A stretch of DNA of 55,284 bases from Nostocoides australiense Ben110 (lineage in GTDB: Bacteria; Actinomycetota; Actinomycetes; Actinomycetales; Dermatophilaceae). A model generated the notes under the pieces. The model ran no database searches, was not told the DNA's origin, and saw only the letters and a program-made list of their open reading frames with translations. Positions within the stretch are counted from its first letter, which is position 1, and each line of letters begins with the position of its first letter. Shown here piece by piece: positions 1 through 55,284 of the stretch. The translations under genes were made by a program, and so were the position numbers. The stretch spans positions 1-55,284 of the forward strand of contig NZ_HG764815.1 of assembly GCF_001050535.1 (NCBI RefSeq). Reading direction: 5' to 3'.

Positions 1-570
1 CGCTGGCTCGCCGTCGCCGCCGCAGCCGCGGGCGCGCTGGCCATCGGACCCGCCATTCTCTCCCCGACCTCCACATCGGCATCGGTCGACCAGGGCGCGA
101 CGTCTTTCGCCCCATCCGTCGTGGCCGGCCTGCCCACCGACGCGGACGACGTTGCGACGTGGCTACGGGACAACACCAGCGGCTCCAATAGCGCCGATGA
201 GGCCGTGTTCGTCGGGGTCGGTGACATGCTGCGCACGGGCTACGTGCCAGCCGGTGTCGCGCGGGCGGCGATCGAGGTTCTCGGCCGGCTGCCCGAGGTG
301 CGAACCGAGACCACCGGTTCGCAGGTCAAGGTCATCTTCGACGATCCCGGCACGCGCGATGGCAATCACTACGTGATCTTCGACACCGATACCGCCGACG
401 TCATCGAGGAGGGCTTCGCCGGCAGCGAGGTCAGCTACCGCGCGACGACGACCTATCACCCGCTCGCGACGCCTTTCCCGCCGATGTCCCGGCGGAGGCG
501 GTCGACCCTGAGCAGCAGCAGGTCGCCAAGCCCACGAGCTAGCCGGCCGAGGAAGCGGCCCAGAGGTTGA
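1..570 (+). CDS. Membrane-anchored CU044_5270-like protein, 5' partial, probably frameshifted near its end
   Basis: The reading frame is open from the first base, so the true start lies outside the window. The visible part begins with an Ala/Leu-rich membrane helix (about residues 2-22), then a short linker and a roughly 110-residue extracytoplasmic domain with the phrase AAIEVLGRLPEVRTE followed by a beta-strand region. This layout resembles the actinobacterial CU044_5270 family; the assignment is tentative. After about base 470 the frame becomes an Arg/Ser run and stops at 570, inside the opposing gene. The +2 frame instead gives a normal acidic tail ending PEQQQVAKPTS with a stop at 540-542, sharing the palindrome CTAG with the stop of the opposing aldo/keto reductase. 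I think the natural end is 542 and that one base has been gained or lost near 465-477. Function is unknown. Confidence 0.55.
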   Translation, partial: RWLAVAAAAAGALAIGPAILSPTSTSASVDQGATSFAPSVVAGLPTDADDVATWLRDNTSGSNSADEAVFVGVGDMLRTGYVPAGVARAAIEVLGRLPEVRTETTGSQVKVIFDDPGTRDGNHYVIFDTDTADVIEEGFAGSEVSYRATTTYHPLATPFPPMSRRRRSTLSSSRSPSPRASRPRKRPRG

Positions 571-1606
571 TGCCGGAGTCGACGGCGTGCCGGTCGATCG
601 ACTTCAGTTCGGCGTCGGAGAAGTCGAGGTTCTTCACCGCCGCCACGCTGTCCTCCAGTTGGCTGACACTGGATGCGCCGATGAGGGCGGAGGTGACGCG
701 CGGGTCCCGCAACACCCACGCGATCGCCATCTGCGCCAGCGTCTGGCCGCGTTTCTTGGCGATGCGGTTCAGGGCCGCGACGTGTTTGAGGGCGTCCACG
801 GTGAGCAGCGACTCGCTCAGGCTCTTGTCTTGTGCCGCACGGGAATCCGCGGGAATGCCCTTGAGGTACTTGTTCGTGAGCATCCCCTGGGCGAGGGGAC
901 TGAACGCGATGCAGCCGACGCCGCTCATGCCGAGCACATCGAGGAGGGGCTCGCCGCCTTCGGCGGGCTCTTCCTCGATCCACCGGTTGAGCATCGAATA
1001 GGACGGCTGGTGGATCAGCAGCGGGGTGCCGAGCTGCCGCAGGATGCGTACGGCCTCCGAGGTGCGCGGACCGCTGTAGGAGGAGATGCCGGCATACAGG
1101 GCCCGGCCCGAGCGCACGATGTAGTCCAGCGCCCCCATCGTCTCCTCGAGGGGAGTGTCGGGGTCGAAGCGGTGGCTGTAGAAGATGTCGACATAGTCCA
1201 GGCCCATGCGCCGCAGGGACTGATCGCAGCTAGCGATGAGGTATTTGCGCATGCCCCCGCCCTGCCCGTAGGGCCCCGGCCACATGTCATAGCCGGCCTT
1301 GGAGGAGATGATCAGCTCGTCGCGATAAGGGCGGAAATCCGCGGCCAGGTGCTCGCCGAAGTTGCGTTCGGCGGAGCCATAGGGCGGGCCGTAGTTGTTC
1401 GCCAGGTCGAAATGCGTGACACCGAGATCGAAGGCCCGGCGCAGGATCGCCCGCTGGCGCTCCATCGGGACATCGTCGCCGAAGTTGTGCCACAGCCCGA
1501 GGCTCACCGCGGGCAGCCGCAGCCCGGAGCGGCCCACCGGCCGATAGGGCATCCGCCCCTCGTAGCGGTCGGCGTCGGCGAGATAGTCGATGCCCAGTTG
1601 GGTCAT
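539..1606 (-). CDS. yghZ: Aldo/keto reductase, YghZ (L-glyceraldehyde 3-phosphate reductase) type
   Basis: A 355-residue cytosolic NADPH-dependent aldo/keto reductase. The catalytic tetrad is visible: D67 and Y72 (in FDLANNYG), K103 (SSKAGYD) and H145 (FYSHRFD). The stretch SGLRLPAVSLGLWHNFGDD and the C-terminal LIGASSVSQLE and NLWAAS are almost residue-for-residue those of the E. coli YghZ group, which detoxifies methylglyoxal and reduces L-glyceraldehyde 3-phosphate. I chose the ATG at 1606 because AAGGAG lies five bases before it; a start seven codons upstream is possible but has no such site. Length agrees with the family (about 346). The gene is monocistronic, converging with the partial gene at the window start. 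The substrate in this organism is inferred only from family. Confidence 0.93.
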   Translation of the reverse strand: MTQLGIDYLADADRYEGRMPYRPVGRSGLRLPAVSLGLWHNFGDDVPMERQRAILRRAFDLGVTHFDLANNYGPPYGSAERNFGEHLAADFRPYRDELIISSKAGYDMWPGPYGQGGGMRKYLIASCDQSLRRMGLDYVDIFYSHRFDPDTPLEETMGALDYIVRSGRALYAGISSYSGPRTSEAVRILRQLGTPLLIHQPSYSMLNRWIEEEPAEGGEPLLDVLGMSGVGCIAFSPLAQGMLTNKYLKGIPADSRAAQDKSLSESLLTVDALKHVAALNRIAKKRGQTLAQMAIAWVLRDPRVTSALIGASSVSQLEDSVAAVKNLDFSDAELKSIDRHAVDSGINLWAASSAG

Positions 1607-1678
1607 GGCAACTCCTTGGTCAGTCATTCGGTGCGTGAAATGGGTTCCGAGCGTGAAATCCGTTGGGGCTGTGCGGCT

Positions 1679-3397
1679 TCAGACGGCTTCAATCTCCGGG
1701 TAGATCGGCTGCCACATCCGCTGGTAGATCTGCTGGATCGGGTCGGTCAGCGGCTCTCGCGCCAGCCCCTCCTTCTCGGCCTGCTTGGCGACGGCCACCG
1801 CGACCGTGGCCGACACCTGCCGCAGCGCGCTGATGCTCGGCAGCAGCGGCGCTCCTTGCCGGTAGGCGTTGACCATGCTGGCGAGCGCCTCGGCCGCTGC
1901 GGCGATCATCCCCTCGCTGATCCGCGTGGCCCGGCAGGTCGCGACACCCAGGCCGAGGCCAGGGAAGATGAGGGCGTTGTTGGCCTGCGCGATGGTGTAG
2001 CGGGTGCCGTCGTAGTCCACCGGACCGAACGGACTGCCCGTCGCGACGAGCGCGCGCCCGTCACTCCACGTCAGGACATCCGCCGGCGTCGCCTCGGCGC
2101 GGCTCGTCGGATTCGACAGGGGGAAGATGATCGGTCGCTGGCAGTACGACGACATCTCCTCGACGATCTCGCGCGTGAAAGCCCCTCCGCGCGTGGAGGT
2201 TCCGATGAGGATCGTCGGCTTCACATTGCGGATCACATCTTCGAGCGTGATGTGCGCGGGGTCAGCCACCGCCCAGTGCTCGACCTCCGCTCGGGTGCGG
2301 GCATACGGTCGCTGGAAGGCGAGCAACTCCGGCTGGTCATCGACATACAGGCCGTTGATCCCGATGGGATAGAACCGGGCGTAGGCCTCCTCCTCGGTCT
2401 CCGACGCTCCGGTGCGCAGCATCGTGTCGCGGATGAGGTTGGCGATGCCGATGCCGGCGCTGCCGGCGCCGAAGACGCACACGCGGTGGTCGCCCAGCGG
2501 CAGGCCCGTGACGTCGACAGCGGCAAGGATCGCGGCGAGCACGACGGCGGCGGTGCCCTGGATGTCGTCGTTGAAGGTGCAGATCTCCTCGCGGTACTTC
2601 GTCAGCAGGCGGTGCGCGTTGCTGGTGCCGAAGTCCTCCCAGTGCAGCATGGCGTTGGGGAAGAGCTCGGTGACCGTATGGACGAAGCGGTCGAGGAACT
2701 GGTCGTACTTCTCCCCGCGCACGCGCGCGTGCCGCTCCCCGAGATACATCTCGCTCGACAGCAGGCCGAGGTTGTCGGTGCCGACGTCGAGAACCACGGG
2801 TATGCAGCGGCGCGGGTGGATCCCGGCAGCGGCGGTATAGACGTTGAGCTTGCCGATGGCGATCTGGATGCCGCCGATGCCCTGGTCGCCGATGCCGAGG
2901 ATGCCTTCGGAGTCGGTGACGACGACGAGGTCGACCTCGTCGGGCTCGATACCGAAGTTGAGGAAGGACTCCTCCATCATCTCGGGGTGGTCGATGGAGA
3001 GGAAAACCCCACGGGGACGGGAGAATTCGTGGCTGAACCGCTCGATCGCCTCACCGATCGTCGGGGTGTAGATGATCGGGAGCATCTCCTCGATATTGCT
3101 GGTGAGGAGGCGGTAGAAGAGGACCTCGTTGCGGTCCCGGACGCCGTTGAGGTGGAGGTACTTGCCCAGGCGCGTGGTGGTGCGACGGTACTGCTCGTAG
3201 ACGCGCCGCACCTGGTTCTCCAGAGTCGTCACGCTGGAGGGGACGAGCCCGACGAGACCGAGTTGCTTGCGCTGGGGCTGCGTGAATGCCGTGCCGCGGT
3301 TGATGGTCGGATTGGTCATCACCGCTCGGCCGCGGGCGCGGATGCGAAGCGGACCGAAGCCGGTGGAGGTGTCCTGCTCGTAGTCGCTCGTCGGCAT
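1679..3397 (-). CDS. maeA: NAD-dependent malic enzyme
   Basis: A 572-residue oxidative decarboxylase converting malate to pyruvate with NAD(P)+. Visible signatures are Y110 in the catalytic IIYTPTIGEA motif, the malic-domain run GIGDQGIGGIQIAIGKL, the metal/substrate segment FNDDIQGTAAVVLAA and the nucleotide-binding GAGSAGIGIANLI. The length fits the long SfcA/MaeA class (about 565) rather than the short bacterial form. I place the start at the ATG at 3397, preceded by GGAAGG; an internal ATG 26 codons later (before TNPTINRGTAFT) is also plausible because the conserved RGTAFT region follows it. It is divergent from the thiamine-binding-fold gene at 3497, and the gap contains an 8-bp inverted repeat GCCGTGGC (3421-3428) / GCCACGGC (3478-3485). 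Confidence 0.95.
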   Translation of the reverse strand: MPTSDYEQDTSTGFGPLRIRARGRAVMTNPTINRGTAFTQPQRKQLGLVGLVPSSVTTLENQVRRVYEQYRRTTTRLGKYLHLNGVRDRNEVLFYRLLTSNIEEMLPIIYTPTIGEAIERFSHEFSRPRGVFLSIDHPEMMEESFLNFGIEPDEVDLVVVTDSEGILGIGDQGIGGIQIAIGKLNVYTAAAGIHPRRCIPVVLDVGTDNLGLLSSEMYLGERHARVRGEKYDQFLDRFVHTVTELFPNAMLHWEDFGTSNAHRLLTKYREEICTFNDDIQGTAAVVLAAILAAVDVTGLPLGDHRVCVFGAGSAGIGIANLIRDTMLRTGASETEEEAYARFYPIGINGLYVDDQPELLAFQRPYARTRAEVEHWAVADPAHITLEDVIRNVKPTILIGTSTRGGAFTREIVEEMSSYCQRPIIFPLSNPTSRAEATPADVLTWSDGRALVATGSPFGPVDYDGTRYTIAQANNALIFPGLGLGVATCRATRISEGMIAAAAEALASMVNAYRQGAPLLPSISALRQVSATVAVAVAKQAEKEGLAREPLTDPIQQIYQRMWQPIYPEIEAV

Positions 3398-3496
3398 TGC
3401 CCAACCTTCCCACACGCAAAGCCGTGGCCGGGCGTGCCGGCCAGGACCCACCTACATCTGGCGTGACCGCGTCCCGAGCCACGGCATAGTGGAGCC

Positions 3497-3790
3497 ATGA
3501 TCGTCGCCTTCTCAGTTGCGCCCATGACCGGGGGAGACTCGGTGTCCGAGCAGGTCGCCGCCGCCGTCCGCGTCGTCCGGGAGTCCGGCCTGCCGAATCG
3601 CACCAGCTCGATGTTCACCGAGATCGAAGGGGAGTGGGACGAGGTGATGGACGTCGTCAAGCGCGCCACCGAGGCCGCCGGCGCCGGCGCCCCGCGGGTC
3701 TCACTCGTCCTCAAGGCCGACATCCGCCCCGGCCATACTGGCGAACTCGACGGCAAGGTCGAGCGCGTGGAGCGTCGCCTCGCTGACTGA
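3497..3790 (+). CDS. MTH1187/YqgV family thiamine-binding-fold protein
   Basis: A 97-residue protein with the family features MIVAFSVAPMTGG at the N-terminus (first beta strand and ligand loop), the central RTSSMFTEIEGEWDEVM segment and RVSLVLKADIRPGH near the end. Members of this ferredoxin-like-fold family bind thiamine or hydroxymethylpyrimidine and are usually about 100 residues, as here. The coding strand opposes its neighbours, and its stop lies only four bases from the stop of the coiled-coil gene that converges on it. A physiological role is not evident from context. Confidence 0.88.
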   Translation: MIVAFSVAPMTGGDSVSEQVAAAVRVVRESGLPNRTSSMFTEIEGEWDEVMDVVKRATEAAGAGAPRVSLVLKADIRPGHTGELDGKVERVERRLAD

Positions 3791-3794
3791 ATCG

Positions 3795-4520
3795 TCAGCA
3801 GGGGATTGGCGAGAACCGCCGCCCCTTCGCGTCGAGCCAAATGCCGTTTGGCCCGTAGGCGCGGCAGCCGGTGTATGTCAATCCCGGATTGGCCGGGACG
3901 TTGGGTGTGGTCGGCTGCTGTGTCCGCGGCGCAGTAGGAGTGGACGATCGAGGTGTTGCGGGCACCTGAGCCTTCTTAGCCTCCGCGGCGCGCTTGGCCG
4001 CCGCTTCGGCCTCGGCCTTGCGCTTGGCTTCAGCGACCGCCTGCTTCTTTGCTTCGGCCTTGCGTTTCGCTTCCGCCTTGCGCTTCGCCTCCGCTTTGCG
4101 CTTCGCCTCCGCTTTGCGCTTGGACTCCGCCTTCTTGGCTTCGGCACGTTGGTGATCCTTGGCCGCGCGCGCGACATCCTTGGCCCCCTGCGTCGACTGC
4201 CGCGCCGCCGCTTCCGCTTGGGCTCGTGCACCGGCCAGAGCCGCGCGAGTGGTGTCGACCTTGTGCTGGGCGGCGGCCTGAACCTGGCCGACCGCGCTTC
4301 GCAGTTGACAGAGTTGGGCGAGCAGGGCGCTGCGGGTGCTGCCCGAAAGCACGCGCGCTGCTATGAGTTTCGGCGTAGAGAGGGTCGATTCCAAAGTCGT
4401 TAACTCTGCGGCTAACGTACTGGCGGCGACGTTCGCCAACAACGGCATTGGGCATTCCTCGGCAGATCGTGAAGCCGCGAGCTCCGCAGCCCTCGTCATC
4501 ATAGGTCCCGGGGGCAACAC
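3795..4520 (-). CDS. Ala/Lys-rich coiled-coil protein with a C-terminal Cys-pair domain, function unknown
   Basis: 241 residues if read from the GTG at 4520; ATG codons at 4502 and 4499 are alternatives, and an in-frame stop 18 bases upstream of the GTG excludes anything longer. Residues about 75-185 form a highly charged helix with near-perfect KRKAEA repeats (bases about 4050-4130). A Pro/Thr linker follows, then a short module with TYTGCRAYGPNG and SPIPC, whose two cysteines could pair outside the cell. There is no convincing signal peptide or membrane helix, which is odd for such a domain plan. The first 60 codons use TTA twice, ATA and other AT-ending codons rare in neighbouring genes, so the N-terminus may be acquired, misread or damaged. 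The C-terminal module is reminiscent of small actinobacterial extracellular domains, but I cannot name it. Confidence 0.6.
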   Translation of the reverse strand: MLPPGPMMTRAAELAASRSAEECPMPLLANVAASTLAAELTTLESTLSTPKLIAARVLSGSTRSALLAQLCQLRSAVGQVQAAAQHKVDTTRAALAGARAQAEAAARQSTQGAKDVARAAKDHQRAEAKKAESKRKAEAKRKAEAKRKAEAKRKAEAKKQAVAEAKRKAEAEAAAKRAAEAKKAQVPATPRSSTPTAPRTQQPTTPNVPANPGLTYTGCRAYGPNGIWLDAKGRRFSPIPC

Positions 4521-4626
4521 CGACGACCACTTGGGGCGTCAGCGGCGCCTGTCTACTCCTGCGGGGGCGCCAGTGATACGCAGGCGGCCTGCAGAAACTG
4601 CACTGCAGCGGGACTTGTGCGCCAAT

Positions 4627-4649
4627 ACATGCGGCTTTTGGCCGCATGT
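4627..4649. promoter_or_regulatory. Perfect inverted repeat upstream of kamD, candidate operator
   Basis: Arms ACATGCGGC (4627-4635) and GCCGCATGT (4641-4649) are separated by TTTTG. The repeat sits directly upstream of where the -35 of the kamD promoter would fall (about 4650-4655, with the -10 at 4673-4678). It is not followed by a T-tract and lies upstream of genes on both sides, so an operator is likelier than a terminator. The regulator is unknown. Confidence 0.5.
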
Positions 4650-4672
4650 AGCGGATAATTTACGACCGGCGA

Positions 4673-4678
4673 TATGCT
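4673..4678 (+). promoter_or_regulatory. Candidate -10 box of the kamDE-kal operon
   Basis: TATGCT ends six bases before the GTG start of kamD at 4685, the spacing expected for a leaderless actinobacterial transcript. No clear Shine-Dalgarno precedes the GTG. The same arrangement recurs before about a dozen genes in this window. Confidence 0.45.
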
Positions 4679-4684
4679 GGACGG

Positions 4685-6283
4685 GTGGTTTTGCGGCAAC
4701 GGAGCGTCCTCGAACTCGACCCGGCTGAGGTGAAACGGGCGCGTGCTTTGGCGCGCCAGGCGGGGCGGCCCGTGGTGAACCTGGCCAAGCGGCATACGAC
4801 CGTCTCGGTGGAGCGGGCCACGCTGCGGCTCGCCGGGCTGAGCGGGGCCGACCACGAGCGGGTGCCGTGGGTCAACCACCTGGTCGACCGGGTCCGCCAG
4901 GACGTGGGCCTGGAGCATGGCGTCGCACTTCCGGTGTGGGATGCCCTGCGCCGGGGCGACGCGCCGGACCTGACGACCTTGGCGCAGAAGGCCGCCGGGG
5001 GAGCGGTGACCTTCCGGCTCCCCGAGGGCAAGGACGCCACTGCGGCGGGCAAGGCGGCCCGCACGGCCATCAGCCGCGGCGTCCGGACCATCGACAGGCA
5101 GCGGGCGACCCGCGACAAACTCATTGCCCGGCACGGGGATCCGAAGCAGAAGCCGTGGATCTACCTCATCGTCGCCACGGGCGACATCTACGAGGACATT
5201 CCGCAGGCGCAGGCGGCGGCGCGCGAGGGCGCCGACATCATCGCCGTCATCCGCAGCACGGGGCAGAGCCTGCTCGACTTCGTGCCGGAGGGTGCGACCC
5301 GCGAGGGGTATGCCGGCACCTACGCCACCCAGGAGAACTTCCGCCTGATGCGGGCCGCCTTGGACGAGACGAGCAAGGAACTCGGGCGGTATGTGCGGCT
5401 GACGAACTACGCCAGCGGGTTGTGTATGCCGGAGATCGCCACCCTCGCCGGGCTCGAGCGGCTCGACATGATGCTCAACGACTCGATGTACGGCATCCTC
5501 TTCCGCGACATCAACCCGATCAGAACCTTTGTCGACCAACGCTTTTCGCGGCAGATCCACGCCCGCGCCGGCATCATCATCAACACCGGCGAGGACAATT
5601 ACCTCACCACCGCCGACGCTGTCGAGGCCGCGCACACCGTCACCGTCAGCCAGCTGCTCAACGAGTACTTCGCCAAGGAGGCCGGCCTGGCCGACTGGCA
5701 ACTCGGCCTCGGGCACGCCTTCGAGATCGACCCCACCGTCCCCGACAGCTTCCGGCTCGAGCTCGCGCACGCGCTGCTCGCCCGCACGCTCTTCCCCGAC
5801 GCGCCGCTGAAGTGGATGCCGCCGACCAAGCACATGACCGGCGATATCTTCCGTGGCTACCTGCTCGACGGCTTCTTCAATCTCGTCGGCGCGATGACCG
5901 GGCAGGGCATCCTGCTCGTGGGCATGATGACCGAAGCCGTTGTGACACCGTGGCTTTCGGACCGGGACCTGGCCCTGCAGAACGTGCGCTACGTCCTCGA
6001 CGCCGCCGGTGGACTGACCGAGGACTTCCATCCGCCCCGCGAGGGCCTCATCCAGACCAGGGCGCGCCAGGTGCTCCGGGAGGCGATCGACCTGCTCCAA
6101 GAGATCGTTGACGACGCCGAGGAGACCGGCGACCCGGCACTGTTGGCCGCCATCGCCGACGGCACGTTCGGCGCCATGAAACGCCCGCCCACCAAGGGCA
6201 AGGGTCTCGACGGCGTCGCGCGCAAGGCACCCGGCTACCTCAACCCCGCCACCGACCTGCTTTCGGAGGGGAGCGACCGATGA
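4685..6283 (+). CDS. kamD: Lysine 5,6-aminomutase alpha subunit
   Basis: A 532-residue homologue of the large subunit of the adenosylcobalamin- and PLP-dependent aminomutase that moves the terminal amino group of D-lysine or beta-lysine (giving 3,5-diaminohexanoate from beta-lysine). Recognisable family runs include WIYLIVATGDIYEDIPQAQ, ADIIAVIRSTGQSLLDFVPEG, NYASGLCMPEIA, HARAGIIINTGEDNY and PLKWMPPTKHMTGDIF. The length is close to the clostridial KamD (about 515). The start is a GTG directly behind a -10-like TATGCT. kamE overlaps its stop by ATGA, so the two subunits are translationally coupled, which suits a heterodimeric enzyme. The partner genes kamA, kdd and kce of the clostridial pathway are not in the window. 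Confidence 0.95.
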   Translation: MVLRQRSVLELDPAEVKRARALARQAGRPVVNLAKRHTTVSVERATLRLAGLSGADHERVPWVNHLVDRVRQDVGLEHGVALPVWDALRRGDAPDLTTLAQKAAGGAVTFRLPEGKDATAAGKAARTAISRGVRTIDRQRATRDKLIARHGDPKQKPWIYLIVATGDIYEDIPQAQAAAREGADIIAVIRSTGQSLLDFVPEGATREGYAGTYATQENFRLMRAALDETSKELGRYVRLTNYASGLCMPEIATLAGLERLDMMLNDSMYGILFRDINPIRTFVDQRFSRQIHARAGIIINTGEDNYLTTADAVEAAHTVTVSQLLNEYFAKEAGLADWQLGLGHAFEIDPTVPDSFRLELAHALLARTLFPDAPLKWMPPTKHMTGDIFRGYLLDGFFNLVGAMTGQGILLVGMMTEAVVTPWLSDRDLALQNVRYVLDAAGGLTEDFHPPREGLIQTRARQVLREAIDLLQEIVDDAEETGDPALLAAIADGTFGAMKRPPTKGKGLDGVARKAPGYLNPATDLLSEGSDR

Positions 6284-7140
6284 ACCCCCCACCCCGCACC
6301 GAGGCTCAAGAGACCCGCAACAAGTCCCGCCAGCACGTCGGGCAACGCCGCATGGAAGACGCCCTCCCCGGCGAGTTGAGCCTGCACGAGGAATCGCCGC
6401 TGGTGCGTCCCTACGGCGACACCACCGGCGACGGCATGGTGCAGATCTCCTTCACCCTGCCCGTCCCGCACGACAAGCGGGCCGAGGGCGCCGCCCTCCA
6501 GCTGGCCGCCAAGATGGGCATGAGCCCGGCGATCCTGGTCCACGCCAAGTCGATCGCCCCCAGCTTCACCTTCTTCGTCGTCTACGGCGCTGTCACCCAC
6601 CTGGTGGACCTGCGCGAGGTCGAGGTGGTCGAACGCGACTTCGACGTCCTCTCCGCGCGTGACACCAACGCCCTGATCCGGAAACGCTTGCGCCGCAAGC
6701 TCGTCGTCGTCGGCGCCTGCATCGGCACCGACGCCCACACGGTCGGCATCGACGCCATCCTCAACATCAAGGGATTCGCTGGGGAGAAGGGCCTGGAGTA
6801 CTACCGGGAGATGGCCGTGCACAACCTGGGCGCGCAGGTGCCGATCCCCGAGCTCGTCAACGCCGCCCACGACCTGCGTGCCGACGCCGTCCTCGTCTCC
6901 CAGGTCGTCACCCAGAAGGACGCCCACATCCACAACACGACCGCGATGAGCGCCGCCTTCCGTGAGGCGTTCCCCGCCGGCAAGGTGCCCTTGCTCATCG
7001 TCGGTGGTCCGCGCTTCGAGGAGGGCTCCGCCAAGGAGCTCGGCGTGGACCGGATCTTCGGCCGCGGCACCACGCCTGGTGAGGTCGCGTCATACCTCGT
7101 GCACGCCATGATCGAGCGCCCGAAGGGAAAGAGCGCATGA
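6280..7140 (+). CDS. kamE: Lysine 5,6-aminomutase beta subunit (cobalamin- and PLP-binding)
   Basis: 286 residues. The base-off cobalamin signature D-x-H-x-x-G is present as DAHTVG, with H153 as the expected lower axial ligand. Eleven residues later is K164, the same spacing as between the axial histidine and the PLP-binding lysine of the clostridial beta subunit. Residues about 135-280 are the Rossmann-like B12 domain, with further family runs IPELVNAAHDLRADAVLVSQVVTQKDAH and LLIVGGPRF. The ATG overlaps the kamD stop (ATGA), and the stop in turn overlaps the kal start by the same device. Both cofactor ligands are intact, so an active mutase is expected if the cell makes or imports B12. Confidence 0.95.
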   Translation: MNPPPRTEAQETRNKSRQHVGQRRMEDALPGELSLHEESPLVRPYGDTTGDGMVQISFTLPVPHDKRAEGAALQLAAKMGMSPAILVHAKSIAPSFTFFVVYGAVTHLVDLREVEVVERDFDVLSARDTNALIRKRLRRKLVVVGACIGTDAHTVGIDAILNIKGFAGEKGLEYYREMAVHNLGAQVPIPELVNAAHDLRADAVLVSQVVTQKDAHIHNTTAMSAAFREAFPAGKVPLLIVGGPRFEEGSAKELGVDRIFGRGTTPGEVASYLVHAMIERPKGKSA

Positions 7141-7520
7141 GCGCACCCGAGATCGGTATGGAAGTCCGGCACAGCCGGTATGTCCCCTACAGTCACGCCC
7201 ACTACGCCGGCAACCTCGTCGATGGCGCCTATTCGCTCGCCGCCTTCGGTGATGTCGCGACCGAGATGTGCATCCGCACCGACGGCGACGAGGGCCTGTT
7301 CGCCTCCTACAGCGATGTGCAGTTCAAAGCCCCTGTGCGAGCCGGCGATTGCATCGAGATCATCGCCCGGCTCGTGCGGGCGGGCACCCGCAGCCGGGAG
7401 ATGGAGTTCGAGGTCCGGGTCATCGCGCGCGGCAACCCGGAGCGTTCCGAGTCCGCCGCCGACCTGCTCGACCCACCGATCGTCGCCACCACCGCGCGCG
7501 GCGTCGTCGTCGTCCCCTGA
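7137..7520 (+). CDS. kal: 3-aminobutyryl-CoA ammonia-lyase (hotdog fold)
   Basis: A 127-residue single hotdog-domain protein matching the Kal family of lysine fermentation, which deaminates L-3-aminobutyryl-CoA to crotonyl-CoA. Characteristic runs are SHAHYAGNLVDGA, FGDVATEMCIRTDGDEGL and VQFKAPVRAGD. Coupling to kamE by ATGA shows it belongs to the same operon, so the operon covers steps 2 and 5 of the beta-lysine route. The dehydrogenase and cleavage enzyme for the steps between must be elsewhere or replaced. Crotonyl-CoA would feed butyrate or poly-hydroxyalkanoate metabolism. Confidence 0.9.
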   Translation: MSAPEIGMEVRHSRYVPYSHAHYAGNLVDGAYSLAAFGDVATEMCIRTDGDEGLFASYSDVQFKAPVRAGDCIEIIARLVRAGTRSREMEFEVRVIARGNPERSESAADLLDPPIVATTARGVVVVP

Positions 7521-7547
7521 CGCGGACTCGCCACGTTGAGGCGCCTC

Positions 7548-7814
7548 TCACCCGGATCGCTGGGCGAGAAGCGTGACCGGTTCGCGGCGCAACAACGGGC
7601 CGGCACCCAGGAGGACCATCATCGCGGCCAGCGCCACCAGCCCGCCGCCGATGATTCCGACCATCGCCGCGGACGTGTCGAGCGATGCCCGGGCGACGCC
7701 GACGGTGACCAGGAAGGAGCCGAGCAGTCGAGGGACGACGAACAGGCCAGCGAGGCATCCCGCGGCTGTGCCTGCGGTGACGAGCGGCACATATGCCGCG
7801 ATGAGCTGGCCCAT
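7548..7814 (-). pseudogene. Detached C-terminal membrane segment of the FtsX-type permease
   Basis: An 88-residue frame starting at the ATG at 7814, one base overlapping the permease stop (TGATG), or at TTG 7817. It contains two membrane helices (AAYVPLVTAGTAAGCLAGLFVV and AMVGIIGGGLVALAAMMVLLG) and ends in a basic tail. The two helices look like the last two of an FtsX domain. The preceding helix and the cytosolic loop that normally join the second ectodomain to them, about 40-50 residues, are missing on both sides of the junction. I read it as the stranded end of the upstream permease after a deletion plus frameshift. A genuinely separate coupled small membrane protein is possible. Confidence 0.55.
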
Positions 7815-9751
7815 CAACTGCAGCCGAGGTACTGCTGCTGATTCGTCACGCTGCTCAGCCGGCCGTCCAGGCGTCGTGACATGGCGTCGATCACGGCCGT
7901 CGGCGAGGTGCCCGGCTGGACGGCGATGTCCAATGCTTCGTGCTGGAAATTGGGCACCAGTCGGCGATAGCCCGCCGTGGTCAAGTCCATGCGGTCGCCG
8001 CCGTACTGCACCGTGGAGAGGGTTCCGACGATGAGGAAATCCGCGGTCGTCGATCCGACCCGCACGGAGATGGACTGGCCCACACTCTTGCCGGTGCTGC
8101 GCGCCAGGACGGCCCCGACGGCGATTTCGTTGGCGTGCCGCGGCTCTCGTCCCTCGGCCACGGATGAGAAGGTCTGCCCCTCGAAGTCGTCCATGACCAC
8201 AGCGAGGGATTGTGTGTTGGCGGCCGACCCCTGCAGGAAGTCCTTCAGGACCGCTTTCTGCACCCCCGGAATGGCGCGCACTTCAGCCAGCACAGCGTCC
8301 GGGTCGGCGTCCGGGGCAATGCGCGCCGCCACTTGCCCGTAGTCGCCGACGAGCATGTGCATGAAGTTCTCCTTGTTGCTCGGCACGTTGGTGAACAAGC
8401 TGGCGGAGAAGATCGAGCCGAGGCCGACCACGAGGCAGACGACAGCGACCAGAATGCTCTGGGTGCGATTGGCCAAGGCCTGTTTGAGGCCCAGGTGCAT
8501 CTGCAGGTTGCCGCGCGCCGCGGACAGCGGCAGCCAGTTGCGCCGGAAGGTGCGTGAGGCAATCCGGTTCCGCAACGCGGCGACCGGCTCCAGGCGACGG
8601 AGCGAGCGCGCCGCGAGCATGCCGGGCACCAGCGCCGCCAGCGTGAGCATGAGCACGATCACGACGGCAGAGACGACGTCGGGTCGAGGGTGCCACGGCA
8701 TACCGGTCTGTCCCGCAAGGGATTCGGCGATCAGCGGCACGGCCGCATAGGACGCGACGACCCCGACTGTGGCGCCGAGAAGGACGACGAGCGCCGCGGG
8801 CAGCGCCAGACCTCGAACGATCTGGCCGGACCGGAAGCCGAAGGTCTCCAGCATCCCGATGGCCGGGAGGTCCTGGTCGATCGCCCCGCGGATCCAGAAT
8901 CCGATCGCCATGAGAACGATCAGGGTCACCACAAGGGCGAAGAGCACCAGACTGAGGGCGTAGAGCATCGGGCCGGTCATGGTCACGATCTGAATTCCAT
9001 CCCAGTTCCACACCCAGCTGCGGTGGCCGGCGCCGGAGGGAGCGCTCAGTCGCGCGGTCAGGTCCGCCGTGACCGGCGTGATCTGTTTGCGATCGGGAAC
9101 CTTGGCCCGGAGGAAGGCCAGCCGGTCGGGCGGCGTGCTGGCGTTGCCCAGGGCAACGTACTCGTCGTGCGGGAGGCCGAGCCCGGTGGCACCCATCGTG
9201 ATGAATCCCAGGTAGACGTTTTCGAAGAAGCCGGCGACATGGAAGGTGCGGGTCAGTCCGGCCGGCGTTGTCACCGTGAAGGGGTCGCCGATGCCATAGT
9301 CGCCGGTCGCACGAAAAAGGTGGGGCAGATAGACCGGGTCCTGGACCGTGGCATCACGACGCTCGAGGATCTCGGTGCGCCCCAAGGCGGGCTGCTGATC
9401 AAGATCGACATAGACCACGTCCGCCGCGGTGGAGCCCGACCGCAAGCGGAGGGAGGCTCGCTCGGAGAGCACCGTCATCGAATCGACCTGCGAGACACGG
9501 GCATCCGATCGCAAGTAGGCCTGCGTTCGCGCCGCCTCGGTCGTGGGCGTCAGCAGCACAATCTGGGGTGCGTCGAGACGGTCGGCCTCACCGCGGATCA
9601 GCTGGGGATAGCGGATGCCGCACAGGGCGCCGAGGTTGAGCAGCGCGCCGGCGACAAGGCTCAGGAGCGCTACGACAGCCAGTTGCACTCGTGCGCGGCG
9701 CAGATTGCGCAGCGCGAGCACCCCGAAGGAGGACGCCGGCCGGATCGACAT
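7814..9751 (-). CDS. ABC transporter permease, two-FtsX-domain type, probably truncated
   Basis: 645 residues from the ATG at 9751, two bases after the ATPase stop. Order: one N-terminal helix (about residues 22-45), a MacB-like extracytoplasmic domain, three helices with the FtsX-type loop IGMLETFGFRSGQIVRG, a fifth helix (SILVAVVCLVVGLGSIFSA) and a second ectodomain (ending TNQQQYLGCS). The final three-helix FtsX unit is absent and only two of its helices survive in another frame downstream. With the ATPase and two-component genes upstream it forms a module typical of antimicrobial-peptide or cell-envelope-stress sensing and export. The truncation suggests the transporter no longer works. 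Confidence 0.8.
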   Translation of the reverse strand: MSIRPASSFGVLALRNLRRARVQLAVVALLSLVAGALLNLGALCGIRYPQLIRGEADRLDAPQIVLLTPTTEAARTQAYLRSDARVSQVDSMTVLSERASLRLRSGSTAADVVYVDLDQQPALGRTEILERRDATVQDPVYLPHLFRATGDYGIGDPFTVTTPAGLTRTFHVAGFFENVYLGFITMGATGLGLPHDEYVALGNASTPPDRLAFLRAKVPDRKQITPVTADLTARLSAPSGAGHRSWVWNWDGIQIVTMTGPMLYALSLVLFALVVTLIVLMAIGFWIRGAIDQDLPAIGMLETFGFRSGQIVRGLALPAALVVLLGATVGVVASYAAVPLIAESLAGQTGMPWHPRPDVVSAVVIVLMLTLAALVPGMLAARSLRRLEPVAALRNRIASRTFRRNWLPLSAARGNLQMHLGLKQALANRTQSILVAVVCLVVGLGSIFSASLFTNVPSNKENFMHMLVGDYGQVAARIAPDADPDAVLAEVRAIPGVQKAVLKDFLQGSAANTQSLAVVMDDFEGQTFSSVAEGREPRHANEIAVGAVLARSTGKSVGQSISVRVGSTTADFLIVGTLSTVQYGGDRMDLTTAGYRRLVPNFQHEALDIAVQPGTSPTAVIDAMSRRLDGRLSSVTNQQQYLGCS

Positions 9752-9753
9752 CG

Positions 9754-10536
9754 TCACCACCCCATCTCGTCGAGAAACCCGGTGAGCCGGGAGAGACGAT
9801 CGTGATCGTGCTCCGCGTCCCGGCGCCGGCCGAGGACGCACTCGCCACGGATCGCTCCGTCGCGCAGATAGAGCACCCGGTCTCCACGCAGCGCCGAACG
9901 CAGGTCGTGGGTGACCACGAGGACGGTTTGTCCGCCCGCGCTCACCTCCCCGAGGAGGTCGAGCACGGCGCTGGACGACTCGCTGTTGAGCTGCCCGGTC
10001 GGCTCGTCCGCGAAAACCACTGCGGGAGAGTTGATCAGCGCCCGAACGACGGCGACGCGTTGGGCTTCGCCGCCGGACAGCATGGCCGGGAACTTGCCGC
10101 GGTCCGCCTCCTCGATCCCCACCCGGTCGAGCAATTCGCCGGCGCGCCGGACGACCTCGGCGCGGCGGCGGCGGCGCCCGAGCAGGCCGACGGCCAGCAC
10201 ATTGTCGAGGACTGAGAGCGAGTCGAGCAGATGAATCTGCTGGAAGACGAAACCGCAATGGTCGCGCCGGAAGTCGGTCAGGCGCCGCGGGTTCAACGCG
10301 CCGATCGCCGCACCGTCGAACTCGATCTCACCCAGCGTCGGGGAGTCCATCCCGCTGAGCACATGCATGAGCGTGGACTTGCCGGCACCGGACGGACCCA
10401 TGACCACCACGTACTCGCCCCGGGTGATGTCCAGGTCGAGGTTGACCAGGATGTGTTGTTGGAGGCCGTCGTGCGCATAGGTCTTGGAGATCTGCGACGC
10501 CTTCAGGACCGTCCCCTGCTGCTGGATCTGCGTCAT
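9754..10536 (-). CDS. ABC transporter ATP-binding protein (MacB/LolD-type)
   Basis: 260 residues with Walker A GPSGAGKST (47-55), Q-loop VFQQIHLL (about 98-104), signature LSGGEAQ (153-159), Walker B VVFADEPT with catalytic E178 and H-loop VVTHD. All catalytic motifs are intact. The ATG at 10536 is preceded by TACCGT six bases upstream, a -10-like element suggesting a leaderless transcript separate from the kinase gene. The permease follows two bases after the stop. The C-terminal tail after the H-loop region is longer and more charged than usual (RRRDAEHDHDRLSRL). The substrate cannot be deduced. Confidence 0.92.
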   Translation of the reverse strand: MTQIQQQGTVLKASQISKTYAHDGLQQHILVNLDLDITRGEYVVVMGPSGAGKSTLMHVLSGMDSPTLGEIEFDGAAIGALNPRRLTDFRRDHCGFVFQQIHLLDSLSVLDNVLAVGLLGRRRRRAEVVRRAGELLDRVGIEEADRGKFPAMLSGGEAQRVAVVRALINSPAVVFADEPTGQLNSESSSAVLDLLGEVSAGGQTVLVVTHDLRSALRGDRVLYLRDGAIRGECVLGRRRDAEHDHDRLSRLTGFLDEMGW

Positions 10537-10582
10537 ACCTCGACGGTAGGAAAGCCGGTGCCGCCGAGTCGTTTCGAGACTC

Positions 10583-11849
10583 TTAAATGGTTCTGAACGC
10601 GTGCCGCCGCGGGTCGTGCTGCCGCTCCGCGCAGGCGAGCGTGAGCGCCACCGAGAACCCGTCGGCCGCATTGGCGACGACCAGCGCGCCACCCATGGCG
10701 TCCATCAGCGTGTATGCCGTGTGCAGGCCGAGACCCTGTCCCTGGACTCCCGCGGCGTTGGCCGCGCGATAGTGCCGCTGGGTCACCAGCGCCAGCTCGC
10801 CCTCGGGGACTCCTGGTCCGTGATCCGTGATCTGGACCGTCAGCAAATCGTCCTCCAGGGCCCCGGCGACGCGGACCGGGGGAGCGGCGTACTTGCGCGC
10901 ATTGCCGAAGACATTGTCGAGCACCTGCGCCAGCCGCGCCCGGTCGGCGACGATCAGCACGTCGGGCAGGTGGCATTCGCTCATTCAACCGGCGGCGTCG
11001 GCTGCCGCGATGAGCTCCCGCAGCTCCGGAGTGCCGATGGCCGTCAGCGTCACACCGAGGTCCTCGGCGTCGGTTGCGTTGGCCGCCAACAGATCTCGCG
11101 TCAAGGCATCGATCTGACCGGCCTTGTCCATGATCACCTGCAACCGCGGATCCGGGTCCGACAGCTGCATTACCTCACTGGTCGCGTGGATCGTCGCCAG
11201 CGGGGTCCGGATGTCGTGACTCAATTGGGAGACAAGGGTTTTGCGGGGCTGCTGGGCTTGCGCCTCCCGCTCTCGCGAGCGCGCCAGCTCACGGCGCAGG
11301 ATGTCGAAACTCTCACTGAAGGCACCGAAGGCGTCCCCACGGTGCACGGCGAGCGGCGCATCCAGACGGCCCCGCGCCACCTGGCCGGCGAGACCCCGAA
11401 GCTGCCGGAAGGGCCGCAAGATCCGGCGGTCGAGCCACCACAGCCACCCGCGCCGCCAGTGACCAGAGCGCGATGTCGCGGGCCCGCCGGGCGCGGTCGG
11501 CCAGCAGGTCGGCATACGGATCGACGACATAGATCCGCGCGACGCTCCCGCCATCGGTCACCACATCGAGACCCAGCGCTCGAGCGGCATACGCGGAGAC
11601 GTCGTCACGCACCCCCGCACCCGCGTCGAGCACCACGCGGCCGTCCGCGGCCACCACCGCGAAGGGCGGTGCATCCGACGGGAAGTCGTTGCGTGCCAAC
11701 GACGGCCAGTGCTCGGCCGCGATCTGCGCGAGGTCGTTCGCGCGGGCAACATCCGCCGGCGGAGCGGCCGGCACGCTCGCCCGAGCGACGGCCAGACCGG
11801 CCGCCCCGAGCGCCGCCCACAACAGCAGCAGCGCCAGCCAGCGCCTCAC
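10583..11849 (-). pseudogene. Sensor histidine kinase, disrupted by a frameshift and an in-frame stop
   Basis: Three pieces reconstruct one kinase of about 420 residues. The start is a GTG at 11849 overlapping the regulator stop (GTGA), giving a membrane helix (WLALLLLWAALGAAGLAVA) and a sensor domain. Near 11455-11465 the frame shifts; the next piece carries the cytosolic HAMP-like RRILRPFRQLRGLAGQVARG and the HisKA box SQLSHDIRTPLATIH. At 10985-10987 an in-frame TGA interrupts it. The remaining part holds the ATPase domain with VLDNVFGNARKYA (N box), DHGPGVPEGE (G1) and GQGLGLHTA (G2). All canonical motifs are still readable, so inactivation is recent or the sequence has errors. An ATG immediately follows the TGA, so a free ATPase-domain fragment could in principle be translated. 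Confidence 0.8.
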
Positions 11850-12532
11850 GACAGATCCCGGAACGAATAGCCTCGCCCCCACAGGGTCTGGATATAGCGC
11901 GGCTGCGCCGGATCCGGCTCGATGTGGGTGCGCAGCCGCCGGATGTGCACACTCAACGTGCCGTCGCCCGTGATCGCGTCGCCCCACACCTGCTCGAACA
12001 GCTCGTCCTTGGGCACGATCCGCTCCCGGTTGCGCACCAGATAGCGCAGCAGCCGGTGCTCCATGGCCGACAGCGCGAGATCGACCCCGTCGACCCAGAA
12101 GCGGTCGGCGGCCGGATCGAAGCGCAGGTGCCCATCGTCATACCCGGGCACGTCGGTGGCGGCCGAGCTGCGTTGCAGGATCCGGCGGATCTTGGCCAGC
12201 AGCACCCCGAGCGAATACGGCTTGCGCAGACAGTCGTCGCCGCCGAGGCTCAGGGCGAGGATCTCGTCGTCGTCGGCCGCGCGGGCACTGAGGAAGAGAA
12301 TCGGCGTCTGGGAGGTGGAGCGCAGCCGGCGGCACAGATCGAAGCCGCTCATCCCCGGCAGGTTGACGTCGAGGAGCAGCACCCGGACGGTATGCCGCGT
12401 CAGCCACGCGAGTGCCGCCTCGGCATCTGCCACCCCTGCCGTCGTGAGCCCGAACGCCTGCAGATATTCGAGCGTGCTGGCGACCAGCGCGGACTCGTCG
12501 TCGACCATGAGGACGTCGACCGCGTCGGACAT
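11846..12532 (-). CDS. OmpR/PhoB-family response regulator
   Basis: 228 residues: a receiver domain with acidic pair D11-D12, phosphoacceptor D55 (LLLDVNLPG), S82 and K104 (LRKPYS), then a winged-helix DNA-binding domain ending RGYSFRDLS with the recognition segment DGTLSVHIRRLRTHIE. A -10-like TAGGCT (12539-12544) ends six bases before the ATG, implying a leaderless transcript. It is followed by a kinase gene whose start overlaps the stop. Since the kinase is broken, the regulator may now be orphaned or phosphorylated by another source. The likely target is the adjacent ABC transporter. Confidence 0.93.
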   Translation of the reverse strand: MSDAVDVLMVDDESALVASTLEYLQAFGLTTAGVADAEAALAWLTRHTVRVLLLDVNLPGMSGFDLCRRLRSTSQTPILFLSARAADDDEILALSLGGDDCLRKPYSLGVLLAKIRRILQRSSAATDVPGYDDGHLRFDPAADRFWVDGVDLALSAMEHRLLRYLVRNRERIVPKDELFEQVWGDAITGDGTLSVHIRRLRTHIEPDPAQPRYIQTLWGRGYSFRDLS

Positions 12533-12541
12533 GCCTCCAGC

Positions 12542-12986
12542 CTAGAACCGAGAGGTCCCCGCCCCAGGCGCCAGATGGGTCCGCAGCGTCGTATAGACCT
12601 TGCGCACCCCGATCGCCTGCTGCAGATCGTCCTCGATGCGGCGGAAGAACTCCTTGCGGTAGTTCTGGTCGATGACCGCCTGCACCGTGAAATACAGACC
12701 GGCGAACCCGGGGAGAAAGACGGCAACCGAGAACAGTGCGTCACTGATCAGGTGCAGTGGCCCGGTGTAGTGCGGAGCCGACCCCGTCCACGCCTCGATC
12801 ACCGACGGCCGGATGACGAGCGAGCCGAAGAGCACGAAGAAGCCGAACACCAGCAGCGAGACCAACAACAGCTGCACCGCCTGCGTGATGAACAGCATCA
12901 GCATCAGGTTGCGCCTCGACGAAGTACGGCAGCCCGTTCTCGTCGAACCACCGCTCGCACCGGGCGACGTCGTTGGCGGTCAGCAT
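12542..12986 (-). pseudogene. Small two-helix membrane protein split by a frameshift
   Basis: An N-terminal piece from the ATG at 12986 reads ANDVARCERWFDENGLPYFVE and then loses sense. A second frame, open through the same place, reads RRNLMLMLFITQAVQLLL, a helix of LLVSLLVFGFFVLFG, a second helix near SVAVFLPGFAGLYF and a soluble tail, ending at 12542. Joining them near 12906-12912 by one base gives about 147 residues with a sensible soluble-membrane layout. Function is unknown to me. It is divergent from lnt, whose start is 38 bases away. Confidence 0.5.
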
Positions 12987-13011
12987 GGCAAAGCTGCGAC
13001 CCCGCAGGACG

Positions 13012-13017
13012 TACCGT
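13012..13017 (+). promoter_or_regulatory. Candidate -10 box for lnt
   Basis: TACCGT ends six bases before the GTG at 13024 that I chose as the lnt start. No Shine-Dalgarno is visible, which supports leaderless initiation at that GTG rather than at the GTG at 12973. Confidence 0.4.
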
Positions 13018-13023
13018 TGCTCC

Positions 13024-14652
13024 GTGAGTCGCGACGTGCCTGCCCCGATCCTGCCGGCGCGCCTGCTCCTCGCCCTCGCCGGCGGCGGCGCGATCGCGCT
13101 CGCCTTCCCCGACCACAATCAGTGGTATGCCGCGTGGCTCGGCTGCGGCTTGATCGCCGCGGCCGGCTGGGTCGCACGCTGGCGCACCGGATTCCTCGTC
13201 GGTCTCGTGGCGGGCCTGGCCTATTTCGTCCCGACGCTCTCGTGGTCGGGGGTGTTCGTCGGCAAGCTGCCGTGGATTGCTCTGGCGACGCTGGAGGCGC
13301 TGTATGTCGCGGCGATGGTCGCCGTCATCGGCCCGATCCAGCGACGGTTGGTCGAGCGCCGGCTGGGGTGGGCGGCCTCCGCGACCGTGCCTCTCGGCTG
13401 GGTCGTGGGCGAGTGGGCCCGCAGCACCACCCCCTTCGGCGGATTCCCTTGGGCGCGACTGGCCTTCAGCCAGGCCGACTCGCCGCTGCGCAACCTGATG
13501 AGCCTTGGTGGTGCGCCGCTGCTCACGGCCGCCGTCGCCACGCTCGGGGTGCTGCTGTATGCCGTGGCTCGCGCCGCCCTGGCCACTCGCAGCCGCGCCC
13601 TGACGTCTCGTCGCCGCGTCCTGACGTCAAGTCGCCGCGTCCTGGTGCCCGCCGTCGCGGCCGTCGCGCTGGCGACGCTGCCCCTCGCCATACCGCTCGC
13701 TGGGACGTCGAGCACCACCGCACGAGTGGCGATCGTGCAGGGCAATGTCCCCAAGGCCGGACTGGACTTCAACGCCGAACGCCGGGCGGTCCTCGACAAC
13801 CACGTCCGCGGGACCGAGGCCCTGGCCGCCACCGCCGGCGCTCTCGACCTGGTGATCTGGCCCGAGAACGCCGCCGACATCGACCCGCTGCGCAACACCG
13901 ACGCCGCCGCCGTCATCACCGACGCCCGCAACGCCGTCAAAGCCCCGCTCCTGCTCGGCGCCATCCTCGAGGAGCCGGCGCCCTTGGTCTCCAACGCCTC
14001 GCTGCTCTATCGCCCCGGCGTCCTCGATCCGGAGCGTTACGTCAAACAGCATCCCGTGCCGTTCGCCGAATACGTTCCATACAAGGACTTCTTCCGCCGC
14101 TTCAACTCCAATGTCGACCTCGTCCGCGACGGCATGGCCACAGGGACGCAGGTGGGTTACTTCGCGTTGCGGACCCGCTCCGGCGCCCCGTTCGCCGCGC
14201 TGCCGACGATCTGCTTCGAGGTGGCCTATGACGGTCTGATCCGGAAGGCAGTCACGCACAGTCCGCAGGTGCCCAGCGTCTTGGTGGTCCAGACCAACAA
14301 CGCCACCTTCGGCTACACCGCCGAGTCCGAGCAACAGTTCGCGATCTCCCGGCTGCGCGCCATCGAACACAACCGGCCCGTCGCCCACGTCTCCACGGTG
14401 GGGGTGAGCGGCTTCATCCGCCCCGACGGGAGCTATGCCGACAAGTCGTCGTTGTACACCGCATACCGTGCCGTCGCCGACCTGCCCCTCGGCCAGGGGA
14501 CGACCATCGCGGACCGGCTCGGCCGCATACCGGAATACACCGCCCTAGCTGGGCTGTCACTGGCGTGGGGATTGGGTCGCGGCCCCCGGCGCCGCGATAA
14601 TGGCCCGTCAACCACCCGCTCGAGCAGCGCGAAAGAAGCAACACGTGTCTGA
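13024..14652 (+). CDS. lnt: Apolipoprotein N-acyltransferase
   Basis: 542 residues from the GTG at 13024. The N-terminal half has about six to seven membrane helices. The C-terminal half is the nitrilase-fold catalytic domain with the triad E281 (VIWPENAAD), K341 (YVKQHPVPFAEY) and C397 (TICFEVAYDG). It acylates the N-terminal cysteine of lipoproteins at the outer face of the membrane. A membrane-proximal insert with the repeat TSRRRVLTSSRRVL (about residues 195-210) looks like a local duplication. The stop overlaps the ppm1 start by eight bases. In mycobacteria these two functions are either fused or adjacent, so the overlap here fits a conserved lipoprotein/glycolipid unit. Confidence 0.95.
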   Translation: MSRDVPAPILPARLLLALAGGGAIALAFPDHNQWYAAWLGCGLIAAAGWVARWRTGFLVGLVAGLAYFVPTLSWSGVFVGKLPWIALATLEALYVAAMVAVIGPIQRRLVERRLGWAASATVPLGWVVGEWARSTTPFGGFPWARLAFSQADSPLRNLMSLGGAPLLTAAVATLGVLLYAVARAALATRSRALTSRRRVLTSSRRVLVPAVAAVALATLPLAIPLAGTSSTTARVAIVQGNVPKAGLDFNAERRAVLDNHVRGTEALAATAGALDLVIWPENAADIDPLRNTDAAAVITDARNAVKAPLLLGAILEEPAPLVSNASLLYRPGVLDPERYVKQHPVPFAEYVPYKDFFRRFNSNVDLVRDGMATGTQVGYFALRTRSGAPFAALPTICFEVAYDGLIRKAVTHSPQVPSVLVVQTNNATFGYTAESEQQFAISRLRAIEHNRPVAHVSTVGVSGFIRPDGSYADKSSLYTAYRAVADLPLGQGTTIADRLGRIPEYTALAGLSLAWGLGRGPRRRDNGPSTTRSSSAKEATRV

Positions 14653-15430
14653 CGCCACTGGCACCCGCGAACCCGTCCGCCGGGTCCTGATCTGTATCCC
14701 GACCTACAACGAGCGGGAGAACCTGCCGCTCGTCGTGGCCGGCGTGCGCGAGCACGCCCCCGAGGCGGACATCCTCGTCCTGGACGACAACTCGCCGGAC
14801 GGCACCGGCGCCCTCGCCGACGAGCTCGCCGCGGCCGACGAGCATGTGCACGTGTTGCACCGCGCCGGCAAGGAGGGGCTCGGCATGGCCTATCTCGCCG
14901 GCTTCGACTGGGGGCTCGAGCGTGGCTACGACGCCATCATGGAGATGGATGCCGACGGCTCTCACCAGCCGAAATACCTCCCGGCGATGATTGCCGCCAT
15001 CGCCGATGCCGACGTGGTCATCGGGTCGCGGTATGTCCGCGGCGGCTCCGTGGTGAACTGGCCGGCCTCCCGCAAAGCCCTGTCGATGGGCGGCAACCTC
15101 TACATCCGCATGATCCTCGGGATGGGTGTGCGCGATGCCACCGCCGGATTCCGGGTCTACCGCGCGAGCGCGCTGCGCACCATCGGCCTGGAGCAGGTCG
15201 CCTCGCAGGGCTATTGCTTCCAGACCGACCTGACGGTGCGCGCCGTGCGGGCCGGCCTGAAGATCGTTGAGGTGCCGATCGAGTTCGTCGAGCGTGAGAT
15301 CGGGGCCTCGAAGATGAACAACGACATCGTCAAGGAATCCATGGCGCGCGTCACTCGTTGGGGAATCGAACACCGAACCGGCCAGGTCAAGAAGCTCGTG
15401 AAGCGGGAAGCGCAATGGGAGAAGTTGTAG
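14645..15430 (+). CDS. ppm1: Polyprenol monophosphomannose synthase (GT2)
   Basis: 261 residues from a GTG at 14645, preceded by AAAGAAG six bases upstream; an ATG at 14600 inside lnt is less likely. The GT-A fold signatures are CIPTYNERENLPLVV at the N-terminus, LDDNSPDGT (first acidic pair) and MEMDADGSHQPKYL (metal-binding DAD), followed by GSRYVRGGSVVNWP and the acceptor region FVEREIGASKMN. It transfers mannose from GDP-mannose to polyprenol phosphate, feeding lipoglycan synthesis and protein O-mannosylation. There are no membrane helices of its own, so it probably relies on the neighbouring Lnt-like protein for membrane attachment, as known in mycobacteria. Confidence 0.95.
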   Translation: MSDATGTREPVRRVLICIPTYNERENLPLVVAGVREHAPEADILVLDDNSPDGTGALADELAAADEHVHVLHRAGKEGLGMAYLAGFDWGLERGYDAIMEMDADGSHQPKYLPAMIAAIADADVVIGSRYVRGGSVVNWPASRKALSMGGNLYIRMILGMGVRDATAGFRVYRASALRTIGLEQVASQGYCFQTDLTVRAVRAGLKIVEVPIEFVEREIGASKMNNDIVKESMARVTRWGIEHRTGQVKKLVKREAQWEKL

Positions 15431-15448
15431 TCACGACGGAGTCCGCGG

Positions 15449-15976
15449 ATGCCTAGGGTGAGCGGGTCCACACCGTATGCGGCGGGGGCCGCGGGGTCGC
15501 GCCGCCGGCCGTGGCGGCTGTGGCTCCTCCTCGCACTGCTGATCGTGCCGGTCCTCGAGATCGCCGCCATCATCGCGGTGGGCAAGGTGATCGGCGGCTG
15601 GCCGACCGTCGCGCTCCTGCTCTTCGAGTCCTTCCTCGGGGCCTGGTTGGTCCGCCGCGAAGGCGCCCGGACGTGGAAGGCCCTCAACACCGCCCTGACC
15701 ACCGGCGCCATGCCGTCACGTCAGCTGGCCGACGCGGCGCTGGTCCTGATCGGCGGGACCCTGCTGCTGACGCCCGGCTTCCTCACGGACATCGTCGGGT
15801 TCTTCTTCATCCTGCCCGTCACCCGCCCGATCACTCGGCGCCTGCTCGAACAGGCGGTGCGCGCCCGCCTTCTCGGGGGCGCTGCAGCCGCCGCCGGAGC
15901 CAAGTTTCCCGGAAGTCGCCCAGGTCACAGGCCTGCGAGCCCGGACACGGTCGAAGGACGTGTCGTCGACCGGTAG
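15449..15976 (+). CDS. fxsA: FxsA family membrane protein
   Basis: 175 residues with three to four hydrophobic segments: WLLLALLIVPVLEIAAIIAVG, WPTVALLLFESFLGAWLV, and a pair around VLIGGTLLLTPGFLTDIVGFFFILP. The PGFLTD motif and the following R-rich turn are diagnostic of FxsA/YtzA proteins (E. coli FxsA relieves F-plasmid PifA exclusion of phage T7). The C-terminal 35 residues are low-complexity and variable. It lies 18 bases after ppm1 and upstream of rbpA, a common order in Actinobacteria. Its cellular role is unknown. Confidence 0.9.
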   Translation: MPRVSGSTPYAAGAAGSRRRPWRLWLLLALLIVPVLEIAAIIAVGKVIGGWPTVALLLFESFLGAWLVRREGARTWKALNTALTTGAMPSRQLADAALVLIGGTLLLTPGFLTDIVGFFFILPVTRPITRRLLEQAVRARLLGGAAAAAGAKFPGSRPGHRPASPDTVEGRVVDR

Positions 15977-16072
15977 ACTGTAATGTCTGGCCCTCACCGC
16001 GGAGGGTCAAGACACCCCCGGCGCGAGCGCTCCCCGTCCGCCGGGCGCGAATCGGCGCACCATATCCGTCTC

Positions 16073-16099
16073 GGAACAATGCCGCCGCGCTCGCGCGTT
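16073..16099 (+). promoter_or_regulatory. Candidate SigR/SigH-type promoter of rbpA
   Basis: GGAAC (16073-16077) and GTT (16097-16099) are separated by 19 bases, matching the ECF SigR/SigH pattern GGAAY-N18/19-GTT. The predicted transcript would start near 16107 and carry a leader of about 60 bases before the rbpA ATG. In Streptomyces coelicolor rbpA is a known SigR target, so thiol-stress control is expected. Confidence 0.55.
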
Positions 16100-16169
16100 C
16101 ATATCCATAGACCCTCGCGGCCTGCACCCACCGCGAGACCAGCACCGAGTTATTTAGGGAGTTCCACCC

Positions 16170-16526
16170 ATGGCCGACCGCACATTGCGGGGTAGCCGCA
16201 TGGTGTCCTTCAGCATGGAGACGTCCGAGAACGTCGTCCCCAGCGAGCGCCAAACCGTCGTCTACGTCTGCCCGCAGGACCACCGTATCGAGTTGCCGTT
16301 CTCCATCGAAGCCGAGATCCCCGCGACCTGGGAGTGCCGTTGCGGCGCCGAGGCGCTGCTTCTCGACGGCGCCGCGCCCGACCGCAAGCCGGTCAAGCCG
16401 GCCCGCACCCACTGGGACATGCTGCTTGAGCGCCGCTCCATCCCCGAACTCGAGGAACTCCTCGAGGAGCGGCTGACGCTGCTGCGTCAGTCCCGCGGCG
16501 AGAAGCCGAGCAAGCGCTCGGCCTGA
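16170..16526 (+). CDS. rbpA: RNA polymerase-binding protein RbpA
   Basis: 118 residues, the usual size. The N-terminal tail GSRMVSFSMETSENVVPSERQ, the zinc/core domain with CPQDH and WECRCGAEA, the basic linker RKPVKPARTHWDMLLERRS and the sigma-interaction helices SIPELEELLEERLTLLR are all present. RbpA binds the group 1 sigma factor and RNA polymerase and stabilises open complexes; it is restricted to Actinobacteria and is therefore the best taxonomic marker in the window. The ATG is preceded by AGGGAG eight bases upstream. A long leader with a SigR-like promoter precedes it. Confidence 0.97.
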   Translation: MADRTLRGSRMVSFSMETSENVVPSERQTVVYVCPQDHRIELPFSIEAEIPATWECRCGAEALLLDGAAPDRKPVKPARTHWDMLLERRSIPELEELLEERLTLLRQSRGEKPSKRSA

Positions 16527-16590
16527 GCCGCTCTCGCCGTCCCGGCGCGGCGGCTGACGATGCACCGGCGCACCTCGAGGCACGACGTGG

Positions 16591-16622
16591 CCGGCCCACC
16601 TTCTCCGGAGAAGATGGGCCGG
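16591..16622. terminator. Bidirectional hairpin terminator between rbpA and the UMF1 transporter gene
   Basis: Arms CCGGCCCACCTT and AAGATGGGCCGG (one mismatch) enclose the self-complementary CTCCGGAG, making a continuous 16-bp stem. It lies between the stops of two converging genes. There is no long T-tract, as is usual in high-GC Actinobacteria. Confidence 0.7.
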
Positions 16623-16658
16623 CTTCGCGCGTCCTGGACCGGCTTCGCGTGTCCTAGA
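16619..16658. repeat. 20-bp tandem duplication
   Basis: Two adjacent copies, 16619-16638 and 16639-16658, begin CCGGCTTCGCG and end GTCCT plus three to four bases; they differ at two positions. The second copy contains the transporter stop codon, so the gene tail was probably shaped by the duplication. Confidence 0.6.
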
Positions 16659-18042
16659 TCAGCACAGGTTGCTCGTTGCCGGCCTGGCGGATGCCTTCAC
16701 GGACATCGACCCGCGAGAGCAGGATGCCGCCGAGGACGAAGAAGACGATCAGGGCGATGATCGCCAGCCGGTAGGTGTGGGTCAGCTGGTAGACGAGCCC
16801 GAAGAGCAGGGTGCCGAACCAGCTGGTGCCGCGCTCCATCGCCTGGTAGAGGCTGAAGTACTCGGCTTCGCGCTTCTTGGGGACCAGCTGGCTGTAGAGG
16901 CTGCGCGAGAGCGCCTGGGAGCCGCCGAGGACGAGGCCGATGCCGACGGCCAGCACGATGAACGGGATGAACTTCTTCTCCGGGACGAAGTAGGCCACGA
17001 TCACGATGAGGGTCCACAGCGCGAGGGACCACAAGACGGTGCGCCAGGCGCCGTGCCGGCCCGCAAGTCTGCCGAAGAGCAGCGCGCCGAAGAAGGCGAC
17101 GAATTGCACGAGCAGGATGACGGCGATCAGCTGGGACTGTTCGAACTTCAGCTCCTCGGCGCCGTAGAGGCTCGAGGAGGAGATGACGGTCTGGATGCCG
17201 TCGTTGTAGAAGAGGTAGGCGAGCAGGAAGAGCATCGTCTGCGGATGGTGGCGGCGCAGGTCCCCGAAGGTGTTGCGCAACTGTTTGAGACTGCCGCCGA
17301 CGGCGCCCTCGCCGACCGCGGTGACCGGGCGCTCGACGCCGCGCAGGTTCCACATCCCCAGCACCGGGATGAGCGTGAAGATGCCCCACCACACGGCGGC
17401 GGACAGCATGCTGATCCGCACGGCCATACCGGTGCTCAGCCCGAAGGGTTTCATCGTCACCAGGACCAGGTTCAGCGCGAGCAGCAGCCCGCCGCCCAGA
17501 TAGCCGAGCGCCCACCCGCGTGAGGAGACCTTGTCCCGGTCGTTGGGATGGGCTATGTCGTTGAGGATCGCGTCGTAGATGACCAGCGAGGAGCCCAGGC
17601 AGATGGTCGCCAACACCATGAGTATGGCGCCCAGCTGCCAGCGGGTGCCCTCGACGAAGAAGAGCCCGGCGGCGGCCAGCGCGCCCAGCCACGCGAAGAT
17701 CCCGAGTAGGCGCGCCGGGCGTGGGGAGCGGTCCGCGACCGCGCCGATGAAGATGAGGAAGATCGCCGAGACGATCGTGGCGAAGGTCGTCGTGTACGGC
17801 GCCAGCGAGCCGGGGGCGATTGGTATGCCGAGCAGGCTCAAGTTGGTGTGGCACGCCAGGTCGGTGTCCTGTCCCGGGCAGGCCGCCTGCTTGGCGATGG
17901 TCGTGATGTAGGGGCCGTAGAGGACGGTGCCGATGGTGGTGACGAAGGCGGAGTTGGCCCAGTCGTACCAGTACCACGGCCGGACGTACTTGGCGTTCGC
18001 CGCGTAGTCCGGTGAGTCGACGTGCGCCGGCGCGGAAGTCAT
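16654..18042 (-). CDS. MFS transporter, UMF1/Atg22-like family
   Basis: 462 residues with about 12 membrane helices. The N-terminal WYWYDWANSAFVTTIGTVLY is the family hallmark (YDWANSAF), followed by the loop motif GAVADRSPRPARLLG. The periplasmic loop after helix 1 carries two cysteines (ACPGQDTDLACHT). The central cytosolic loop (about residues 225-250) precedes LLAYLFYNDGIQTVI, another UMF1 signature. The start is the ATG at 18042 before TSAPAHVDSPDY; 15 further codons upstream are possible. Substrates of bacterial UMF1 members are mostly unknown; the yeast relative exports amino acids from the vacuole. Confidence 0.9.
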   Translation of the reverse strand: MTSAPAHVDSPDYAANAKYVRPWYWYDWANSAFVTTIGTVLYGPYITTIAKQAACPGQDTDLACHTNLSLLGIPIAPGSLAPYTTTFATIVSAIFLIFIGAVADRSPRPARLLGIFAWLGALAAAGLFFVEGTRWQLGAILMVLATICLGSSLVIYDAILNDIAHPNDRDKVSSRGWALGYLGGGLLLALNLVLVTMKPFGLSTGMAVRISMLSAAVWWGIFTLIPVLGMWNLRGVERPVTAVGEGAVGGSLKQLRNTFGDLRRHHPQTMLFLLAYLFYNDGIQTVISSSSLYGAEELKFEQSQLIAVILLVQFVAFFGALLFGRLAGRHGAWRTVLWSLALWTLIVIVAYFVPEKKFIPFIVLAVGIGLVLGGSQALSRSLYSQLVPKKREAEYFSLYQAMERGTSWFGTLLFGLVYQLTHTYRLAIIALIVFFVLGGILLSRVDVREGIRQAGNEQPVLI

Positions 18043-18123
18043 GCCGGAACTCTGGCACACCGCGCGCCCCGAGCGGCATAGGCGCACCTACTCAGCAGTA
18101 AGCCGGGTGCGGAACGGCCGCGG

Positions 18124-19407
18124 TCAGCCTGCGTATTCCCAGTGCCAGGGCTCGGGAAGGGTGCCACCCTGTTCGGCCCAGGAGGGGTGGAACCAGCCGA
18201 AGAGTGCGGCGTTCTGCTTCAGCCACAGGTGCGCCGGGGCGCTGTAGTCCTGGACGCCACCGCACAGGTCGACGGCGCGGCCGAGCCCGTGCTCGCTGGT
18301 GCCCGGGGTGGCCGCCCACGGGCCGCGGCTGGCCTTGACGGCGACCTGCTCGGCATACGAGCGGTAACCGTCGGTGACGCACAGCAGCGAGCCGGTCTCT
18401 TCGGCGTAGGCCTTGGACATCGCATTGAAGGCCGCGGCGGCATCGGGCACCAGGAACTCGTCACTGGAGCCGATCATCGGGCACAGGTGTGACGGGGGGA
18501 TCTGCCCGTTGGGGAAGACACCGGTGTTCTCGGTGCACGGCTTGGTGCTCAGGTCCTTGATCGCGATGTCGTATTCGCTGAGGGCGTCGGTGAGGCGCTC
18601 GCTGGTGCTGATGGCGTCCTCGTCGCCGCTGCCCAGCAGCAGGCCGGCGATGGGCGCAACCTCGGCGATGCGTTCTTGGTGCAGCCGGCGCACCTCATCG
18701 ACGCTAGCCTGCTGGTCCTTGACCAGGTCGGTGGCGATCTTCTTGGCCTTCGCCGCCTTGGCCTCGGCGGCCACCGCCTTGTCGCGCTCGGCGTCGGCAT
18801 CCATGGAGGCGCGCTTCTGCGCGACCGCGATCTCGCGGATGTCCTCGACCGAGCGGATGCGGTTGTCGGTGAGGTAGTTGAGGTCGGAGAGGGGGTTGGA
18901 GGCCTTGTCGGCGTCCTTGGAGAGGGCGTCGAGGTAGCCGAGTTGTTCGGCGAGCGGTCCGCCTTGGGTGTAGGCGCTGACGGCCCATTCCCGAAGCTCT
19001 TCGCGGGCCTTATCGAGACGCTCCTGGAGGTTGCTGGCGGTCTCGGACTGCAGCTTGGCCTTCAGGCGAGCATCGCGGCCCTCGGTCTTGGCCTTGGCGT
19101 AGGCCTCGAGTGCCGCGTTGGCCTTGGCCGTCGCCTTGTCCAGCTTGGTCATGGCGGCGGCGATGTCGGCTCCGCCCTTGAGGATCTCGGCCCGCAGCGC
19201 TTCGGCACGAGCGATCTGGCGTTGGAGTTCTTCCTTCGTCAGGCCGGCCTCGGTGCTGCCGGTCGGAGGGATCGTGATCGTCATCGACCCGGTGACGGAC
19301 ACGGATGGGCTCTCGGTGCCGGGGCTGGTCTCGGCGGCGGAGGCGGGACCGGCCAGGGCGAGCGTGAGGGACGCCGCGATGAGACCGGGGCCAGCCAGGA
19401 AGCGCAC
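18124..19407 (-). CDS. Secreted coiled-coil D-alanyl-D-alanine carboxypeptidase (VanY/LAS family)
   Basis: 427 residues. A signal peptide (about 1-25, cleavage after PASAA) is followed by a long coiled coil (about 55-260, rich in Ala, Lys and Glu) like that of RipA/PcsB-type wall hydrolases. The C-terminal VanY domain has YRSYAEQ, the zinc motif SEHGLGRAVDLCG (S-x-H-x-x-G-x-A-x-D) and EPWHWEY, which supplies the catalytic Glu and the last His ligand. It should trim peptidoglycan stem peptides outside the membrane, and the coiled coil may tether it to a division or FtsEX-like partner. The start is a GTG with GGAG five bases upstream. Four extra cysteines probably form disulfides. Confidence 0.9.
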   Translation of the reverse strand: MRFLAGPGLIAASLTLALAGPASAAETSPGTESPSVSVTGSMTITIPPTGSTEAGLTKEELQRQIARAEALRAEILKGGADIAAAMTKLDKATAKANAALEAYAKAKTEGRDARLKAKLQSETASNLQERLDKAREELREWAVSAYTQGGPLAEQLGYLDALSKDADKASNPLSDLNYLTDNRIRSVEDIREIAVAQKRASMDADAERDKAVAAEAKAAKAKKIATDLVKDQQASVDEVRRLHQERIAEVAPIAGLLLGSGDEDAISTSERLTDALSEYDIAIKDLSTKPCTENTGVFPNGQIPPSHLCPMIGSSDEFLVPDAAAAFNAMSKAYAEETGSLLCVTDGYRSYAEQVAVKASRGPWAATPGTSEHGLGRAVDLCGGVQDYSAPAHLWLKQNAALFGWFHPSWAEQGGTLPEPWHWEYAG

Positions 19408-19556
19408 ATCAACTCCGAAATCCGTTCAGGCGCACCGGTTGCGCACCTGCGGACGCATGCCTAGGCCACGGCCCAGAAACACTGATCCGGCCGCAATCGT
19501 ATCGTGATCTTCCATGCGGCCCAACCCCCCGGCCTGTGGTTGTTGACACGGCCGGT

Positions 19557-19565
19557 TGTCCACAG
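19557..19565 (+). other. DnaA-box-like nonamer in the 237-bp gap before the SSB-like gene
   Basis: TTGTCCACA matches the actinobacterial DnaA box exactly. A second imperfect copy, CCGTCCACA, lies at 19585-19593, and a reverse partial TGTGG at 19536. The rest of the gap (19408-19644) shows a possible -35 TTGACA at 19544-19549 but no convincing -10. Two boxes are too few for an origin; DnaA control of the downstream gene is possible. Confidence 0.35.
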
Positions 19566-19644
19566 CCGAAGGGCCAATTCGCGCCGTCCACAGGTGCACG
19601 CGAGGGGTCTTGGCAGCAGCGGGCCGGCGGGGGAGCGTGGGGTC

Positions 19645-20028
19645 ATGACAGCCAAGACCACGCCCAAAGCCACCCTCCCGCTGACCGAACCGGCGGCGGC
19701 CGGGAGCTGCAACACCGTCCTGCTCCGCGGCCGCGTCAGCGCGGTCGAAGAGACCCGGGTCATGCCCAGCGGCGACGAATTGCGCACCCTGCGTCTGGTC
19801 GTGCCGCGTGTCCCGGTCAAGGGCCGCAAGGCCACCGTCGACACCATCGACATCGCCTGCTGGACCGCGGCGACCCGGCGGATCGCCGGCCGCCTGGGGC
19901 CGGGCGACGAGGTTGCCGTGACGGGTTCGCTGCACCGGCGGTTCTTCAAGACGCCTGCGGGCGCCGCGAGTCGGTATGAGGTGGAGGCGGCGGAGATTCG
20001 CCGGGTCAGTGCTCCACCGGGGGAGTGA
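19645..20028 (+). CDS. Single-stranded DNA-binding protein-like OB-fold protein
   Basis: 127 residues with the SSB-type OB-fold pattern: [31 protein letters not shown], then [34 protein letters not shown], and a final strand [13 protein letters not shown]. The acidic C-terminal tip of canonical SSB is absent, and the protein is shorter than the chromosomal Ssb (about 160-180), so this is an auxiliary paralogue. The start at 19645 follows GGGAG. Its 3' end overlaps the converging GH13 gene by 23 bases. Confidence 0.85.
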
Positions 20029-22237
20029 CGAGCAGCGACCGGCCCTCGTGGGGCTGCAGAACGACATACAGCGAATGCAGATCGTCGACCTCGCCCACCG
20101 GCGCACCCGTGACCATGTCGATGACCTTGCTGCCCGGCTGCAGCTCGTCGGAGCGGACGCTGCCGGAGATCGTCTGCGCCGAGAAGTTCAGCACGGTGAC
20201 CTGGTCCGCTTCGGCGAGACGGTGGACCAGCACGAGCATCGCCTTGTTCGAGACGGCGGGGATGTCGACCTGCTGGGCAGTGGCGAGACCATGCCGGTCG
20301 CGGACGGCGAGGATCTCGCGCAGCCGCGAGACGAAGGAGTTCGGGTCCTCGAGCTGCACGTTCAGCGGGCCGTACAGGGCGCGGGCCTTCGGCATCTTCG
20401 AGGTCGACTCGCTCGCATTCGGCTGGAAATCGAGGAGGTCGTAGGCGCCGCGGTGGATCCACCGGGTGTCACCGTCGCGGATCAGCGCTGCCACCTGCTT
20501 GCGCTCGACCGGCAGGGCGCCGACGAGGTCCCAGCCGGAGAGGGCGAAGACACCCGGCTGCCACGCGTTGTACATCGCGAGCAGCAGGTGAGCGCGTTTG
20601 ATGGCCTCGACGTCGTCGTTGGTCAGGGCGCTCAGGTCGGCCATGCCGAGGGAGGCGGAGATGACCGAAGCGAGGGTGGAGGCGATGCCGTTGGTGGTGA
20701 ACAGGGCGTTGTAGGTGCCGGTCTCGCCGGCGATCTTCTCGGTGAGTTCGGCCCGGATGAGGGTCGCAAGGTCGGCGCCGCGGATCGGCTTGCGCCGGAA
20801 CATGAAGGTGTCGCCGGCATGCAGGGTGGCGAAATGCACCAGCTCGTAGGTCATCTCGTCGTGGTTCTGCAGGGCGTGCACGAGCGAGACGGTGTCGACG
20901 CCCATCTCGCGGGCGGTGCGCATCGTCAGCCGGAGGAATTCCGCATCCTCCATCGCGAGGGCGTGGTGGTATGCCGGTCGGTTGACGAAGTCGTAGGACA
21001 GGTCGGCGCCGCGCTCGGACGTGGAGTGGATGTCATCGATGGTCAGGTTGAGTTCCTGGAAGGTGAAGCCGCCGACCTTGCGGACCATGCTGGCGATCAG
21101 CTGGTTGGCCGCCTCGGAGAGCGGGTGGCCCTCCGACCACGCCGGGCCACCGGTCGCGGACTTCTCGACGCCGAGGAAGCCGTTGGCGTCCAGACGCAGC
21201 GCGCCGGAGCCGAGGTCGCCGAGCGAGTGCAACGCGTCACCGATGACCAGCCGCATGCCGGCGAAGGTGGGGTCCAGCCAGTTCAGTGACGGCTGGCCCT
21301 CCTTGAAGTAGTGCAGGTAGACCCACCGATGTTCCTCGCCGTCGGGCCCGAGGACCGCGCCGGTGGCCGACCAGTTCGTCTCCTTGACCCCGGGTTCGAA
21401 GAAGATCACCCGCTGCATCTCCCCGACGATGTAGCCGGCATCGGTGAGGGACTTTTCGGTCTCGGCATCGAGGTTGGCCGAGTCGCGGCCCTTCGGCACC
21501 TTGGGCAGCAGGTGCCAGTCCTCCCGCGGGATCTCGACCATGTGATAGATGCCGGGGTAGTCGCCGATCTTCATCTCGGCGAGCCGGAAGTCCGCCCCCT
21601 TGCCGGTGTGGCCAGGGACGATGTCGTCGATGACCAGCCCGCCGTGATCAGTGGCCACTTCGCACATCGCCCGGAACTCGTCTTCGGTGCCGAAGGCGTC
21701 GTCGAATTGGGTCGAGATGCGGTCGAAGTGACCGTCGACGCTGGGGGTGGTATCCCAGCCGGTGACGCCGCCGGCGCGCTTGACCGGGCCGGTGTGGATG
21801 GCGGTGATGCCGATCTGCTGGAACGCATCCCACAGCTGCGTGCTGCCGAGCGTCCCGAGGAAGGTCGCCCCGGCCGGGGTGATCATCGAGATCGGGTAGG
21901 CCGTGAACCAGACCGGCGCCTTCTCGATGGCGGCGCGGGGATCCGGGGCGGCATACGGGTTCTGCCACATGCTGCCCTGGCCGGCGAACTTGCGTGCGAA
22001 CTGCCGGGCGTCGGCGAGCATCGACTCCGACTCCAGCCACGCGACATACTCCGGGTTGTCTCCGCTCGCGGTGCCGGGCTGTTTGGCCTTGCGCTGCCAG
22101 AGGATGTCGCGCAATCTCGCGCGCGGACGCAGCCGGGTGGGGCGGGCCGGGAAGCTGTGACCTTCGAAACTGACCTCTTCCGGCACGGCGTCGCTGGGGT
22201 CGAGGATCTCGTCGGGAGGCAGTGTGGTGTCGGTCAC
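20006..22237 (-). CDS. GH13 alpha-amylase-family glycoside hydrolase or transferase
   Basis: 743 residues from a GTG at 22237. The four GH13 regions are visible in order: [15 protein letters not shown] (I), [12 protein letters not shown] with the nucleophile Asp (II), FTFQELN with the acid/base Glu (III) and LQNHDE with the transition-state Asp (IV). A C-terminal beta-sandwich-like region follows (about 650-743). The N-terminal 130 residues ([22 protein letters not shown]) are family-specific. The subfamily and reaction cannot be fixed from sequence reading; a trehalose-synthase-like or maltosyl-transferring role would be typical for glycogen metabolism in Actinobacteria. A -10-like TACCAT (22246-22251) ends eight bases before the GTG, so the mRNA may be leaderless. 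Confidence 0.85.
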
Positions 22238-22298
22238 GAGGGACTATGGTACGGATCCGCGCGCTTGGCCGTGTCACATCCCGACCGGCGCAGACACC

Positions 22299-22314
22299 AT
22301 ACCCAGCGGGGTAT
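22299..22314. promoter_or_regulatory. CsoR/CstR-like operator before the CoA-disulfide reductase gene
   Basis: Perfect arms ATACCC (22299-22304) and GGGTAT (22309-22314) around AGCG. This is the architecture bound by CsoR-family repressors, including the persulfide sensor CstR, which in Staphylococcus controls rhodanese and CoA-disulfide-reductase genes of sulfide detoxification. The site ends nine bases before the start codon. No CsoR-family gene is in the window. Confidence 0.6.
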
Positions 22315-22323
22315 TTTGGGGAC

Positions 22324-23946
22324 ATGCGAACCATCGTCGTCGGAGGGGTCGCGGGTGGCATGTCCGCCGCGACCCGGTTGCGCCGTCTCGAACCCGAGAT
22401 GGAGATCGTCGTCCTCGAGCGCAGCGGCCATGTGTCGTTCGCGAACTGCGGTCTGCCGTACTACATCGGCGGTGTGATCGAGAAGCGGTCGGCGCTCCTG
22501 CTGCAGACGCCGTCGTCGCTGGCGGCGCGCTTTGGGCTCGACGTGCGCGTGCGCCACGAGGTCGTCGCCATCGACCGCGCGGCGCGCACGGTCACGGTGC
22601 GCGACCTCGACGGCGGGACCGAGGACTCGCTGACGTATGACTGGCTGGTCCTCTCTCCGGGTGCGCGGCCGGTACGCCCGCCGATCCCGGGCATCGAGCG
22701 GGCGCTGAGTCTGCGGGACATCGAGGACACCGACGCGCTCGCCGCCGCTGCCCAGGGGGCGACCCGGGCGGTGGTCATCGGGGGCGGGTTCATCGGCGTG
22801 GAGATGGGGGAGAACCTCGTGCACGCGGGTGTCGAGGTGAGCCTCATCGAGGCGACAGCTCAATGCATGGCGCCGCTCGACCCAGAGATGGTCGAGCCGG
22901 TGCATGCCCGAATGCGTTCTGCCGGAGTGGATCTGCGCCTTCAGGGGCTCGTGGTGTCGATCGACGAGGAGGGCGTGACCCTCGACGGCGGTGAGCGCGT
23001 GGCGGCCGATCTCGTGGTGGCGGCGATCGGCGTGCAACCCGACACGCAACTGGCCAGGATGGCCGGGCTCGCGGTGGGGGAGCGGGGCGGCATCGTCGTC
23101 GACGAGCATTGCCGCACAAGCGATTCCGCAATCTTCGGCGTCGGTGACGCGGTGGAGAAGCGCGATGCCGGCGACGGCTCGTCGGTGCTCGTGCCCCTGG
23201 CCAACACCGCGAACCTGCAGGGGCGGCGCGTCGCCGACGTCATCGCGGGGCGGGCCGTGGAGGTGCGTCCGGTGCAGGGCACGGCGATCGTCGGGGTCTT
23301 CGGTCTGCAAGTGGCGAGCACGGGCTGGAACGAGAAGCGGCTGCGGTCCGCCGGCCGGGCCTATCGGGCCATCCACACCCATCCCGCCGACCACGCCGGC
23401 TACTATCCCGGCGCGTCGACGATGGCCCTGAAGTTGCTGGTGGATGCCGAGACCGACGCCATCCTCGGCGCGCAGGGCGTGGGGCAGGCCGGCGTCGACA
23501 AGCGGATCGACGTGATCGCGACGGCGATGCGCGGGGGCCTCGGGGCGAGTGACCTCGCCGATCTGGAACTCGCCTACGCCCCGCAGTTCGGGTCGGCCAA
23601 GGATCCGGTGAACATGCTCGGCTATGTCGCGGAGAATCTCGCCACCGGCCTGACCGAGAACATCCAATGGCACGAGCTCCAGGACGCCCTCGACGCGGGC
23701 GCGACACTGATCGATGTCCGCACGGCGAAGGAGCACGCGGCCGGCGCCATCCCCGGCGCGGTCCTGATCCCCGTGGACGAACTGCGCGATCGCGCTGGCG
23801 AGATCGTCTCGGATGACGTCGTGGTGCATTGCGCGGTCGGCGTCCGCGGCCACGTGGCCGCGATGATGCTTGCGCGTCCGGGGCGGCGGCTGCGCAACCT
23901 GGACGGCGGCTACATGACCTGGAAGGCCGGCGAGACAACGCAGTAA
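22324..23946 (+). CDS. CoA-disulfide reductase/persulfide reductase with C-terminal rhodanese domain
   Basis: 540 residues. Residues 1-440 form an FAD/NAD(P)H disulfide oxidoreductase: FAD motif VVGGVAGGMSAATRLRR, single redox cysteine C42 in FANCGLPYYIGG, NADH motif VVIGGGFIGVEMGENL, and GVGDAVE before the dimerisation domain (AYRAIHTHPADHAGYYPGA). Residues about 455-540 are a rhodanese domain (LIDVRTAKEHAAGAIPGAV) with active-site loop CAVGVR, catalytic C503. Such CoADR-rhodanese fusions reduce CoA-disulfide, CoA-persulfide or polysulfide in sulfur homeostasis. The CsoR/CstR-like operator just upstream supports a reactive-sulfur role. The ATG at 22324 is preceded by GGGG. Confidence 0.92.
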   Translation: MRTIVVGGVAGGMSAATRLRRLEPEMEIVVLERSGHVSFANCGLPYYIGGVIEKRSALLLQTPSSLAARFGLDVRVRHEVVAIDRAARTVTVRDLDGGTEDSLTYDWLVLSPGARPVRPPIPGIERALSLRDIEDTDALAAAAQGATRAVVIGGGFIGVEMGENLVHAGVEVSLIEATAQCMAPLDPEMVEPVHARMRSAGVDLRLQGLVVSIDEEGVTLDGGERVAADLVVAAIGVQPDTQLARMAGLAVGERGGIVVDEHCRTSDSAIFGVGDAVEKRDAGDGSSVLVPLANTANLQGRRVADVIAGRAVEVRPVQGTAIVGVFGLQVASTGWNEKRLRSAGRAYRAIHTHPADHAGYYPGASTMALKLLVDAETDAILGAQGVGQAGVDKRIDVIATAMRGGLGASDLADLELAYAPQFGSAKDPVNMLGYVAENLATGLTENIQWHELQDALDAGATLIDVRTAKEHAAGAIPGAVLIPVDELRDRAGEIVSDDVVVHCAVGVRGHVAAMMLARPGRRLRNLDGGYMTWKAGETTQ

Positions 23947-23952
23947 GCGCCC

Positions 23953-24657
23953 TTACTTCGGCAAGTCGCCCCAGGCGGGCTTGTCGAAAAAGGGGTTGTC
24001 ACAGAACAGGACCGACCAGCGCAGGCAGCCGATGTCGGTGCGGTCGAGCGGCTGGTCCCGAAGCACGACCACCCAGTCCGAGTTCGCGTCGAGGGGTCCA
24101 ACCTCACCGGAGACGACGCGGTGCTGCCCGGTCGTCGACAGCCGGCCGCACCAGCCTTCGGAGCCGGTGCGTCGAGTGATGGCAAGGGTCCGCACCTGGA
24201 CTTCTTCGCTGTACGGGCGACCCGACGTGCGGATGGTGCGACACGCGCCATCGGTGTCGATCTCCTCGACGACGGCTCCGCCAAGCTCGTCCGGCAACTG
24301 GCGGGCCAGCGCCTCCGCGGCCTCGGGTGTCGCGACCGCGAACGCCACGGCGGACCGCAGTTCGCACTCCTGGTTGTACGAATTGACCATCCAGCCGCTG
24401 TCCGTGGTCGGGAAGTCGCAGACCTGGACGATCCACGCGTGCTCCGGTGCCGTGCCGGCCGCCGCGGTCAAGGCGTCGCGGTGGCTCGTCGCGGCCGGCA
24501 CTGCGGCGGCGAGCTTGTCGGTGAGCCGGCCGCCGACGTCATTGCGCTTGAACTGGGCCTTGACGACCAGGGCGCCGTTGACGACCACGTAGCCCCCGAC
24601 CACGAGTGCCATGAACCAGCCGAGGACCTTGGCGACACCCCCGAGAAAACGAGACAT
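23953..24657 (-). CDS. Membrane-anchored protein of unknown function
   Basis: 234 residues from the ATG at 24657 (an ATG seven codons upstream is an alternative). One N-terminal helix (KVLGWFMALVVGGYVVVNGALVV) anchors a roughly 200-residue outer domain that has five widely spaced cysteines (VCDFP, QECEL, GACRT, WCGRL, IGCLR, FCDNP), suggesting disulfides. I do not recognise the family. A -10-like TAGCGT (24665-24670) ends seven bases before the ATG. It is divergent from the small gene at 24796 with a perfect 16-bp palindrome between them, and its tail converges on the CoA-disulfide reductase stop seven bases away. Confidence 0.75.
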   Translation of the reverse strand: MSRFLGGVAKVLGWFMALVVGGYVVVNGALVVKAQFKRNDVGGRLTDKLAAAVPAATSHRDALTAAAGTAPEHAWIVQVCDFPTTDSGWMVNSYNQECELRSAVAFAVATPEAAEALARQLPDELGGAVVEEIDTDGACRTIRTSGRPYSEEVQVRTLAITRRTGSEGWCGRLSTTGQHRVVSGEVGPLDANSDWVVVLRDQPLDRTDIGCLRWSVLFCDNPFFDKPAWGDLPK

Positions 24658-24738
24658 GTCCTGGACGCTAGGGGACATTCCGCCTGCGCGGCATGAGGCG
24701 CCGTAATCATCTCGCGTGGAGAGACAAGTGGCGTGATT

Positions 24739-24754
24739 TGCCCGAATTCGGGCA
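24739..24754. promoter_or_regulatory. Perfect 16-bp palindrome between divergent genes
   Basis: TGCCCGAATTCGGGCA is fully self-complementary with no spacer. It lies about midway between two divergent start codons (24657 and 24796), where it could control either. It is not followed by a T-tract and is not the mycobacterial SOS box. The regulator is unknown. Confidence 0.5.
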
Positions 24755-24795
24755 GATTCTTTGTTTTCGGGCTCCGCGGCAGGATGATTGGGGGT

Positions 24796-25056
24796 ATGCC
24801 GGATCGGGAGTTGGTCGAGCGGGTCGCCGCCTCGACGGGCCTGAGTCCCGGGGAGGCGGCGCGGGTCGTCGACGACGTCCTGGCCTGGTATGGCGAGCCG
24901 GTGGAGGCCTTCGTGCGCCGTCGGCACGCGGATCTGCAGTTGCACGGAGTGCGTAACGCCGAGGCCTTCGCCCGCATCGCCGCGGAATTGCGGCGACGCG
25001 TCGTCGCCGCGCCCGAACTGACGGAACGACAACTGCGCCGCCTCGTCTACGGCTGA
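24796..25056 (+). CDS. Small conserved-looking helical protein, function unknown
   Basis: 86 residues starting at an ATG with GGGGG two bases upstream. The sequence is almost entirely alpha-helical: ELVERVAASTGLSPGEAARVVDDVLAWY looks like a helix pair, then a basic stretch RRRHADLQLHG and ERQLRRLVYG at the end. No cysteine, membrane helix or signal is present. The first part resembles DNA-binding-type helix pairs in spacing but has no clear recognition helix, so I do not assign a function. It lies 65 bases before glmS on the same strand. Confidence 0.7.
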   Translation: MPDRELVERVAASTGLSPGEAARVVDDVLAWYGEPVEAFVRRRHADLQLHGVRNAEAFARIAAELRRRVVAAPELTERQLRRLVYG

Positions 25057-25121
25057 CGCGGCATACCCGCTGACCGCCCCCGACCATCACCACCACCACT
25101 GATCACGAGGAGTCCAACCCC

Positions 25122-26942
25122 ATGTGCGGAATAGTTGCCTATATCGGCGACCAGCCGGCCGCCCCCTTCCTCATCGAGGGGCTGAAGACGCTGGAGTATC
25201 GCGGCTACGACAGCGCGGGCCTCGCCGTGCTCGGCGCCAAGGGCACGACAGCCGTGCGGTCGGTGGGGCGCATCCGCGACCTGGAGGCAGCCCTCCCGAA
25301 GCGCCTCGCCGGGAAGGTCGGCATCGGGCACACCCGATGGGCCACGCACGGCCCGGCCACCGAGGCCAACGCCCACCCGCACCGCAGCGAGGACGGGCGG
25401 ATCTCGGTGGTGCACAACGGGATCATCGACAACTCCGGGATGCTCCGTGACCGGCTGACCGATGCGGGCGTGACACTCGCCAGCGACACCGACACCGAGG
25501 TCATCGCGCATCTCGTGGCGCGCTCCACGGCCGACACGCTCGAGGCCGCGGTCCTCGATGCGCTCGGGCAGATCTCGGGCACCTATGCGCTGGCGGTGAT
25601 GGACGAGGCGCACCCGGATCGGATCGTGCTGGCCCGCAACGGTTCTCCGCTCATCATCGGGGTTGGAGAGAAGGAGACGCTCGTCGCGAGCGACGCCGCG
25701 GCGCTGGTGCGGCATACCTCGCAGGTCATTCACCTCGACGACGGCGAACTGGCGACCGTCACCGCCGGCGGGTTCCACACCTTCGACCGGAACGCCGAGG
25801 CGACCGGCCGGCAACCGGTCGAGATCGAGGTGGCGGCGGCCGAGTGGGAGCTGACCGGGCACCAGCACTATATGTACAAGGAGATGCTCGAGCAGCCGGA
25901 CAAGGCCGCGGCCGTCATCCGCGGCCGGCTCGACGAACGCTTCGCCACGGCCCGGCTCAACGGGCTCAACCTCTCGCCCAAGGAACTGCGCGCCTTCCGG
26001 CGAGTCAAGATCCTCGGCTGCGGGTCGGCCTATTACGTCGGGCAGATCGGTGCCCAGTTGATCGAAGACCTCGCCCGGATCCCGGCGGACGCCGAGGCCG
26101 CCTCGGAGTTTCGCTATCGCAACCCGATCATCGAGCCCGAGACGCTGTATGTCGTCGTCTCCCAGTCCGGCGAGACGGCCGACACGGCCTTCGCCGTGTC
26201 GGAGATCAAGCGCAAGGGCGGGACGGTCGTGGCCGTGGTCAACGCCGTCGGGTCGACCATCGCGCGAGAGGTGCACGGCGGGATCTACCTGCACGCCGGC
26301 CCCGAGATCGCGGTCGCGTCCACGAAGGCCTTGACGAATATGGCCATCGCCTTCGCGATGCTCGCACTGCACATGGGCCGGCTGCGTGACCTCTCGGTCG
26401 CCGATGGCGAACGAATCCTGCACGCGCTCAAGCGGATTCCCGAGCAGATCCAGCAGGTGCTCGACAACGAGCCGGCGATCGCCGAGGTCGCCAAGGCGCT
26501 GGCTCAGGCGCAGAACGCTTTCTATATCGGCCGCGTGCGGCAGTATCCGGTCGCTCGTGAGGGCGCGCAGAAGCTCAAGGAGATCAGCTATGTGCACGCG
26601 GAGGCCTATCCGACCAGCGAACTCAAGCACGGACCGCTTGCACTGATCGACGAGTCGATGATCACCGTGGCCATCGTGCCCGACGACGATCTGACCGAGC
26701 GCAATGTCGGTGCGGTGCAACAGGTTCTGGCGCGCGGGGGGCAGGTGGTTGCCCTGTCGCACGAGTCCGTCGACCTGCAGGGCCTTGATGTGGAGCGCAT
26801 CGATGTGCCGAAGTCGGAGCCGGAACTCGACCCGATCCTCATGGTGATTCCCACGCAACTGCTGGCCTATCACGCGGCACTGACCCTCGGCTACGACATC
26901 GACAAGCCGCGCAATCTCGCCAAGTCCGTCACCGTCGAGTGA
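25122..26942 (+). CDS. glmS: Glutamine--fructose-6-phosphate aminotransferase (isomerizing)
   Basis: 606 residues. MCGIVAYIG places the N-terminal nucleophile Cys at position 2 (mature residue 1) of the class II glutaminase domain, with LEYRGYDSAGLAV and GHTRWATHG following. The C-terminal two SIS domains carry LGCGSAYYVGQIGA, VSQSGETADTAFA, ASTKALTNM and the terminal KSVTVE. It makes glucosamine-6-phosphate for peptidoglycan. The start has AGGAG nine bases upstream. I see no glmS ribozyme; the leader is only about 65 bases. The 3' end overlaps the converging HxlR gene by 14 bases. Confidence 0.97.
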   Translation: MCGIVAYIGDQPAAPFLIEGLKTLEYRGYDSAGLAVLGAKGTTAVRSVGRIRDLEAALPKRLAGKVGIGHTRWATHGPATEANAHPHRSEDGRISVVHNGIIDNSGMLRDRLTDAGVTLASDTDTEVIAHLVARSTADTLEAAVLDALGQISGTYALAVMDEAHPDRIVLARNGSPLIIGVGEKETLVASDAAALVRHTSQVIHLDDGELATVTAGGFHTFDRNAEATGRQPVEIEVAAAEWELTGHQHYMYKEMLEQPDKAAAVIRGRLDERFATARLNGLNLSPKELRAFRRVKILGCGSAYYVGQIGAQLIEDLARIPADAEAASEFRYRNPIIEPETLYVVVSQSGETADTAFAVSEIKRKGGTVVAVVNAVGSTIAREVHGGIYLHAGPEIAVASTKALTNMAIAFAMLALHMGRLRDLSVADGERILHALKRIPEQIQQVLDNEPAIAEVAKALAQAQNAFYIGRVRQYPVAREGAQKLKEISYVHAEAYPTSELKHGPLALIDESMITVAIVPDDDLTERNVGAVQQVLARGGQVVALSHESVDLQGLDVERIDVPKSEPELDPILMVIPTQLLAYHAALTLGYDIDKPRNLAKSVTVE

Positions 26943-27450
26943 CCCTTGGCCCGGTTGCCGCGAGGTCTTTCATGGCATCGTCGAAGGCCGCCTGGAGTTG
27001 CTCACTGGCGCGCGGGGCGTTCGGGTCCGGGCGGGGGATGCCGAGGTGGGCTTCGCGCAACTCATCCATCAGAGCCGTCGTCATGGCCGGTCCGCCGTCG
27101 CGCATGATCTCGGCGCGGATACGCCACTGGCGCTCGCCCTCCCGGTGCGCGAGTCCCCAGGTCCCGAGGGCCACCATGACAGGCAGGGCCTGAATTCCGG
27201 CCTCTGTCAACGAATAGGCCGCCCGGCGCCCGCGCCCGGCCTCCTCACGCGTCAGCAAGCCGGCCTGGGTCAGCGTCTTGAGACGGCTGCTGAGGATGTT
27301 GCTCGCGATGCCCTCGTCGCTGCCGGTCTGCAACTCCCGAAAGTGGCGGCGGTTGCCGAACATGATGTCGCGCAAGACCAACAGCGACCACGGATCGCCG
27401 AAGACCTCCACGGCGGCGTTGATCGGGCAGTGCGAACGCGGCGTGGTCAT
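26929..27450 (-). CDS. HxlR-family winged-helix transcriptional regulator
   Basis: 173 residues; the first 100 are the HxlR domain: HCPINAAVEVFGDPWSLLVLRDIMFGNRRHFREL, recognition part ASNILSSRLKTLTQAGLL and wing GRGRRAAYSLTEAG. There is a typical N-terminal cysteine (C8) that in redox-sensing members is functional. The C-terminal 70 residues are a charged extension longer than usual. The gene is divergent from the reductase at 27524 and its start region overlaps an 11-bp direct repeat likely to be its operator. A -10-like TAAATT (27460-27465 on the plus strand as AATTTA) ends nine bases before its ATG. Confidence 0.9.
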   Translation of the reverse strand: MTTPRSHCPINAAVEVFGDPWSLLVLRDIMFGNRRHFRELQTGSDEGIASNILSSRLKTLTQAGLLTREEAGRGRRAAYSLTEAGIQALPVMVALGTWGLAHREGERQWRIRAEIMRDGGPAMTTALMDELREAHLGIPRPDPNAPRASEQLQAAFDDAMKDLAATGPRVTRR

Positions 27451-27499
27451 AGTGCTTGCAATTTACCACCAGTAGCGCATAGGGTGACAGTGCTTGCAA
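27451..27499. promoter_or_regulatory. Two direct repeats AGTGCTTGCAA in a divergent promoter, candidate HxlR operator
   Basis: Identical 11-mers at 27451-27461 and 27489-27499, 38 bases apart start to start. The first overlaps the putative -35 TTGCAA (27456-27461) of the reductase gene and the transcript start of the HxlR gene. The second overlaps the expected start of the reductase transcript, seven bases after a -10-like TAGGGT (27480-27485). This placement suits repression of both genes. Confidence 0.6.
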
Positions 27500-27523
27500 C
27501 TCGCAACCACATCAGGAGGGATC

Positions 27524-28105
27524 ATGCCCGCACGATTCGTCTACTGGATGAATGTCTCGCTCGACCTGAAGATCGAACGCCGCGCCAACGAGCAAGGTGG
27601 CGGCGACTGGCTGCGGATCGGGGAGTCACTGCATCGCGACTTCAACGAGCGCGCCGGCACGTTGTCGATGATGATCCAGGGCCGGCGCATCTACGAGACC
27701 ATGGAAGGGTTCTGGCCGACCGCTCGCGAAAATGCCGGCCTTCCCGACTACTTGCGCGAGTACGGCACGATCTGGACCGACATACCCAAAATCCTTGTCT
27801 CCCGGACGCGAACGACAGCCGGGCACAACACGGAGATCTACGGGGATGACGCGATGGAGCGGCTGGCGGCATTGCGGGCCGGGGGAGAGGGGGACATCGG
27901 CGTCGGGGGAGCGTCGCTGGCGTCCCAGCTCGTGACGTCCGGTCTCCTCGACGGGTTGGTGCTCTATGTGCATCCGGTCGTGCTGGGGGAGGGCAGGCCG
28001 CTGTTCGACGAGGGCACGCCGTCCGTCGAGTGCGACGTGCTCGAGCAGCGGTCCTTCGACGGTGGCGTCACTCTGCACCGGTATGCCGTCCGCACTCGTC
28101 AGTGA
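27524..28105 (+). CDS. DHFR/RibD-like reductase domain protein
   Basis: 193 residues from an ATG with a strong AGGAGG four bases upstream. It shows the RibD C-terminal/DHFR-like fold: RFVYWMNVSLDLKIE at the start, MMIQGRRIYETMEGFWP (cofactor-binding G-R motif), PKILVSRTRTT, GDIGVGGASLASQLV and VHPVVLGEGRPLFD. Such standalone proteins are NADPH-dependent reductases of uncertain substrate and are often paired with an HxlR regulator, as here. The real role is unknown. Confidence 0.88.
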   Translation: MPARFVYWMNVSLDLKIERRANEQGGGDWLRIGESLHRDFNERAGTLSMMIQGRRIYETMEGFWPTARENAGLPDYLREYGTIWTDIPKILVSRTRTTAGHNTEIYGDDAMERLAALRAGGEGDIGVGGASLASQLVTSGLLDGLVLYVHPVVLGEGRPLFDEGTPSVECDVLEQRSFDGGVTLHRYAVRTRQ

Positions 28106-28121
28106 TCCAGCCGGCCGGGTC

Positions 28122-28718
28122 TCAGCGGGGCTTGACGGCCTTGACCATCACGCAGTTCTTGAGCCCCTTGGGCCGGTCGTAGGTGAAGCCGAGACGCTCA
28201 TAGAGCCGGCGGGTTCCGTTGTAGAGGAACGAGGATGACATCTTCTTCGTCTGCTCGCTCAGGTCGTGCGGATAGCTCTCGACCCGGCCACCACCGGCCT
28301 GCGCAATCAATTCCAGCGCCCCGGTGATAGCCAGCTCGGTCACGCCCTGGCGACGGAATCGCCTGTCGACGAAGACGCACGTGATCCGGTGGTCGGGCTC
28401 CGTCGCACTTGTGGCGTCGTATTGCTTCTTGTGGTGGAGGGATGGCAGCTCGGCCGGCGTCCCGTATTCCGCCCATGCGATGGCCTCGTCGCCGTCCATG
28501 ACGAGGGCGGCGTGGGCGACGCCCTCCTCGACGAGGCGCTTCTTGATGGCGCGATTGCCCTCGTAGCTCTCACCGCGACCCTCGCAGCTGGGGTGACCGC
28601 CGTGGAACCACGTGCACCAACAACCGCCGAAGATGCCGTTGTGGCGCTCCACCAGCGCTTCGAACGCCGGCCACGTCTCGGGGCTGAGCGGCTCGATCCG
28701 GAACGTCGTGTCCGTCAT
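28122..28718 (-). CDS. GNAT-family N-acetyltransferase
   Basis: 198 residues. The acetyl-CoA site is seen as VFVDRRFRRQGVTELAITGALELI (motif A with R-R-x-G), followed by the final strand-helix with YERLGFTYDRPKGLKNCVM. An N-terminal cysteine-rich insert FGGCWCTWFHGGHPSCEGRG is characteristic of one GNAT subgroup that has a W-C-T-W motif. A -10-like TAGGGT (28726-28731) ends seven bases before the ATG, suggesting leaderless expression. The acceptor substrate is unknown. Confidence 0.87.
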   Translation of the reverse strand: MTDTTFRIEPLSPETWPAFEALVERHNGIFGGCWCTWFHGGHPSCEGRGESYEGNRAIKKRLVEEGVAHAALVMDGDEAIAWAEYGTPAELPSLHHKKQYDATSATEPDHRITCVFVDRRFRRQGVTELAITGALELIAQAGGGRVESYPHDLSEQTKKMSSSFLYNGTRRLYERLGFTYDRPKGLKNCVMVKAVKPR

Positions 28719-28772
28719 ACCGATGACCCTAGATCCTGTCCCGGACGTTCTGCGTCCGTGACGTGCACATCG

Positions 28773-30134
28773 CTACAGCGCCAGTCCCAGGGCGATGACG
28801 ATCGGCAGCGACGTCAAGGACGCGATGGTCGTCACCGTGGTGAGCGACTTCAGGGCGCCGGTTGTGGACAAGCCGAGGAGTGACTTGAACATCCAGAAGA
28901 AGTTCGAGTTGACGTGCAGAGCGAACAGCGCACCGGACGCGATGGCCAGACCGATGGCGATCGGGCTGACATCGATCGAGGGCAGGACGGGACCGATGAT
29001 GCCACCGGCGGCGATGGCCGCGACGGACACCGACCCGATGGCGATGTGCAGCAGTGCGGCGATGAACCACGCGAGGAGAATGCTGACGATGACCGGGGCG
29101 CCGGCGTCGGCGGTGAAGAGCCCGGCGAGGGTCTCGTCGAGGCCGGTCTCGTCGATGACCTGGCCGAGAGATCCACCGATTCCGGTGATGAGAAGGATCT
29201 CGCCGGTGGTGTGAAAGCCTTCGGAGAGAGCCTCATTCGTGCCGTCGGTGCCGCGATACTTGCGAGCGAGCAGGAAGGCGCCGAGAAGTCCGACGAAGAG
29301 GGCGATGGTCGCATTGCCGAGGAAGTCGATGAAAGGCGTGTTGAACTCGAGCACCTCGGCGAAGGCGCCGAAGGCAATCATCAACAAGGGGATGAGAATC
29401 GGGAGCAGTGCGACGCCGAGCGGGGGAGTGCGTGTCACCTCGGAAGCCCCGGCCTCGGCGTCCGCGAGATCTTGCGCTTCGAGCTCGGCAAGCGCCTCGT
29501 CATACTCCTCGTCGCGATCCTTCTTCCACCACCCGGCGCGCAGCAGCAGCCCATAGATGAGCGTCGTCAGGATCGCTGTGAGCGGCCCAAGGATGATGCC
29601 GTAGATGAGCCAGTTGCCGAGTCTGATGTCGAGGAGGGCACAGATAGAGATGGCGGCGAGGCCCGGGATCATGAAGACATAGCCGGCGAAGATGCCGGCA
29701 CCGATGGCGCCGGCGAGGTGGGGAAGGCCGCGGTCGCCGATGTGCGGGGCGGCGGAGCGGGCCACGGGGGAGGCCAGGACCACCTGCACGTCGACATAGA
29801 TCGACGGGAAGATCGTTGACATCGCGGTGGTCATGGCATAGGGCATCCGTTTGGCTCCGAAGACGCCGATCAGGGTGCCTACGAGTTTTCGGAAGGTGCC
29901 CATGGCGTGCAGCAGCGACCCGATCAGGACGCCGAAGCCGATCAGCAGGCCGACCTTCGCCATGATCTCCCCGAAGCCGCCGGTGATCGCCTCCACCGTT
30001 TTCTCGAAGCCGACGCCGGCCGCGAGGCCCAGATAGATCGAGCCGATGATCAGCGAGATGACCGGATCCACTTTGAAGCGGATGATCAATGCGACGATCG
30101 CCACGATGGCGATCGTGGTGTGCAGCGCGACCAT
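28773..30134 (-). CDS. GntP-family gluconate/organic-acid permease
   Basis: 453 residues with about 12-14 membrane helices. Family runs are ITGGFGEIMAKVGLLIGFGVLIGSLL near the N-terminus, FPSIYVDVQVVLASPVARSAAPHIG in the middle and ALHVNSNFFWMFKSLLGLSTTGALKSLT at the end. An acidic cytosolic loop (DRDEEYDEALAELEAQDLADAEAG) lies about residues 215-240. The ATG at 30134 is preceded by AGGGACAGGG. No gluconate kinase or dehydratase is nearby, so the substrate could be gluconate or another hydroxy-acid. Confidence 0.92.
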   Translation of the reverse strand: MVALHTTIAIVAIVALIIRFKVDPVISLIIGSIYLGLAAGVGFEKTVEAITGGFGEIMAKVGLLIGFGVLIGSLLHAMGTFRKLVGTLIGVFGAKRMPYAMTTAMSTIFPSIYVDVQVVLASPVARSAAPHIGDRGLPHLAGAIGAGIFAGYVFMIPGLAAISICALLDIRLGNWLIYGIILGPLTAILTTLIYGLLLRAGWWKKDRDEEYDEALAELEAQDLADAEAGASEVTRTPPLGVALLPILIPLLMIAFGAFAEVLEFNTPFIDFLGNATIALFVGLLGAFLLARKYRGTDGTNEALSEGFHTTGEILLITGIGGSLGQVIDETGLDETLAGLFTADAGAPVIVSILLAWFIAALLHIAIGSVSVAAIAAGGIIGPVLPSIDVSPIAIGLAIASGALFALHVNSNFFWMFKSLLGLSTTGALKSLTTVTTIASLTSLPIVIALGLAL

Positions 30135-30212
30135 GAGCCCTGTCCCTTCTTCGCGACCTGGTGGGGTCACGCTAGCGGCAAGTCGCTCGCCGCGCGCATC
30201 GGGACGCGCAAC

Positions 30213-30242
30213 GGCGCCCCGCCCGTTTTGGGACGGGGCGCC
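30213..30242. terminator. Strong hairpin downstream of the decayed phosphodiesterase fragment
   Basis: Arms GGCGCCCCGCCC and GGACGGGGCGCC pair over 12 positions with one mismatch around GTTTTG. It lies 30 bases past the stop of the minus-strand phosphodiesterase remnant and before gntP's upstream region, so it is probably the original terminator of that lost gene. Confidence 0.65.
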
Positions 30243-30271
30243 GAGCGCTTTGGGCTGTCGAGCCCGGTATG

Positions 30272-30540
30272 TCAGCGGCGCGTGTCGATCAACTGCACCA
30301 AGCGCACGTCGGTCATCGTGTTGAGTTCGACCAGGTTACCGACCTCGAAGCTCTGGATGACGGCGGGGGAGCGCTTGGTGTCGAAGCTCTAGGCGTGCAG
30401 GAGGCGGACGACCTCTTCCTCCATGGACAGCCCGATGGAGTCGAAGTAGGAGCCGTGTTTGATCGCGGGGATGATGCCGACGGGCTTGCCCGCGCAACTG
30501 GTCGAGTTGGTCGCGACCTTGAGGACCTCCTTGGTGAATC
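30272..30540 (-). pseudogene. Glycerophosphodiester phosphodiesterase remnant
   Basis: The minus strand reads a GDPD core without its ends: EVLKVATNSTSCAGKPVGII, then AIKHGSYFDSIGLSMEEEVV, an in-frame TAG at 30389-30391, then SFDTKRSPAVIQSFEVGN and LNTMTDVRLVQLID before TGA at 30272. In intact secreted GDPDs this corresponds to the middle third of the barrel (E/K-H metal region and the IQSFE strand). The upstream part is lost abruptly at about 30540, where the frame meets a TGA, and the downstream catalytic end is also absent. Amber codon plus double truncation make this a clear pseudogene. Confidence 0.85.
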
Positions 30541-30744
30541 AAGGCAAGGCCCTGTTGCGGATCACGCCGCAGGCGGGCGGCTTCCCAAGCGCGGTTGGGG
30601 CAAGAGCCTTAGCAACAGCGGCGGCTGCGGACGTTGGCGCCGAGCCCTTGCCGTCGTGGATGGACCAGTTCGGAGGGCGGGCATGTACCGAATCGACTTG
30701 ACATAATGTCGCTTATCGGCGGTTAAGAACGGGAGGTGCAGCTA
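30541..30744. other. Non-coding stretch with palindromic elements next to the phosphodiesterase break
   Basis: No gene is recognised here. It is less GC-biased than its surroundings near 30690-30730, where GACAT-A-ATGTC (30700-30710) is followed by CTTA-8-TAAG (30712-30727). This compound palindrome resembles the end or crossover site of a tyrosine-recombinase element, though I cannot prove it. A TTGACA at 30698-30703 could also serve as a -35. A weaker inverted repeat CTGTTGC (about 30551) / GCAACAG (about 30612) is also present. Confidence 0.4.
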
Positions 30745-30869
30745 ATGCGACGACTCCCGGATGATGCTCAGGTCGCGGCAATTGCGCGCGTTCAAGCTAT
30801 GGCGAACTCGGCGAGACACGCGAGAACCTGCGGCGGGAAGGCGCACTGGTCCGGGAGACTGATCCCACC
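30745..30869 (+). other. Decayed small reading frame with a strong ribosome-binding site
   Basis: GGGAGG lies eight bases before an ATG at 30745. The frame begins MRRLPDDAQVAAIARVQA and then loses protein character. From 30798 the neighbouring frame, which is that of the downstream synthetase, reads GELGETRENLRREGALVRET, which looks like real coding sequence, but an in-frame TGA at 30762 separates it from any start. I interpret this as a frameshifted remnant of a small gene whose tail now abuts the synthetase ATG. Confidence 0.4.
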
Positions 30870-33800
30870 ATGTCCGTGCCGAGCCAGCTCCCGACGGCCG
30901 ACCCGCTGCGCCGCGGGCCTCTTGCGCCGCCTCCACGCACCCTCGTCGACATCCTGCGGACCACCGCTGACGCATGGCCAGACTCCCCTGCCATCGACAA
31001 TGGCGAGACGGTGTTGACATACGCTGAATTCCTCACCGCCGCAGAGGAACTCGCCCTCGAGCTCGCCGTCCACGGTGTCGGGCTCGGCGACCGGGTGGGG
31101 ATCCGGATCACGTCGGGCACCGCCGATCTCTATGTCGCCATCGCCGCCACGCTGCTGGCCGGCGCGGCCTATGTGCCGGTCGACGCAGACGACCCGGACG
31201 AGCGCGCACGAACCGTGTTCGGCGAGGCCGGCGTTGCCGCCATCATCGGCAACGCGCTGACGATCACGTCCACCGACCCCGGGCGGCCACCTGTTGCGCG
31301 GGAGGAGCCAGGTGTCGAGGACGACGCGTGGATCATCTTCACCTCCGGCTCCACCGGCAAGCCCAAGGGCGTCGCCGTCACGCACCGCAACGGCGCCGCG
31401 TTCGTCGACGCCGAGTCCCGAATGTTCCTGCAGGACAACCCGATCGGCCCCGACGACCGCGTCATGGCCGGCCTCTCGGTCGCCTTCGACGCGTCCTGCG
31501 AAGAGATGTGGCTCGCGTGGCGCTACGGCGCGTGTCTGGTGCCCGCGCCCCGTTCGCTGGTCCGCAGTGGCACCGATCTCGGCCCGTGGCTCGTCGCCAA
31601 CCAGATCACCGTCGTCTCCACCGTCCCGACCTTGGTCCTGCTCTGGCCCGCCGCGGCCCTGGACCAGGTGCGCCTGCTCATCCTCGGCGGCGAAGCCTGC
31701 CCGCCGGAGATCGGCCTGCGTTTCGCCACCCCCGAACGGGAGGTCTGGAACACCTACGGCCCTACCGAAGCCACCGTCGTCGCCTGCGGCGCCCGGGTCC
31801 ACCCCGGCGAGCCCGTCCGCATCGGGCTGCCCCTCGACGGCTGGGATCTCGCCGTCGTCGACCCGAACACCGGCATACCCGTGCCGGGTGGCGAACTCGG
31901 CGAACTGATCATCGGCGGCGTCGGCTTGGCCCGCTATCTCGACCCGGCCAAGGACGCCGAGAAATACGCCCCGATGCCCACCCTCGGATGGGAACGTGCC
32001 TACCGCAGCGGGGACCTCGTCCGCCTCGACCCCGACTCCCCCGCCGCCGGACTGCTCTTCCAAGGCCGCGCCGACGACCAGGTCAAGGTCGGCGGGCGCC
32101 GCATCGAACTGGGCGAGATCGACGCCACCCTGACCGCGCTCCCCGGTGTCAAAGGGGCCGCCGCCGCGGTGCGCAAGACCAAGACCGGCAACAGTCTCCT
32201 CGTCGGCTATGTCGCCGTCGACGACACCTTCGACCGGGCCGCCGCCATCGCGATCCTGCGCCGCGACCAGCCCGCCGCGCTTGTCCCACGGCTGGCCGTC
32301 GTCGATGACCTGCCGACCCGCACCTCCGGCAAGATCGACCGTGACGCCCTCCCCTGGCCCGTGCACGAAACCGTCGAACAGCCCTCCGACCCAAGCCGAT
32401 CCGTCACCGAACAGTGGATCGCCGAACTCTGGCGCGACGTCCTCGGCGCCGACGACGTGAGCGCCGACGCCGACTTCTTCGACCTGGGCGGCGGGTCGCT
32501 CAGCGCCGCCCAGGCCGTGGGCCTGATCCGCGCCCGGCACCCCGGATTCACGGTCGCCGAGATCTATGAGCATCCCACCCTCGCCGGACTGGCGGCATAC
32601 CTCGATGAACTCGAGGGCCCCACCGGCCCGCGCAACAGGCCCACCGAAAGGGTCCCGCGCAAGACCCAGATCGCGCAGGTGCTCGCGACCGTCGGGTTGC
32701 GGACTATCGCCGGGTTGCGCTGGCTCACCCTCGTCGCCACCGCCTCGACCCTCGCCCACCGATCCGGGATGCCGATGGCCACTGTCGCCTCCTGGTGGTG
32801 GCTCGCCCTCGGCTGGCTCGTGCTCATCACTCCCCCGGGCCGCATGCTGCTCGCGGCCGGCGGCATCCGGGTGATCCTGCGGGGCGTCGGACCTGGCAAC
32901 TACCCCCGCGGGGGCCGGACCCACCTGCGGATCTGGCTGGCGGAACGCTGGGCGGCCGAATGCGGCGCCGTGCGCATCTCCGGAGCCCCGTTGCTCCCGT
33001 GGTATGCCCGCCTTCTCGGCGCCCGCATCGGCACCGGGGTCGACCTGCATACTGCTCCCCCGGTCACCGGCCTGCTGCGCATCGGCGACGGCGCGTCCGT
33101 CGAACCGGAAGTGGACTTGATGACCCACTGGCTCGACGGCGACCGGCTCTTCGTCGGATCGATCCGCCTGGGTCCTCGCTGCCGGATCGGTGCCCGCACC
33201 ACCATCGCGCCCGACACCTACGTGCACGCGGAAGCCGAGATCGCGGCCGGCTCGGGCGTCGTCGGCGAGGTCGGCCGTGGCGAATACTGGGCCGGTTCAC
33301 CGAGCCGAAAGATCGCCCCGGCCCGCGGGCCGTGGGAAAGCCGGCCCGCCCCCATCAGGTCGAGTTGGCGCGTCGCGTATGCCGCCACCGCCGTGCTCAT
33401 CGACATCCTCCCCTTCCTCGCCGGCCTGGTCGGGTTCGGTGTTTTGTGGCCCCACGTGCGGGCGGCCGACTCCGGTAGCGCGGCGGCACGGGCCGCTCTG
33501 GTCTGGCTCGCCCCCGCGACCCTCGCTGCTGCAGCCACCCTCGTCGCAGCCGTCTGGATCCTCGTGCGGCTGCTCGGGATCGGTCTTGCCGAGGGCCACC
33601 ACCCGATCCATTCACGCCCGGCCTGGCAGGCGTGGACGACCTTCCGGATCCTCGACGAGGCCCGGTGGTGGCTCTACCCGCTGTATGCCAGCAGCCTCAC
33701 CCCGGCCTGGTTGCGCTCCCTCGGCGCGAGCATCGGCGCGGACGCCGAAGTCTCCACAGCCGTCCTGATCCCGAAGCTCACTGCCGTCGGCGAGGGTGCC

Positions 33801-34814
33801 TTCCTCGCCGACGACACCCTGATCGGCGGCTACGAACTCGGCGGCGGCTGGCTGCGGGTCGCGCCGGTCAAGATCGGCAAACGCGCTTTCGTGGGCAACT
33901 CGGGGATGGCTGCCCCGGGCCGCAAGGTGCCCAAGGCGAGCCTCGTCGCGGTGTTGTCCGCCGCGCCGCGACGTGGACGCGCCAAGGCCGGCACCTCGTG
34001 GGTCGGGAGTCCGCCGGAGCGGCTGCGCCGCCAAGGCGACGAGGTGGACGCCGCCCGCACCCACCGGCCCGCGTTGCGGCTGCGGATCCTGCGCGGCGCC
34101 GTCGAGGTATGCCGCCTGCTCGCCGTCCTCGCGCACACCGCACTCCTCGTCCTGGTCACCGTCGCGTTGCTCGCCCTCGCCGGCCGCGGGTGGTGGCTGG
34201 CAGCGGTCCTGGCTGGGGTGGTGTTCATGGTCGCGGGGCTGGTGGCCGCCGCGGTCGCCGTGCTCGCCAAGTGGCTGCTGGTGGGCCGTGTGCACCCGGG
34301 CGAGCACCCGCTGTGGAGCTCGTTCGTGTGGCGCAACGAACTCGCCGACGCATTCGTCGAAAGCCTCGCCGCGCCATGGTTTGCCGAACCGGCCACCGGG
34401 ACAACAGTTCTCGTGCACTGGTTGCGGGCCATGGGCGCCCGGATCGGGCACGGCGCCTGGATCGACACCTACTGGCTGCCCGAGCCCGATCTGATCGACC
34501 TGAGGGAAGGGGCGACCGTCAACGCCGGCTGCGTCGTGCAGACCCACCTCTTCCACGACCGGTTGCTGCGCATGGACACCGTCACTCTCGACCGCGGCGC
34601 CACGCTCGGCCCCAACAGTGTCGTCCTGCCGGCCGCCGTCATAGGGCGCCACGCCACGATCGGTCCGGCGTCCCTCGTGATGCGCGGCGAGGTCGTGCCC
34701 GACCGCACGCGCTGGATCGGCAACCCCATCGGCCCCTGGTTGGAGCCGACCGTCAGGCAAGATAGGGCGTTCGACCCCCACGACACCAACCGCGACGACC
34801 CCGACGAGGAGTGA
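30870..34814 (+). CDS. pls: Poly-lysine-synthetase-like NRPS (A-T-membrane/hexapeptide C-terminus), lysine-coded
   Basis: 1314 residues, nearly the length of epsilon-poly-L-lysine synthetase Pls (about 1319). The adenylation domain (about 25-510) has FTSGSTGKPKG (A3), NTYGPTEAT (A5), YRSGDL (A7), VGGRRIELGEID (A8) and RTSGKIDRDALP (A10). The specificity positions read D-A-E-S-I-G-T-V-V-K, one change from the published lysine code DAESIGSVVK. A carrier domain follows with phosphopantetheine Ser543 (DLGGGSLSA). The C-terminus (about 600-1314) has five to six membrane helices (about 612-660, 835-915, 1080-1150) alternating with left-handed-helix-like repeats, the NRPS terminal-domain family found in Pls. 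There is no thioesterase or standard condensation HHxxxDG motif. The Shine-Dalgarno (GGGAG, 12 bases away) is weak. The product would be a membrane-made lysine homopolymer or a related isopeptide; this is inference. Confidence 0.88.
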   Translation: MSVPSQLPTADPLRRGPLAPPPRTLVDILRTTADAWPDSPAIDNGETVLTYAEFLTAAEELALELAVHGVGLGDRVGIRITSGTADLYVAIAATLLAGAAYVPVDADDPDERARTVFGEAGVAAIIGNALTITSTDPGRPPVAREEPGVEDDAWIIFTSGSTGKPKGVAVTHRNGAAFVDAESRMFLQDNPIGPDDRVMAGLSVAFDASCEEMWLAWRYGACLVPAPRSLVRSGTDLGPWLVANQITVVSTVPTLVLLWPAAALDQVRLLILGGEACPPEIGLRFATPEREVWNTYGPTEATVVACGARVHPGEPVRIGLPLDGWDLAVVDPNTGIPVPGGELGELIIGGVGLARYLDPAKDAEKYAPMPTLGWERAYRSGDLVRLDPDSPAAGLLFQGRADDQVKVGGRRIELGEIDATLTALPGVKGAAAAVRKTKTGNSLLVGYVAVDDTFDRAAAIAILRRDQPAALVPRLAVVDDLPTRTSGKIDRDALPWPVHETVEQPSDPSRSVTEQWIAELWRDVLGADDVSADADFFDLGGGSLSAAQAVGLIRARHPGFTVAEIYEHPTLAGLAAYLDELEGPTGPRNRPTERVPRKTQIAQVLATVGLRTIAGLRWLTLVATASTLAHRSGMPMATVASWWWLALGWLVLITPPGRMLLAAGGIRVILRGVGPGNYPRGGRTHLRIWLAERWAAECGAVRISGAPLLPWYARLLGARIGTGVDLHTAPPVTGLLRIGDGASVEPEVDLMTHWLDGDRLFVGSIRLGPRCRIGARTTIAPDTYVHAEAEIAAGSGVVGEVGRGEYWAGSPSRKIAPARGPWESRPAPIRSSWRVAYAATAVLIDILPFLAGLVGFGVLWPHVRAADSGSAAARAALVWLAPATLAAAATLVAAVWILVRLLGIGLAEGHHPIHSRPAWQAWTTFRILDEARWWLYPLYASSLTPAWLRSLGASIGADAEVSTAVLIPKLTAVGEGAFLADDTLIGGYELGGGWLRVAPVKIGKRAFVGNSGMAAPGRKVPKASLVAVLSAAPRRGRAKAGTSWVGSPPERLRRQGDEVDAARTHRPALRLRILRGAVEVCRLLAVLAHTALLVLVTVALLALAGRGWWLAAVLAGVVFMVAGLVAAAVAVLAKWLLVGRVHPGEHPLWSSFVWRNELADAFVESLAAPWFAEPATGTTVLVHWLRAMGARIGHGAWIDTYWLPEPDLIDLREGATVNAGCVVQTHLFHDRLLRMDTVTLDRGATLGPNSVVLPAAVIGRHATIGPASLVMRGEVVPDRTRWIGNPIGPWLEPTVRQDRAFDPHDTNRDDPDEE

Positions 34815-34816
34815 CG

Positions 34817-36130
34817 GTGCCACGCACCGGAACCGATCCCTATGTGCCCGGCCACGGCGACCGCCGCTGGTCCGCCACCGCCTATACGCTCGAGCTGGAC
34901 TACAAGGTGGCGACCAACCACCTGTCCGGATGGGCGCATGTCGACGTCCAGCTCGCCGAGGCCGGCCGGGACATCGAACTTGACCTCTACGGGCTCCGCG
35001 TCTCTTCGGTCCTGATCGACGGCCAGAAGGCCAAGAACTACTCCCACAATGGTTCTCGGCTCAAGGTGACCCTGCGGCCCGACGGGGGCGACCGCATACG
35101 ACTCTCGGTCGCCTATGCCGGCAAGCCCCGGCCGATGCCCGGCCCCGACGGGCGCGCGGGCTGGGAGGAGTTGACCGACGGCGTGCTCGTCGGCTCCCAG
35201 CCGCACGGTGCGCCGTCGTGGTTCCCGTGCAACGACCGTGCCGACGACAAAGCGCCGTACCGGATCGCGATGAGTGTCGAGAGCGGCTACCACCTCGTCG
35301 GCAACGGCGCCCTGGTCGACAAGCGGACACGATCGGGCCGGACGACATGGACGTATGAGCAGCGGGAGCCGATGGCGCCGTACCTCGCGTGCGTGCAGAT
35401 CGGGCGGTATGCCGTCACTCACCTGACCGCTCAACCGGTGCCGGTCGACGTGGTCGCGCCGGCGGGGGCGCGGATCGGGGCCGGGTCCGCGTTCGAGCAT
35501 CAGGGCGCGATGGTGACGGCGATGAGCGCGTGGTTCGGGCCCTACCCGTTCGGCGCCTATCGTGCCGTCGTCGCCGCTGACACCTTCGAAATCCCGCTCG
35601 AGGCACAGGGATTGGCGAGTTTCGGGATCAACCACGTCACGCCGGCCTGGGAGAACGAACGGCTCGTCGCCCACGAACTGGCGCACTCGTGGTTCGGCAA
35701 CTCTCTGACCGCACGGTCGTGGGCGGACATCTGGCTCCACGAGGGATTCGCCTGTTACAGCGAGTGGCTCTGGGCGGAGCACCGCGGGATGCGCAGCGTC
35801 GAGGACCAGGCACGCGAGCAGTGGAAGCGGCTCTCTCGACTCCCCCAGGACCTCGTCATCGGCGCGCCGGGAGCGGACCGGATGTTCGACGACCGCGTCT
35901 ACAAGCGCGGCGCGCTGACCGTCCATGCCCTGCGGCTCGCGCTCGGAGACGAGTCGTTCTTCGCCGCCGTGCGCGCGTGGACGGCAGCCCATGCCTACGG
36001 GGTCGTCACGACACCCGACCTGATCGCCCACTTCGGCTCCGTGGACGCACCGGCGGATCGTGCTGTGCCGCAGGTGGATTCGATCATCCAGACCTGGGTG
36101 TATGCCGCCCCGCTCCCAGAGCTGGGATGA
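34817..36130 (+). CDS. M1-family zinc metallo-aminopeptidase, coupled to the Pls-like synthetase
   Basis: 437 residues, starting at a GTG with GAGGAG five bases upstream (a GTG at 34811 overlapping the synthetase stop is an alternative). The gluzincin site is complete: H286-E287-L-A-H290 and E309 in WLHEGFA, with the transition-state Tyr in VYKRGAL. The usual GxMEN exopeptidase motif is replaced by IPLEAQGLASFG. The protein ends soon after the catalytic domain, so the long C-terminal bowl of PepN is missing. There is no signal peptide, so it is cytosolic. Epsilon-poly-lysine-degrading enzymes of Streptomyces albulus are zinc aminopeptidases, so a polymer-trimming or self-protection role is the attractive inference from this adjacency. 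Confidence 0.92.
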   Translation: MPRTGTDPYVPGHGDRRWSATAYTLELDYKVATNHLSGWAHVDVQLAEAGRDIELDLYGLRVSSVLIDGQKAKNYSHNGSRLKVTLRPDGGDRIRLSVAYAGKPRPMPGPDGRAGWEELTDGVLVGSQPHGAPSWFPCNDRADDKAPYRIAMSVESGYHLVGNGALVDKRTRSGRTTWTYEQREPMAPYLACVQIGRYAVTHLTAQPVPVDVVAPAGARIGAGSAFEHQGAMVTAMSAWFGPYPFGAYRAVVAADTFEIPLEAQGLASFGINHVTPAWENERLVAHELAHSWFGNSLTARSWADIWLHEGFACYSEWLWAEHRGMRSVEDQAREQWKRLSRLPQDLVIGAPGADRMFDDRVYKRGALTVHALRLALGDESFFAAVRAWTAAHAYGVVTTPDLIAHFGSVDAPADRAVPQVDSIIQTWVYAAPLPELG

Positions 36131-36590
36131 GCTGGGCCACTCGCGCGGCGTGGCCGGCCACGTCGACCCGGGTCACGCGCACGCGATACGGAGTGGCCGG
36201 GCCCGGCACCTCGAGCAGGCAATCGCCGGCCCAGTCCCCCTCGAGCAGGCGCACCGAGTCCGGGTCGTCGGCCAGGCCCCGGCCCGTCGCCTTGAGCGCC
36301 GCCTCGGTAGCCGTCCACTGCCCGAGCACCGCCGCGTCGGCGCGGTCGAGGGGCTCGATGTCGACGCCGACGGGGCCGGCGGTGTCGAGGACGACCACGG
36401 TGGCCTGCGGGCTGTGGCTGACCGACACCCAGTGCCGCGGAGTGACTCCCGTTGCGATGACCGGCCCGTGACGCGAACTCCCGCAGCGCGGGCACAACCG
36501 GGTGACTCGCGCCACGGGCGACGCGAGGGCGTCCCGGACGAGAGCGACCCCGCTGCCCTGCGGCGTCGCACCGAGGACGACGATCCGCAC
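36084..36590 (-). CDS. Sfp-type 4'-phosphopantetheinyl transferase
   Basis: 168 residues from a GTG at 36590, ten bases after the upstream pterin dehydratase/VOC stop. The magnesium-binding motif VGVDIEP and the WTATEAALKATGRG segment (counterpart of WxxKEA, with Thr in place of the first Lys) identify the family; SVSHSPQATVVVL precedes them. It would convert the apo carrier domain of the synthetase by adding phosphopantetheine to Ser543. The protein is short for the family (about 220), lacking much of the first half-domain. Its 3' end overlaps the converging M1 gene by 47 bases. Confidence 0.85.
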   Translation of the reverse strand: MRIVVLGATPQGSGVALVRDALASPVARVTRLCPRCGSSRHGPVIATGVTPRHWVSVSHSPQATVVVLDTAGPVGVDIEPLDRADAAVLGQWTATEAALKATGRGLADDPDSVRLLEGDWAGDCLLEVPGPATPYRVRVTRVDVAGHAARVAQLIPALGAGRHTPRSG

Positions 36591-36600
36591 CGGCCGCGGT

Positions 36601-37275
36601 TCAGCGACCGGCGGGCGTGCAGATGCAGGAGCGGTTGCCGTCGGCGTCGGCGACCACCCAATAGGCCGGTGCGGCCGCATCGCTGACGAGTGTCCCACCG
36701 GCCTCCAGGACGGCTTGGACCCGGCGCTCGGCGTCGTCAGCGGGGACCCACACGTCGAAGTGCCAGCGTTGCTCGTGACCGGCGGCCGGCAATGCGAACT
36801 CGTCGTGCTCGCGATCCGTCTCCTGCCACCACACCGTCGGCACTTGGCCGCTGGCATCGACCGGTTCGCCGTCCTTGACCTCGCCGCCGAGCAGCGCGGC
36901 ATAGAAGCCCGCCAGCTGATCGCCGCGGGCGGTGTCGAGCCCGAGTTCGAGCTGTGTCAGGCCGGCCACGTCTGCGGACACGCCCATCTCGGCGGCGAAC
37001 TCGCTGATTTTGCGGGCCAGCTCGATATCGCGGCTGGTGATCCCCCGCACGTCATGGCTGGAGAGGGCGACGATGACCTCCGGATAGGTGAGCGTGACGT
37101 CCGGGTGATGGTCCGCAGCCTCCGCGGCGGCCCCGATCCGGTCGACCAACGCGAGTCCCGTGGCGAAATCCCCGGTCCGGAACCGCGCCTTGAGCCGATT
37201 GCACACCAATCGCCAGTCACCCAGGCCCGAGTCGTCGATTTCGGCCGTCGTGAGCTGCTGCTTCGGATCCGTCAT
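36601..37275 (-). CDS. Pterin-4a-carbinolamine dehydratase fused to a VOC/glyoxalase domain
   Basis: 224 residues. The N-terminal half is PCD/DCoH-like: FRTGDFATGLALVDRI, HHPDVTLTYPEVIVAL and SHDVRGITSRDIELARKI, retaining the His-His-Pro-Asp active-site motif. The C-terminal half (about 110-224) is a vicinal-oxygen-chelate domain with LELGLDTARGDQLAGFYAAL and RWHFDVWVPADDAERRV, ending in WVVADADGNRSCICTP. This fusion occurs in other Actinobacteria and its substrate is unknown. It heads a two-gene unit with the phosphopantetheinyl transferase. Confidence 0.88.
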   Translation of the reverse strand: MTDPKQQLTTAEIDDSGLGDWRLVCNRLKARFRTGDFATGLALVDRIGAAAEAADHHPDVTLTYPEVIVALSSHDVRGITSRDIELARKISEFAAEMGVSADVAGLTQLELGLDTARGDQLAGFYAALLGGEVKDGEPVDASGQVPTVWWQETDREHDEFALPAAGHEQRWHFDVWVPADDAERRVQAVLEAGGTLVSDAAAPAYWVVADADGNRSCICTPAGR

Positions 37276-37339
37276 GCCACGACAGTCCCACATCTGCCGG
37301 ACGAATTGCGTCCGGTTCCGCCGCGAATCCCCCGATGCG

Positions 37340-37579
37340 TCAACCGGCTTCGGTCGCGCGCAGGTATGCCGGCCACTTGGCCGCACCATCGGGCACGAGG
37401 CCGGCCAAGGTGTCATCCGGATTGAAGGTCTTGCAGCGTTGCAGCGACAGGCAGCCGCAGCCGATGCACGAGTCCAGGCCGTCGCGCAGCGTCTCGAGGG
37501 CCGCGATGCGCTCCTCGATCCGCTCGCTCCAGCCCCGGGAGATCCGTTGCCAGTCGGCCTTGGTCGGTCCCGGCCGAGC
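37340..37579 (-). pseudogene. SoxR remnant retaining only the dimerisation helix and [2Fe-2S] end
   Basis: The minus strand reads PTKADWQRISRGWSERIEER, then LRDGLDSCIGCGCLSLQRCK and a normal C-terminus ending YLRATEAG. CIGCGC-x5-C is the iron-sulfur ligand set of the MerR-family redox sensor SoxR. The frame is closed upstream by TAG at 37580-37582, and the roughly 70-residue DNA-binding domain that must precede it is not present in any frame before yciO. The sensor is therefore truncated and cannot bind DNA. This fragment is the only recognisable content of the 349-bp gap 37276-37624. Confidence 0.85.
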
Positions 37580-37624
37580 CTACAAGAGCCGGTCCAGAAC
37601 GTGAAGCCGGATTGAACTTCCGCA

Positions 37625-38248
37625 TCACCAGCCGAAGCGGTCCGGGTCGCCGGCGCCCACCCGCACCACCTCAGGCTCGTCCGAGGAGAAGTCGACCACG
37701 GTCGTGGGCTCGCTGCCGCACTCCCCCGTGTCGATGACGATGTCGACCGCATGGTCCAACTCGTCCTTGACGAGCCAGCCCTCGGTCATCGGCTCGCTCT
37801 CGCCGGGCAGGATCAGCGTGCTGCTCATCAACGGCTCTCCGAGCTCGGTGACGAGGGCCTGCACCACCCGGCTGTCCGGGATGCGCACGCCGACGGTCTT
37901 CTTCTTGGTGTGCAACAGTTTTCGCGGCACGTCCTTGCTGCCGGGCAGGATGAAGGTGTACGGCCCGGGCGTTGCCGCCTTGACCGCCCGGAAGACCGAG
38001 TTGTCTATGAAGACGAACTGTCCCAACTGGGCAAAGTCCTTGCACACCAATGTGAAATGGTGTTTGTCGTCCAGCCTGCGGATCGCGTGGATGCGATCCT
38101 TGGCCTCCTGATTGCCCATCGTCGCCCCGAGGGCATAGCCGGAGTCGGTCGGATAGGCGATCAACCCGCCCTCGCGAAGCAGCGCGACGGCCTGCTGGAT
38201 CGCGCGCGGCTGCGGATCGACAGGATGGACTTCGAGCAGGCGGGCCAT
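37625..38248 (-). CDS. yciO: YciO-family (Sua5/YrdC-fold) protein
   Basis: 207 residues with the YrdC-fold nucleotide site: GGLIAYPTDSGYALGATMGN, KHHFTLVCKDFAQLGQF, PGPYTFILPGSKDVP and KTVGVRIPDSRVVQALV. The acidic QLGQFVFIDN loop and absence of the Sua5 C-terminal domain favour YciO over the threonylcarbamoyl-AMP synthase TsaC/TsaC2. YciO is an RNA-interacting paralogue of uncertain function. The ATG at 38248 is preceded six bases upstream by TACAGT, another -10-like element (minus strand, 38255-38260). Confidence 0.88.
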   Translation of the reverse strand: MARLLEVHPVDPQPRAIQQAVALLREGGLIAYPTDSGYALGATMGNQEAKDRIHAIRRLDDKHHFTLVCKDFAQLGQFVFIDNSVFRAVKAATPGPYTFILPGSKDVPRKLLHTKKKTVGVRIPDSRVVQALVTELGEPLMSSTLILPGESEPMTEGWLVKDELDHAVDIVIDTGECGSEPTTVVDFSSDEPEVVRVGAGDPDRFGW

Positions 38249-38279
38249 TCGCCAACTGTATGCCGGAGACGGCGCCCCG

Positions 38280-38549
38280 CTATGCCTCGAGGAGATCCGT
38301 GACGCGGCGCGCAAGGACCTCGGCGTCACCGTCGAGCGACACCAGCTTGTTGCGCGCCGTCACTCCAGAGACGATCGTGACCTGACGCAGGCGGAGCCCG
38401 AAAGCCGCGGCGAGAGCACGGCATACCGCTTCGTTGGCCCGGCCGTCGACAGCCGGCGCCGACACGGCGACGACGAGGTGGTCCTCGCCGTATCGGCCGC
38501 CGACGCGGGTGCGGGAAGCCCCGGGCTTGACGCGGACGCGGATCTGCAC
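38280..38549 (-). CDS. DUF167 (YggU) family protein
   Basis: 89 residues from a GTG at 38549. VQIRVRVKPGASRTRV, the loop VAVSAPAVDGRANEAVCRALA and the strand VTIVSGVTARNKLVSLDG are the diagnostic core of this small alpha/beta fold. Function is unknown family-wide. It is divergent from rlmC with 30 bases between start codons, so their promoters must overlap. Confidence 0.85.
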   Translation of the reverse strand: MQIRVRVKPGASRTRVGGRYGEDHLVVAVSAPAVDGRANEAVCRALAAAFGLRLRQVTIVSGVTARNKLVSLDGDAEVLARRVTDLLEA

Positions 38550-38579
38550 ACGCCGATTCTCGCCTACCCTGGGCCTGCC

Positions 38580-39746
38580 ATGGACTGTCACTACTACGAC
38601 GCCGGCGTGTGCCGCTCGTGCACCCGCATGGGAATGCCGTATGCCGATCAGCTCCGCGACAAGCAGTCCGCGGCCGCCGCCGTTCTCGCCGCACATGCCG
38701 CACCGTCGGCCTGGCGAGATCCCTTCGCCGGCACCGAATCCGGCTTTCGCAACAAGGCCAAGCTCGTCACCGGCGGCGCGCCCGGCGAGGTGACGGTCGG
38801 CATCCTCGACGCCCGCGGCCGAGGTGTGGACCTGCGCGACTGCGGGCTCTATGAAGCGCCGCTGCAGGCCGCCATGACTCCTGTGGTCCGGATCGTCGAG
38901 GACCTGCGGCTGCTGCCGTATGACGTGCCCAGACGCCGCGGCGAACTCAAGCACCTCCTGCTCACCACCTCGCCCGCCGGTGAGCTGATGGTCCGGTTCG
39001 TGCTCCGCAGCACCGGCCAGCTCGCGCGGATCCGGGATGCGCTGCCGCGTCTCCTCAGTGAGGTGCCCGGGACGCGGGTGGTGTCGGCCAACATCCAGCC
39101 CGAACACAAAGCGGTCATCGAAGGCGCCGACGAGATCGTCCTCACCGACGACGACACCCTGCCCATGGACCTCGACGGGATCCGCCTGCACCTGCGACCC
39201 AACAGCTTCTTCCAGACCAATACGTCCGTCACGAAGGGTCTGTATCGCCAAGCCCGGGAATGGATTTCGGACCTCGACCCGACTGTCGTGTGGGATTTGT
39301 ATTGCGGCGTGGGCGGATTCGCGCTCAACGCGGCCGGACCGGGGCGGCGTGTCTTCGGCTCGGAGGTCTCCGCCGAGGCGATCGCCTCGGCTCGCATCAG
39401 CGCGGCCGAGCGCGGAGGCGAGGTGCACTTCGAAGCCGGTGACTCCGCCCGCGTGCTGGCCGAATCCAGCTGGCCGGCACCGGATCTCGTGATCGTGAAC
39501 CCGCCCAGGCGCGGCCTCGACGCCGACCTGGCCGCGCAGATCGAGAACGGGCCCGCGGCATACCTGCTCTACTCGAGCTGCAACCCGCAGACGCTGGCGC
39601 GCGACCTGGACCGGATGCCGAGCTTCCAGGTCCGGGCCGCGCGCCTGTTCGACATGTTCCCGCAGACGACGCACGCCGAGGTGCTGATCCTCGCGGGGCG
39701 GGTGCCAACGACCGGTCAGCCGAGGGCGGCAACCGCCGCGTCGTAG
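38580..39746 (+). CDS. rlmC: 23S rRNA (uracil(747)-C5)-methyltransferase RlmC
   Basis: 388 residues. The N-terminal iron-sulfur ligands are seen in [14 protein letters not shown] and a fourth cysteine in LRDCGLY. The SAM domain has [25 protein letters not shown] and VIVNPPRRG; the catalytic pair is in [13 protein letters not shown]. RlmC lacks the TRAM domain of RlmD, as here. A -10-like TACCCT (38565-38570) ends nine bases before the ATG. The 3' end overlaps tpx by 31 bases. Confidence 0.93.
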
Positions 39747-40213
39747 TCGGGTTCGGTGGTGATCTCGGGCACCAGCTCGGTGTGCAGCACCTTGCCGTCG
39801 GTGTCGACGACGACGACCGAGCGAGCGAGGAGGCCACGCAGCGGACCGTCCGTCATCGTCACGCCGTAGTCATCGCCGAAGTCGCTGCGGAAGCTCGACC
39901 CGGACACGACGTTCTCGATGCCCTCGGCCCCGCAGAAGCGGCCCAGCGCGAACGGCAGATCGGCCGAGGCGCACACGACGGTGGTGTTGTGGAGGCCAGC
40001 GGCGAGTTCGTTGAACTTGCGCACGCTGGCGGCGCACACGCCGGTGTCGACGCTCGGGAAGATGTTCAGCACGACCCGGCGCCCGGCCAGCCCGGCCAGG
40101 GTGATGTCGCCGAGGTCGGTGCCGGTGAGGTTCAGTTCGGGAGCGGCGGCTCCGGGCGCGGGGAGGTCGCCGACGGTGTTGACGGGATTGCCCTTGAATG
40201 CTGTTTCAGCCAT
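39716..40213 (-). CDS. tpx: Thiol peroxidase (Tpx, atypical 2-Cys peroxiredoxin)
   Basis: 165 residues. [18 protein letters not shown] contains the peroxidatic cysteine with its Thr partner, and [15 protein letters not shown] carries the resolving cysteine. [21 protein letters not shown] is the N-terminal lid. It reduces peroxides with thioredoxin. The length is exactly that of the family. The gene overlaps the rlmC end on the opposite strand. Confidence 0.95.
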
Positions 40214-40302
40214 GGCACAGTGTCTAGCACGTCGGCCCGCACCGAGGACAGGGCGTCTTGTCGGTCGCGGTCGAAACGCCGTCGATCACCCCTGCCCAGG
40301 AG

Positions 40303-40308
40303 TAGGCT
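40303..40308 (+). promoter_or_regulatory. Possible -10 box for the KorAB/Nfn-like operon
   Basis: TAGGCT lies in the 193-bp gap between tpx and the first operon gene. The implied transcript would carry a leader of about 90 bases. No good -35 is seen 16-18 bases upstream, so this is a weak call. Confidence 0.3.
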
Positions 40309-40406
40309 GCAAGGGAGATAGCAAGGGCGAGCCCGGTGTCGGCCAGGCGGCCTCGCTTCGGGTGTCCCCCCGCACCGGCCCGCGCGATGTGACGGACGGT
40401 GCCACC

Positions 40407-41390
40407 ATGCAGAACCCCGCAGCGAAGCAGAACTCCGGAGCGAACGACTCCGCGCCGTCGACCGCCGGTCACTGGGCCAGCGCCTTCCCGATCGTCGAGC
40501 GTGAGGACATCTCCGCGGTCACCTTCAGCCTGACGGTGCGCCACCCGCTCATGGCCAAGGCCGCCCGTCCCGGACAGTTCGTCATCGTCATGTCGCACGC
40601 CGAGGGTGAGCGTATCCCGCTGACGATCGCCGACTTCGACGCCGCCGCCGGCACGATCACCCTTGTCATCCAGGCGGTCGGCAAGTCGACCCGGGAGATG
40701 CAACGACTCTGCCAGGTCGGCACCAGCCTGCACGGCATCGCCGGACCACTCGGCATACCCACCCCCATCGAGGCGAGCACCCGTTCCGGTGCCCCACCGA
40801 CCATCGTCTGTGTCGGTGGCGGTCTGGGGGTCGCGCCGGTCTATCCGCAGGCACGTGCCTGGCACGACGCGGGCGCCCGGGTGATGGGCGTCCTCGGCTT
40901 CCGCAACCGCAATTTGGTGTTCTGGGAGAACAAGTTCCGCGACGTGTGCGACGAGTTGATCCTCTGCACAGACGACGGTTCGGCGGGCACCCAGGGGATG
41001 GTGACCGACGGCCTGCGGCTGGCGCTCGAAGCCCACCCGGAGACCAGCGAAGTGATCGCCATCGGGCCGCCGGTGATGATGCGAGCGTGCGCCGAAGTGA
41101 CCCGGCCGCACGGCATACGCACCAGCGTCAGCCTCAACCCGATCATGGTCGACGGCACGGGGATGTGCGGCGGCTGCCGCGTGCGCGTGGGTGGTGAGGT
41201 GAAGTTCGCGTGCGTCGACGGGCCGGACTTCGACGCCCACCTCGTCGACTTCGACGACCTGGCCTCGCGGCTGCGCCGCTACGGCGAGGAGGAGGCCGAT
41301 GCGATGGCGCAGTGGGAGACGGTATGCCGCCGCGCCGAGCACACACAGGCCGACAGCTTGGCCTCCGCCCTCCCCGACGCGCGGGGCTGA
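40407..41390 (+). CDS. NfnA/SudB-like FAD- and [2Fe-2S]-binding ferredoxin:NADP+ oxidoreductase small subunit
   Basis: 327 residues from the ATG at 40407 (GTG at 40389 is possible). It is a PyrK/NfnA-type flavoprotein: PGQFVIVMSHAEGERIPLTIAD is the FAD-binding R-x-P-L-T motif, CVGGGLGVAPVYPQARAW the NAD(H) motif, and VDGTGMCGGCRVRVGG with FACVDGPDFDA is the C-terminal [2Fe-2S] site. In Nfn complexes this subunit takes electrons from NADH while the partner handles NADP+ and ferredoxin. A 35-residue N-terminal extension and a longer tail than Thermotoga NfnA are seen. The stop is two bases before the partner's GTG. Confidence 0.88.
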   Translation: MQNPAAKQNSGANDSAPSTAGHWASAFPIVEREDISAVTFSLTVRHPLMAKAARPGQFVIVMSHAEGERIPLTIADFDAAAGTITLVIQAVGKSTREMQRLCQVGTSLHGIAGPLGIPTPIEASTRSGAPPTIVCVGGGLGVAPVYPQARAWHDAGARVMGVLGFRNRNLVFWENKFRDVCDELILCTDDGSAGTQGMVTDGLRLALEAHPETSEVIAIGPPVMMRACAEVTRPHGIRTSVSLNPIMVDGTGMCGGCRVRVGGEVKFACVDGPDFDAHLVDFDDLASRLRRYGEEEADAMAQWETVCRRAEHTQADSLASALPDARG

Positions 41391-41392
41391 CC

Positions 41393-42898
41393 GTGGCCGC
41401 GAAACGCACCATCCGCAGCATCCCCCAGGAGCGCACTCCGGTGCGCGAGCAACCGCCGCTGGAACGCGCGAGGAACTTTGTCGAGGTCAATCTCGGGTAT
41501 GACGCGTCGGAGGCCGCCCGCGAGGCCCAGCGTTGTCTCTTCTGCGCTGACCAGCCGTGTGTGCGCGGATGCCCCGTCTCGATCGACATCCCGGGCTTCA
41601 TCCGGCAGATCTGCCACGAGGACCACCAGGGCGCCTACGACACGATCGCCCGGACCAACCTGCTGCCGGCCGTGTGCGGCCGCGTCTGCCCGCAGGAGAA
41701 CCAATGCGAAGGGGTCTGCACGGTCGGTGAGAGCCTCGAGCCGGTCGCGATCGGGCGGCTGGAGCGGTATGTCGGCGACCTGGCCATTGCGAACGACTGG
41801 GCGCGCCGCCCTTACATCTCCCCCACGGCATACCGGGTCGGCATCGTCGGCTCCGGGCCGGCGGGCATGGCGTGCGCAGCCGACCTGGCCAAGGCGGGCT
41901 GCCAGGTGACGGTCTTCGAGGCGCTGCACCTGCCCGGGGGCGTGCTGCGCTACGGCATCCCCGACTTCCGGCTGCCCGGGGAGGTCATCGACGCCGAGGT
42001 CGCCAACCTCGAGAAGCTCGGGGTGCGTTTCGAGTGCAACACCGTCGTCGGACGGCTCTTCACCATCGAGCAGATGCTCGAGGACCTCGGCTTCGACGCC
42101 GTCTTCATCGGCACCGGTGCCGGCTACCCGACGATGCTCGGCATCCCCGGCGACTCGCTCGGCGGTGTGCTGTCGGCGAACGAACTCCTCACCCGCGCCA
42201 ACCTGATGCAGGCCCGCGACTTCCCGGTGCACGACACCCCGATTCCCCTCGGCAAGCAGGTCGCCGTCGTCGGGGCCGGCAACACCGCCATGGACGCGAT
42301 GCGCGTCTGTCTGCGCCTCGGCGCCGAGCAGGTGCACTGCATCTATCGCCGTTCGCGCACCGAGGCACCCGCCCGGGCCGAAGAGGTGCATCACGCGGAG
42401 CAGGAGGGCATCGAGTTCCACTGGCTCACCAACCCGGTCGCCGTGCTCGACGACGGCGCGGGCAATGTCCGGGCGATGCGTTGCGTGCACATGGAACTCG
42501 GCGAGCCGGACGACTCCGGCCGCCGCCGGCCCGTGCCCATCCCCGGCAGTGAGTTCGAATTCCCTTGCGACCAAGTCGTTTTCGCGATCGGCACCAACGC
42601 CAACCCGATCATCGGGCAGACCTCGCGGCTGACGCTGAACCGGTGGGGCTATCTGCAGACCGACGACGACCTGGCCACGTCCATCGACGGCGTCTTCGCC
42701 GGTGGCGATATCGTCACCGGCGCCGCGACCGTCATCGAAGCGATGGGCGCCGGCCGCACGGCCGCGGCCGGCATCGTGCGCCATCTCGGCATCCGCGACG
42801 TGCGCCGGCGCTACGACGACGGCGAAGAACGGATCTTCGGCATTGCCGCGCACGAGCGCGGCCACGCCCGCGTGCGAGAGGTGGCGGCACTCCTATGA
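41393..42898 (+). CDS. NfnB/SudA-like (glutamate-synthase beta-type) FAD and [4Fe-4S] oxidoreductase large subunit
   Basis: 501 residues from a GTG at 41393. The N-terminal iron-sulfur domain has CLFCADQPCVRGCPVSIDIP and CGRVCPQENQCEGVC, enough for two [4Fe-4S] clusters. Two Rossmann motifs follow, VGIVGSGPAGMACAADLAK (FAD) and VAVVGAGNTAMDAMRV (NADPH), and the final FAD loop IDGVFAGGDIVTGAATVIEAMGAG. It is the catalytic partner of NfnA-like proteins and related to GltD. Its stop overlaps the KorA start (ATGA). In this setting it should pass electrons between NADPH and reduced ferredoxin. Confidence 0.9.
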   Translation: MAAKRTIRSIPQERTPVREQPPLERARNFVEVNLGYDASEAAREAQRCLFCADQPCVRGCPVSIDIPGFIRQICHEDHQGAYDTIARTNLLPAVCGRVCPQENQCEGVCTVGESLEPVAIGRLERYVGDLAIANDWARRPYISPTAYRVGIVGSGPAGMACAADLAKAGCQVTVFEALHLPGGVLRYGIPDFRLPGEVIDAEVANLEKLGVRFECNTVVGRLFTIEQMLEDLGFDAVFIGTGAGYPTMLGIPGDSLGGVLSANELLTRANLMQARDFPVHDTPIPLGKQVAVVGAGNTAMDAMRVCLRLGAEQVHCIYRRSRTEAPARAEEVHHAEQEGIEFHWLTNPVAVLDDGAGNVRAMRCVHMELGEPDDSGRRRPVPIPGSEFEFPCDQVVFAIGTNANPIIGQTSRLTLNRWGYLQTDDDLATSIDGVFAGGDIVTGAATVIEAMGAGRTAAAGIVRHLGIRDVRRRYDDGEERIFGIAAHERGHARVREVAALL

Positions 42899-44805
42899 CC
42901 CTTTCCCTCGACGATCACCTCAGGCGGGACGGCGACCCAGCAACCGGCAGACCGGCGGCTGAGGAGATAACGGAGATCTCGCAACACGTCGTGGAGATCA
43001 TCAGCGACTCCGGCGAGGGCGCGCAGCGGTGCGGGCAGTCGTTCGGGGCCGTCGCCGCGCGCGCGGGCAATGGCGTCTGGACGGTGGAGATCATCCCCGC
43101 CGAGATCCAACCCCCGGCCCGCAGCGTCGCCGGCGCGAGCGGCAACCGCATCCGACTGGGATCGCAGCGCATCACCAACGGCGGCGACGAGGCCGACCTG
43201 GTCGTCGCCTTCAACGAGCAGGTGCTGCTCGGCCGGGTGCACATGAAGGAACTCAAGCCCGGTTGCATCATCCTGCTCGAAGACATGTGGCGCGAGCATC
43301 GCGATCCGCGCATCCGGCAGGCATACGGGGAGACCTATGACGCGCTGGAGGCGACCGGCTATCGTCTCATCGAGATCCCGATGGAACGCGAGTGCCGCAA
43401 GCTCGTCGCCGACCCGCGGCGCGGCAAGAACATGTTCGCGCTCGGAATGCTTTGTGCCATCTACCAATTCGACCTCGGCCTCGCACGCGAGCAGGTCGCA
43501 ACGACCTTCCGCAAGAAGTCGGCGGCGCTGATCGAGTCCAACACCAACCTGCTGGTCGCCGGCTACACCTGGGCCCGCTCCAACCTCGACCTGGCATTCC
43601 ACATCCCGGCCGTCGCGGCCGGCGGGCGCCAGGTCGTCACCAATGGCAACACGGCCCTGGCCCTCGGGGTCGTCGCATCGGGCATGGAGATCTGCGCCAT
43701 GTACCCGATCACGCCGGCCACCTCTGCCTCGCACTATCTGAGCGAGATCTTCCCCAAGGTCGGCGGCATCGTCCACCAGGCCGAGGACGAGATCGCCGCC
43801 GCCACGTTCGCCATCGGCGCCTCCTTCGTCGGCAAGTGCGCGGTGACGATCACCTCCGGCCCCGGATACTCCCTCAAGCAGGAGGCCCTGGGGTTGGCCG
43901 TCATGGGCGAGATCCCGCTCGTCGTCGTCAACGTCCAACGCGGCGGCCCCAGCACCGGACAGCCGACGAAGGTCGAGCAGGGCGACCTGTTGACGACGAT
44001 CTTCGGCAGCCACGGCGACGCCCCGAAGGTCGTCATCGCCCCCAGCACGATCGAGGACTGCTTCTATTCGGTCATCGCGGCCCGGCGCATCGCGGAGACG
44101 TTCAATGTCGTGGTCGTCGTCCTGTCCGACGCCAGCCTGGCCACGGCCCAGCAGCCGTTCGCCCGTCCCGAGTTCGACCCGGCCTGGCTCGCTCCCCCGA
44201 TCGATCAGAGCCAGGTGCCGGAGGCGATGCAGCCGTATGCCTGGGACACCACCACCGGGCTGTCGCGCCGGTTCATCCCGGGCCAGCCGGGCGGCATGTA
44301 CACGCTCACCGGACTCGCGCACGACGCGTCCGCACACGTCGCATACGAACCAGCGGCCAACGAGGAGGGCATCCGGGCGCGCAGCCTGAAACTCGCTGCG
44401 CTGCAACGGAGCCTGAATCCTCCAACGATCTACGGTGACGACTCCGGAGAGTTGCTCGTCGTCGGGTGGGGCTCGACCAAGGGCGCTATCGAGGAAGCCG
44501 TCGACCGGGCCCGCGCCGAGGGCCGGCAGGTGTCCGCGCTGCACCTGCGCTTCCTCAACCCGCTGCCACCCGGGCTGCGGGAGATCATGGAACGATTCGA
44601 CGCGGTCATGACCGTCGAGGGCAACTGGAGTGACCGGAGCGACGAGACCCTCATCGACGAGTCGAACCGCCGCTATGGCGCGCTGGCGATGCTCCTGCGC
44701 TCGCGCTATCTCCTCGACGTGGACACCTGGAGCGAAGTGGGCGGGCAACCGCTCAAACCGGGCCGCGTGCACGCCGCCATGCTCAGGAAGCTGGACCAGC
44801 GATGA
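42895..44805 (+). CDS. korA: 2-oxoacid:ferredoxin oxidoreductase, gamma-alpha fused subunit (KorA-like)
   Basis: 636 residues. The gamma domain comes first (about 35-225: SDSGEGAQRCGQSFGAVAARAGN, then ITNGGDEADLVVAFNEQVL), followed by the alpha pyrimidine-binding domain (GNTALALGVVASGMEICAMYPITPATSASH, EDEIAAATFAIGASF, SGPGYSLKQEALGLA, NVQRGGPSTGQPTKVEQGDL) and the C-terminal transketolase-like domain. The order and length match the gamma-alpha fusions of mycobacterial KorA. With KorB it oxidatively decarboxylates a 2-oxoacid, likely 2-oxoglutarate or pyruvate, reducing ferredoxin and using CoA. The start overlaps the previous gene by ATGA and the stop overlaps korB by ATGA. Confidence 0.92.
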   Translation: MTLSLDDHLRRDGDPATGRPAAEEITEISQHVVEIISDSGEGAQRCGQSFGAVAARAGNGVWTVEIIPAEIQPPARSVAGASGNRIRLGSQRITNGGDEADLVVAFNEQVLLGRVHMKELKPGCIILLEDMWREHRDPRIRQAYGETYDALEATGYRLIEIPMERECRKLVADPRRGKNMFALGMLCAIYQFDLGLAREQVATTFRKKSAALIESNTNLLVAGYTWARSNLDLAFHIPAVAAGGRQVVTNGNTALALGVVASGMEICAMYPITPATSASHYLSEIFPKVGGIVHQAEDEIAAATFAIGASFVGKCAVTITSGPGYSLKQEALGLAVMGEIPLVVVNVQRGGPSTGQPTKVEQGDLLTTIFGSHGDAPKVVIAPSTIEDCFYSVIAARRIAETFNVVVVVLSDASLATAQQPFARPEFDPAWLAPPIDQSQVPEAMQPYAWDTTTGLSRRFIPGQPGGMYTLTGLAHDASAHVAYEPAANEEGIRARSLKLAALQRSLNPPTIYGDDSGELLVVGWGSTKGAIEEAVDRARAEGRQVSALHLRFLNPLPPGLREIMERFDAVMTVEGNWSDRSDETLIDESNRRYGALAMLLRSRYLLDVDTWSEVGGQPLKPGRVHAAMLRKLDQR

Positions 44806-45815
44806 CCGATCTCGACCACCTCGACCTCACCCACGCCAGCGCCGCGGAATGCCTGCTACGCCTCTACGACGAGCGCGTCGAGATCGAGGGCTTCCAGAAG
44901 GGCGTGCCGCGGTGGTGCTCCGGATGCGGAGACAATGCGGTCCTCGCCGCGTTGCAGCGCCTGCTGCGCGACGAAGGGCTGCGGCCGGAGAAGACGGTCT
45001 TCGTCTCCGGCATCGGCTGCTCGAGCCGGTTGCCGCACTATATGAACACCTACGGATTCCACGGCATCCACGGGCGCGCGCTGCCGGTCGCCGAGGGCGT
45101 GCGGATCGCGCGCCCGGACCTGAACGTCTTCGTCAATTCCGGCGACGGCGACTGCTTCAGTATCGGTGCGGCACACTGGATCCACGCCATCCGTTACAAC
45201 ATGAAGATGGTCGTGATGGTGCACGACAACCAGATCTACGGGCTGACCAAGAAGCAGGCGTCCCCGACCTCACCACGCGGCACCCGCAGCAATACGACCC
45301 CGCAGGGGTCCTTCCTCGAAGGGCTCAATCCCCTGACCGTCACCCTCGGCGTCCAGAACGTCTCCTTCGTGGCCCAGGCCGCCGACTGGATCCCTGAGGT
45401 GCTCTACGCCATCCTGCAAGCGGCCTTTAACCACGACGGACTCTCCTTCATCCGCATCGTCCAGCGCTGCCCCGAATGGATGCCCGACAACTTCGAGCCC
45501 TGGCTGCACGACCCTTCCCGAGTGCAGCTGCTGCATCACGAGGGCATGCCGGCATTCTCGTCGGGCCTCGCCTCGCTCTATCCGACCCGCCTCGATCACG
45601 ACCCGAGCGACATTCACCGGGCCAGAGAGCTTGCCTCGCAACACGATCCGATCCCGATAGGGGTTCTCTTCCACGATCCCACGGTGCCCCGCTACGACGA
45701 ACTCGTTCGGGCCGAGACCACCCACTCGCCCGCGGCGGTGCGTCAGCTGCTCGATGAGGAGTTCGACCGGTTCGCCGTGGTCAGCGACGGCGAAGGTGGG
45801 GGCGTCGATGACTGA
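44802..45815 (+). CDS. korB: 2-oxoacid:ferredoxin oxidoreductase beta subunit (KorB-like, TPP-binding)
   Basis: 337 residues. PRWCSGCGDNAVLAALQ holds the iron-sulfur cysteines and the conserved G-C-G-D, FVSGIGCSSRLPHYMNTYGFHGIHGRALPVA the substrate loop, and NSGDGDCFSIGAAHWIHA with VVMVHDNQIYGLTKKQ the TPP-Mg2+ site. A fourth Cys is in VQRCPEW. It partners KorA. Its stop overlaps the start of the ferredoxin-fusion gene by eight bases, so all five genes from 40407 to 48084 are packed without gaps. Confidence 0.92.
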   Translation: MTDLDHLDLTHASAAECLLRLYDERVEIEGFQKGVPRWCSGCGDNAVLAALQRLLRDEGLRPEKTVFVSGIGCSSRLPHYMNTYGFHGIHGRALPVAEGVRIARPDLNVFVNSGDGDCFSIGAAHWIHAIRYNMKMVVMVHDNQIYGLTKKQASPTSPRGTRSNTTPQGSFLEGLNPLTVTLGVQNVSFVAQAADWIPEVLYAILQAAFNHDGLSFIRIVQRCPEWMPDNFEPWLHDPSRVQLLHHEGMPAFSSGLASLYPTRLDHDPSDIHRARELASQHDPIPIGVLFHDPTVPRYDELVRAETTHSPAAVRQLLDEEFDRFAVVSDGEGGGVDD

Positions 45816-48084
45816 CACACGGCATCTCGCGGCAAAGGCCCAAACGCCCACCACCGGAGTGCGCAACGGGCAGCAGAACCGCGCCTCCTTCTATCTGACC
45901 GGACACCGGATGGGGACCGGTCTCGGTGACGTCGACGGCTTGGGGCTGCGGTCGGCCCACTTTGCGGCATACGGCGATCTCGACCGGCTCCGCTACGACT
46001 ATCCGCTGGTGCTGACCGACGACCGCGACGCCACCAACGCGCTGCAGTCGCTGTCGGGACTCGTCGATGCCCTGCTCGCCGAGATGGGCGACGCCCCCGA
46101 CTCCGACCGGATCCGCCACCACGCCATGGCGTTGGAGACCGAGATCCGGGCCCGGTCCGGCCACGGGCCCCAACGGCTTTCGGACGTCTGGGCCGCAGCT
46201 GCCACGTCACTCGTCGCTGCGGGCGGCGACGAGCACCTTGCGGACAGCCTGGCCCGCCTGACGGCAGCCCTGCGCATCGACGGGCAACTCGTCGCCTGCA
46301 CTGCAGACAGCTCCCGACAGGTCGTCGGCCACCTCTGGCGGCTCGTGCAGCAGGAGCGGACCGACCGGCTGGCCGCGCGGATCGAGCGGCTCCGCCAGCA
46401 GCTCGGCGACATCCTCGCCGCCGAACAGGCCAACTCGGTGGCGGGCCTGCGGCCCGACCGGCTCGCCCAGTCCCTGGGGCCCGTGGTCGGCGCCGAACTG
46501 GACGCCGACGCGCTGTCACGGCTGCTGACCGGCAACCGGCCGGCGACCCTGCTCTCGGATGCGCGCCGCGAGCGGGTCCAACGGCTCCTGGGGGTGCTCG
46601 ACGCCCAGCGGTTCGTGCCGGACGAAGACGACATCGACGGCGACGGGGACCTCTTCGAATTCGTCTACACCGACCCGGTGGCTGCGGTCACGGCCTACCA
46701 GGAGCGGTTTGCTGCCACCGCCGAACTGGCCAAGGCGCTGGTCGTCGCGGAGATGGAGGCCGACGGCCGCTACCGCGAGGAGGTGCACGACGCGCTTTTC
46801 GCGAAGTGGGATGTCGAGGACCTCGAGAGCGACATCCTCGACCTGTTCCCGAAATATCTCGTCGAGATCGACGCCGAGGCCATGACGGCCGAGCAGAGCG
46901 TGGTCCTCCTCGACGCCCTGGCCGCCGGCATACCCGTCAAGGTTCTCGTCCAGGTCAACGACCTGCTGCGCGGCACCTCCTCCAAGGAGCGATCGCCCGG
47001 CGGCGGCGTGCCGGCACGCAAGCTCGGGCGCTACGTCCTCGCAGCCGGCGAGGCGTTCGTGCTGCAGACCGCCAGCGCGGGCCTGTTCCACGTGCGCGAG
47101 CGGATCGTCACCGGCTCTCGCCTGCCGGGTGCCGCCCTCTTCGTCGTCTATTCCGGTGGAGGGCAGTGGCTCGGCGACCTGCCGCCCTATCTTGCGTCGG
47201 CCGCCGCCACCGAGGCCCGCGTCTTCCCCGCCTTCTGTTACGACCCGTCTGCGGGCGAGACCTGGGCGGACCGTCTCTCGCTCGGATGCAACCCGCAGAC
47301 CGATCTCGACTGGCCGGTGCATCGCGTGAGCTACGCGGACCAGCAGCTGCAACGCGTCACGCTGGAACTCCCGTTCACGGCAGCGGATTTCTGGGCCGGC
47401 GACGCCCGTATGCAGCCGCACCTGGCCATCGCCGGGCCGGACCGGTCGGAGGGGACGATCGCGCCCTTTGCCGAGCACTTCGCGTCCAACCCCGGCATCT
47501 GGACCGACGAACTGCCCTATGTGCTCATGGTCGACCGCGACGACCGGCTGAGCAGAGTGTTCGTGGACCGGCCCCTGGTGCACCGGGCCCAGCGCGACGT
47601 CGAACAGTGGCGGCGCCTGCAGGAACTCGGCGGCGTCCACAACTCCCACGTCGCACGCGAACTCGCCCGCCAACGTGCCCTTTTTGAGGCCGAGCTCGAT
47701 GCGGCGCGAGAGGCACCGGCGCCGGCACCGGCTCCCGGTCCGGTGGCCACGACCACCGCGCCCACCGGAGAGCCGGGAGAGCCGGGAGAGCCGGGAGCGC
47801 CGGATCCCGACGATCACGAACCGGTCGCCCGCGACCCCTACCTGCCGTGGATCGAGACCCTGCGCTGCTCGACGTGCAACGAGTGCACGCTGATCAACGA
47901 CAGGATGTTCGCCTACAACGAGAACCGGCAGGCATTCATCGCCGACCCCGACGCCGGCACCTACGCCGAACTGGTGCAGGCCGCGGAGAACTGTCAGGTC
48001 GCGATCATCCACCCGGCCAAGCCCCGCAACCCCGCGGAGGCCGGCTTGGAGGAGTTGGTCAAGCGCGCGGAGCAGTTCGCGTAA
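45808..48084 (+). CDS. 758-residue protein of unknown fold with C-terminal one-cluster ferredoxin domain
   Basis: The start overlaps the KorB stop. Residues 1-620 match nothing I recognise: an N-terminal phrase RASFYLTGHRMGTGLGDVDGL, a helical middle (about 60-380, many charged repeats such as ARIERLRQQLGDIL), and an alpha/beta part with RVFPAFCYDPSAGETWADR and GCNPQTDLDWPVHRVSYADQQ. A Pro/Ala and GEP-repeat linker (about 635-670) leads to a ferredoxin domain with C687, C690, C693 and C729 (CSTCNEC and ENCQVA), enough for one [4Fe-4S] cluster. The operon position makes it the electron acceptor or a scaffold for KorAB and the Nfn-like pair. What the large N-terminal region does is open. Confidence 0.85.
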   Translation: MTDTRHLAAKAQTPTTGVRNGQQNRASFYLTGHRMGTGLGDVDGLGLRSAHFAAYGDLDRLRYDYPLVLTDDRDATNALQSLSGLVDALLAEMGDAPDSDRIRHHAMALETEIRARSGHGPQRLSDVWAAAATSLVAAGGDEHLADSLARLTAALRIDGQLVACTADSSRQVVGHLWRLVQQERTDRLAARIERLRQQLGDILAAEQANSVAGLRPDRLAQSLGPVVGAELDADALSRLLTGNRPATLLSDARRERVQRLLGVLDAQRFVPDEDDIDGDGDLFEFVYTDPVAAVTAYQERFAATAELAKALVVAEMEADGRYREEVHDALFAKWDVEDLESDILDLFPKYLVEIDAEAMTAEQSVVLLDALAAGIPVKVLVQVNDLLRGTSSKERSPGGGVPARKLGRYVLAAGEAFVLQTASAGLFHVRERIVTGSRLPGAALFVVYSGGGQWLGDLPPYLASAAATEARVFPAFCYDPSAGETWADRLSLGCNPQTDLDWPVHRVSYADQQLQRVTLELPFTAADFWAGDARMQPHLAIAGPDRSEGTIAPFAEHFASNPGIWTDELPYVLMVDRDDRLSRVFVDRPLVHRAQRDVEQWRRLQELGGVHNSHVARELARQRALFEAELDAAREAPAPAPAPGPVATTTAPTGEPGEPGEPGAPDPDDHEPVARDPYLPWIETLRCSTCNECTLINDRMFAYNENRQAFIADPDAGTYAELVQAAENCQVAIIHPAKPRNPAEAGLEELVKRAEQFA

Positions 48085-48096
48085 GCGGCTGATCCC

Positions 48097-48182
48097 TCTC
48101 TCAGGCAAGTTCTGGCCGAGTCACAGCCCGGTCACAGGAAGGCCCGCGATTCTCTGATGGACGCGAAAAACCACCTGAGAGA
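48097..48182. repeat. Nine-bp inverted repeat spanning the leader of a small gene
   Basis: TCTCTCAGG (48097-48105) and CCTGAGAGA (48174-48182) are exact complements 68 bases apart. Between them is a direct repeat GTCACAG (48119-48125 and 48131-48137). The second arm lies just upstream of the ATG at 48194, so a folded leader could hide or expose it. No known riboswitch is recognised. Confidence 0.35.
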
Positions 48183-48193
48183 ACGGAATCCAG

Positions 48194-48391
48194 ATGATCG
48201 TCACGACTGCCGCCGCCACTGACGCCACCACCGCTGTCACCCTGCGCGCCGAGGAGTGCACGCTGCTGCACGGCACGGCGTATGCCGCCCGGGCCGGTTC
48301 GGCGCACGTGACCGCTCCCGACCGGGTCGCCGTCGTGGCTGCGCTGTCCGGGGTCGGCGCCGCCGACCTGCCGACGCTCGTCTTCGTCTGA
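48194..48391 (+). CDS. Possible 65-residue protein, unknown function
   Basis: The ATG at 48194 opens a short frame ending at 48391, 26 bases before the converging amylosucrase stop. It is Ala/Thr/Val-rich with a single Cys (EECTLLHG) and no membrane helix. Third codon positions are strongly G/C, which supports coding, but the upstream sequence offers only a poor GAGAGAACGGA ribosome site. No family is recognised. Without it the gap 48085-48416 would be empty apart from the inverted repeat. Confidence 0.45.
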   Translation: MIVTTAAATDATTAVTLRAEECTLLHGTAYAARAGSAHVTAPDRVAVVAALSGVGAADLPTLVFV

Positions 48392-48416
48392 CCGGGTACG
48401 AACGGATGCGGGTCGA

Positions 48417-50393
48417 TCAGCCCACCGGCTGATCGACGACCCACCACGCAGCGAAGGGCGACAGCCAGATGTAGCCGTCCTCACCGATGGCCACCGGGTG
48501 GTTGTTGCCCAGGGCGTTCACCGGGTTGGTGAAGCCGATCGGCTCGAACTCCATGCCCGGGAAGGGACGCCAGTCCTCGGTGACGTTGTAGATGCACAGC
48601 ATCGGTCCGGAGGGGTGATTGCGCAGGGTCGCGAGCAGCCCTCGATCGATGTGCTCACCGTAGATCCGGGACTCGGCGGAGGCGTGCAACTGCGGCAGGG
48701 AAGCGCGGACCTTGGCCAGGTGCGCCAGGCCCTGGAAGATCTTCCCCTCCCGGGTGCGCAGATCGCCGCGTCGCTCGGCGGCCTGCCAGTCCAGTCGCGG
48801 CCGGTGCGCCCACCGGTTGTCCTCGGCGTGACCTGGTTCCGCGGCCCAGATGGGGTCGTTGAGCGTGCCGAGTTCGTCTCCGGACCAGATCACGGGGATG
48901 CCGCCCCAGCCGTAGGCGAGCGCGTGGATCAGGAAGACGCGCGCCAGCGCATGCTGGGTCTCGTCGTCGTTGCGGGCCGCCTCCAGACCGGCCAGGGAGG
49001 CCGCGGTGCCGCTCGTGCGCTTGTCGCCGGTCTCTTCGTTGAACTGGAAGACCATGCCCCGGCCCCACGACTCGGCGACGTCCCCGGCATACCAGTCGGC
49101 GAGGAAGCGCCGGTGCAGAAAACCGTTGAGCCCCACGGCTTCCGCGTCGCGGTCGTCGATCGCCCAGCCGATGTCGTCGTGGCAGCGGACGTAGGTGATC
49201 CAGGTGCCGGTGCTGGGTGTCGACGGGAGCGCCCGGAGCGCCTGTCGGGTCAGTTGGGTGTCGCTGACCGCGAGCATCGACCACGCCTGCACCATGAGGG
49301 AGTTGTGGTATGCCAGATCGCTCACCTTGCCGACGTGGGTGCCGGTGCCGAGGTATTGGATCAGGTCGCGAGGGCCGACGATCGCCTCGGCCTTGAAGGC
49401 CACCGCCGGTGCGGCCATGCGCGAGAGGGCGTGCAGGACCTGCGTCAGGTCGTGCACCTCGGGCTGGTTCTGGCAGTTGGTGCCCACCCGCTTCCACGTG
49501 AACGCGATGGCGTCCAGGCGCATGACCTCGACGCCGAGGTTGGCGAGGAAGAGGATGATGTCGGCGTATTCGCCGAGGACCGCGGGGTTGCTCCAGTTGA
49601 CGTCCCACTGCCATTCGTTGAAGGTGGTCCACACCCAGCCCTCGACGTCCTCGTCCCATGTGAAGTTGCCGGGGGCGAAGTCGGGGAAGACCTCGGGCAG
49701 GGTCGCTTCGTACTCGTCCGGTTTGGTGCGGTCGGGGTAGATATAGAAGTAGTCGCGATACTCCTTCTCCCCCGCGCGGGCCTTCTCCGCCCAGACATGT
49801 TCGCGTGCAACGTGATTCAGCACGAGATCCATGACGAGTGACATGCCGTGCGCGCGCATCTGGCGAGCGAGGTTGCGCAGGTCCTCGGTGGTGCCGAGGT
49901 CGGGCCGGACCGAGCGATAGTCCGCCACGGCATACCCGCCGTCGCTGTCACCCTCCCGAGGACGCAGCAGCGGCATCAGGTGGACATAGGAGACACCGAG
50001 CTCTCCGAGATAGTCCAAGTGCGTGGCGACCCCTTGCAGGTCGTCCGCGAACCGCTCTGTGTAGCAGGCGTATCCGACCATCCCGGGCTGTTGCAGCCAG
50101 TCGGGGGTGAGCATCCTGATGCGGTCGAGCCGGTGCAACTCGGGGTCGCGATCGGCGAAGGCTCGCGCGGCACGCGAGATCAGGTCGACGCACAAGGTCT
50201 CGACGTCGTGGGTCTGGCCATAGAGGGCCGTGACACCCGACTCGACATCCGGCCACCACCGGTCCACGCGATCGGCGAACTCGTCACGATGCTCGGCGTC
50301 GAGGCGAGAGAGGAGCCGATCGATGGCGGCATGAACAGCGGTCGGGGCACCGGGCATGGCGCCCATTCTGACACTCGCGAGCAGCTTCGCCAT
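48417..50393 (-). CDS. Amylosucrase (GH13_4)
   Basis: 658 residues from the ATG at 50393; ATGs at 50366 and 50357 are alternatives. An N-terminal helical domain (about 1-100, ending RMLTPDWLQQPGMVGY) precedes the GH13 barrel: GGYAVADYRSVRPDLGTTEDL, VMDLVLNHVAREH (region I), LPEVFPDFAPGNFTW, QWDVNWSNP, EVMRLDAIAF (II, nucleophile Asp), AFKAEAIVG (III, acid/base Glu) and RCHDDIGW (IV). These match Deinococcus and Neisseria amylosucrases closely. The enzyme makes alpha-1,4-glucan or sucrose isomers from sucrose. It lies five bases after osmC on the same strand. Confidence 0.93.
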   Translation of the reverse strand: MAKLLASVRMGAMPGAPTAVHAAIDRLLSRLDAEHRDEFADRVDRWWPDVESGVTALYGQTHDVETLCVDLISRAARAFADRDPELHRLDRIRMLTPDWLQQPGMVGYACYTERFADDLQGVATHLDYLGELGVSYVHLMPLLRPREGDSDGGYAVADYRSVRPDLGTTEDLRNLARQMRAHGMSLVMDLVLNHVAREHVWAEKARAGEKEYRDYFYIYPDRTKPDEYEATLPEVFPDFAPGNFTWDEDVEGWVWTTFNEWQWDVNWSNPAVLGEYADIILFLANLGVEVMRLDAIAFTWKRVGTNCQNQPEVHDLTQVLHALSRMAAPAVAFKAEAIVGPRDLIQYLGTGTHVGKVSDLAYHNSLMVQAWSMLAVSDTQLTRQALRALPSTPSTGTWITYVRCHDDIGWAIDDRDAEAVGLNGFLHRRFLADWYAGDVAESWGRGMVFQFNEETGDKRTSGTAASLAGLEAARNDDETQHALARVFLIHALAYGWGGIPVIWSGDELGTLNDPIWAAEPGHAEDNRWAHRPRLDWQAAERRGDLRTREGKIFQGLAHLAKVRASLPQLHASAESRIYGEHIDRGLLATLRNHPSGPMLCIYNVTEDWRPFPGMEFEPIGFTNPVNALGNNHPVAIGEDGYIWLSPFAAWWVVDQPVG

Positions 50394-50398
50394 GGTGG

Positions 50399-50857
50399 TC
50401 AGCCAACCCCCGGCGATGTGTCCCTCATCGTCACCGGCGTGCCGATCTGCACCGTCCGGGAGACGGTGCACAGCCGGTCGTGCGACATCTCGATCGCTCT
50501 GGGCAGCATCTCCCGGGCACGGTCGCCGGCCTCCCCCTCGGGGAACTCGACGGTGAAGCTGATCGTGATGTCCTGCAGGCGGTTTCCCTGCTCGTCGCGC
50601 ACCTTGGTGCCGGTCGCGGTGACCTCGAAGCGCGTGGGGTCGGCGCGTTTGCCGGTGATCAGGTCGACGTCCACGGCGCTGCATCCGGCGATGGCGACGA
50701 GCAGCAACTCCACGGGAGTGAAGTCCGTGTCGTCTCCCGACCCGAACGCCAGCTCGCCACCCCTGGCGTTGCGGGCGGCATACCGTCCCTGGTCGGTGCG
50801 GGTGAAACTGATCTCCCGGTGCCCGAGGCCGGGACCCGTCGATTCGATGTCAGCCAT
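50399..50857 (-). CDS. OsmC/Ohr-family protein
   Basis: 152 residues from the ATG at 50857. The two family cysteines are in LLLVAIAGCSAVDVDL and HDRLCTVSRTVQIGTPV, consistent with thiol-dependent (hydro)peroxidase chemistry. The N-terminal strand HREISFTRTDQGRYAAR and domain size match the family. A -10-like TAGCGT (plus-strand 50865-50870) ends seven bases before the ATG. It is divergent from the histidine phosphatase gene with only 39 bases between start codons. Confidence 0.88.
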   Translation of the reverse strand: MADIESTGPGLGHREISFTRTDQGRYAARNARGGELAFGSGDDTDFTPVELLLVAIAGCSAVDVDLITGKRADPTRFEVTATGTKVRDEQGNRLQDITISFTVEFPEGEAGDRAREMLPRAIEMSHDRLCTVSRTVQIGTPVTMRDTSPGVG

Positions 50858-50864
50858 GGGCGGC

Positions 50865-50888
50865 ACGCTACCGAACAGGCCTTAGGGT
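50865..50888. promoter_or_regulatory. Back-to-back leaderless promoters of osmC and the histidine phosphatase gene
   Basis: On the minus strand TAGCGT (50865-50870) serves osmC, ending seven bases before its ATG. On the plus strand TAGGGT (50883-50888) ends eight bases before the phosphatase ATG. The two -10 boxes are 12 bases apart, so each -35 region lies within the other gene's start region and the promoters should interfere. Confidence 0.45.
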
Positions 50889-50896
50889 CGACTTCC

Positions 50897-51511
50897 ATGA
50901 GTCCCGAAAACCCGCCCAAGGGCAAACTGGTTTTGCTCCGGCACGGCGAGACCGAGTGGTCGAAGTCCGGCCAGCACACCGGCCTGACCGATCTGCCGCT
51001 GACGGCGCACGGCGAGGAACTCGCCCAAGCCGCCGGCAGCCTGCTCGGCGGCTACGACTTCGGTCTCATCCTCGCCTCTCCCCTGCAGCGGGCGGCCCGC
51101 ACCGCCGAACTCGCCGGCCTGCACGCCGAGACCGACCCCGACCTCGTGGAGTGGGACTACGGCTCGGCCGAGGGCCGCACCACCAAGGAGATCCGGGCCG
51201 AGCTGGGCTACGACTGGTCGGTGTTCACCCACGGCGTGCAACCCGGGGCGACGCCGGGCGAGCAGGTCGAGGAGGTCGCGGCCCGGATGTCGCGGATCAT
51301 CGCCAAGGCCATGCCGGTGCTCGCGGAGCGGGACGTCGCACTCATCGGTCACGGCCACGCGCTGCGGATCCTGACGACCGTATGGCTGCGTCAGGAGGTC
51401 CGTTTCGCGGCGCAGCTGCTGCTCGATGCGGGCTCGGTCAGCGTGCTCCAGTACGACAAGGAGTTTCCGTCCGTGCGCACGTGGAACCGCCTTCCGGCGT
51501 TGCCCGAGTAG
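50897..51511 (+). CDS. Histidine phosphatase family protein (Rv3214/Gpm2-like acid phosphatase)
   Basis: 204 residues. LVLLRHGETEWSKSGQHTGLTDLPLT contains the catalytic RHGE; VEWDYGSAEGRTTKEIR and ALIGHGHALRIL supply the second acidic residue and the second His. This subgroup (mycobacterial Rv3214) is an acid phosphatase rather than a glycolytic mutase. It is predicted cytosolic with an unknown substrate. Confidence 0.9.
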   Translation: MSPENPPKGKLVLLRHGETEWSKSGQHTGLTDLPLTAHGEELAQAAGSLLGGYDFGLILASPLQRAARTAELAGLHAETDPDLVEWDYGSAEGRTTKEIRAELGYDWSVFTHGVQPGATPGEQVEEVAARMSRIIAKAMPVLAERDVALIGHGHALRILTTVWLRQEVRFAAQLLLDAGSVSVLQYDKEFPSVRTWNRLPALPE

Positions 51512-51514
51512 GGA

Positions 51515-52999
51515 TCACTCGGCCCGGGGCCAGGTGTGGACCGGTTCGTTGCCGTGCACGTGCTCGATATAGCGCGAGAGCATCTCGCGCAGCGCCTGGG
51601 GCCGCTCCATCCCGCGGGCCTCCAGGTGCGCGACCGTCTCGGACTGCCATACGGCGCCGTTGATCCCGGTGGTGCACCGTCCCTCGATCACCGAGAGATA
51701 GCGGTCGCGCACGGCCTGCGAGACACCCCATACGGCCAATCCCTCGTGGGCCATCGGGAGCAGGTGACGCAGCACCAACTCGTCCGCCGGCACCTCGCCG
51801 AAACCCGGCCAGTAGATGCGCGCGTCGATGCCGTCGCGAGAGCAGCGGCGGAAATTCTCTTCTGCCGCAGCAAAACTCATCCGCGACCATACGGGTCGGT
51901 CATCGTCGGCGAGCGTGCGCACCACTCCGTAGTAGAAGGCAGCGTTGGCGAGCACGTCGATCATCGACGGCCCGGCGGGCAGCACACGGTTCTCGACACG
52001 CAGGTGCGGCCTGCCGCCGACGACGTCGTAGATCGGGCGGTTCCAGCGATAGACGGTGCCATTGTGCAGGCGCAGCTCGGGCAGGTTCGGCGCGATGCCG
52101 GCGTCGAGCTGCGCGAGCGGATCCTCGTCGCTGCACTCGGCCAGCAGGGCCGGGAAGTATCGGACGTTCTCCTCGAACAGGTCGAAGATCGAGGTGATCC
52201 AGCGCTCGCCGAAGAAGACCCGCGGGCGCACGCCCTGGTTCTTCAACTCGATCGAGCGGGTGTCGGTGGCTTGCTTGAAGAGCTCGATGCGGGTCTCGGC
52301 GTGCAGGCGCTTGCCGAAGAAGAAGGGCGAATTGGCCCCGAGCGCGAGCTGCGGGCCCGCGATCGCCTGGGCGGCATTCCAGTAGGCGGCGAAATCCTGG
52401 GGCGCGACCTGCAGGTGCAATTGCATCGAGGTGCACGCCGATTCCGGGGCGATGGTGTCGCTGTAGGTCGACACCCGCTCCCCCGTCGGGCCTTCGATGT
52501 CGAGGTAGATGTCCTCGCCGCGGGCATAGAAGATGGAGTCGTTGAGGGCCCAATAGCGGTTGTTGTCCGTGATCCAGTCGCCCTCGAAGTGCTCGGGCAT
52601 GATCGTCGGGAGGATCCCGATCGGGACGATGCGCGCCTCGGCGCTGTGGGCCTTCTGCTCGGCATTGTTCAGCGCCCGGCGCAGGTCCTCCTCGAGTTCG
52701 AGGGCCGCGTCGCCCGGCAGCGGCCGCGGCCGGACGTTCATCTCGATGTTGTACTGCGCCAGTTCGGTCGTGAAATCGGCGTCGGCGATGGCGGCCAGCA
52801 CATCGAGGTTGGCGAACCGGGGCTGGAAGTCGCCGTCGACGAGGTTGAGTTCGAGTTCCATGCCGGTCATCGGCTTCTCGAACTCGAACTTGCTGTTGGA
52901 GAGCATGCGCTCGAAGACGTCGAGGTTCTGGCGCACCTTCTCGCGGTAGCGCTGTCGCTCTTCGCGGCTGTAACTCTTGGCATCGACCTCCGCACCCAT
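51515..52999 (-). CDS. Glutamate--cysteine ligase family protein (GCS2)
   Basis: 494 residues. FEKPMTGMELELNLVDG carries the ATP/Mg acidic residues, and ESACTSMQLHLQVAPQDF, NSPFFFGKRLHAETRIELFKQATD, RPRVFFGERWITS and RVENRVLPAGPSMIDVLANAAFYYG are the GCS2-family core. It is related to YbdK and EgtA-type ligases; the substrate could be glutamate plus cysteine or another amine. The start is the ATG at 52999. It converges on the phosphatase with three bases between stops. Confidence 0.87.
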   Translation of the reverse strand: MGAEVDAKSYSREERQRYREKVRQNLDVFERMLSNSKFEFEKPMTGMELELNLVDGDFQPRFANLDVLAAIADADFTTELAQYNIEMNVRPRPLPGDAALELEEDLRRALNNAEQKAHSAEARIVPIGILPTIMPEHFEGDWITDNNRYWALNDSIFYARGEDIYLDIEGPTGERVSTYSDTIAPESACTSMQLHLQVAPQDFAAYWNAAQAIAGPQLALGANSPFFFGKRLHAETRIELFKQATDTRSIELKNQGVRPRVFFGERWITSIFDLFEENVRYFPALLAECSDEDPLAQLDAGIAPNLPELRLHNGTVYRWNRPIYDVVGGRPHLRVENRVLPAGPSMIDVLANAAFYYGVVRTLADDDRPVWSRMSFAAAEENFRRCSRDGIDARIYWPGFGEVPADELVLRHLLPMAHEGLAVWGVSQAVRDRYLSVIEGRCTTGINGAVWQSETVAHLEARGMERPQALREMLSRYIEHVHGNEPVHTWPRAE

Positions 53000-53127
53000 G
53001 CGCTCAAGCGAACCACACCCGGGGGCCCAGCGGCGGCTTGTCTTGACAGCTGACTGGAATCGCGCCCCCACGGCGGGTCGCGGGCGGCGCACCGGGGCAA
53101 ATCCGCAGGGTTGTCGGTGGGCTCTCC

Positions 53128-53133
53128 TAGCCT
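53128..53133 (+). promoter_or_regulatory. Candidate -10 box of sbcDC
   Basis: TAGCCT ends seven bases before the sbcD ATG at 53141, with no Shine-Dalgarno between. A TTGACA further upstream (near 53044) is too distant to be its -35. Confidence 0.4.
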
Positions 53134-53140
53134 GCAGGAC

Positions 53141-54316
53141 ATGCGGCTTGTGCACACCTCCGACTGGCACCTGGGGCGTTCCCTCGGTGGCGTCGGGCTG
53201 CTCGGTGCCCAGGCGCTCGTGCTCGACGATCTGGTGGCGACGGTGCGCCGCGAGCAGGTCGATGCTGTGCTGGTCAGCGGTGATGTCTATGACAAGGCGC
53301 TCCCCAATCCCGATGCGGTCACGCTGTTGTCGGAGACGTTCGAGCGGCTCGTCGACGCCGGTGCCCAGGTCGTGGTCACCAGCGGCAATCACGACTCGGC
53401 GATCCGCCTGGGTTTCGCCTCCCGGCTGCTCCAGCGTGCCGGCCTGCACGTGCGGACCTCGCTCGCGGAGGTGGGCACGCCGGTGCTCGTCGCCGGGGTC
53501 GCGATCTACCCCCTCCCCTATCTCGAGCCGGCGCTGACCGCCGACGCCCTGCAGGCGTCAAGGCGCTCGCACGCGGCCGTCCTCGAGGCGGCGATGACGC
53601 GGGTGCGCGCGGATCTTGCGTCCCGGGGCGGGCCGTCGGTGGTGATGGGGCACGCCTTCGTCTCCGGTGGCCTCTCCTGTGAGTCCGAACGCGATATCTC
53701 CATCGGCGGGGTCGCCGCCGTGCCGGTCGAGACCTTCGCCGGGGTGTCCTATGCCGCCTTGGGTCACCTCCACGGTCGCCAGCAGGCGGGTCCGAACGTC
53801 CACTACAGCGGGTCGCCGGTGGCGATGTCGTTCGGTGAGGCCGGGCACGTCAAGGGCTATGCCGTCGTCGAGATCGAGGGTATGGCCGCGCCGCGGGTCG
53901 AGTTGGTCCGGGCGCCGGTCGAGCGGGCGCTGGCGGTGCTGCGGGGCCGGCTGGAGGAGTTGCTGACGCAGCCGCAGTATGCCGCCGCCGAGGCTTCGTT
54001 CGTCGCCGTCACCCTCACCGATCCGGTGCGTCCGCTGGGCGCCATGGACCGGATCCGGCGCCGGTTCCCGCACGCGATCAAGCTCGAATGGCAACCCGAG
54101 GGCGGCTTCGGGCAGGAGCGCCGCACCTATGCCGCCCGGATCGCCGACCGCAGCGACCTCGACATCTGCTGCGACTTCCTCGCCCATGTGCGCGGTGGTG
54201 TCGCTGCGGGGCCCGGGGAGCGCCGGCTGTTGCGCGAGGCGGTCGAGGCGAGTCGGGTCGGTCGCGCGGTGCGGGAGGAGGAGGGTGTGGTCACGCCGGC
54301 ATCCGGGGTGGCATGA
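53141..54316 (+). CDS. sbcD: Exonuclease SbcCD subunit D
   Basis: 391 residues from the ATG at 53141. The Mre11-type phosphoesterase motifs are HTSDWHLGRSLGG (I), VLVSGDVYDKALPNPDAV (II), VVTSGNHDSAIRLGF (III), VVMGHAFVSGG (IV) and YAALGHLHGRQQ (V), all with intact metal ligands. It pairs with SbcC to cut DNA hairpins and double-strand ends. The stop overlaps sbcC by ATGA. Confidence 0.96.
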   Translation: MRLVHTSDWHLGRSLGGVGLLGAQALVLDDLVATVRREQVDAVLVSGDVYDKALPNPDAVTLLSETFERLVDAGAQVVVTSGNHDSAIRLGFASRLLQRAGLHVRTSLAEVGTPVLVAGVAIYPLPYLEPALTADALQASRRSHAAVLEAAMTRVRADLASRGGPSVVMGHAFVSGGLSCESERDISIGGVAAVPVETFAGVSYAALGHLHGRQQAGPNVHYSGSPVAMSFGEAGHVKGYAVVEIEGMAAPRVELVRAPVERALAVLRGRLEELLTQPQYAAAEASFVAVTLTDPVRPLGAMDRIRRRFPHAIKLEWQPEGGFGQERRTYAARIADRSDLDICCDFLAHVRGGVAAGPGERRLLREAVEASRVGRAVREEEGVVTPASGVA

Positions 54317-55284
54317 AACTGCACCATCTCAGCGTCGAGGCCTTCGGGCCGTTCGTCGCGCGGCAGGAGATCGACTTCGACGATGTGTCCGGGGCCGGGG
54401 TGTTCCTCGTGCACGGCCCGACCGGGGCCGGCAAGACCAGCCTGCTGGACGCGATCTGCTTCGCCCTCTTCTCCGACGTCCCGGGCGACCGGCAGGCCCG
54501 CGGCCTGCGCAGCGAACTCGCCGAACCCGACTGCCCGCCGCGGGTGCGCCTGGAGTTCACCGCGGCCGGCCGGCGGATGCGGGTCGAGCGCACCGCGGAG
54601 TTCACCCGGCCCAAGCGGCGCGGCACCGGACAGGTGCGCGTGCAGTCGACCGTGACGTTGAGCGAGTTCGCGGGCAGCCAGTGGCGGCCGGTGAGCACGC
54701 GCATCGACGAGGCGGCCGAGGTGCTGCAGGATCTGCTCGGGATGGGCCTGAACCAGTTCCGGCGCGTTGCTCTTCTCCCCCAGGGCGACTTCGCTGCCTT
54801 CCTGCACACCACACCCGAGGCGCGCCGCGCCCTGCTCGAGCGGCTCTTCGACGTCGAGCGCTTCACGACACTGGAGTCCTGGTTCGCCGAGCGGCGGCGG
54901 ACGCTGACGCAACAGGTCGCCGCGGCGCAGCAGGCGCTGCACCACCAGATCGCGACGTTGACCGACGTCTTGGCCACTGCGCCCCCGGCGGCGCTGGCTC
55001 CCCTGTCCGATGCCGACGAACTCGCGTTCGCGGCGGTGCCCGTCGGGGAATGGGCGGGCCTCGTGCCGCGGCTCGAGGTGGCCCTGTCGGCCTGGGCGGG
55101 TGACGAATTCGGCGCTTTCCAGCGAGCCGAGACCCAGGAGCAGGCCGCGGGTGCCCGTCGGGACGAGGCCGAGCGCATCGCCGGGTTGCGGGCTCGGGCG
55201 CGCGTGGCGTCTGACGCTCTCACGCGCTTGCGCGAGGATGCCACCCGGATCGAGGTCCTCCGGCAGCGGGCGGCCGACGGGCTG
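54313..55284 (+). CDS. sbcC: Exonuclease SbcCD subunit C, 3' partial
   Basis: The first 324 codons are visible and the frame is open at the window end. LHHLSVEAFGPFVARQEIDF and the Walker A GPTGAGKTSLLDAICFALF form the N-terminal half of the split ABC ATPase head, followed by LLPQGDFAAFLHTTPEARRALLERLF (Q-loop region) and the start of the first coiled coil (from about residue 200). The zinc-hook CxxC, second coiled coil and Walker B lie outside the window. Confidence 0.95.
   Translation, partial: MKLHHLSVEAFGPFVARQEIDFDDVSGAGVFLVHGPTGAGKTSLLDAICFALFSDVPGDRQARGLRSELAEPDCPPRVRLEFTAAGRRMRVERTAEFTRPKRRGTGQVRVQSTVTLSEFAGSQWRPVSTRIDEAAEVLQDLLGMGLNQFRRVALLPQGDFAAFLHTTPEARRALLERLFDVERFTTLESWFAERRRTLTQQVAAAQQALHHQIATLTDVLATAPPAALAPLSDADELAFAAVPVGEWAGLVPRLEVALSAWAGDEFGAFQRAETQEQAAGARRDEAERIAGLRARARVASDALTRLREDATRIEVLRQRAADGL

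Follow-up and report, generated by a model that had tools for sequence, protein, structure and literature searches.

Within the window, the whole 55,284-nt stretch of Nostocoides australiense Ben110 DNA that was analyzed, five genes at 40407-48084 of the forward strand join an Nfn-like flavoprotein pair, a KorAB 2-oxoacid oxidoreductase, and a large protein that ends in a ferredoxin. What is this fifth protein, and why is it encoded with the other four? A literature search found no description of the five-gene module. The reading that we favor, with a probability of about 0.6, is that gene 5 is a pseudo-β adaptor that would wire 2-oxoacid (most likely 2-oxoglutarate) oxidation by KorAB to a bifurcating-type Nfn, as one NAD(P) oxidoreductase complex.

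Operon layout and the Nfn pair

One 2-nt gap and then overlaps of 4, 4, and 8 nt separate the five genes (Table 1), exactly the tight coupling that a preliminary description of this DNA had reported. The chosen start codons agree with the N termini of relatives, and a scan for promoters and terminators returned 0 of either.

Table 1. Genes of the operon and domains of the gene 5 product, in window coordinates
Feature	Position	Strand	Remarks
Gene 1, NfnA-like (NfnS/SudB type) flavoprotein	40407..41390	+	327 aa, ATG start
Gene 2, NfnB-like (GltA/NfnL type)	41393..42898	+	501 aa, GTG start; 2-nt gap after gene 1
Gene 3, KorA α with N-terminal γ (POR) domain	42895..44805	+	636 aa; 4-nt overlap with gene 2
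Gene 4, KorB β subunit	44802..45815	+	337 aa; 4-nt overlap with gene 3
Gene 5, pseudo-β PFOR domain, linker, and ferredoxin	45808..48084	+	758 aa; 8-nt overlap with gene 4
Gene 5 residues 62-609, predicted PFOR β/TPP fold	45991..47634	+	AF2 model pLDDT 81.8; TPP-Mg and [4Fe-4S] motifs missing
Gene 5 residues 640-674, Ala/Pro/Gly-rich linker	47725..47829	+	low confidence, pLDDT < 50
Gene 5 residues 677-739, predicted single-[4Fe-4S] ferredoxin domain	47836..48024	+	Cys 687, 690, 693, 729

Gene 1 (NF004862 above cut-off, with a DHODB_Fe-S_bind match) contains an FAD motif, an intact GGGxG NAD(P) motif, and a [2Fe-2S] motif with Asp and Cys (DGTGMCGGC ... ACVDGP), and its best PDB match is Pyrococcus furiosus NfnI (5jca_S, E 3.6e-86). 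Gene 2 (TIGR01316 above cut-off; Fer4_20 and Pyr_redox_2) contains two N-terminal four-Cys cluster motifs, an FAD motif, the NADP motif GAGNTA, and the Arg of FRLP, whose position was counted by hand from the alignment to the PDB match; it matches 4ylf_B (E 1.1e-162) and 5jca_L (E 1.6e-140). We followed these motifs through 19 loci, namely the window, the 17 loci with the complete gene order described below, and L113. Three NfnA patterns, for the FAD motif, the NAD(P) GGG motif, and the [2Fe-2S] site, are each present in 19/19, as are the N-terminal [4Fe-4S] cluster motifs and the FRLP Arg of NfnB; ACVDGP is found in 18 (L072 has ACVEGP, with the Cys kept) and the GAGNTA pattern in 18 (exception L051). 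The subunits are separate, with nfnA upstream of nfnB, in the window and in the 17 other loci. The pair is thus like the Nfn enzymes of P. furiosus (NfnI, 5jca) and Thermotoga (4ylf) in its two subunits, their order, the cofactor motifs, and the bifurcation-linked Arg, but unlike them it is encoded in a single operon together with KorAB and a pseudo-β protein that bears a ferredoxin.

These motifs suggest an Nfn pair of the bifurcating type, probably capable of bifurcation or confurcation. It is possible, though somewhat unlikely, that the pair is instead a plain, non-bifurcating ferredoxin:NADP+ (or NAD+) reductase and the operon a simple 2-oxoglutarate:NADP+ oxidoreductase spread over five genes, for which the Azoarcus evansii enzyme, composed of KorAB and one NADP(H) flavoprotein, provides a precedent. 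However, both subunits are closer to P. furiosus NfnI and Thermotoga Nfn than to the pair in 5vj7 (Xfn), an enzyme that we take to be non-bifurcating, and NfnA retains, at every locus, the GGG motif that is changed in the 5vj7 chain. Some Nfn homologs do not bifurcate, as stated in a passage of PMC9973337, but the invariant FRLP Arg is the one that a passage of PMC7483475 links to a low-potential FAD. In an Nfn, NADPH formation consumes NADH as well as reduced ferredoxin (passage in PMC6405883).

Gene 5, a putative degenerate PFOR β domain with a ferredoxin tail

Searches of gene 5 against Pfam and NCBIfam gave zero family matches at E 0.001, and for the large pseudo-β part no convincing Pfam match was obtained in 23 members. 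Aligned with VIA-align, the gene 5 model matches PFOR (6cin_B, Z 16.4, 272 aligned, 5.1 Å) and the β subunit of oxalate oxidoreductase (5c4i_C, Z 14.2, 236 aligned, 3.7 Å), and its tail matches 1fxr_A (Z 8.0, 63 aligned, 2.7 Å); the alignments cover residues 65-606 and the ferredoxin tail, the remainder being poorly probed. Fer4_13 matches the tail in 23/23 members at E ≤ 1 (best 8.1e-7), the window protein scoring 19.9 against a gathering threshold of 24.5.

The TPP-Mg motif (GDGxxxDIG ... NTGG) and three patterns for the β-subunit [4Fe-4S] cluster, five patterns in all, are found in 0 of 27 members, whereas all 27 have the ferredoxin CxxCxxC and distal Cys. This set consists of the 23 sequences of alignment A3 and L050, L113, L114, and L116; L115, L117, L061, L064, L075, and L078 lie outside the count. 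As a control, the same five patterns were run on 10 long PFORs, of which 10 have the TPP-Mg motif and 9, 9, and 10 the cluster patterns, the sole miss being L065, where the gene is cut by the contig end. Long PFORs (about 1640-1720 aa, with a C-terminal ferredoxin, beside Rnf genes) hence retain, in the 10 checked, what gene 5 lacks, and gene 5 has no α/γ part. A gene 5 profile matches the long PFOR of L077 (positions 274-632, E 2.4e-54; 622-737, E 2.2e-52; E-values for a five-sequence set), similarly that of L081, and also the β part of the window genome's own long PFOR. Gene 5 and the long PFORs share about 25-32% identity, with alignment gaps at the positions of the missing motifs; gene 5 probably arose from the β domain and tail of a long PFOR. 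Judged by sequence and predicted structure, gene 5 corresponds to the β (TPP) domain of a long PFOR in degenerate form, followed by a one-cluster ferredoxin; it looks like a worn-out, no longer catalytic subunit that now bears a ferredoxin wire. The earlier labels of a ferredoxin fusion and a dedicated ferredoxin therefore hold for the C terminus only; the rest of the protein is not an unknown partner but the degenerate PFOR β domain.

In L077 and L081, KorB and RnfB flank a gene of 331-364 aa that gives only weak HMM hits with gene 5 (profile-profile probability 36.8%, E 3.6e-4, 221 columns). Matches to residues 190-302 in L033-L035 were discarded, the frames reading as HAD-like hydrolase or noise. 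The pseudo-β part and the ferredoxin of L117 are in different frames; this split gene need not be a natural variant, since KorA is also broken there, into three pieces over two frames, and a sequencing frameshift is as likely.

Gene 5 might be a diffusible ferredoxin carrier only, with a vestigial pseudo-β part and no stable complex, KorAB and Nfn being ordinary separate enzymes made together. Co-transcription alone would explain the tight junctions, and two-subunit OFORs lacking an internal ferredoxin domain function with free ferredoxin, according to a passage of PMC5020499. Yet the predicted fold of the pseudo-β part is preserved, and many of its residues are invariant across phyla; a mere carrier would need neither, and we consider this reading unlikely. 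A bare ferredoxin in the place of gene 5 could have escaped our searches, because the whole protein was the query.

KorAB, the conserved gene order, and the electron outlet

Gene 3 matches TIGR03710 above cut-off together with POR, POR_N, and PFOR_II (fused γ domain), and its best PDB match is the Magnetococcus 2-oxoglutarate:ferredoxin oxidoreductase (6n2n_A, E 3.4e-73). Gene 4 matches TPP_enzyme_C and PFO_beta_C, scores 238.9 bits with TIGR02177, below the cut-off of 261.9, and retains the cluster cysteines and the TPP motif (GDGDCFSIG). The family models, NF004862, TIGR01316, and TIGR03710 above their cut-offs and TIGR02177 below, agree with the Nfn-like pair and KorAB of the preliminary description. 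In the 19 loci the KorB motifs GDGD..SIG (used in place of a first, too strict TPP pattern with 2/19 matches), WCxGCG, and GIGCSSR and the KorA motif YPITP are invariant; the substrate-carboxylate Arg motif QRGGPSTG is found in 17 (L050 and L053 keep the Arg, with a neighbor changed), and the last KorB cluster Cys reads [RQ]CP in 18 (exception L053). The γ-α fusion, the separate β, and the TPP and single-cluster motifs are shared with the KorAB enzymes of Magnetococcus (6n2n), Mycobacterium, and Thauera, the latter two compared from listings and passages only; unlike these, the operon's KorAB is nearly always accompanied by a third partner, gene 5. The 2-oxoglutarate oxidoreductase OorDABC of Helicobacter pylori (8ys5, chain C being the β subunit) is likewise multi-subunit; OorD is presumably a ferredoxin-like subunit, and we know of no pseudo-β domain or Nfn pair in this enzyme.

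To assess linkage we used a named scan of 40 loci, retrieved by peptide patterns of gene 5 only. Seven are of the long-PFOR type (L065, L066, L067, L068, L076, L077, L081) and seven, in which the contig starts inside the gene, were set aside (L061, L062, L074, L075, L079, L080, L082), leaving 26 judgeable short-type loci. KorB adjoins gene 5 in 24 of these, gene 5 starting (chosen codons) at -20 to +92 nt from the KorB stop; the exceptions are L078 and L070 (a fragment only), where KorAB is absent within about 10 kb upstream. The contig is cut before the Nfn position in L046, L048, L056 (NfnB seen), and L058, and 17 of the remaining 20 have the order NfnA-NfnB-KorA-KorB-gene 5, in four phyla as labeled in the records (L045 and G324, the same contig, were counted once). 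L064, L069 (KorA itself cut), and L073 have KorAB and gene 5 but no nearby Nfn. Since the linkage that had been proposed for the window is conserved across phyla, gene 5 is not found mostly apart from KorAB and Nfn. Over the 19 loci, the five proteins have correlated distance matrices (r 0.66-0.88), with 0/999 permutations as high, which is not a strict probability because the loci are related. Among 274 genomes sampled separately, 6 have the short form (among them G590, an already known locus), with KorAB upstream in 6/6 and Nfn in 2; the remaining 4 have RnfB immediately downstream. A scan of viral contigs returned zero relatives. KorAB accompanies gene 5 more steadily than Nfn does, and the electron outlet varies.

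The gene immediately after gene 5 encodes RnfB in L078 and L114-L117, and in the named scan 7/7 long-PFOR loci have RnfC downstream of that gene. In L114, family models identify SucC and SucD a few kb beyond gene 5; L115 and L117 have both there too, recognized by identity to L114 (89% and 72% in L115, 92% and 80% in L117); in L116, SucCD was not found downstream of gene 5. Gene 5 loci with an RnfB outlet thus mostly have SucCD too. In L055, L056, L069, and L071 a citrate synthase gene lies ≤ 1.8 kb downstream of gene 5.

These neighbors, together with the best PDB match of KorA, make 2-oxoglutarate the probable substrate. Pyruvate or a branched-chain or aromatic 2-oxoacid is distinctly less likely: the KorA and KorB families are broad, and the KorB residue equivalent to K49 (position counted by hand from the alignment) is Arg, where K49R in the Sulfolobus OFOR favors pyruvate (passage in PMC5020499), but this Arg also occurs in the Magnetococcus 2-oxoglutarate enzyme, and the α D468 equivalent is Leu here, in the Magnetococcus enzyme, and, according to a passage of that paper, in the 2-oxoglutarate-specific Hydrogenobacter KorAB.

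TIGR00239 (OGDH E1) scores above cut-off in 13/20 gene-5 genomes, so that the 2-oxoglutarate step is redundant there. As the window genome is one of them and also encodes an ordinary KorAB, the operon is an accessory route in this organism, and we rejected the module as a replacement for a missing OGDH; such a replacement could still hold in four Chloroflexi-labeled genomes with no OGDH match (G600, G601, G604, G605). Operon-type KorA is rare in the window's family (1/186 genomes, best match per genome) and has 35-39% identity to the ordinary KorAs of that family among the matches listed.

A possible electron adaptor

If gene 5 is the adaptor that we favor, KorAB would convert 2-oxoglutarate and CoA to succinyl-CoA and CO2 at its own TPP, and electrons would leave one at a time via the KorB [4Fe-4S] cluster. 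Gene 5, derived from the C-terminal half (β domain and ferredoxin) of a long, ferredoxin-tailed PFOR, would have lost the TPP and β-cluster motifs and retained the fold and the tethered ferredoxin; it would dock on KorAB as a pseudo-β subunit, its flexible linker letting the ferredoxin reach an electron partner. With Nfn as partner, low-potential electrons and NADH would reduce NADP+; in reverse, NADPH would drive reductive carboxylation. In other lineages the KorAB-gene 5 unit may operate beside RnfB instead. For this five-gene machine we infer complex formation, substrate, direction, and bifurcation. The 2-oxoacid-to-NADPH route of the preliminary description is plausible, and its interpretation as a whole is partly supported.

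A role for gene 5 in the assembly or regulation of KorAB, or as a still active enzyme with another cofactor, in place of electron transfer, is very unlikely: pseudoenzymes often act as allosteric subunits and the nearly invariant C164 has no known role, but in the alignments invariant residues are densest in the ferredoxin domain, including its four cysteines, and one genome has two extra ferredoxin copies in the same frame. Compared with the adaptor arrangement, the A. evansii enzyme, korAB with bzdV, and the phenylglyoxylate dehydrogenase PadEFGHI, in which a 2-oxoacid oxidoreductase is also coupled to a pyridine-nucleotide flavoprotein, have to our knowledge one GltD-like flavoprotein, not an Nfn pair, and no known pseudo-β subunit. 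The korAB and bzdV genes of benzoyl-CoA clusters, named together in a passage of PMC5736913, represent the same kind of coupling.

A bolder and less probable extension of the adaptor reading is a modular, reversible electron-channeling supercomplex, in which KorAB and a catalytically dead, ferredoxin-carrying β paralog form a core that plugs into Nfn or Rnf. In the Nfn form, low-potential electrons would at no point be released on free ferredoxin, which could allow facultative or aerobic bacteria to oxidize 2-oxoglutarate by confurcation, spending one NADH and gaining two NADPH for each 2-oxoglutarate, or to run the reaction backward, with NADPH driving the reductive carboxylation of succinyl-CoA.

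The protein family to which this operon points is gene 5 itself, with its pseudo-β part outside any convincing Pfam match. If the adaptor reading is right, a catalytic subunit of an oxidoreductase family has been repurposed as a dedicated adaptor for electrons; this would account for the different outlets (Nfn to NADPH, Rnf to ion gradients) that one 2-oxoglutarate oxidoreductase can have, and would provide a testable case of low-potential electrons retained inside a complex, in bacteria that often have an ordinary OGDH.

The five-gene module and its distribution

The five reading frames of the operon lie exactly where the preliminary description had placed them, and the tight junctions it claimed were measured at +2, −4, −4 and −8 nt. 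The products are, in order, an NfnA-like and an NfnB-like protein, KorA (a gamma-alpha fusion), a KorB-like protein and the 758-aa gene 5 protein, which neither Pfam nor NCBIfam assigns to a family at E 0.001. Our scan found no promoter- or terminator-like consensus, and the flanking genes within the window are seemingly unrelated, as judged from their translations.

Scanning named genomes with gene 5 patterns returned 40 loci. A neighborhood search for the five-gene order, suggested in the same description, recovered NfnA-NfnB-KorA-KorB-gene 5 in 17 of them (L043, L044 of Actinotalea lenta, L045, L047, L049–L055, L057, L059, L060, L063, L071, and L072), labeled Actinomycetes, Proteobacteria, Acidobacteria, and Chloroflexi. 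In 24 loci, with the chosen start codons, the start of gene 5 lies between −20 and +92 nt relative to the end of KorB. Over 19 loci, the pairwise distances within each of the five protein families are correlated with one another (r 0.66–0.88, equalled in 0 of 999 permutations), shared genome ancestry contributing to the correlation. An actinobacterial and a Chloroflexi group appear in all five protein trees, and the remaining branches differ between trees. ORF clustering of the 40 loci yielded few common families beyond the five genes and sets of Rnf genes or long PFORs (pyruvate:ferredoxin oxidoreductases with a C-terminal ferredoxin); the extra families include citrate synthase (4 loci) and an ABC-transporter type (5 loci). 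The five-gene module is real and conserved, and across bacteria it is frequent enough for study.

Gene 5 occurs in one of the 296 genomes sampled from the phylum, in one of four of the genus, and in one of 13 of the family of G324, a second genome carrying it. Some gene 5 match was found in 25/297 genomes of an order sample, near full length only in the window genome and G324. Any KorA match was found in 174 of the 186 genomes of the window's family; taking the best match per genome among the matches listed, KorA is of the module type in one, and the other KorAs listed are 35–39% identical. Given this count and the scarcity of gene 5, the module counts as rare and accessory in these groups, its genes having probably been acquired or lost together. 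The single distant gene 5 match in the window genome lies within an open frame of 1691 aa, a long PFOR beside a second Nfn-like pair (42% to gene 1, 44% to gene 2). Further oxidoreductase sets seen in the loci are collected in the table.

Features and related gene sets in the window and in the loci examined
Feature	Locus	Coordinates	Strand	Remarks
Gene 5 C164	window	46297–46299		nearly invariant Cys, roughly where one lost cluster ligand would sit
Gene 5 relative	L113 (G977)	8152–11070	+	single 972-aa frame with three ferredoxin domains in tandem
Gene-5-like ORF, then RnfB directly	L078	9521–13028	+	ORF partly masked
Long PFOR beside second Nfn-like pair	L038 (window genome, ~194–202 kb)	7261–12312; 4442–7453	−; −	PFOR about 1683 aa, C-terminal Cys-rich tail
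Long PFOR and Nfn-like pair	L037 (G324)			similar to L038
GltD-like gene, 1193-aa NifJ-type PFOR, dihydroorotate-dehydrogenase-like gene	L040 (window genome, ~760–767 kb)	5503–11846	+	consecutive; names from sequence and a single POR domain match
KorAB, 331–364-aa gene, RnfB, ferredoxin-tailed long PFOR, RnfC, more Rnf-like genes	L077; L081	1792–16342; 1668–15308	+; +	
767-aa PFOR-like protein, then further NfnA/NfnB-like pair	L071	13194–17759	+	near five-gene set and citrate synthase
Second 2-oxoacid oxidoreductase set with GltD-like flavoprotein	L047; L051	12348–16766; 12437–17059	+; +	directly downstream of module
Similar 2-oxoacid oxidoreductase/GltD-like set	L055			but upstream of module
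Set upstream of KorAB-gene 5-RnfB, with fumarate-reductase/SdhA-like flavoprotein	L114; also L115, L117	2281–5801 (L114)		flavoprotein in all three; L114 additionally NuoF-like gene and small protein matching no NCBIfam model at E 1e-10

Gene 5 as a putative pseudo-beta subunit

A gene 5 profile built from 23 members was searched against a set of five sequences, to which the E-values apply. It matches two stretches of the long PFORs in L077 and L081, namely the beta/TPP domain (E 2.4e-54 in L077, 3.1e-53 in L081) and the C-terminal ferredoxin (E 2.2e-52 in L077, 2.7e-45 in L081), as well as the beta part of the window genome's own long PFOR (E 7.4e-46). In the AlphaFold2 model of gene 5 (pLDDT 81.8, pTM 0.74), residues 62–609 align with PFOR 6cin_B (Z 16.4, 272 aligned, 5.1 Å) and with the oxalate oxidoreductase beta subunit 5c4i_C (Z 14.2, 236 aligned, 3.7 Å), and residues 677–739 with ferredoxin I 1fxr_A (Z 8.0, 63 aligned, 2.7 Å). 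The top Foldseek matches are likewise PFORs.

The alignment reveals that the CxGCGE pair, the TGCSS segment, the GDGAMxDIG...NTGGQ stretch, and the CPxEHG cysteine are missing from gene 5. None of the 27 gene 5 members contains any of the five TPP/cluster patterns, and all 27 contain CxxCxxC and the distal ferredoxin cysteine. In a control with 10 long PFORs, the same patterns were found in 10, 10, 9, 9, and 10, the miss being L065, whose contig begins past those motifs. Because the match and fold are PFOR-like, the catalytic and cluster motifs are gone, and the ferredoxin cysteines are kept, gene 5 is predicted from sequence and model to be a pseudo-beta subunit whose ferredoxin tail looks intact. 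We have withdrawn support for the split gene 5 of L117 (G798) as a natural variant: its ferredoxin is out of frame with the pseudo-beta part, and the split may be an artifact, since KorA there is also broken over two frames.

Constant partners and variable, putative electron outlets

A second, profile-only search covered 274 genomes from the class to which G590 (the genome of L047) belongs; 20 of the 274 match at E 1e-30. Six carry the short, gene 5-type form (G590, already known, G977, G866, G983, G931, and G798); the others match from about position 270 onward only, in the manner of long PFORs (DNA examined for two, L118 and L119). KorA and KorB lie upstream of gene 5 in 6/6 short-form genomes. 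The Nfn pair is present in two (G590 and G977), and in the remaining four (L114–L117) RnfB follows gene 5 directly. The L114 RnfB scores above the TIGR01944 cut-off, and the other three RnfBs match it at 63–89%. SucC and SucD lie further downstream of RnfB in L114, L115, and L117 and are absent there in L116; RnfC is the last gene of the set in all four, truncated in three of them where the examined sequence stops. The constant unit is KorAB plus gene 5, and the putative outlet varies (Nfn or RnfB). Elsewhere, no Nfn was in view near KorAB and gene 5 in L064, L069, and L073, and no KorAB was found upstream of the gene 5 type in L070 and L078.

RnfC recurrently follows the ferredoxin-tailed long PFOR. 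It lies downstream in 7/7 named long-PFOR loci (L065, L066, L067, L068, L076, L077, and L081), which suggests that a ferredoxin tail of this kind serves Rnf. RnfC also lies just downstream of the long PFOR in L118 and L119, and downstream of a contig-cut long-PFOR-like C terminus in L079 and L082 (with a wider gap in L082). The gene run in L077 and L081, whose 331–364-aa gene between KorAB and RnfB has no Pfam match, suggests that 2-oxoacid oxidation may be wired to Rnf there.

Substrate, direction, and metabolic setting

The catalytic and cluster motifs of KorAB are present. NfnA best matches Pyrococcus furiosus NfnI (E 3.6e-86; against the 5vj7 homologue just E 1.3e-47) and NfnB the Thermotoga Nfn (E 1.1e-162). 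An NfnB arginine linked to the low-potential flavin (PMC7483475) is kept in 19/19 loci.

The SucCD and citrate synthase neighbors, the latter within 1.8 kb of the unit in L055, L056, L069, and L071, together with the closest solved KorA being a 2-oxoglutarate enzyme, favor 2-oxoglutarate as the putative KorAB substrate. An arginine in KorB at the position of K49 in the Sulfolobus enzyme, where arginine leans to pyruvate (PMC5020499), would by analogy point weakly to pyruvate; the Magnetococcus 2-oxoglutarate enzyme carries the same arginine. With 2-oxoglutarate as substrate and the family stoichiometry assumed, one 2-oxoglutarate and one NADH would yield two NADPH, and 2-oxoglutarate would be made in reverse. 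OGDH E1 is above cut-off in 13 of the 20 gene 5 genomes searched, including the window genome, and the module is therefore no simple substitute for OGDH; three genomes score below cut-off, and four, all Chloroflexi-labeled, have no match.

In Rhodopseudomonas palustris, the aromatic degradation cluster carries KorAB in some strains and the Nfn-like fusion protein AadN in others (PMC9973337), and korAB and bzdV have been reported together (PMC5736913). The literature searched, which includes few subscription journals, yielded no description of the five-gene set or of a pseudo-beta ferredoxin protein. The surprising point is the recurrence of an apparently dead beta subunit bearing a ferredoxin, a putative KorAB adaptor with exchangeable outlets.
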